Below are positions 1 through 20,218 of a stretch of 20,218 nt of DNA, one piece after another (position 1 is the first letter of the stretch; the number at the start of each line of letters is the position of its first letter). The translations under genes and the position numbers were made by a program. Source of the stretch: a virus; the IMG/VR virus record IMGVR_UViG_3300032116_012768, positions 1 through 20,218 of that record, one strand, 5' to 3'. The notes beneath the pieces are model-generated. The model was not told the origin of the DNA. It made no database searches and worked only from the letters and a program-made list of their open reading frames with translations.

Positions 1-361
1 ATATGCCATCAAAACTGTAACGCAACCAATAGCCGGGGTTGGCAGTGTTTTTGTACAAAAACAAATTGCTGTCAGCAATTACGGTGCGACCATTGTAGGT
101 TCTTTGACCATCTAGTATTTGTTGTCTTAGTTGTAGATGCGGAGAACTTTTACCATGCTCATGTACCCAACCCAGTATCACTGCTACATCACTGGGTTGA
201 TAGTTAAAGTCGTCGACAATGACTCCTTCGTCACCACAGGCCTGCACACCTTGTATGAAAAATCTCAATGTGTTTGCTTTGTCTGTGGCTGCCTTCAAAC
301 TCTCAGCAGATGTGTACTGTTCTTTTTTGGGCAACGTGGCCAAATAACTTACTACTTTCAT
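1..361 (-). CDS. Unknown protein of the glycan locus (C-terminus cut by window edge)
   Basis: The reading frame is open from an ATG at 361 to the window edge, so at least 120 residues are present and the C-terminus is missing. The ATG overlaps the stop of the upstream glycosyltransferase-like gene as ATGA (361-358), which fixes the start and points to translational coupling. The protein begins MKVVSYLATLPKK and contains ILGWVHEHGKSSPHL and, near the edge, NPGYWLRYSFDG. There is no signal peptide or membrane segment. I do not recognise a named family. Its position as last visible gene of a four-gene glycosylation operon suggests a role in sugar or glycan work, which is inference only. Confidence 0.75.
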   Translation of the reverse strand, partial: MKVVSYLATLPKKEQYTSAESLKAATDKANTLRFFIQGVQACGDEGVIVDDFNYQPSDVAVILGWVHEHGKSSPHLQLRQQILDGQRTYNGRTVIADSNLFLYKNTANPGYWLRYSFDGI

Positions 362-1170
362 TGTTCTTGCATCATTCTAAAAGCGGTGCCGTCACGCAAT
401 TCTCTCACGTGATATTGTCCATACGCCATGCTGTGGCACCATGCGTCCAGCGTGTCTCGGTTGGCCCATACTGGACTTTCAATTTGACTCAGGTCCTTGC
501 TGGCCACTGGTTCTGCCACATGACTGGGTGCTAGTACAAATGCTGGTACGCCGGCAAAGATTGATTCGACCCCTGCAACACTGTTGAATGTTACCAAGGC
601 ATGCACATCACTGGCCAACACTTGATGTAACGGTGCAGTGGCCACACGATCAATTCGTTTGGGTGCTCGTTGTCTAACTTCTACAGGACGATCTGTGTAT
701 TTTTTTATTTCTGCAACAGTTTGTTCAACCCATTGTTGTTGGTCAATGCCGTAGTACCTGCAGGGTTTTTCATCGGGCGCTGCCACAATAATTTTTCTAC
801 CAAACTTTCTTGGTTGCAACTGAATGCCTAATGCTTGCCATCTGTCAGCAGGTCTTGGCACAATTGTTTTGTGTTGTAAATCGTTGCGAACAATACGGTG
901 ATACAGTTTATTGCCCATGCGATTTAACTTGCTGATGTTGTTGCCAACATAGCCAGAATCCACATAGTAAAAATCTTTGTTATCAGCCAAGCACTTCTGC
1001 ATGATTTTGTACTTGAGAATGCCACGCATGACCGGAGTCATTTCATCCATCAGCACATCGTATTTGTAGTCAAAGAAATCAGTGTCAGTGGGTTCTTGTC
1101 CAGCACTCCGGGCCAGCATGTTGATGTACTCATCCTGATTGCCTTTGCTGAGGAAAATAAATTTGGTCAT
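358..1170 (-). CDS. GT-B/capsule-synthesis-type glycosyltransferase-like protein
   Basis: This is a 270-residue protein starting MTKFIFLSKGNQDEY. I chose the ATG at 1170 over an upstream one at 1221 because it overlaps the preceding stop as ATGA, the same junction used by its neighbours. The C-terminal third contains ALVTFNSVAGVESIFAGVPAF, which resembles the nucleotide-sugar-binding loop of capsule polysaccharide (KpsC/KpsS-like) and other GT-B transferases, where a Ser-x-x-Gly-x-Glu stretch is followed by a G-[KV]-P turn. The N-terminal half is less recognisable. It probably transfers a sugar in the cytoplasm using a product of the upstream genes, but donor and acceptor cannot be read from sequence. 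A polysaccharide-binding protein without transfer activity remains possible. Confidence 0.72.
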   Translation of the reverse strand: MTKFIFLSKGNQDEYINMLARSAGQEPTDTDFFDYKYDVLMDEMTPVMRGILKYKIMQKCLADNKDFYYVDSGYVGNNISKLNRMGNKLYHRIVRNDLQHKTIVPRPADRWQALGIQLQPRKFGRKIIVAAPDEKPCRYYGIDQQQWVEQTVAEIKKYTDRPVEVRQRAPKRIDRVATAPLHQVLASDVHALVTFNSVAGVESIFAGVPAFVLAPSHVAEPVASKDLSQIESPVWANRDTLDAWCHSMAYGQYHVRELRDGTAFRMMQEQ

Positions 1171-1856
1171 ATGATATCTCTTTGTTGGCAGTACTCTGTA
1201 AGTATTCGTTCTCGGTGCCACTCACTGCCCTGGGGAGTGTCAGCAAATTCGTGAAAGCATGGAGTGCCCAAGGTATAATGCAAGAGCTTGGCCGCGGGGT
1301 TTGGCCCGTATTCATCGGGCAACCAATTCCATTCCTTCGGTAGTTCACCAACACGCTCATCGTCTAGCCACGTGAAGCGGTGGAGCTCACTGCCTGTGGA
1401 TTTTTGGATGAACTCGGGAGTAAGTCTCCGGTTAGGAAAGCTACTACAATTCCACAGAATAACACTACTCCAATTTTTTCGAGGATAGTCTTCATTTTTT
1501 GCTCCTAGATATTTTACCGGCATCTTTGTCTTGTAGTCATGCTTGACCACTTGTACATCTTTGGACATGTCTCTCATGGCCCAAAGTTCTGCAATGTCGC
1601 CACGCACAATCATATCACCATCTATAAAAATTGCTGACCCAGTCCAACTCATCAAATACGGAACTAGGAAACGTGTGTAGATAAAGTGGTTACTACCATC
1701 CGTGTGTGTTTCGTCGTAGTCTTTGAACAAGTTAAGTGCCACAGGCACAATGCTCACAGGACGGCTTGCATTTCTAATAATGCTGTTGACACAGGTATGA
1801 TATGCTATGGCCTCTCGTGGGTCATAGCCGACAAAGATTGGTATGATATCTTTCAT
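1167..1856 (-). CDS. GT8-like family glycosyltransferase (GT-A fold)
   Basis: This 229-residue protein opens with MKDIIPIFVGYDPREAIAYH, the typical first strand and helix of GT8-type enzymes. It has a DxD metal and nucleotide-sugar site in AIFIDGDMIVRGDI at about residues 77-90. A later NSSVILWNC-like strand and a C-terminal LLHYTLGTPCF segment, with a histidine in the LHY[TF]LGTP context, are also typical of retaining GT8-like transferases. The ATG at 1856 is preferred over 1883 because it forms an ATGA overlap with the upstream cytidylyltransferase-cupin stop. The likely role is transfer of a hexose or similar sugar in modifying phage or host surface glycan. The exact sugar is unknown. Confidence 0.88.
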   Translation of the reverse strand: MKDIIPIFVGYDPREAIAYHTCVNSIIRNASRPVSIVPVALNLFKDYDETHTDGSNHFIYTRFLVPYLMSWTGSAIFIDGDMIVRGDIAELWAMRDMSKDVQVVKHDYKTKMPVKYLGAKNEDYPRKNWSSVILWNCSSFPNRRLTPEFIQKSTGSELHRFTWLDDERVGELPKEWNWLPDEYGPNPAAKLLHYTLGTPCFHEFADTPQGSEWHRERILTEYCQQRDII

Positions 1857-2608
1857 CTGCGCTGGATATCCTCTTCCACACAACTCTCGCCATACTGAAT
1901 CTCAATCAGTTTTAAAGGTTTATCAGTTTCATTGCACAACATGTGCCAGCTATTTTTTGGAATAAAAATATGTTCATGTTTGACAAAAGTGCCCAGTGAC
2001 TCTTCGTCTGTGCTATTATCCAGTGTGTAAACTGCGGCTTCGCCTTCGGCCACAAACCAAAACTCAGCACGTTGTTCGTGACGTTGCATACTCAAACAAG
2101 TCTTGGGCGCAACTGTGAGTTCTTTGAGTTTGGTATTTGCACCTACTTCGTGTAGCACACGATAGTATCCCCATGCTCTAGTGGTCTTTGGTGTTTTCCA
2201 CTCTTCCAAGATCCACGAACTAGAATTGGCTTTGTTGTCTCCTCCAACTCCAAACACAAACTCCACATCGTCAAACACCTGTTCTGGAATGTTTTCAGAT
2301 GTTCTATCTCCGCCGTTGGCAAAGATGATTTCATCGTTGGGATATTTTTCCTTGACCTTGCGAATAGCATCAATGCTGGATCCGTCATCGTCATTGAATT
2401 CAATCACTTCCCCAACCATGTGTAGGTTGTCCAACACAACCATGCGTTCACGCCAAGGCATAAACGGGCGGCCTTTTTTGCGTGTGAGCCACGCATCTGA
2501 GTTTAGTCCTACCACCACGTGATCACCTAAGTGGTCTGCGTGATTCAGATAAGAGATATGTCCGGAATGTAGCGGATCAAAGCCGCCTGTAACAAGTACG
2601 ATTTTCAT
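1853..2608 (-). CDS. Cytidylyltransferase (HxGH) fused to a mannose-6-phosphate isomerase-type cupin
   Basis: This 251-residue protein has two parts. Residues 1 to about 140 form a nucleotidyltransferase domain of the RfaE/HldE C-terminal or glycerol-3-phosphate cytidylyltransferase type: GGFDPLHSGH carries the HxGH motif at residues 14-17, followed by a KGRPFMPWRER-type segment. Residues from about 150 to 251 match the type II phosphomannose isomerase cupin seen at the end of ManC: WGYYRVL, then LSMQRHEQRAEFWFV, then IPKNSWHMLCN, IEIQYGE and EEDIQRR. By family knowledge the first half activates a sugar phosphate with a nucleotide, and the cupin could isomerise or bind a sugar phosphate. It is the first gene of a four-gene ATGA-coupled operon and lies behind a TATAAATA motif only 5 nt from its ATG. 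Confidence 0.9.
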   Translation of the reverse strand: MKIVLVTGGFDPLHSGHISYLNHADHLGDHVVVGLNSDAWLTRKKGRPFMPWRERMVVLDNLHMVGEVIEFNDDDGSSIDAIRKVKEKYPNDEIIFANGGDRTSENIPEQVFDDVEFVFGVGGDNKANSSSWILEEWKTPKTTRAWGYYRVLHEVGANTKLKELTVAPKTCLSMQRHEQRAEFWFVAEGEAAVYTLDNSTDEESLGTFVKHEHIFIPKNSWHMLCNETDKPLKLIEIQYGESCVEEDIQRR

Positions 2609-2613
2609 GTTGA

Positions 2614-2621
2614 TATTTATA
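2614..2621 (-). promoter_or_regulatory. T4-late-like promoter TATAAATA
   Basis: The minus strand reads CCTATAAATATCAACATG, an exact match to the T4 late -10 element. Only 5 nt separate it from the ATG at 2608, and no Shine-Dalgarno sequence lies between. T4 late transcription starts about 5-6 nt past this box, so the mRNA would begin at or next to the start codon. Confidence 0.7.
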
Positions 2622-2635
2622 GGCTAATATAATGG

Positions 2636-2641
2636 TAAATA
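2636..2641 (+). promoter_or_regulatory. Possible late-type promoter core TAAATA
   Basis: GGTAAATATAATATGG places TAAATA 4 nt before the ATG at 2646, back to back with the TATAAATA box serving the minus-strand operon. A TATAAT at 2628-2633 without a good -35 box is an alternative. Support is mainly positional. Confidence 0.4.
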
Positions 2642-2645
2642 TAAT

Positions 2646-3215
2646 ATGGAGCACTTTTACCAAGACATCTCAGGCTTTATGAGCCACAAAAATACGGTGA
2701 TGCTGGACATGGCATTGGATCAGTTTCCCAAATCAGGCACTTGGGTTGAACTGGGATCTTGGACTGGTCGCAGTGCGGCATATTGTGTGGTTGAGTTGCT
2801 GAATCGAAAAAAACTAGGTGAATTTTATTGTGTAGATAGTTGGAAGGGTGAAACTACTATAGCATATGATCAGGCCATAGTGCAAGATCTTCAGAACATT
2901 TTTCGTAAAAATGTCAATCCTGTTATTGACCATATCCGCATGTTGAACATGATGAGCTGGGACGCCGCAGTCCAATTTGAAGATAAATCTGTGGATTTTT
3001 GTTATGTGGATGCTGGGCACAGTTACGAAGCAGTGACCAATGATCTCAAGGCCTGGTGGCCAAAGATGCGGCCTGGCGCCATGTTTGGCGGTGATGATTA
3101 CACCAAAGGTTATCCAGGAGTACAACAGGCAGTCTGGGACTTCTTTGGAGCACTGGGCATAAAGGTACGTAGATCAGGGCGTTGTTGGTTGGTAACAAAA
3201 CCAAACGCACAATAA
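2646..3215 (+). CDS. Class I SAM-dependent methyltransferase (Methyltransf_24-like)
   Basis: This is a 189-residue protein with a Rossmann methyltransferase layout. The SAM-binding glycine motif is WVELGSWTGRSAAY (about residues 32-45), the second strand is EFYCVDSWKG with the acidic residue expected to hold the ribose, and VDFCYVDAGHSYEAV is followed by LKAWWPKMRPGAMFGGDDY, where the DAGHSYE pattern is typical of Methyltransf_24 proteins in glycan loci. The ATG at 2646 has no Shine-Dalgarno sequence. The second Met (residue 12, position 2679) has a weak CAGG upstream and is an alternative start. It begins a plus-strand run with another methyltransferase and two glycosyltransferases, so methylation of a sugar or surface molecule is the favoured role. 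Confidence 0.85.
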   Translation: MEHFYQDISGFMSHKNTVMLDMALDQFPKSGTWVELGSWTGRSAAYCVVELLNRKKLGEFYCVDSWKGETTIAYDQAIVQDLQNIFRKNVNPVIDHIRMLNMMSWDAAVQFEDKSVDFCYVDAGHSYEAVTNDLKAWWPKMRPGAMFGGDDYTKGYPGVQQAVWDFFGALGIKVRRSGRCWLVTKPNAQ

Positions 3216-3225
3216 CAAGATGATT

Positions 3226-3231
3226 TAAATA
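3226..3231 (+). promoter_or_regulatory. Possible late-type promoter core TAAATA
   Basis: GATTTAAATACCACATG puts TAAATA 4 nt before the ATG at 3236, the same geometry as at 2608 and 2646. The flanking bases are a poor match to the full TATAAATA, and it could be coincidence in a short AT-rich gap. Confidence 0.35.
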
Positions 3232-3235
3232 CCAC

Positions 3236-3874
3236 ATGAATACATCTTGGCAACAACACTATCGCACCACATATTATGATTTACTAAATCCCAACGTCAG
3301 CGGGGCCAAGCGATCTTTGGTTGAAGGCATTTACAAACGAGCTGCAGGGTTTGATCTCATGTTTGATCTGCTGTTGAGCCAACGTGAAGAAAACTTCTTA
3401 ATTGTGGAAACTGGTACTCTAAGAAATCCGGGCAACTGGAAAGATGGGCAAAGCGCGGCATTGTTCACAGAGTTTGTGGAGTGGCACGGTGGCCAAATGC
3501 GCAGTGTGGACATTGATCCTGTGGCAGTTGATATTGCACGTTCACACATTGTGAGTGATCGGTTCACAGTCACATGCAGTGACAGTGTTGCATGGCTAGA
3601 TGCCATGCAGGATCGAGACCAAGTGGATCTATACTACTTAGATTCCTGGGACGTAAAATGGCACGATGACAAGGACAGTGCTGATCACCATCTCAAAGAA
3701 TTTCTCTCAATCGAACCTTATCTAAAGCCCGGATGCATTGTGGCCATAGATGACAACAGCCGTTGGGCCGCTACCCAAGCTCGCACAGGCAAAGGCCGTG
3801 CTATTGTGGAATATCTTGAAACCAAGAATCATCATCCCATCCACGATGAATACCAAATAATATTTCAATTCTAA
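3236..3874 (+). CDS. Class I SAM-dependent methyltransferase-like protein
   Basis: This 212-residue protein has a Rossmann methyltransferase signature: FLIVETGTLRNPGNW is the SAM loop, MRSVDIDPVAVDIAR is the acidic end of strand 2 with its helix, and VDLYYLDSWDV is strand 4. YLKPGCIVAIDDN near the C-terminus matches the late strand and DD pair of O-methyltransferase-like proteins. It is separated by 20 bp from the previous methyltransferase and its stop overlaps the next start as TAATG (3872-3876), so it is probably co-translated with the GT17 gene. The two methyltransferases are only distantly alike, so they are not a recent duplication. Sugar or polyketide-like substrates cannot be told apart from sequence alone. 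Confidence 0.8.
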   Translation: MNTSWQQHYRTTYYDLLNPNVSGAKRSLVEGIYKRAAGFDLMFDLLLSQREENFLIVETGTLRNPGNWKDGQSAALFTEFVEWHGGQMRSVDIDPVAVDIARSHIVSDRFTVTCSDSVAWLDAMQDRDQVDLYYLDSWDVKWHDDKDSADHHLKEFLSIEPYLKPGCIVAIDDNSRWAATQARTGKGRAIVEYLETKNHHPIHDEYQIIFQF

Positions 3875-4662
3875 TGATTATAGATACATTTTTATTCAAT
3901 GACGAATTTGACATGCTGGATATACATCTAGCAATCACCAGTCACTTTGTTGACCGCTGGATAGTGCTGGAAGCCAGTAGAACGTTTAGTGGCATACCCA
4001 AGCCGTATAATCTAACCAACAACCTGGCGCGGTATCAGGCACAGTATCCTGACAGAATACAAGTGGTCACGCTGGAGTTGACTGCTGACCAAACCAACTT
4101 GATTTGTGAAACCATGATGCGACAAGGCCTGCAACCTGCTATTGATCAATACAGTGCAGATGATATTGTCATTCACGGCGACCTAGATGAAATTGTTGAT
4201 CCCACCAAGTGGCCAGCCATTGTTGATTTGATGAACGCTAACGATCGTCCAGTCACCTGTGGATTTGAAATGTACATGTACCGTTTTGATCAGCGAGCCG
4301 ATCGTGGCTGGAAAGGCAGTGTGGTTGCTAGAAAGCGCATGTTCGCTACGCCGCACGAATTGTACAAAGGGCAAAACGTCAAACGCAAAGACCGCAGTCA
4401 TTGTGTGGGACTCAAAGAACCAGTTGGCTGGCACTGGACCTGGATCGGCACAGATGAATTGGTAAAAAACAAAGCACGAAGTTGCATTGAAAGTCAGCAC
4501 AGAGACCCAGACCAAATACTTGAAGCATTCAAACGCCTGGACACAATATCAGCAATCAATCACAAGTGTACCACCCAAACTATCAATACTGCATACCCTG
4601 AACAAGTACAATCAGTATTGAAAAACTATCCACAATATTGGAATCATGCTCCGGCGCCGTAA
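3874..4662 (+). CDS. Glycosyltransferase family 17-like protein
   Basis: This 262-residue protein matches the GT17 (Glyco_transf_17) pattern closely. MIIDTFLFNDEFDMLDIHLA corresponds to the family's N-terminal D-x-FLF-x-[ND]E-x-D-x-L block, WIVLEASRTFSGIPKP follows, and IVIHGDLDEIVDP carries the DxD site at about residues 103-105. The eukaryotic relative of the family is a beta-1,4-N-acetylglucosaminyltransferase. Phage and bacterial members sit in surface polysaccharide loci. It overlaps the preceding methyltransferase by TAATG and the following glycosyltransferase by TAATG. It has no membrane segment, so it is likely a soluble cytoplasmic enzyme. The sugar transferred is not known. Confidence 0.88.
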   Translation: MIIDTFLFNDEFDMLDIHLAITSHFVDRWIVLEASRTFSGIPKPYNLTNNLARYQAQYPDRIQVVTLELTADQTNLICETMMRQGLQPAIDQYSADDIVIHGDLDEIVDPTKWPAIVDLMNANDRPVTCGFEMYMYRFDQRADRGWKGSVVARKRMFATPHELYKGQNVKRKDRSHCVGLKEPVGWHWTWIGTDELVKNKARSCIESQHRDPDQILEAFKRLDTISAINHKCTTQTINTAYPEQVQSVLKNYPQYWNHAPAP

Positions 4663-5465
4663 TGAAAACCGATCGAGAACTCAAGCAACAGCATCGTGCG
4701 GCTAGGCAAGCACATCGCGAATCAAAAAGAAACCACTTATCTGCCCCGGTCAATTCTGCTGTGATTGATTGTGCCTGTGTTATTCATGGTACTGGGTATG
4801 ACTGGGAGTATGTGGAACGACTGTACAACATGCTCACACGCCAACTTCCAGGCGGCATACGTTTTCATGTGTACACAGAACACGACAGGTCAGTACCACC
4901 ACACATGATCAAACACATCTTGGATGATTGGGGTTTTGGCGGCCCAAAAAAGTCCTGGTGGTACAAGATGCAGTTGTTTAATCCTGCACATTTTTCAGGA
5001 CGCTTGTTGTATTTGGATCTTGATGTGGTAGTGGTTCAGAATCTGGAATGGATCACTGCACTTTCCACAGACTATTTCTGGACCATTAGAGATTTTAGGT
5101 ATCTGCAAAATCCTCGTATCAACTCCATGAACTCCAGTGTGATGTGGTTTGATGTATCTAAATTCAGTTGGGTATGGGACAAATTCAATTCAGGACCTGT
5201 GTCGCAGATGATTCAAGGCTTTCCTGGAGATCAGGATTTTTTAAATCACACAATAGATCATAACAAACGCAGATTCTTTGATGACAGTAAATTTCAAAGT
5301 TATCGTTGGCAATGTCTAGACGGTGGCTACAATTTCAATCGCCGCACCCATCATCGTCCTGGCTCGGGCACAGTCATCTCTCCAGATACGTCTGTTGTGG
5401 TATTTCACGGCCGGCCTAAACCACATCAAATCACGGATTCTGCTATACGGCAACATTGGCAGTAA
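4662..5465 (+). CDS. DxD-type (GT-A) glycosyltransferase
   Basis: This 267-residue protein starts at the ATG at 4662 that overlaps the previous stop as TAATG, not at the in-frame ATG at 4638 inside the previous gene. The first 30 residues are rich in Lys, Arg, Gln and His and look like a flexible tail. The core has VIDCACVIHGTGYDW as first strand, KSWWYKMQLF, then RLLYLDLDVVVVQNL with the DxD pair at residues 119 and 121, INSMNSSVMWFD, a GDQDFLN motif and a C-terminal VVVFHGRPKPHQ. This order is typical of phage and capsule-locus GT-A transferases. It is last in the plus-strand glycan run and is followed by a small hairpin at its stop codon. Confidence 0.86.
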   Translation: MKTDRELKQQHRAARQAHRESKRNHLSAPVNSAVIDCACVIHGTGYDWEYVERLYNMLTRQLPGGIRFHVYTEHDRSVPPHMIKHILDDWGFGGPKKSWWYKMQLFNPAHFSGRLLYLDLDVVVVQNLEWITALSTDYFWTIRDFRYLQNPRINSMNSSVMWFDVSKFSWVWDKFNSGPVSQMIQGFPGDQDFLNHTIDHNKRRFFDDSKFQSYRWQCLDGGYNFNRRTHHRPGSGTVISPDTSVVVFHGRPKPHQITDSAIRQHWQ

Positions 5466-5479
5466 AAAGTAGTACTTTT
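5465..5479 (+). terminator. Small AT-rich hairpin at stop codon (weak terminator candidate)
   Basis: AAAAGT, loop AGT, ACTTTT starts at the last base of the glycosyltransferase stop. It has a 6-bp perfect stem but low GC content and a short T run, so termination would be weak. A near-identical hairpin sits at 5768-5782. Confidence 0.35.
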
Positions 5480-5486
5480 GTAGTGG

Positions 5487-5515
5487 TTGACCAATAATTC
5501 CCTTTTTGCTACAAT
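5487..5515 (+). promoter_or_regulatory. Sigma70-type early promoter, TTGACC-17-TACAAT
   Basis: GGTTGACCA carries the -35 box (5487-5492), and TTTTTGCTACAAT carries an extended -10 (TGC before TACAAT at 5510-5515) at exactly 17 bp. The 29-nt leader ends in AAAAAGGAGC before the ATG at 5545. The same boxes recur at 5824 and 6066. Confidence 0.85.
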
Positions 5516-5544
5516 AGTGGCATACAAAGCAAAAAGGAGCTGGC

Positions 5545-5775
5545 ATGGGATACAGAATTATCGCAGACAAGTTTGAGACAGACATGATGCGCCAAAAGTA
5601 TGGCCCACGCAAGGGCTTGGAAGGCCCTTTCAAATATGCCTCTGGACGAGTGTTGTATTATGACCCCCGAGAAGGTCGTTACTACGATCCTACTACAGAC
5701 TTCTACGTTTCCAACGAAGAAATGGACGCAGAGCATGGCATTCTTGTGCAACGTCTGGTGGATTTCCAAAAGTAA
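5545..5775 (+). CDS. Small unknown protein, 76 residues, own strong promoter
   Basis: The protein starts MGYRIIADKFETDMM and has a Tyr/Asp-rich middle, VLYYDPREGRYYDPTTDFY, in which YYDP occurs twice seven residues apart. It has no membrane segment and no recognisable domain. The start is certain: AAAAAGGAGC lies 5 nt upstream of the ATG and downstream of a clear sigma70-type promoter. It stands alone as a monocistronic unit with a small hairpin over its stop codon. Such single small genes behind strong promoters in T4-like phages are often early host-takeover proteins, but that is inference here. Confidence 0.82.
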   Translation: MGYRIIADKFETDMMRQKYGPRKGLEGPFKYASGRVLYYDPREGRYYDPTTDFYVSNEEMDAEHGILVQRLVDFQK

Positions 5776-5782
5776 TACTTTT
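5768..5782 (+). terminator. Small AT-rich hairpin over stop codon (weak terminator candidate)
   Basis: AAAAGT, loop AAT, ACTTTT spans the stop codon at 5773-5775 and is followed by one more T. It differs from the hairpin at 5465-5479 only in the loop. The stem is AT-rich, so it may slow rather than stop polymerase. Confidence 0.4.
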
Positions 5783-5823
5783 TAGTACTAGTTTTTGTTG
5801 CAAAAAAGCCACATTTTCCCCGG

Positions 5824-5852
5824 TTGACCAGAAATGCTCATTTTGCTATAAT
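5824..5852 (+). promoter_or_regulatory. Sigma70-type early promoter, TTGACC-17-TATAAT
   Basis: GGTTGACCA (-35 at 5824-5829) and TTTTGCTATAAT (-10 at 5847-5852) have a 17-bp spacer and a TGC extended -10. It precedes the 58-residue gene at 5885. Confidence 0.88.
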
Positions 5853-5884
5853 ATATGCATAGAGTAACAAAACAGGAGCCACTA

Positions 5885-6061
5885 ATGAACTTTGAACAAG
5901 CCATTGAAATTGTCCAGCAATACAAACAAGATTGGGCCCTGCCCGGACTACTGGAAACCCTGCAACAGATGCAGGATTGTTACGACGATCTCAGCGACCA
6001 GGAAGCCCGTGCATATCGTGTGGTTTTTCGTGACATGAGCCGCCTGTTTGCCCCGGCCTAA
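5885..6061 (+). CDS. Small unknown protein, 58 residues, own strong promoter
   Basis: I place the start at the ATG at 5885 rather than the in-frame ATG at 5855. The latter lies 3 nt after the -10 box, upstream of the expected transcript start, whereas 5885 follows a good AACAGGAGCC site. The protein begins MNFEQAIEIVQQYKQDW and appears all-helical, acidic in the middle (DDLSDQEARAY), with no cysteine pair, membrane segment or known motif beyond a helical-hairpin look. It is monocistronic and ends 4 nt before the next promoter's -35 box. It is a candidate early effector; its function is unknown. Confidence 0.8.
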   Translation: MNFEQAIEIVQQYKQDWALPGLLETLQQMQDCYDDLSDQEARAYRVVFRDMSRLFAPA

Positions 6062-6065
6062 GCGG

Positions 6066-6094
6066 TTGACCAATAAATCAACATCTGCTATAAT
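6066..6094 (+). promoter_or_regulatory. Sigma70-type early promoter, TTGACC-17-TATAAT
   Basis: GGTTGACCA (-35 at 6066-6071) and ATCTGCTATAAT (-10 at 6089-6094) have a 17-bp spacer and a TGC extended -10. The predicted leader is about 25 nt and carries AAAAGGAGC before the ATG at 6126. It drives the AAA+ ATPase gene. Confidence 0.9.
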
Positions 6095-6125
6095 TTAATT
6101 TTAACGCACACAAAAGGAGCCAACC

Positions 6126-7148
6126 ATGAGTGCAATCCGCGTAGTAAACGGTACCTACCGTAACAAACCCGTCCGTAATCAAGAATTCTTTCTTGTAAGC
6201 GGTTTCCAATCCGGTGCCAAAGGTAACTATGTTACTGTCAAAAACAACGGCACTTTTCCAAACTGCCCTGAAACGATTCGTATCAGTGTAGACAACATCT
6301 CTGATATCGAGTACACTAACGGCATGACACAACCCAACACCGTACACTTTGAGAAGCCCGCCCCTGTTGTTGAATCTGATGAGGATGCAATGACTCGTAT
6401 TCGCGAGCGTTTTGAAATCCTTACCGAAATGACCAAGGCCACTGTGAGCGGTGACATCCGCGCCATGATTGTGAGTGGCCCTCCTGGTGTTGGCAAGAGC
6501 TTTGGTGTTGAAACTGAAATTGAAAAGGCTTGCCTTTTTGACAAGCTGGCAGGCAAGCGACTGCGAGCAGAAGTTGTCAAAGGCTCGGCTACCCCTATTG
6601 GCCTGTTCCAAACCCTGTACAAATACTCAGATGAGAATTGTGTGATTGTGTTTGACGACTGTGACAGCATTTTGCTGGACGACGTGGCCCTCAACTTGCT
6701 GAAGGGTGCTCTTGACTCGGGCAAGAAGCGTACCATTAGCTGGTTGTCAGAATCCAGTGCTTTGCGCCGTGAAGGTATCCCAGATCGTTTCGAGTTCAAA
6801 GGTTCAGTAATCTTTATTACCAACCTTAAGTTTGACCAAATGAAGTCGCAGAAATTGCGTGACCACTTGGATGCTCTGCAAAGTCGTTGTCACTATCTGG
6901 ACTTGACTCTGGACACCATGCGCGACAAGTTGTTGCGTATTAAACAGATTGCCAAAGACGGCGTGTTGTTCCAGGACTACGAGTTTGAAGAGGCTGTGCA
7001 AGACGACATTATCGACTTTATGCATACTAACAAGGACCGACTGCGCGAAGTATCTTTGCGTATGGCGCTGAAGATTGCAGACTTGCGTAAGATGTCTGTG
7101 CTGAACTGGAAGCGCCTGGCAGAGACTACTTGCATGAAGAGCGCCTAA
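6126..7148 (+). CDS. AAA+ ATPase with N-terminal beta-rich domain
   Basis: This is a 340-residue protein. Residues 1 to about 75 look like a small beta domain (KGNYVTVKNNG, RISVDNISDIEY). The AAA+ module follows: Walker A GPPGVGKS at 118-125, Walker B VIVFDDCD at 173-180, a sensor-1-like IFITN at 229-233, and a helical C-terminal lid. It is not the T4 clamp loader gp44, because a typical gp44 replication-factor-C signature is lacking and Walker B is FDDCD rather than DEAD-like. It more resembles AAA+ proteins that remodel protein complexes. The strong promoter and AAAAGGAGC site suggest abundant early expression. A 29-residue hydrophobic peptide gene follows directly and may be co-translated. 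The client is unknown. Confidence 0.9.
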   Translation: MSAIRVVNGTYRNKPVRNQEFFLVSGFQSGAKGNYVTVKNNGTFPNCPETIRISVDNISDIEYTNGMTQPNTVHFEKPAPVVESDEDAMTRIRERFEILTEMTKATVSGDIRAMIVSGPPGVGKSFGVETEIEKACLFDKLAGKRLRAEVVKGSATPIGLFQTLYKYSDENCVIVFDDCDSILLDDVALNLLKGALDSGKKRTISWLSESSALRREGIPDRFEFKGSVIFITNLKFDQMKSQKLRDHLDALQSRCHYLDLTLDTMRDKLLRIKQIAKDGVLFQDYEFEEAVQDDIIDFMHTNKDRLREVSLRMALKIADLRKMSVLNWKRLAETTCMKSA

Positions 7149-7149
7149 T

Positions 7150-7239
7150 ATGGCCTGGTTGGGTGTCATATTATTAATCATAGTAGGACACCCAATGTTA
7201 GCAGTCTTACTAGCGTTTTTAATTTTAGTTTTTGGATAA
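7150..7239 (+). CDS. 29-residue hydrophobic membrane peptide
   Basis: A short frame opens one base after the ATPase stop (TAA-T-ATG) and encodes a peptide that begins MAWLGVILLIIVG and ends LLAFLILVFG. Almost the whole length is one hydrophobic segment long enough to cross a membrane, with a single His-Pro near the middle and no charged residue apart from that His. No strong ribosome site precedes it, so translation would rely on coupling to the ATPase. It ends just before a hairpin and terminator, so it is the last gene of that unit. Chance is possible for so short a frame, but the position and composition favour a real gene. Confidence 0.5.
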   Translation: MAWLGVILLIIVGHPMLAVLLAFLILVFG

Positions 7240-7244
7240 GTTTT

Positions 7245-7272
7245 CCCGGGCATTGGTTGGCTCCGGCCCGGG
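7245..7272 (+). other. GC-rich hairpin between ATPase unit and terminator
   Basis: CCCGGGC (7245-7251) pairs perfectly with GCCCGGG (7266-7272) around a 14-nt loop. No T run follows, so it is not a classic terminator alone. It may protect the mRNA 3' end or assist the terminator 8 nt downstream. Confidence 0.6.
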
Positions 7273-7280
7273 CTTTACAA

Positions 7281-7312
7281 CAGGTACCCTTAAAAAAGGT
7301 ACCTGTTTTTTT
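7281..7312 (+). terminator. Strong intrinsic terminator
   Basis: CAGGTACC (7281-7288) pairs with GGTACCTG (7298-7305) in a perfect 8-bp stem with a 9-nt loop, followed by seven T residues (7306-7312). It ends the ATPase and small-peptide unit. The last two T residues also belong to the TTGACT -35 box of the next promoter. Confidence 0.93.
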
Positions 7313-7339
7313 GACTTCTAGTAGCAATAAGTATATACT
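7311..7339 (+). promoter_or_regulatory. Sigma70-type promoter TTGACT-17-TATACT, predicted leaderless
   Basis: TTGACT (7311-7316) and TATACT (7334-7339) are 17 bp apart. Counting the usual 7 nt from the end of the -10 box gives +1 at 7346, the A of the ATG of the next gene. No ribosome site is present. Confidence 0.72.
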
Positions 7340-7345
7340 GCTATT

Positions 7346-8209
7346 ATGCCTCAACATCTTGTTATCCGTTTGGGCCTAGACGGAAACTTTGAACTCAACT
7401 TTCAAATACGTGATACACCTGTAGCCGAGTTATGGGTCGAGCGTATGCAAGCCCGCGGCAGTTACCCATTGGATCATCCGGATAGATTTTATGGATTTGG
7501 CACTCTGGCGCAAGAACAACTTCGTGCAGTAGAGTATATTCAAAAATGCATTGCTACAATTAATGCACACGAATATCTAATAGATAGGCCGTTTGAATAC
7601 ACACAGGACTGCCTTAATTACTTGCACAACATATTTGAACAACATCACGGTTTGCTAGATCAACAATGTAGTGATTATTGGTCACGTGCACCGGAGTCGG
7701 CTAGAAAGGCACTGGCAGACTTGAACCTGGCTGTGCATAGATGTGAAAGTGTAGCGGCCGGCACCAATCCAAGATTTGTTTGTACCTGGTATGGCATGCC
7801 CAAAACACATCAGTTGGCTTTGAACTTGCAAGAGAAATATACTGAGTCACAAATTCAGTTTGGTACTGTGTATCTAAACTATTGTGAAATTGGAAAAACT
7901 GCTGAGGACCTGGCCAACGACAACGATAAGTACATAGGTGATGATGCATTTCGGCCATTTGATCATTACAGCGCCGACTTTAATATACAATTCTACTGTT
8001 TGGATCTGACACCGCGTTATGGCAAAATTCAAACGTATATTGACCAGCATCGTGACTTTTTTGTTGCTCGCGGCATCACAAACGTGTATAATACACAAGC
8101 AAGACCCTTAAGATTACCGGTTGCAGATTTAGTTTACAATGGCAACCAAGAACAAATACTCTCCCAAATTGCTGAACGGCAATGGGTACAACAAGTGACA
8201 ATACGATGA
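7346..8209 (+). CDS. Unknown protein upstream of uvsW, 287 residues
   Basis: The protein begins MPQHLVIRLGLDGNFELNF and has a mixed composition with many aromatic and His residues, no signal peptide, no membrane segment and no nucleotide-binding motif. The middle (about residues 60-150) appears helical. The second half is richer in beta-type patterns, such as GTVYLNYCEIGKT and FNIQFYCLDLTPRYG. The stop overlaps the uvsW start as ATGA (8206-8209), so the two are probably co-translated and may act in the same process. The start lies at the predicted transcription start of the promoter at 7311-7339 and lacks a Shine-Dalgarno sequence. I do not recognise the family. Confidence 0.83.
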   Translation: MPQHLVIRLGLDGNFELNFQIRDTPVAELWVERMQARGSYPLDHPDRFYGFGTLAQEQLRAVEYIQKCIATINAHEYLIDRPFEYTQDCLNYLHNIFEQHHGLLDQQCSDYWSRAPESARKALADLNLAVHRCESVAAGTNPRFVCTWYGMPKTHQLALNLQEKYTESQIQFGTVYLNYCEIGKTAEDLANDNDKYIGDDAFRPFDHYSADFNIQFYCLDLTPRYGKIQTYIDQHRDFFVARGITNVYNTQARPLRLPVADLVYNGNQEQILSQIAERQWVQQVTIR

Positions 8210-9675
8210 AACGATGCACCATACAACTCCGAGATGAAGTGAACATCAAACTAGAAGGACTAGATCTGGATGTTCGCAAGGCCTTGGTCACAGCTTTCAA
8301 ATACGAAAACCCTGCCGCACGTTATATGCCAGCGGTGCGACTGGGACGTTGGGATGGTAAGGTTGCATACTTTCAACTGGGTGGTAGCAGTTATACAAAT
8401 CTCTTGCCCGAGATCATTCCTATACTTGAGAAGTTTGATTATGACATTGAACTAGACGATCAAAGAGATTACTCTACCACATTTGAGTTTGAACAGGTGC
8501 GTGAAGATTCGTTTGCACATATCACGTGGCCCAAGGGACACCCGGCTGTGGGTGAGCCCATCATCATGCGAGACTACCAAGTGGAGATTGTGAACAACTT
8601 CCTGGCCAATCCGCAGTGCCTACAGGAAGTGGCCACAGGTGCAGGCAAGACTATCATGACAGCGGCCTTGAGCAATGCAGTGGCACCATATGGCCGCTCA
8701 ATTGTTATTGTGCCCAACAAAAGTCTAGTGACACAAACAGAAAAAGACTACATCAACATGCAACAAGATGTTGGTGTGTATTTTGGCGATAGAAAAGAGT
8801 ACGGGCGCCAGCACACTATCTGTACTTGGCAAAGTCTAAACGTGCTGTTAAAGAACACCAAAGCAGGCACAGGCGAAGTAACCATTGGCGAGTTCTTGGA
8901 AGGTGTGGTATGCGTTATCGTAGACGAAGTACACATGGCCAAAGCAGATGCACTCAAAACCTTGCTAACTGGTGTGATGGCTAGAGTGCCAATTCGATGG
9001 GGTTTGACCGGAACTATCCCTAAAGAAAAGTTTGAAAGTCAGGCTCTGCTGGTAGGGCTTGGTCCTGTGGTTGGTAGACTCAGTGCCAACGAACTACAAC
9101 AACAAGGTGTGCTAGCCAACTGTCACGTGAACATTGTGCAGTTGGTAGACCATGTGGAATACAAAGAGTATCAAAGCGAACTAAAGTACTTGCTGGAAGA
9201 GTCAGGCCGACTAGACACCATGGCAGAACTGATCCGTAAGGTAAACGAAACAGGCAACACCTTGGTACTGGTAGACAGAGTTGCCGCTGGCAATGAATTG
9301 GTTGCACGTCTAGGGGACAAAGCAGTGTTTGTGTCGGGCGCAACAAAAGGAACAAAAAGGCAAGAAGAATATGATCAAATTGCAGACTCAACAGGAAAAA
9401 TTATTGTGGCCACTTACGGTGTGGCAGCGGTTGGAATTAACATACCGCGAATCTTTAATCTGGTGCTTATTGAGCCCGGTAAGAGCTTTGTTAGGGTTAT
9501 CCAAAGTATTGGTAGGGGCATCCGAAAAGCAGAGGACAAAGATCATGTGCAAATTTGGGACATCACCAGCACCTGCAAGTTCGCCAAGCGACACCTGACC
9601 AAACGCAAACAGTTCTACCGAGAAGCCAACTATCCTTTCTCAGCAGAGAAACTAGAGTGGATGAAGATCGCATGA
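8206..9675 (+). CDS. uvsW: UvsW-like superfamily 2 recombination helicase
   Basis: This 489-residue SF2 helicase has the expected motif order: N-terminal domain with FKYENPAARYMPAVRLGRWDG (about 31-51), MRDYQVEIV Q-like motif (121-129), motif I ATGAGKT (143-149), motif II DEVH (240-243), motif III LTGT (267-270), a ATYGVAAVGINIP motif V region (402-414) and motif VI QSIGRGIR (433-440). In T4, UvsW unwinds R-loops and branched DNA and moves forks, shifting replication from origin- to recombination-dependent mode. I use the ATG at 8206, not 8182, because it makes an ATGA overlap with the upstream gene. The size suits phage UvsW. The next gene overlaps its stop as ATGA. Confidence 0.94.
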   Translation: MKRCTIQLRDEVNIKLEGLDLDVRKALVTAFKYENPAARYMPAVRLGRWDGKVAYFQLGGSSYTNLLPEIIPILEKFDYDIELDDQRDYSTTFEFEQVREDSFAHITWPKGHPAVGEPIIMRDYQVEIVNNFLANPQCLQEVATGAGKTIMTAALSNAVAPYGRSIVIVPNKSLVTQTEKDYINMQQDVGVYFGDRKEYGRQHTICTWQSLNVLLKNTKAGTGEVTIGEFLEGVVCVIVDEVHMAKADALKTLLTGVMARVPIRWGLTGTIPKEKFESQALLVGLGPVVGRLSANELQQQGVLANCHVNIVQLVDHVEYKEYQSELKYLLEESGRLDTMAELIRKVNETGNTLVLVDRVAAGNELVARLGDKAVFVSGATKGTKRQEEYDQIADSTGKIIVATYGVAAVGINIPRIFNLVLIEPGKSFVRVIQSIGRGIRKAEDKDHVQIWDITSTCKFAKRHLTKRKQFYREANYPFSAEKLEWMKIA

Positions 9676-10430
9676 CACACGGAATTGAAATGAAAAAATT
9701 AGTAACCTGCGGCGACAGTTATCTAAGCCTTGATTCGCCACCTGGTGAAATCAAAAGTTTTTTGCAACTGTACGCTGAACATAAAAATTTTCAACACATT
9801 AGTCTAGCTCGTGCTGCGGCCACGTGTTTTGCTATACGACTACAAATTGACAACGCTATTGACCGAGGTGCTGATTTTGTAATAGTAGGTTGTACCTCCA
9901 GTGATAGAATGGACATAGTGGCACCAACAACTCCTCCAAGAATGGACATAGTAGCACCACAGGCCTCTCCTACATACGGCTGGCTTAAACTAAACAATAT
10001 CTTGTACACAGGATATCGTAGCGTGAGTGAATTTAACATCAAATATAAAAACCCACTGGTTGTGAGTGATGTGATAGAAAATTTACTTAATAAAAAACAC
10101 GAAAACATGTTGAGTGATCAACAACGCACAGCAATCAAAAACTATGTGGCAGATTTGTATGACAACAATTTGAAGCGCCAAGAAAATTATTTTGTCATAT
10201 CCGACGGATTGCGTAAACTTCAATATCATCAAATACCTTTTTTGTACATACCACACGGCCTAGGCGGCATGGATTGGTCCTGGGTACAAAAAGTATGGCC
10301 ATCAGATCGTCTTCCTTGTCAGATGCCAAATGGTGCGTTTGATTGGGATCGCAGTGTCACACACAACGACCAAGCAGCCCATGATGGATTTTTAAATACG
10401 CTGTTGGAGCTTACCGAGGATTGGTGTTGA
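9672..10430 (+). CDS. GDS-motif SGNH-hydrolase-like protein 1, with 11-residue tandem repeat
   Basis: This 252-residue protein has CGDSYLS at about residues 13-19, where the Ser would be the SGNH nucleophile. ISLARAAATCFAIR follows as a block II-like segment, VGCTSSDR lies in the middle, and near the C-terminus HNDQAAHDGF could supply the catalytic Asp/His block. There is no signal peptide, so it acts in the infected cell or is packaged. The ATG at 9672 overlaps the uvsW stop (ATGA); a second ATG at 9690 is possible. Residues after SSD contain RMDIVAP twice, 11 residues apart, from a 33-bp tandem duplication. The substrate is unknown; by family it could be an esterase or deacetylase, or a non-catalytic relative. 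Confidence 0.78.
   Translation: MTHGIEMKKLVTCGDSYLSLDSPPGEIKSFLQLYAEHKNFQHISLARAAATCFAIRLQIDNAIDRGADFVIVGCTSSDRMDIVAPTTPPRMDIVAPQASPTYGWLKLNNILYTGYRSVSEFNIKYKNPLVVSDVIENLLNKKHENMLSDQQRTAIKNYVADLYDNNLKRQENYFVISDGLRKLQYHQIPFLYIPHGLGGMDWSWVQKVWPSDRLPCQMPNGAFDWDRSVTHNDQAAHDGFLNTLLELTEDWC
9906..9971 (+). repeat. 33-bp in-frame tandem duplication
   Basis: AGAATGGACATAGTGGCACC at 9906 recurs at 9939 with one change in the first 20 bases. The period is 33 bp (11 codons), giving RMDIVAPTTPP followed by RMDIVAPQASP. The first two thirds of the unit are nearly identical and the last third has diverged. Confidence 0.85.
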
Positions 10431-11191
10431 AAAAAGAATTTGATATTGTAGTATGTGGAGACAGTTTTAGTTCAGCAACCAAAACTGGTAATCCGCGTAG
10501 CAACACCAGAGATCATTACAGTCAAATATTGCAAGATCAATATGGATATTCAGTGCTGTGCCTGGCTAGAAGTTCCATGACCAATCTTGGCATTGCCTGG
10601 CAGATGAGACAGGCAATTGAAATTGGATGTAAATTTTTATTGTATCATAACACCTGGAGTTACAGACTGAACTTGATGATCAATGACAACTTTCAAGTTG
10701 AAAAAGGATTAAAAAATTTCATATATCCATTTAAAGATGATGAAAGTTCTTACACCACTTATGTGGGACACAACCCTAGATGCACATCTTCAAATGGAAT
10801 ACCAACACCGGACAATGATGCACCCATACTGAGTACAGTACCTCAGGGTCTTGAAAACAATCCCACCTTGATACTCACTAAAGACCAACACAAGGCCATT
10901 GAATACCATTTCAAATATTTTTTCAATGAAGAATTGTACCAAGAAGTTGACTCTTGGATCCTGGCACACTGGCATCATCAAGCAGAAAAAGCAGGAATAG
11001 TTCCCATAGACATGAAACAGTCACTGGGTCGACCCATGTTTGATTATCAGATGAAGGGCAAGATGGTGGGTGATACTTATATCATGCACCCAGATCATGA
11101 TGACGATCGCCCTTTTCACACAGATCAAGCCACCCAACAAACGGTAGCAGATGCTGTGCATATGGAAATACAAAAACTATCAAATGCTTGA
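10427..11191 (+). CDS. GDS-motif SGNH-hydrolase-like protein 2 (TTG start)
   Basis: This 254-residue protein starts (L/M)KKEFDIVVCGDSFSS, with GDS at about residues 11-13. LARSSMTNLGIAWQMRQAIEIG follows, resembling block II with an Asn as oxyanion residue. The C-terminus has HPDHDDDRPFHTDQATQQTV, a candidate Asp/His block. There is no ATG near the start. The TTG at 10427 forms a TTGA overlap with the preceding stop and has GAGGA (10416-10420) 6 nt upstream, so I prefer it to the TTG at 10421 or GTG at 10424. It is a diverged paralogue of the upstream gene. Its stop codon lies inside the -35 box of the next promoter. Confidence 0.78.
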   Translation: MKKEFDIVVCGDSFSSATKTGNPRSNTRDHYSQILQDQYGYSVLCLARSSMTNLGIAWQMRQAIEIGCKFLLYHNTWSYRLNLMINDNFQVEKGLKNFIYPFKDDESSYTTYVGHNPRCTSSNGIPTPDNDAPILSTVPQGLENNPTLILTKDQHKAIEYHFKYFFNEELYQEVDSWILAHWHHQAEKAGIVPIDMKQSLGRPMFDYQMKGKMVGDTYIMHPDHDDDRPFHTDQATQQTVADAVHMEIQKLSNA

Positions 11192-11216
11192 CATTGTGTA
11201 ACAAATACTGTATTAT
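11188..11216 (+). promoter_or_regulatory. Sigma70-type promoter TTGACA-17-TATTAT, predicted leaderless
   Basis: A consensus TTGACA (11188-11193) contains the stop codon of the upstream gene. TATTAT (11211-11216) lies 17 bp on. The predicted +1 at 11223 is the A of the next ATG, and no ribosome site is visible. Confidence 0.75.
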
Positions 11217-11222
11217 AACAAC

Positions 11223-11723
11223 ATGCGAATATTAACTCTAGACAACACCTATTACGATCTAAACCACTTGCCCGAGGAAGTGGATGACATGCGTTTTGCC
11301 ATACTTGACAACTCAAATCCAGCAGACCCAGACTATCACTTTATTCCCTTGATCTTTTTAGAATCGTTCAATGCACCTGCCTTGGTGTTGCGTATCGGAA
11401 CACAAACAATCAAAATGCCCATGGACTGGCAGATCTTGATTGGAGAGCCCGACATCGGTGACCTAGAAGTGCTACCCCTGACCTCAATCAACGACAGAGG
11501 GTTCAAGGTGTTTCAATTCAATCCACTAAGCAGTTATAGACCCAGTTTCCCGGATATTGAAATCCTAGATGTGTATCATGAAGTCAACTGGTACGCACCT
11601 AAACTCAAGAACGGTCAAATGTTGGCCGTGCCCTTAAACGATGAACCAGAACCTGACTGTGTGTATTTTGTGAAAGACGTCAGTCGCAACTGTGAAATCG
11701 TCAACTACAATCTAGCTTGGTAA
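11223..11723 (+). CDS. Conserved-looking unknown protein, first gene of replication operon
   Basis: This 166-residue acidic protein starts MRILTLDNTYYDLNHLPEEV. It appears beta-rich, with PALVLRIGTQTIKMPMDWQ, LEVLPLTSINDRGFKVFQFN and a C-terminal PEPDCVYFVKDVSRNCEIV. There is no enzyme motif, membrane segment or zinc site. It is the first of seven overlapping genes leading to the clamp-loader-like and DnaE-like proteins, so a role in replication or its control is plausible but not shown. The start coincides with the predicted transcript start, and its stop overlaps the next ATG as TAATG. I recall no named family. Confidence 0.82.
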   Translation: MRILTLDNTYYDLNHLPEEVDDMRFAILDNSNPADPDYHFIPLIFLESFNAPALVLRIGTQTIKMPMDWQILIGEPDIGDLEVLPLTSINDRGFKVFQFNPLSSYRPSFPDIEILDVYHEVNWYAPKLKNGQMLAVPLNDEPEPDCVYFVKDVSRNCEIVNYNLAW

Positions 11724-12058
11724 TGAAACTCAAATACGACAATTATGACATTGGCGGCGAAATCGTCAAAGACAACGAAACCTATGTGCTGAAGGATAAT
11801 CGGACTCTGAACAATCTTGTGTTGAGTTCCACCAAACTGTATCGCGGGCAGGCCACACGTGGACATAGTCATCCTGGTCAAGAAGAAGTCTACTTTTTTG
11901 TACAGGGTACTGGCATGATGATCGTTGACGACGAAAAATTTCGTGTGGCGTCAGGTGATATTATTCTTGTGCCCGACGGAGCATTTCACAGAGTAATCAA
12001 CGACGGAGAAATGCACCTGTTGTTTAACTGTGTGTTTGATGGAAAGCGTAATCACTGA
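11723..12058 (+). CDS. Small single-domain cupin protein
   Basis: This 111-residue protein has both cupin motifs: RGHSHPGQEEVYFFVQGTG (two His and a Glu in the usual metal-binding spacing) and, after ASGDIILVPDGAFHRVIN, the second-motif His. The fold is therefore a metal-binding beta-barrel. Cupins of this size may be isomerases, dioxygenases or sugar-binding proteins, and sequence alone does not decide. It starts by TAATG overlap with the previous gene and ends by TGATG overlap with the next, so it is embedded in the replication operon. Its relation to the cupin half of the protein at 1853-2608 is only at fold level. Confidence 0.88.
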   Translation: MKLKYDNYDIGGEIVKDNETYVLKDNRTLNNLVLSSTKLYRGQATRGHSHPGQEEVYFFVQGTGMMIVDDEKFRVASGDIILVPDGAFHRVINDGEMHLLFNCVFDGKRNH

Positions 12059-12369
12059 TGGGAAATCTCAAACCTGGTGCCACTTACATTTACGAACGTG
12101 CTGAAGGTATCATATATGCACGTGAGTCAGGTGCTGATCCCAGCACACGTCAGGTGGTAGGATACGAGTCCGGGGCCGAATATGATCCCATTAACGGTCA
12201 CAAAATAGACTACGATTCAAGAACAGCAGATGGTAGACCCTTACGCGATCACATACAGGAAAACAAGATGTGGGGTGAGATACGTAGAGCCGCAAAGACC
12301 AATCCCACTTTACAAGATGCCCTGGAACGTGCTATAGTAATCTATAAACTAAGCAAAACAGATGAGTGA
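12058..12369 (+). CDS. Unknown 103-residue protein
   Basis: The protein begins MGNLKPGATYIYERAEGIIYA, contains SGADPSTRQVVGYESGAEYD, and ends in a helical stretch, KTNPTLQDALERAIVIYKLS. The first part reads like a small beta domain and the last 30 residues like an amphipathic helix, as in structural or DNA-associated adaptor proteins. There is no catalytic motif. It overlaps both neighbours (TGATG upstream; 8-nt overlap ATGAGTGA downstream). Proteins of this type appear in T4-like phage genomes as conserved hypotheticals as far as I recall. No function is assigned. Confidence 0.8.
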   Translation: MGNLKPGATYIYERAEGIIYARESGADPSTRQVVGYESGAEYDPINGHKIDYDSRTADGRPLRDHIQENKMWGEIRRAAKTNPTLQDALERAIVIYKLSKTDE

Positions 12370-12808
12370 CAAACTAAACATTGCCAATGAGATGCGACAG
12401 TTTGACCGCAAGAACAGATCATTCTACGACGAACTCACCGCAGAAGAAAAGAAAAAGTTTTCAAACTATCTCATGATACGTTGGGGCTCCTCAGTGGAAG
12501 GCTCAAGAGAACTACAAGAGTTTTATGTCATCAGTTGCAACGAACGACTAAACAAGCACTTCTTTGACGTTAGCAAGCACCCCAAACTACATTGGCTCAT
12601 GGCCACCAGTGTGAGTCCAGACTTGGGCACACCAAGGCATCCTTGGATAGCCCCCAAGAAAAAGGAAGCAGGGCTCAGTGGCAAACGCAAAGCCCTAATG
12701 GCCATATACCCCACATACAAAGATGATGAAATTGATGTAATGTGCGAGATCACTACCCAGAAAGAAATTGACGAATACAATCGTCGTGCTGGCCAGGACA
12801 AAAAATGA
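12362..12808 (+). CDS. Probable clamp-loader small subunit (gp62-like)
   Basis: This 148-residue protein begins MSDKLNIANEMRQFDRKNR. Its centre, FSNYLMIRWGSSV followed by YVISCNERLNKHFF and HPKLHWLMATSV, resembles the gp62 clamp-loader partner of marine T4-like phages, where a Y-x(2)-N-x(2)-hydrophobic segment precedes a His/Lys-Leu-x-Trp-Leu motif. The C-terminus, IYPTYKDDEIDVMCEIT followed by EIDEYNR, forms a helical tail. In T4, gp62 joins gp44 to load the gp45 clamp on DNA. No gp44 is in the window, so the partner must be elsewhere. Identity to gp62 is a pattern judgement and needs profile comparison. It overlaps the next gene as ATGA. Confidence 0.55.
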   Translation: MSDKLNIANEMRQFDRKNRSFYDELTAEEKKKFSNYLMIRWGSSVEGSRELQEFYVISCNERLNKHFFDVSKHPKLHWLMATSVSPDLGTPRHPWIAPKKKEAGLSGKRKALMAIYPTYKDDEIDVMCEITTQKEIDEYNRRAGQDKK

Positions 12809-13506
12809 ACCTAGTGGTCAACGGTTGCAGTTATATGGAATCGTATGCTGTGGGTCAAGGGCATGTTGATTTGGCTCAGCAGCTGGCGCTAGACTGCCCT
12901 GTGAGTCTTGCCATAGGTGGTAGCGCAAACAGTCGCATACTAAGGACCACACTCAAACACAGTTACACAGCACCGCCAACACTGTATGTGCTAGGCATGA
13001 CATTTTTGTCAAGATTAGAAATTCCCATATGTGAACAACTAAATGACTTTGAAGGGCGTTGGGTCAATCCGCAAAATCAAGAGTTTAAATCTCGTTGGCA
13101 GTATGACTGGACACAAGCAGATTCAGATCAATTTGTAGAAACCAAACTCAAAAGTGAAGTATACTCTGTGTTGGATCGCATAGAAGATTTGATGTATCGC
13201 ATGTTGGCCACCATTGCCGACTTGCAAAGTCGCGGACACCGTGTGCTGATGTTTCAACAAGCAGACAACCTATACTTAGATTTCTTATCAGACCCCAGAT
13301 TATCATTATTTGATCAACCCGAAATCGTGGGCAAGTTTGGCTGGCGTGCCACTGTCTGGCAAGCTGAACAGGGAGTCCAGCCCAAAGACTATGGTCCAGG
13401 TGCACCTTATGTTCCACCGGACATGACACATGCCGCAATTGGACATCACCAAAAACTAAATGAATATTTGACAAACTACATTCAAGAGCGTAAACTGTTA
13501 GCATGA
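12805..13506 (+). CDS. SGNH-like protein 3 with Cys in place of the GDS aspartate
   Basis: This 233-residue protein starts MNLVVNGCSYMESYAVGQG. The position of the SGNH nucleophile motif reads GCSY rather than GDSY, so the Ser is kept but the Asp is Cys. LAIGGSANSRILRTTL matches block II (Gly and Asn in the oxyanion positions) and HAAIGHHQKLNEYL at the C-terminus matches the His block. It may be an active variant or a binding-only relative. It sits between the clamp-loader-like gene and the zinc-finger gene with ATGA overlaps on both sides. It has no secretion signal. Confidence 0.75.
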   Translation: MNLVVNGCSYMESYAVGQGHVDLAQQLALDCPVSLAIGGSANSRILRTTLKHSYTAPPTLYVLGMTFLSRLEIPICEQLNDFEGRWVNPQNQEFKSRWQYDWTQADSDQFVETKLKSEVYSVLDRIEDLMYRMLATIADLQSRGHRVLMFQQADNLYLDFLSDPRLSLFDQPEIVGKFGWRATVWQAEQGVQPKDYGPGAPYVPPDMTHAAIGHHQKLNEYLTNYIQERKLLA

Positions 13507-14177
13507 GTTTTGTATGCGATTATTGCAAGAAAACGTTTTCTAGAGAAACGTCAATAGCCGTTCACATGTGTGAACCCAAACGCCGACGACTTGCTCGAGA
13601 CGAAGCAGGGGTGCGTATGGGATTCCAAGCATACATCAAGTTTTATGAAACCATGCAAGGATCGGCCAAAAACAAAACACACGATGACTTTTGTGACAGC
13701 CCTTATTACAGAGCATTTGTCAAGTTTGGAAACTATTGTGTAAACACTCATGTGATTGCTCCTGCACGTTTTATGACCTGGTTACTGAAAGCACAAAAGA
13801 AGATTGACAATTGGTGCAGTGACAAAGTCTACACTGAATACTTGATTGAATACCTGCGTGTGGAAGCAGTGGATGATGCACTGGCTCGAGCAATAGAACA
13901 CAGCATACGTTGGGCAGAAGAAACAGGCAATCCCCCACATGATTGGATGCGTTATGGCAACACCAATAGTCTATGTTATGCTGTTACAGCCGGACGTATA
14001 AGTCCTTGGGTGATTTACAATTCAGAATCAGGACAAAAGTTTCTAAGCGAACTCAGCACAGAACAAGTGGCCATGGTATGGCCCTACATCGATAGTGACG
14101 CTTGGCAAAAGAAATTCACAAATTACCCAGCGGATCAAGAGTATGTGAAAGATATATTGAACAAGGCAGGATGGTAA
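13503..14177 (+). CDS. Protein with N-terminal C2HC zinc finger
   Basis: This 224-residue protein starts MSFVCDYCKKTFSRETSIAVH and then MC: C-x2-C, 12 residues, H-x-C gives a C2HC finger at about residues 5-22, followed by the basic stretch KRRRLAR. The remaining 190 residues are largely helical and aromatic-rich, without a known enzyme motif. A single finger with a basic tail suggests DNA or RNA binding, or docking to another replication protein. It is coupled by ATGA upstream and TAATG downstream to the DnaE-like gene, so it may work with that protein. It could be a loader, adaptor or late-transcription factor; no choice is justified. Confidence 0.82.
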   Translation: MSFVCDYCKKTFSRETSIAVHMCEPKRRRLARDEAGVRMGFQAYIKFYETMQGSAKNKTHDDFCDSPYYRAFVKFGNYCVNTHVIAPARFMTWLLKAQKKIDNWCSDKVYTEYLIEYLRVEAVDDALARAIEHSIRWAEETGNPPHDWMRYGNTNSLCYAVTAGRISPWVIYNSESGQKFLSELSTEQVAMVWPYIDSDAWQKKFTNYPADQEYVKDILNKAGW

Positions 14178-14746
14178 TGAGCGCAGACATTGACATTGAC
14201 TTTGCCAACAGAGATGATGCGCTGAAATTAATTCAGCATGTTCCTGCACGACAAAGCAATGGACGCCGGCACAACTCAGGAATCTATGTAACAGACATTC
14301 CTCGGGATCCTGTCAATCAGTGCGCCGCCATAGATTACGAAGAAGCAGAACAGCGTGGTTATTTTAAACTGGACTTTTTGAACATGAGTGTGTATCAGTT
14401 GATCCGTGATCCTGCACACTACAAAGAGATGTTCACAACCAGCCCGCCCTGGGAGCGACTATGGACCGATCATGCTTGGGCCAGCCAACTAGTACATGTG
14501 GGCAATTATACAGATTTGCTACGAGTAATGAAACCAGATTCAATACCCAGGATGGCGGCGTTTATCTCTATTATTCGCCCAGGCAAGGCACATTTACAAA
14601 CACAGCCCTGGCCAGAAGTATTTGCTAGTGTATGGGACGGGGACGAATCAAAGGGCTACACATTTAAGAAAAGCCACGCAGTTTCCTACGCGGCCCTGGT
14701 AGCACTACACATGAACTTGCTTAATCAATCCGACGCACCAGCGTAA
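14177..14746 (+). CDS. Miniature DnaE-like protein (DNA polymerase III alpha catalytic core remnant or mini-polymerase)
   Basis: This 189-residue protein is colinear with the palm and finger parts of bacterial DNA polymerase III alpha. ADIDIDFANRDD (residues 3-14) matches the PDxDxDF block with two catalytic aspartates. RHNSGIYV (31-38) matches the KHAGG-type segment. AIDYEEAEQRGYFKLDFL (51-68) matches the segment with the third catalytic Asp, here D66. ISIIRPGK (130-137) matches ALxRPGP, and YTFKKSHAVSYAALV (161-175) matches the YGFNKSHxxAYA motif. PHP, OB, tau-binding and clamp-binding regions are absent, and about 80-90 residues are missing at two internal places. The start at 14177 is fixed by TAATG with the zinc-finger gene. 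All active-site residues remain, so a working nucleotidyl transferase is possible. Confidence 0.8.
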   Translation: MSADIDIDFANRDDALKLIQHVPARQSNGRRHNSGIYVTDIPRDPVNQCAAIDYEEAEQRGYFKLDFLNMSVYQLIRDPAHYKEMFTTSPPWERLWTDHAWASQLVHVGNYTDLLRVMKPDSIPRMAAFISIIRPGKAHLQTQPWPEVFASVWDGDESKGYTFKKSHAVSYAALVALHMNLLNQSDAPA

Positions 14747-15098
14747 TTGACTTTCTCTTGCCTTTTCTGCGCACTATGTCCAGCAAACTGCAAGTAGGCC
14801 CGTGCAAAATTTCTAAGTCTTTGTTGACAAAAGTACGAAGAGTGGGGCGGAATTGTTCCCAATCTCTGCGTAGAAATATGTTTATAGGTATGCTACGATT
14901 GCTTTCCCACCACCAGGTGCTGGCAAGTTCTAAGAACAGCACCTTATCTTCCTGTGTTTGTACAGCACCAAAGTCGTAGATAGTGGTGACAACGTCGTCT
15001 CTGTTTTGTACCACACCTACATATTCCACATTTGCGTACAAGCACAATGTGATAAAGGGATACTTCTCCGTTAGCTTTTCAAAAATATTATTACCCAT
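14721..15098 (-). CDS. Unknown 125-residue protein on opposite strand
   Basis: The protein starts MGNNIFEKLTEKYPFITLCLY and contains YVGVVQNRDDVVTTIYDFG, a Trp-rich STWWWESNRSIPINIFL and a basic C-terminus (RRKGKRKSITLVRRID). The patterned sequence and Trp cluster show it is a real protein, and I recall similar conserved hypotheticals in marine T4-like phages. It has no known domain. It is tail-to-tail with the DnaE-like gene, overlapping it by 26 bp, and head-to-head with the virion gene at 15120. No clear ribosome site precedes the ATG. A basic tail and a strand change between replication and virion genes might suggest a regulator, but that is a guess. Confidence 0.78.
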   Translation of the reverse strand: MGNNIFEKLTEKYPFITLCLYANVEYVGVVQNRDDVVTTIYDFGAVQTQEDKVLFLELASTWWWESNRSIPINIFLRRDWEQFRPTLRTFVNKDLEILHGPTCSLLDIVRRKGKRKSITLVRRID

Positions 15099-15103
15099 AA
15101 ATA
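15096..15103 (+). promoter_or_regulatory. T4-late-like promoter CATAAATA
   Basis: CCCATAAATACTG differs from TATAAATA in one base. Transcription would start near 15109, just before GAGGA (15111-15115) and the ATG at 15120. It overlaps the start codon of the minus-strand gene at 15098. Confidence 0.65.
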
Positions 15104-15119
15104 CTGTTTCGAGGATCCT

Positions 15120-16190
15120 ATGTATTCAACCACCGTTTACTTATACCAACAAATCGTCCGGGTACTTTTGATAGACACCAGTGGCGGATACTTTACAGCG
15201 AGGTACGACCCAGTGTATGCAAAACAACTAACAATTAACAAGGGAGTAGACAATGTTTTACTCTTTGAATTTATCAATCAAGATGAGAAACCTGTAAACA
15301 TTGCAGGCAGCACATTTGTGTTCCGTGTGGTGAATCAAACTGGCGACGAACTGTTGATCACCAAAGATATGGAAATCCTGAGCTCTGCTCTGGGTCGTGT
15401 CAAGGTAGTTCTCAACACAGAAGATACTATCAATATCCAGGCACAACCGGCCAGTTACAGCATACAACGCTCAGCAGGAAACTATGTACAAGCCGCTTAT
15501 GTAGATGCCAACTCACAGGCCCGAGCAGATTGCAACATTGTTGACTCAATCCTGCCACAGTTTGTACCCAGCGCAGAATGCACAGTTCCGGACATGTATG
15601 GTAAAAATAACTTTGTGGGCACCGCTCCTACACAATTTCCTGACTGGGCACTTACACCACAACCGCAAAATTCAATTCAAATGACTGAATTTTATTCCAG
15701 CTTTATACCAACCAATGGGTCTAGTTTTACCACAGTCAAGTTTGATCTTGTGGGCTACACAGGCACAGTCAAAATACAAGCCGCACAAAATTATGAATCC
15801 GTTTGGTACAATGTAAGTGAAACTCGTGAGTATTCTGGGGCAACAGTAAGTGACTATTTTAACATTGTTGGGTTCCATCCATTGTTACGCTTGGCTCTCA
15901 ACAACTCAGTGGGTTATGGTGCCAGCGGTAATGTTCAAGTAACCGACGGTGTGGTCACAGGAATCAGTATAACCAACGCAGGTTACAACTATGTTGGACC
16001 ACCGTACATTCAAATTTTGGGCAACGGTTCGGGCGCCGAAGCAGTGTGTACTATCAGTGATGCAGGAGTAATTGCCGGAGTGACCATCCTTAACGGTGGT
16101 TCTGGGTACGTGCCACTACAATTCCAAGGTTCAATTGCCGCAACTGCAATATTCACAAACGGCAAGATTGAAAACGTTCAATATCGTTGA
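15120..16190 (+). CDS. Virion structural protein (baseplate/tail accessory type) with glycine-rich repeats
   Basis: This is a 356-residue protein starting MYSTTVYLYQQIVRVLL. Residues about 38-125 (LTINKGVDNVLLFEF, VFRVVNQTGDELL, VVLNTEDT) resemble the beta-sandwich at the N-terminus of baseplate BppU-type proteins. The C-terminal third holds two imperfect copies of a glycine-rich strand motif, GISITNAGYNYVGPPYI and GVTILNGGSGYVPLQF, as seen in phage fibre and neck proteins. It follows a late-type promoter and GAGGA ribosome site, so it is expected late and in the particle. It stands alone between replication genes. Exact location in the virion is unknown. Confidence 0.8.
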   Translation: MYSTTVYLYQQIVRVLLIDTSGGYFTARYDPVYAKQLTINKGVDNVLLFEFINQDEKPVNIAGSTFVFRVVNQTGDELLITKDMEILSSALGRVKVVLNTEDTINIQAQPASYSIQRSAGNYVQAAYVDANSQARADCNIVDSILPQFVPSAECTVPDMYGKNNFVGTAPTQFPDWALTPQPQNSIQMTEFYSSFIPTNGSSFTTVKFDLVGYTGTVKIQAAQNYESVWYNVSETREYSGATVSDYFNIVGFHPLLRLALNNSVGYGASGNVQVTDGVVTGISITNAGYNYVGPPYIQILGNGSGAEAVCTISDAGVIAGVTILNGGSGYVPLQFQGSIAATAIFTNGKIENVQYR

Positions 16191-16215
16191 TCTAGTGCGA
16201 TAAATCTGTTATAAT
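16187..16215 (+). promoter_or_regulatory. Sigma70-type promoter TTGATC-17-TATAAT, predicted leaderless
   Basis: TTGATC (16187-16192, overlapping the upstream stop codon) and TATAAT (16210-16215) are 17 bp apart. The predicted +1 at 16222 is the A of the primase ATG, and no ribosome site is present. Confidence 0.75.
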
Positions 16216-16221
16216 CAACAG

Positions 16222-17208
16222 ATGCTAGACATCCTTGCTTACCTACCTGCAAAAAGAAAACCCAGTCCACAGGGCTGGCTGAGTTTCAATGCAGTATGTT
16301 GCACTCATAATGGTAACAGCGCAGACAAGCGTGGGCGTGGCGGTATCAAAGCAACCGAATCGGGTTGGAGTTACCATTGCTTCAACTGCGCATACACAGC
16401 CAGTTTCATTCTGGGGAGAACTGTTAGTTTCAAAGCCCGACGATTATTAGGATGGATGGGTGTGCCAGATAACGAGATTGACATGCTCAATCTTGAAAGC
16501 CTACGCCACCGTAGTATACACGGCATACTAGAAGATCGACAACGGACATTCAACGCACTCAGTACTATTGAGTTTGAAGAAGCAGATGACTTCCCGCCTT
16601 ACGCAGAAGTGGTCACACCTGAGTTTCCTTTGTACTGGGATTACATTCGTAAACGAGGTGTACCAGAAGACTTTCCCATAATGACATCAATCAAAACTGA
16701 TGGAGTTCATTGGGTTAGGCCGTTTGTGTTAGTCCCATTTACCTACGACAATCGGGTAGTTGGGTGGACTGCTAGATTCTTGGATGACAAACAGCCCCGG
16801 TACATCAATCACTCACAACCGGGCTATGTGTTTGGTACAGATCTACAACATGCCAACTGGCAACATGTGCTAGTGACGGAAGGCATATTTGATGCACTTT
16901 CAATTGGCGGACTTGCTGTGATGCACAATACCATCAGTGACGCACAAGCAAGATTAATTCGCAGTCTTGGACGTGAAGTAACTGTGGTACCAGATCAAGA
17001 CACAGCCGGTGTAGAACTGATTGACCGTGCTGTGGAACTGGGATGGGCAGTGAGCATACCTGAATGGCCTGAGGGTTGTAAAGATGTCAACGACGCTGTA
17101 ATAAAACTAGGTCGCCTAGGGGCCTTGCTAACTATTATGGCCGCAAGAGAAACTAGTAAAATCAAAATAGAGATAAGGAAACGACAACTTGTCAAAAGAA
17201 TACAATAG
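16222..17208 (+). CDS. 61: Phage DNA primase, gp61-like (zinc finger plus Toprim)
   Basis: This 328-residue protein has a zinc-binding N-terminus (CCTHNG at about residues 26-31 and HCFNC at 52-56, giving Cys/His ligands) and a Toprim core: VLVTEGIFDA with the catalytic Glu at 220, VVPDQDTAG with DxD at 258-260, and KDVNDAV at 287-293. This is the layout of T4 gp61, which makes short RNA primers with the gp41 helicase. The ATG at 16222 coincides with a predicted transcription start. The gene order primase, SGNH-like, helicase keeps the two primosome genes in one operon. The end overlaps the next gene's TTG start by 20 nt. Confidence 0.92.
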   Translation: MLDILAYLPAKRKPSPQGWLSFNAVCCTHNGNSADKRGRGGIKATESGWSYHCFNCAYTASFILGRTVSFKARRLLGWMGVPDNEIDMLNLESLRHRSIHGILEDRQRTFNALSTIEFEEADDFPPYAEVVTPEFPLYWDYIRKRGVPEDFPIMTSIKTDGVHWVRPFVLVPFTYDNRVVGWTARFLDDKQPRYINHSQPGYVFGTDLQHANWQHVLVTEGIFDALSIGGLAVMHNTISDAQARLIRSLGREVTVVPDQDTAGVELIDRAVELGWAVSIPEWPEGCKDVNDAVIKLGRLGALLTIMAARETSKIKIEIRKRQLVKRIQ

Positions 17209-17902
17209 GCTTTGGGTGTTTGGTGACAGTTATAGTACGCCGGATGTTTGTGTTTCTCCACAAGAAAGTTTTTGGGGGTTAACTGCTTCTACGTTGGGTG
17301 TTGACACGGTGATTAACTGCAGCAGATCCAAAATAAGTTTTGACAGTGTGTGTCAAATGCTAATAGGTGAACAGCAAAGATACAACTTTGATCAAGACTT
17401 TTTTGTCATTGGCCTGCCGCCGTTGGAAAGGATCACTGTATTTGACGATTACAAAGACACAGCACTGGTAAGTTCTGTATTTGATACAAAAACGTGGCAA
17501 GCACAACCCAGTAATGTCACAAGCCATCATGGATTGATAAATTTACAGTACAAGGAACTTGATCGATTGTCAGTGTTGATCAGTGATCGTAGTTGGATTG
17601 AAACCCAGGTTTTGCGACAGATATTTTTAATAACCAAGTGGTTGGATTCTTGCAACGCTAACTACATTGTTGTAAATCTCAGTAAAAATTTAGATCCAAA
17701 CAATCACTGGGGACCAAGTCAATACATACTAGATTATTGTGTAGCTCACAACAGATGTAAAATATTTGATGGCTCCATGTATGATGTTAACTTGAACATC
17801 AACCGGCCAGCAGATTATGACAATTTTGGATGGCACGGGCATCACGGACCTGCTGGTAACCGACATTTTTTTGAAACAAGCATAAAGGACAAACTTTGTT
17901 AA
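17189..17902 (+). CDS. GDS-motif SGNH-hydrolase-like protein 4, between primase and helicase (TTG start)
   Basis: This 237-residue protein starts (L/M)SKEYNRLWVFGDSYSTPD, with GDS at about residues 12-14. FFVIGLPPLERI and YIVVNLSKN give the central strands. The C-terminus, DNFGWHGHHGPAGNRHFFE, supplies the Asp and His expected of the last SGNH block. There is no suitable ATG; the TTG at 17189 has AAGGAA at 17175-17180, 8 nt upstream, inside the primase end. It lacks a secretion signal and a membrane segment. Its place between two primosome genes is unexplained. It could be a passenger or an enzyme acting on a nucleotide-linked or surface substrate. Confidence 0.76.
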   Translation: MSKEYNRLWVFGDSYSTPDVCVSPQESFWGLTASTLGVDTVINCSRSKISFDSVCQMLIGEQQRYNFDQDFFVIGLPPLERITVFDDYKDTALVSSVFDTKTWQAQPSNVTSHHGLINLQYKELDRLSVLISDRSWIETQVLRQIFLITKWLDSCNANYIVVNLSKNLDPNNHWGPSQYILDYCVAHNRCKIFDGSMYDVNLNINRPADYDNFGWHGHHGPAGNRHFFETSIKDKLC

Positions 17903-19353
17903 AAGAATACGGACTTGATGTCCAAAGACTATTTCTAGAGATGATGTTGGAAGACGCCACAAGTTATGTGCGTGTTCAAAACATCTACAACCCACAAAAC
18001 TTTGACCGGAGTTTGAGGTCAGCGGCTGAGTTTATCAAAGAACATTCAGACAAACACAAGACCATGCCTGACAGGCAACAGATTTCTGCAACCACAGGGG
18101 TTAAACTTGCACCAGTGCCGGACTTGAACGAAGGTCACTTTGACTGGTTCATGGGCGAGTTTGAAGCATTTACCCGACGTCAAGAACTTGAACGTGCTAT
18201 TTTGAAGTCAGCAGACTTGCTGGAGAAAGGCGAATTTGAACCCGTTGAAAAACTCATCAAAGATGCAGTACAGATATCACTCACTAAAGACATGGGCACG
18301 GATTACTTTGCTGATCCTAAAGCTCGCATTGAGAAATACTTCAACTCGGGCGGGCAAGTAAGCACAGGTTGGCCGCAACTGGATAGATTGCTGTATGGTG
18401 GATTCAGTCGTGGTGAACTAAACATCTTTGCTGGAGGTTCGGGCTCAGGTAAGTCACTTGTGATGATGAACATTGCGCTAAACTGGCTACAACAAGGATT
18501 ATCAGGTGTGTACATTACACTGGAACTTAGTGAAGAACTCACAAGTTTGCGAACTGATGCCATGTTGACTAACATGAGCACCAAGGACATCCGACGTGAC
18601 ATGGACACAACTGAACTCAAGGTCAAACTGGTGGCCAAAAAGTCCGGCAACTATCAAGTGAAAGGTTTGCCGGCGCAGAGCAACATCAATGACATTCGTG
18701 CTTATTTGAAAGAGTATCAAATTCAAACAGGCAAGAAAGTGGACTTTGTGATGATTGACTACTTGGACCTGTTGATGCCTGTTAGTGCCAAGGTGTCACC
18801 CAATGACTTGTTTGTGAAAGACAAGTATGTGAGTGAAGAACTACGCAACTTGGCCAAAGAACTGGCAGTGCTAATGGTTACTGCAAGCCAGTTGAACCGT
18901 AGTGCGGTAGAAGAAATTGAATTTGATCACTCGCATATCTCGGGCGGTATCTCTAAAATTAACACAGCAGATAACGTGTTTGGTATTTTTACGTCACGTG
19001 CCATGAAAGAGCGTGGCAAGTATCAGATACAATGTATGAAGTCTCGAAGCTCGACCGGCGTTGGTCAAAAGATTGATTTGGAGTACAACATTGAAACCAT
19101 GCGCATTACTGATGAAGGCGGAGACGAGGGAACTGGATACAACAGACCTCAAAGCAGTATCATGGACTCAATCAAAGCCAAGAGCCAGGTCAAGACTGCT
19201 GATACCGGAAGTGATGGTGAATCATCTCCACCATGGGAACGGGCTACAGGAACTCCTGCCTGGGAAAAACCACCACAGGACACAGGCAAAGTCACAGCAG
19301 ATGTTCAAAGTGCAAAACTAAAACAACTGCTGGGGCAGATTAAATCAAATTAA
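17896..19353 (+). CDS. 41: Replicative DNA helicase, gp41-like (DnaB family), TTG start
   Basis: This is a 485-residue RecA-fold helicase. Residues 1 to about 150 are the helical N-terminal collar. Then come Walker A GGSGSGKS (180-187), VYITLELSEE (205-214), the Walker B strand VDFVMIDYLDLL (282-293), VTASQLNRS (328-336) and HISGGISK. The last 65 residues (GYNRPQSS onward) are a low-complexity Pro/Ser/Gly linker ending in a short helix, AKLKQLLGQI, likely an interaction tail. In T4, gp41 forms the hexamer that opens the fork and binds gp61 primase. The TTG at 17896 has AAAGGA 6 nt upstream and overlaps the previous stop by 7 nt; no ATG is close. It ends tail-to-tail with the fibre gene, sharing TTAA. 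Confidence 0.94.
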   Translation: MLKEYGLDVQRLFLEMMLEDATSYVRVQNIYNPQNFDRSLRSAAEFIKEHSDKHKTMPDRQQISATTGVKLAPVPDLNEGHFDWFMGEFEAFTRRQELERAILKSADLLEKGEFEPVEKLIKDAVQISLTKDMGTDYFADPKARIEKYFNSGGQVSTGWPQLDRLLYGGFSRGELNIFAGGSGSGKSLVMMNIALNWLQQGLSGVYITLELSEELTSLRTDAMLTNMSTKDIRRDMDTTELKVKLVAKKSGNYQVKGLPAQSNINDIRAYLKEYQIQTGKKVDFVMIDYLDLLMPVSAKVSPNDLFVKDKYVSEELRNLAKELAVLMVTASQLNRSAVEEIEFDHSHISGGISKINTADNVFGIFTSRAMKERGKYQIQCMKSRSSTGVGQKIDLEYNIETMRITDEGGDEGTGYNRPQSSIMDSIKAKSQVKTADTGSDGESSPPWERATGTPAWEKPPQDTGKVTADVQSAKLKQLLGQIKSN

Positions 19354-20218
19354 GCCACAGCGCCTTTGATCACAGCATAGCGCAACACAATAGCTTCGCC
19401 TAATGTGCCAAGAGTCACGTTGCGAATTGTAATCACAGCAGATCCGGCTGAGCAGTTGACGTCAATAGTGTAGGCACCTGGGGTAGCGCCGCCTACTACG
19501 TTAATCACCATTAGATCTTTTGCAGCAATGGTTGAGTTAGTAAGTGTAAAACTCACCGTGGTGCTTGCTGCCAAGTTGGTGTTTTGCATGGTGATCTCAC
19601 CAGTCTGTTTGTTGAGTGTGACCCCAGTACTCTTGTTACCGGTCTGACTGACTGCACCACCCGCACCAGTGGAGTACCCTAGTCCACCTGAGCCGCCTGT
19701 GATCAACAAATTACCTGCACTGGTAAGAACGTTGCCTGTAGCACTCACGGTAGCCGGGAATGTTGTAACGTTGGCAGTGACGTTGGCACTCAGCGTTTTG
19801 GTTACGCTACCAATTGGTGATGTGTAAAACTTCATAGAACTACCTGCGTTAGCAGTGGTATAGTTTTCCAAGGCCACAAAGTCAATTCCCAAGGTTCCAA
19901 TGTTGCCTGCGGCCAACACATACTGAGAAGCATTGCCAAATCCTGAACCAGTTATTCGTGCTAAGATATCACCAGACTGTACTGCTGTAGGCGCAGCCGC
20001 TGTGCCACGAGCCAGTCGCATTACTATTGATGACTGTACTGCGGCGCCTGTGCCAAACGTGTCGAGCGTGGTTCTGCATGACACACCATCGTTGCCTGTC
20101 ACATGAACCATGCTTCCAGTGTTGTACACCGGCTGATACGAACCATCAGCACTGCCCACAATGTTTAGGGCACCTGCTGTGTTGGCCGCAATCAGGGCAG
20201 GAGTTCTAAACTGTACAA
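19350..20218 (-). CDS. Tail-fibre/receptor-binding protein, C-terminal part (N-terminus cut by window edge)
   Basis: The frame is open to the window edge on the minus strand, so the N-terminus is missing; at least 289 residues are visible. The GTG at 20159 is not needed as a start, since codons before it (FRTPALIAANTAG) read as coding. Residues MVHVTGNDGVSCRTTLDTFG and MRLARGTAAAPTAVQSGDIL are typical beta-helix fibre sequence. The C-terminus, GGAVSQTGNKSTGVTLNKQ followed by TMQNTNLAASTTVSFTLTNS and IAAKDLMVIN, matches a domain at the tips of many phage fibres. It probably contacts the host or its glycans. It is a late virion gene next to, but opposite, the replication genes. Confidence 0.87.
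   Translation of the reverse strand, partial: VQFRTPALIAANTAGALNIVGSADGSYQPVYNTGSMVHVTGNDGVSCRTTLDTFGTGAAVQSSIVMRLARGTAAAPTAVQSGDILARITGSGFGNASQYVLAAGNIGTLGIDFVALENYTTANAGSSMKFYTSPIGSVTKTLSANVTANVTTFPATVSATGNVLTSAGNLLITGGSGGLGYSTGAGGAVSQTGNKSTGVTLNKQTGEITMQNTNLAASTTVSFTLTNSTIAAKDLMVINVVGGATPGAYTIDVNCSAGSAVITIRNVTLGTLGEAIVLRYAVIKGAVA

Follow-up and report, generated by a model that had tools for sequence, protein, structure and literature searches.

What does a phage gain from a DnaE-like protein of only 189 residues, and can such a protein hold a complete polymerase active site? These questions are raised by the gene at positions 14177-14746 (plus strand) of the window, the 20,218-nucleotide stretch of DNA analysed here, which makes up IMG/VR record IMGVR_UViG_3300032116_012768. 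The initial annotation had described it as a miniature DnaE with all catalytic aspartates in place, set among T4-like replication genes.

DnaE homology of the 189-residue protein

The open reading frame encodes 189 residues beginning with MSADIDIDF, and its start codon (ATG) and the stop codon of the preceding gene (TAA) overlap. The DnaE motifs assigned to it were all found in the translation, in the order and at the positions given for them. D4, D6 and D8 lie at the N-terminal end, RHNSG carries H32 and G35, YFKLDFL carries K64 and D66, RPGK spans R134 to K137, and YTFKKSHAVSYA holds F163, H167 and Y171. The DxDxDF element forms the first strand, and the GS motif and the palm elements that precede it in DnaE are absent.

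A single-sequence Pfam search with this protein returned nothing, and single-sequence phmmer against the PDB gave chance matches only. A profile search of the PDB reached Pol III alpha weakly, and profile-profile comparison was therefore needed. By hhalign, the profile of the family matched ten diverse DnaE sequences with 96.4% probability (E=1.2e-9), and PHROG 11778, named 'DNA polymerase', matched the protein itself with E=7.8e-51, which upholds the proposed homology to DnaE. The AlphaFold model (pLDDT 90.7, pTM 0.83) had Pol III alpha as all ten of its best PDB matches, so that the expected polymerase fold was recovered at the level of fold matches. The TM-scores of the model to DnaE were modest (0.36-0.46), as expected because large parts of DnaE are missing.

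Conservation of the catalytic aspartates had been set beforehand as one of two refuting tests for this assignment, and D4, D6, D8 and D66 proved invariant in 169 relatives with identities down to 28%. In the same relatives H32, G35, K64, R134, P135, K137, H167 and Y171 never vary either. By alignment, ten of the invariant residues correspond to D401, D403, D405, H511, G514, K553, D555, R639, H760 and Y764 of E. coli DnaE. D401, D403 and D555 are the catalytic aspartates of that enzyme, while D405 is kept in DnaE and not in PolC (PMC3919608). Hence D4, D6 and D66 match the metal-binding residues, and D8 matches the DnaE-specific D405. Taken together, these comparisons identify the product of 14177-14746 as a DnaE homologue by descent. 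On the basis of profile match, fold and invariant residues, we annotate it as the C-terminal half (C-half) of a split minimal DnaE-type polymerase, PHROG 11778.

Homologues of the C-half occur in 369 related stretches in IMG/VR. Of 50,697 phage records searched, 63 contain it, and nearly all of these are 280-490 kb long or are partial assemblies of such phages. The window lineage shares 28-43% identity in the C-half with cultured members, and the length is constant across divergent phages. A dN/dS of ~0.1 indicates strong purifying selection. Cellular matches are restricted to ten loci in GTDB genomes, all in MAG contigs, and these are likely phage contigs. In GenBank, the C-half is labelled 'putative membrane protein' in CBB, GAP32 and several Erwinia, Klebsiella and Salmonella phages, a label that conflicts with its DnaE-like palm.

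The GS motif is carried by a second protein in relatives

The claim that the active site is complete within 189 residues had to be abandoned, since the GS motif is missing from the C-half and is carried by a separate gene in relatives. In contrast to a DnaE-type family C polymerase, the GS motif and the aspartates are not in the same chain here. The second protein (N-half; PHROG 11127, ~170 aa) was found on the relatives' genomes with positions about 20-96 of the Pfam model PF07733. It is a separate gene in 9/9 genomes first tested, namely all eight cultured phages and a 342-kb contig whose own C-half is 76% identical to that of the window. The N-half aligns to residues 321-393 of E. coli DnaE (hhalign E=2.5e-12), and its top 12 fold matches, although weak, are all family C polymerases.

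The two proteins meet at a fixed point. In 112 of 121 sequences the N-half terminates exactly after EFL[RK], just before DnaE continues into PERVSMPDFDVDF, and many C-halves start with MPDxDIDF, matching the MPDxDxDF of DnaE where the N-half stops. As the end of the N-half abuts the start of the C-half on DnaE, the halves are complementary and only about seven residues are lost between them. No N+C fusion was present among the fetched loci. The 20-kb window contains neither an N-half nor a family B polymerase gene, and its record is a fragment of a larger genome; we infer that this genome encodes both, with the N-half lying beyond the 20-kb record.

Residues and domains kept and lost relative to DnaE

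Each of the 22 N+C genome pairs retains the DnaE residue at the same 17 of 31 DnaE-invariant positions, of which six fall in the N-half and eleven in the C-half. The pair shares the palm motifs with bacterial DnaE (Pol III alpha), and its D405 equivalent is a point of agreement with DnaE and not with PolC; the fingers-proximal elements RPGx and FKKSH are retained after the third aspartate. It differs from bacterial DnaE in being split into ~190 and 170 residues and in what has been removed. Alignment with ten DnaE sequences reduces the thumb to a short loop and shows most of the fingers to be deleted, including Q687, E688 and F727. R390 is replaced by Glu in every pair, and R396 is lost with the missing linker. 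Because of the change at R390 and the loss of R396, Q687, E688 and F727, the pair may have a changed polymerase activity or none. The PHP domain was found in 0/16 related genomes, compared with 14/14 control genomes. Single-chain phage DnaE enzymes (phrog_405; Streptomyces phage Zemlya, Pbunavirus) are homologous to the split family in the palm; those aligned have thumb and fingers, and the split family accompanies a family B polymerase.

Supply of the missing fingers by another gene was considered and rejected: extra fingers sequence exists only in one genome (G009), within a separate unsplit polymerase. This 316-kb contig, IMGVR_UViG_3300021197_001489, encodes both split halves and a single-chain 564-aa PHP-less DnaE-like polymerase (L148:907-2601, minus strand) comprising palm and fingers (PF07733, E=2.6e-41; PF17657, E=1.1e-16). 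Its gene follows the DnaB helicase gene immediately and is read from the other strand.

Co-occurrence of the two halves and their companions

The N-half is also present in 63 of the 50,697 phage records, and both halves are common to 59 of the 60 records listed for each. Both halves are present in nine of the ten metagenomic contigs that are at least ~300 kb long; the tenth has the N-half only. In that contig (IMGVR_UViG_3300035698_035310, 359 kb; G015, locus L248) the N-half has the usual fixed end and no C-half was detected. Either this contig is incomplete or the pairing has a true exception. Shorter contigs, which often have one half alone, are probably fragments. In nine genomes the halves are 15-224 kb apart, and there is therefore no operon linkage between them. 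In several genomes the neighbour of the N-half is a GroES-like gene; RaK2 and L248 have, in addition, a gp44-type clamp-loader gene downstream of the N-half. A mirror-tree comparison of the two halves gave r=0.76 (0/5000 permutations); we do not take this correlation as a sign of binding, since it is accounted for by the common ancestry of the phages.

A family B polymerase, as anticipated for T4-like phages, was present in 12/12 related genomes tested. A DnaQ-like exonuclease was rejected as an obligate partner, since it is encoded in 7/13 genomes and missing from all of the window's nearest relatives that were checked.

A conserved replication module around the C-half

The T4-like replication setting of the gene was borne out by a UvsW-type DNA helicase (8182-9675, plus strand) in the same region, a Toprim DNA primase (16222-17208, plus strand) and a DnaB-like replicative helicase (17896-19353, plus strand). 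The last two belong to a module that recurs in relatives in the order zinc-finger gene, C-half, antisense gene of ~120 codons, primase and DnaB helicase. In the window, the zinc-finger-like gene (13503-14177, plus strand; phrog_11058) encodes an N-terminal Cys/His cluster, and its stop codon is the one that overlaps the C-half start. Counted over related loci with enough sequence, its homologue lies upstream of the C-half in 153/158 loci, the primase is present in 115/117 and the helicase in 83/83. With the window's proteins as queries, XacN1 and CM1, the most divergent members, gave no match to these neighbours.

The antisense gene (14721-15098, minus strand; phrog_11637, 125 aa) overlaps the 3' end of the C-half gene. 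Its place and orientation are kept in 148/150 loci, an unusually stable position amid plus-strand genes. The protein encoded at 6126-7148 had been called clamp-loader-like. A weak similarity of this kind does exist; the protein itself, however, is an AAA protein of unknown family (phrog_1250, E=9.5e-83).

A member of a known split polymerase family

The initial annotation knew of no named family for the protein. It belongs to PHROG 11778, and the main text of Iyer et al. 2021 (PMC7824862) describes a split minimal Pol III alpha of group 2.2 jumbo phages, with the reconstitution of one enzyme from two units as a proposal. The family being thus already known, 14177-14746 is a new, uncultivated member of it. 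The group 2.2 system (in RaK2, gp411 is the C-half and gp373 the N-half) has the same C-half family and gene order as the window; a distant second-half gene and a family B polymerase are features that it shares with the window's relatives. The window differs from its cultured members in coming from an uncultivated phage of the divergence given above. The main text of the CBB genome paper (PMC5259590) treats a truncated 172-aa Pol III alpha as a protein by itself; this is the N-half partner of the C-half family. Added here, and absent from the main texts of both papers, are the constant split point, the account of residues kept and lost, the figures for co-occurrence, and the conserved module with its antisense gene.

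Proposed role and alternatives

We think it probable that the gene encodes the C-terminal half of a minimal split family C polymerase, paired in trans and serving a non-processive accessory role beside the family B replicase. The most likely enzyme, judged from sequence, would have two subunits, of which this is one, and would act as an accessory polymerase or nucleotidyltransferase tied to priming or gap filling. The C-half would supply the three metal-binding aspartates, the lysine equivalent to K553 and the FKKSH helix, and the N-half would supply the GS-motif half of the palm, which would hold the triphosphate. The two proteins would then jointly form, in trans, a single site for nucleotidyl transfer. 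As there is no thumb or PHP domain and most of the fingers are gone, processive replication is argued against, and the location of the gene near those for primase and helicase suggests the extension of primers or the filling of short gaps, a role that the pair would perform beside the family B replicase. That it represents a new functional class, a thumbless enzyme whose active site two proteins encoded far apart complete in trans and which acts for the T4-like primosome at a step outside bulk replication, is a further proposal that we put forward tentatively and consider rather unlikely.

The evidence can also be read as pointing to chemistry other than templated synthesis. The pair could be a nucleotidyltransferase of another kind, engaged in end tailing or primer modification, which has kept the palm chemistry and lost the domains that handle the template. 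The absence of the thumb, the PHP domain and most of the fingers fits this reading, as do the loss or change of Q687, E688, F727 and R390/R396 next to a preserved GS motif and aspartates, and the constant presence of a family B replicase. However, RPGx and FKKSH are fingers-proximal DnaE elements and have been retained, the neighbours are replication genes, and another substrate has no positive support; we give this possibility a limited chance. A mini-polymerase that works alone with a complete active site is a much poorer candidate. Its metal-binding residues are all present and the single chain is predicted to fold confidently, but the DnaE-invariant GS motif and adjoining palm elements are found only in a co-occurring second protein, whose end matches the beginning of the C-half.

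Two non-enzymatic readings of the gene were also weighed against the split polymerase. DnaE homology in a phage and the small size of the protein would suit a mimic, irrelevant to catalysis, which would drive host DnaE off DNA, clamp or primer. Such a decoy is very improbable, even more so than the stand-alone enzyme, because the catalytic residues are what is conserved: the equivalents of D401, D403, D405, K553 and D555 do not vary among phages whose hosts are very different. In addition, the PHP domain is absent from the related genomes and the alignment has no conserved clamp-binding tail. Large deletions relative to DnaE would likewise suit a functionless, decayed remnant of a captured dnaE; the low dN/dS, the hundreds of intact homologues, and a length and split point that stay the same among divergent phages make this hardly credible.

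Family C and family B polymerases are normally the replicases of different lineages; in these phages, a family B replicase is accompanied by a reduced family C core in two pieces. Should the two proteins complete a single active site in trans, the pair would be, to our knowledge, the smallest family C catalytic unit. It would then serve as a test of which DnaE domains the chemistry needs, and of the suggestion by Iyer et al. 2021 (PMC7824862) that a core of this kind is like the ancestral enzyme.

Other genes of the window

Two further groups of genes stand beside the replication genes, both judged by eye from their translations. The block of reading frames at 358-5465 resembles sugar-nucleotide and glycan-type enzymes, with a nucleotidylyltransferase-like protein bearing a cupin-like end, and with methyltransferase-like and glycosyltransferase-like proteins. 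The reading frames at 9555-10430, 10421-11191, 12805-13506 and 17189-17902 start with related GDSY- or NGCSY-type motifs and resemble SGNH/GDSL-type hydrolase paralogues dispersed in the replication region.
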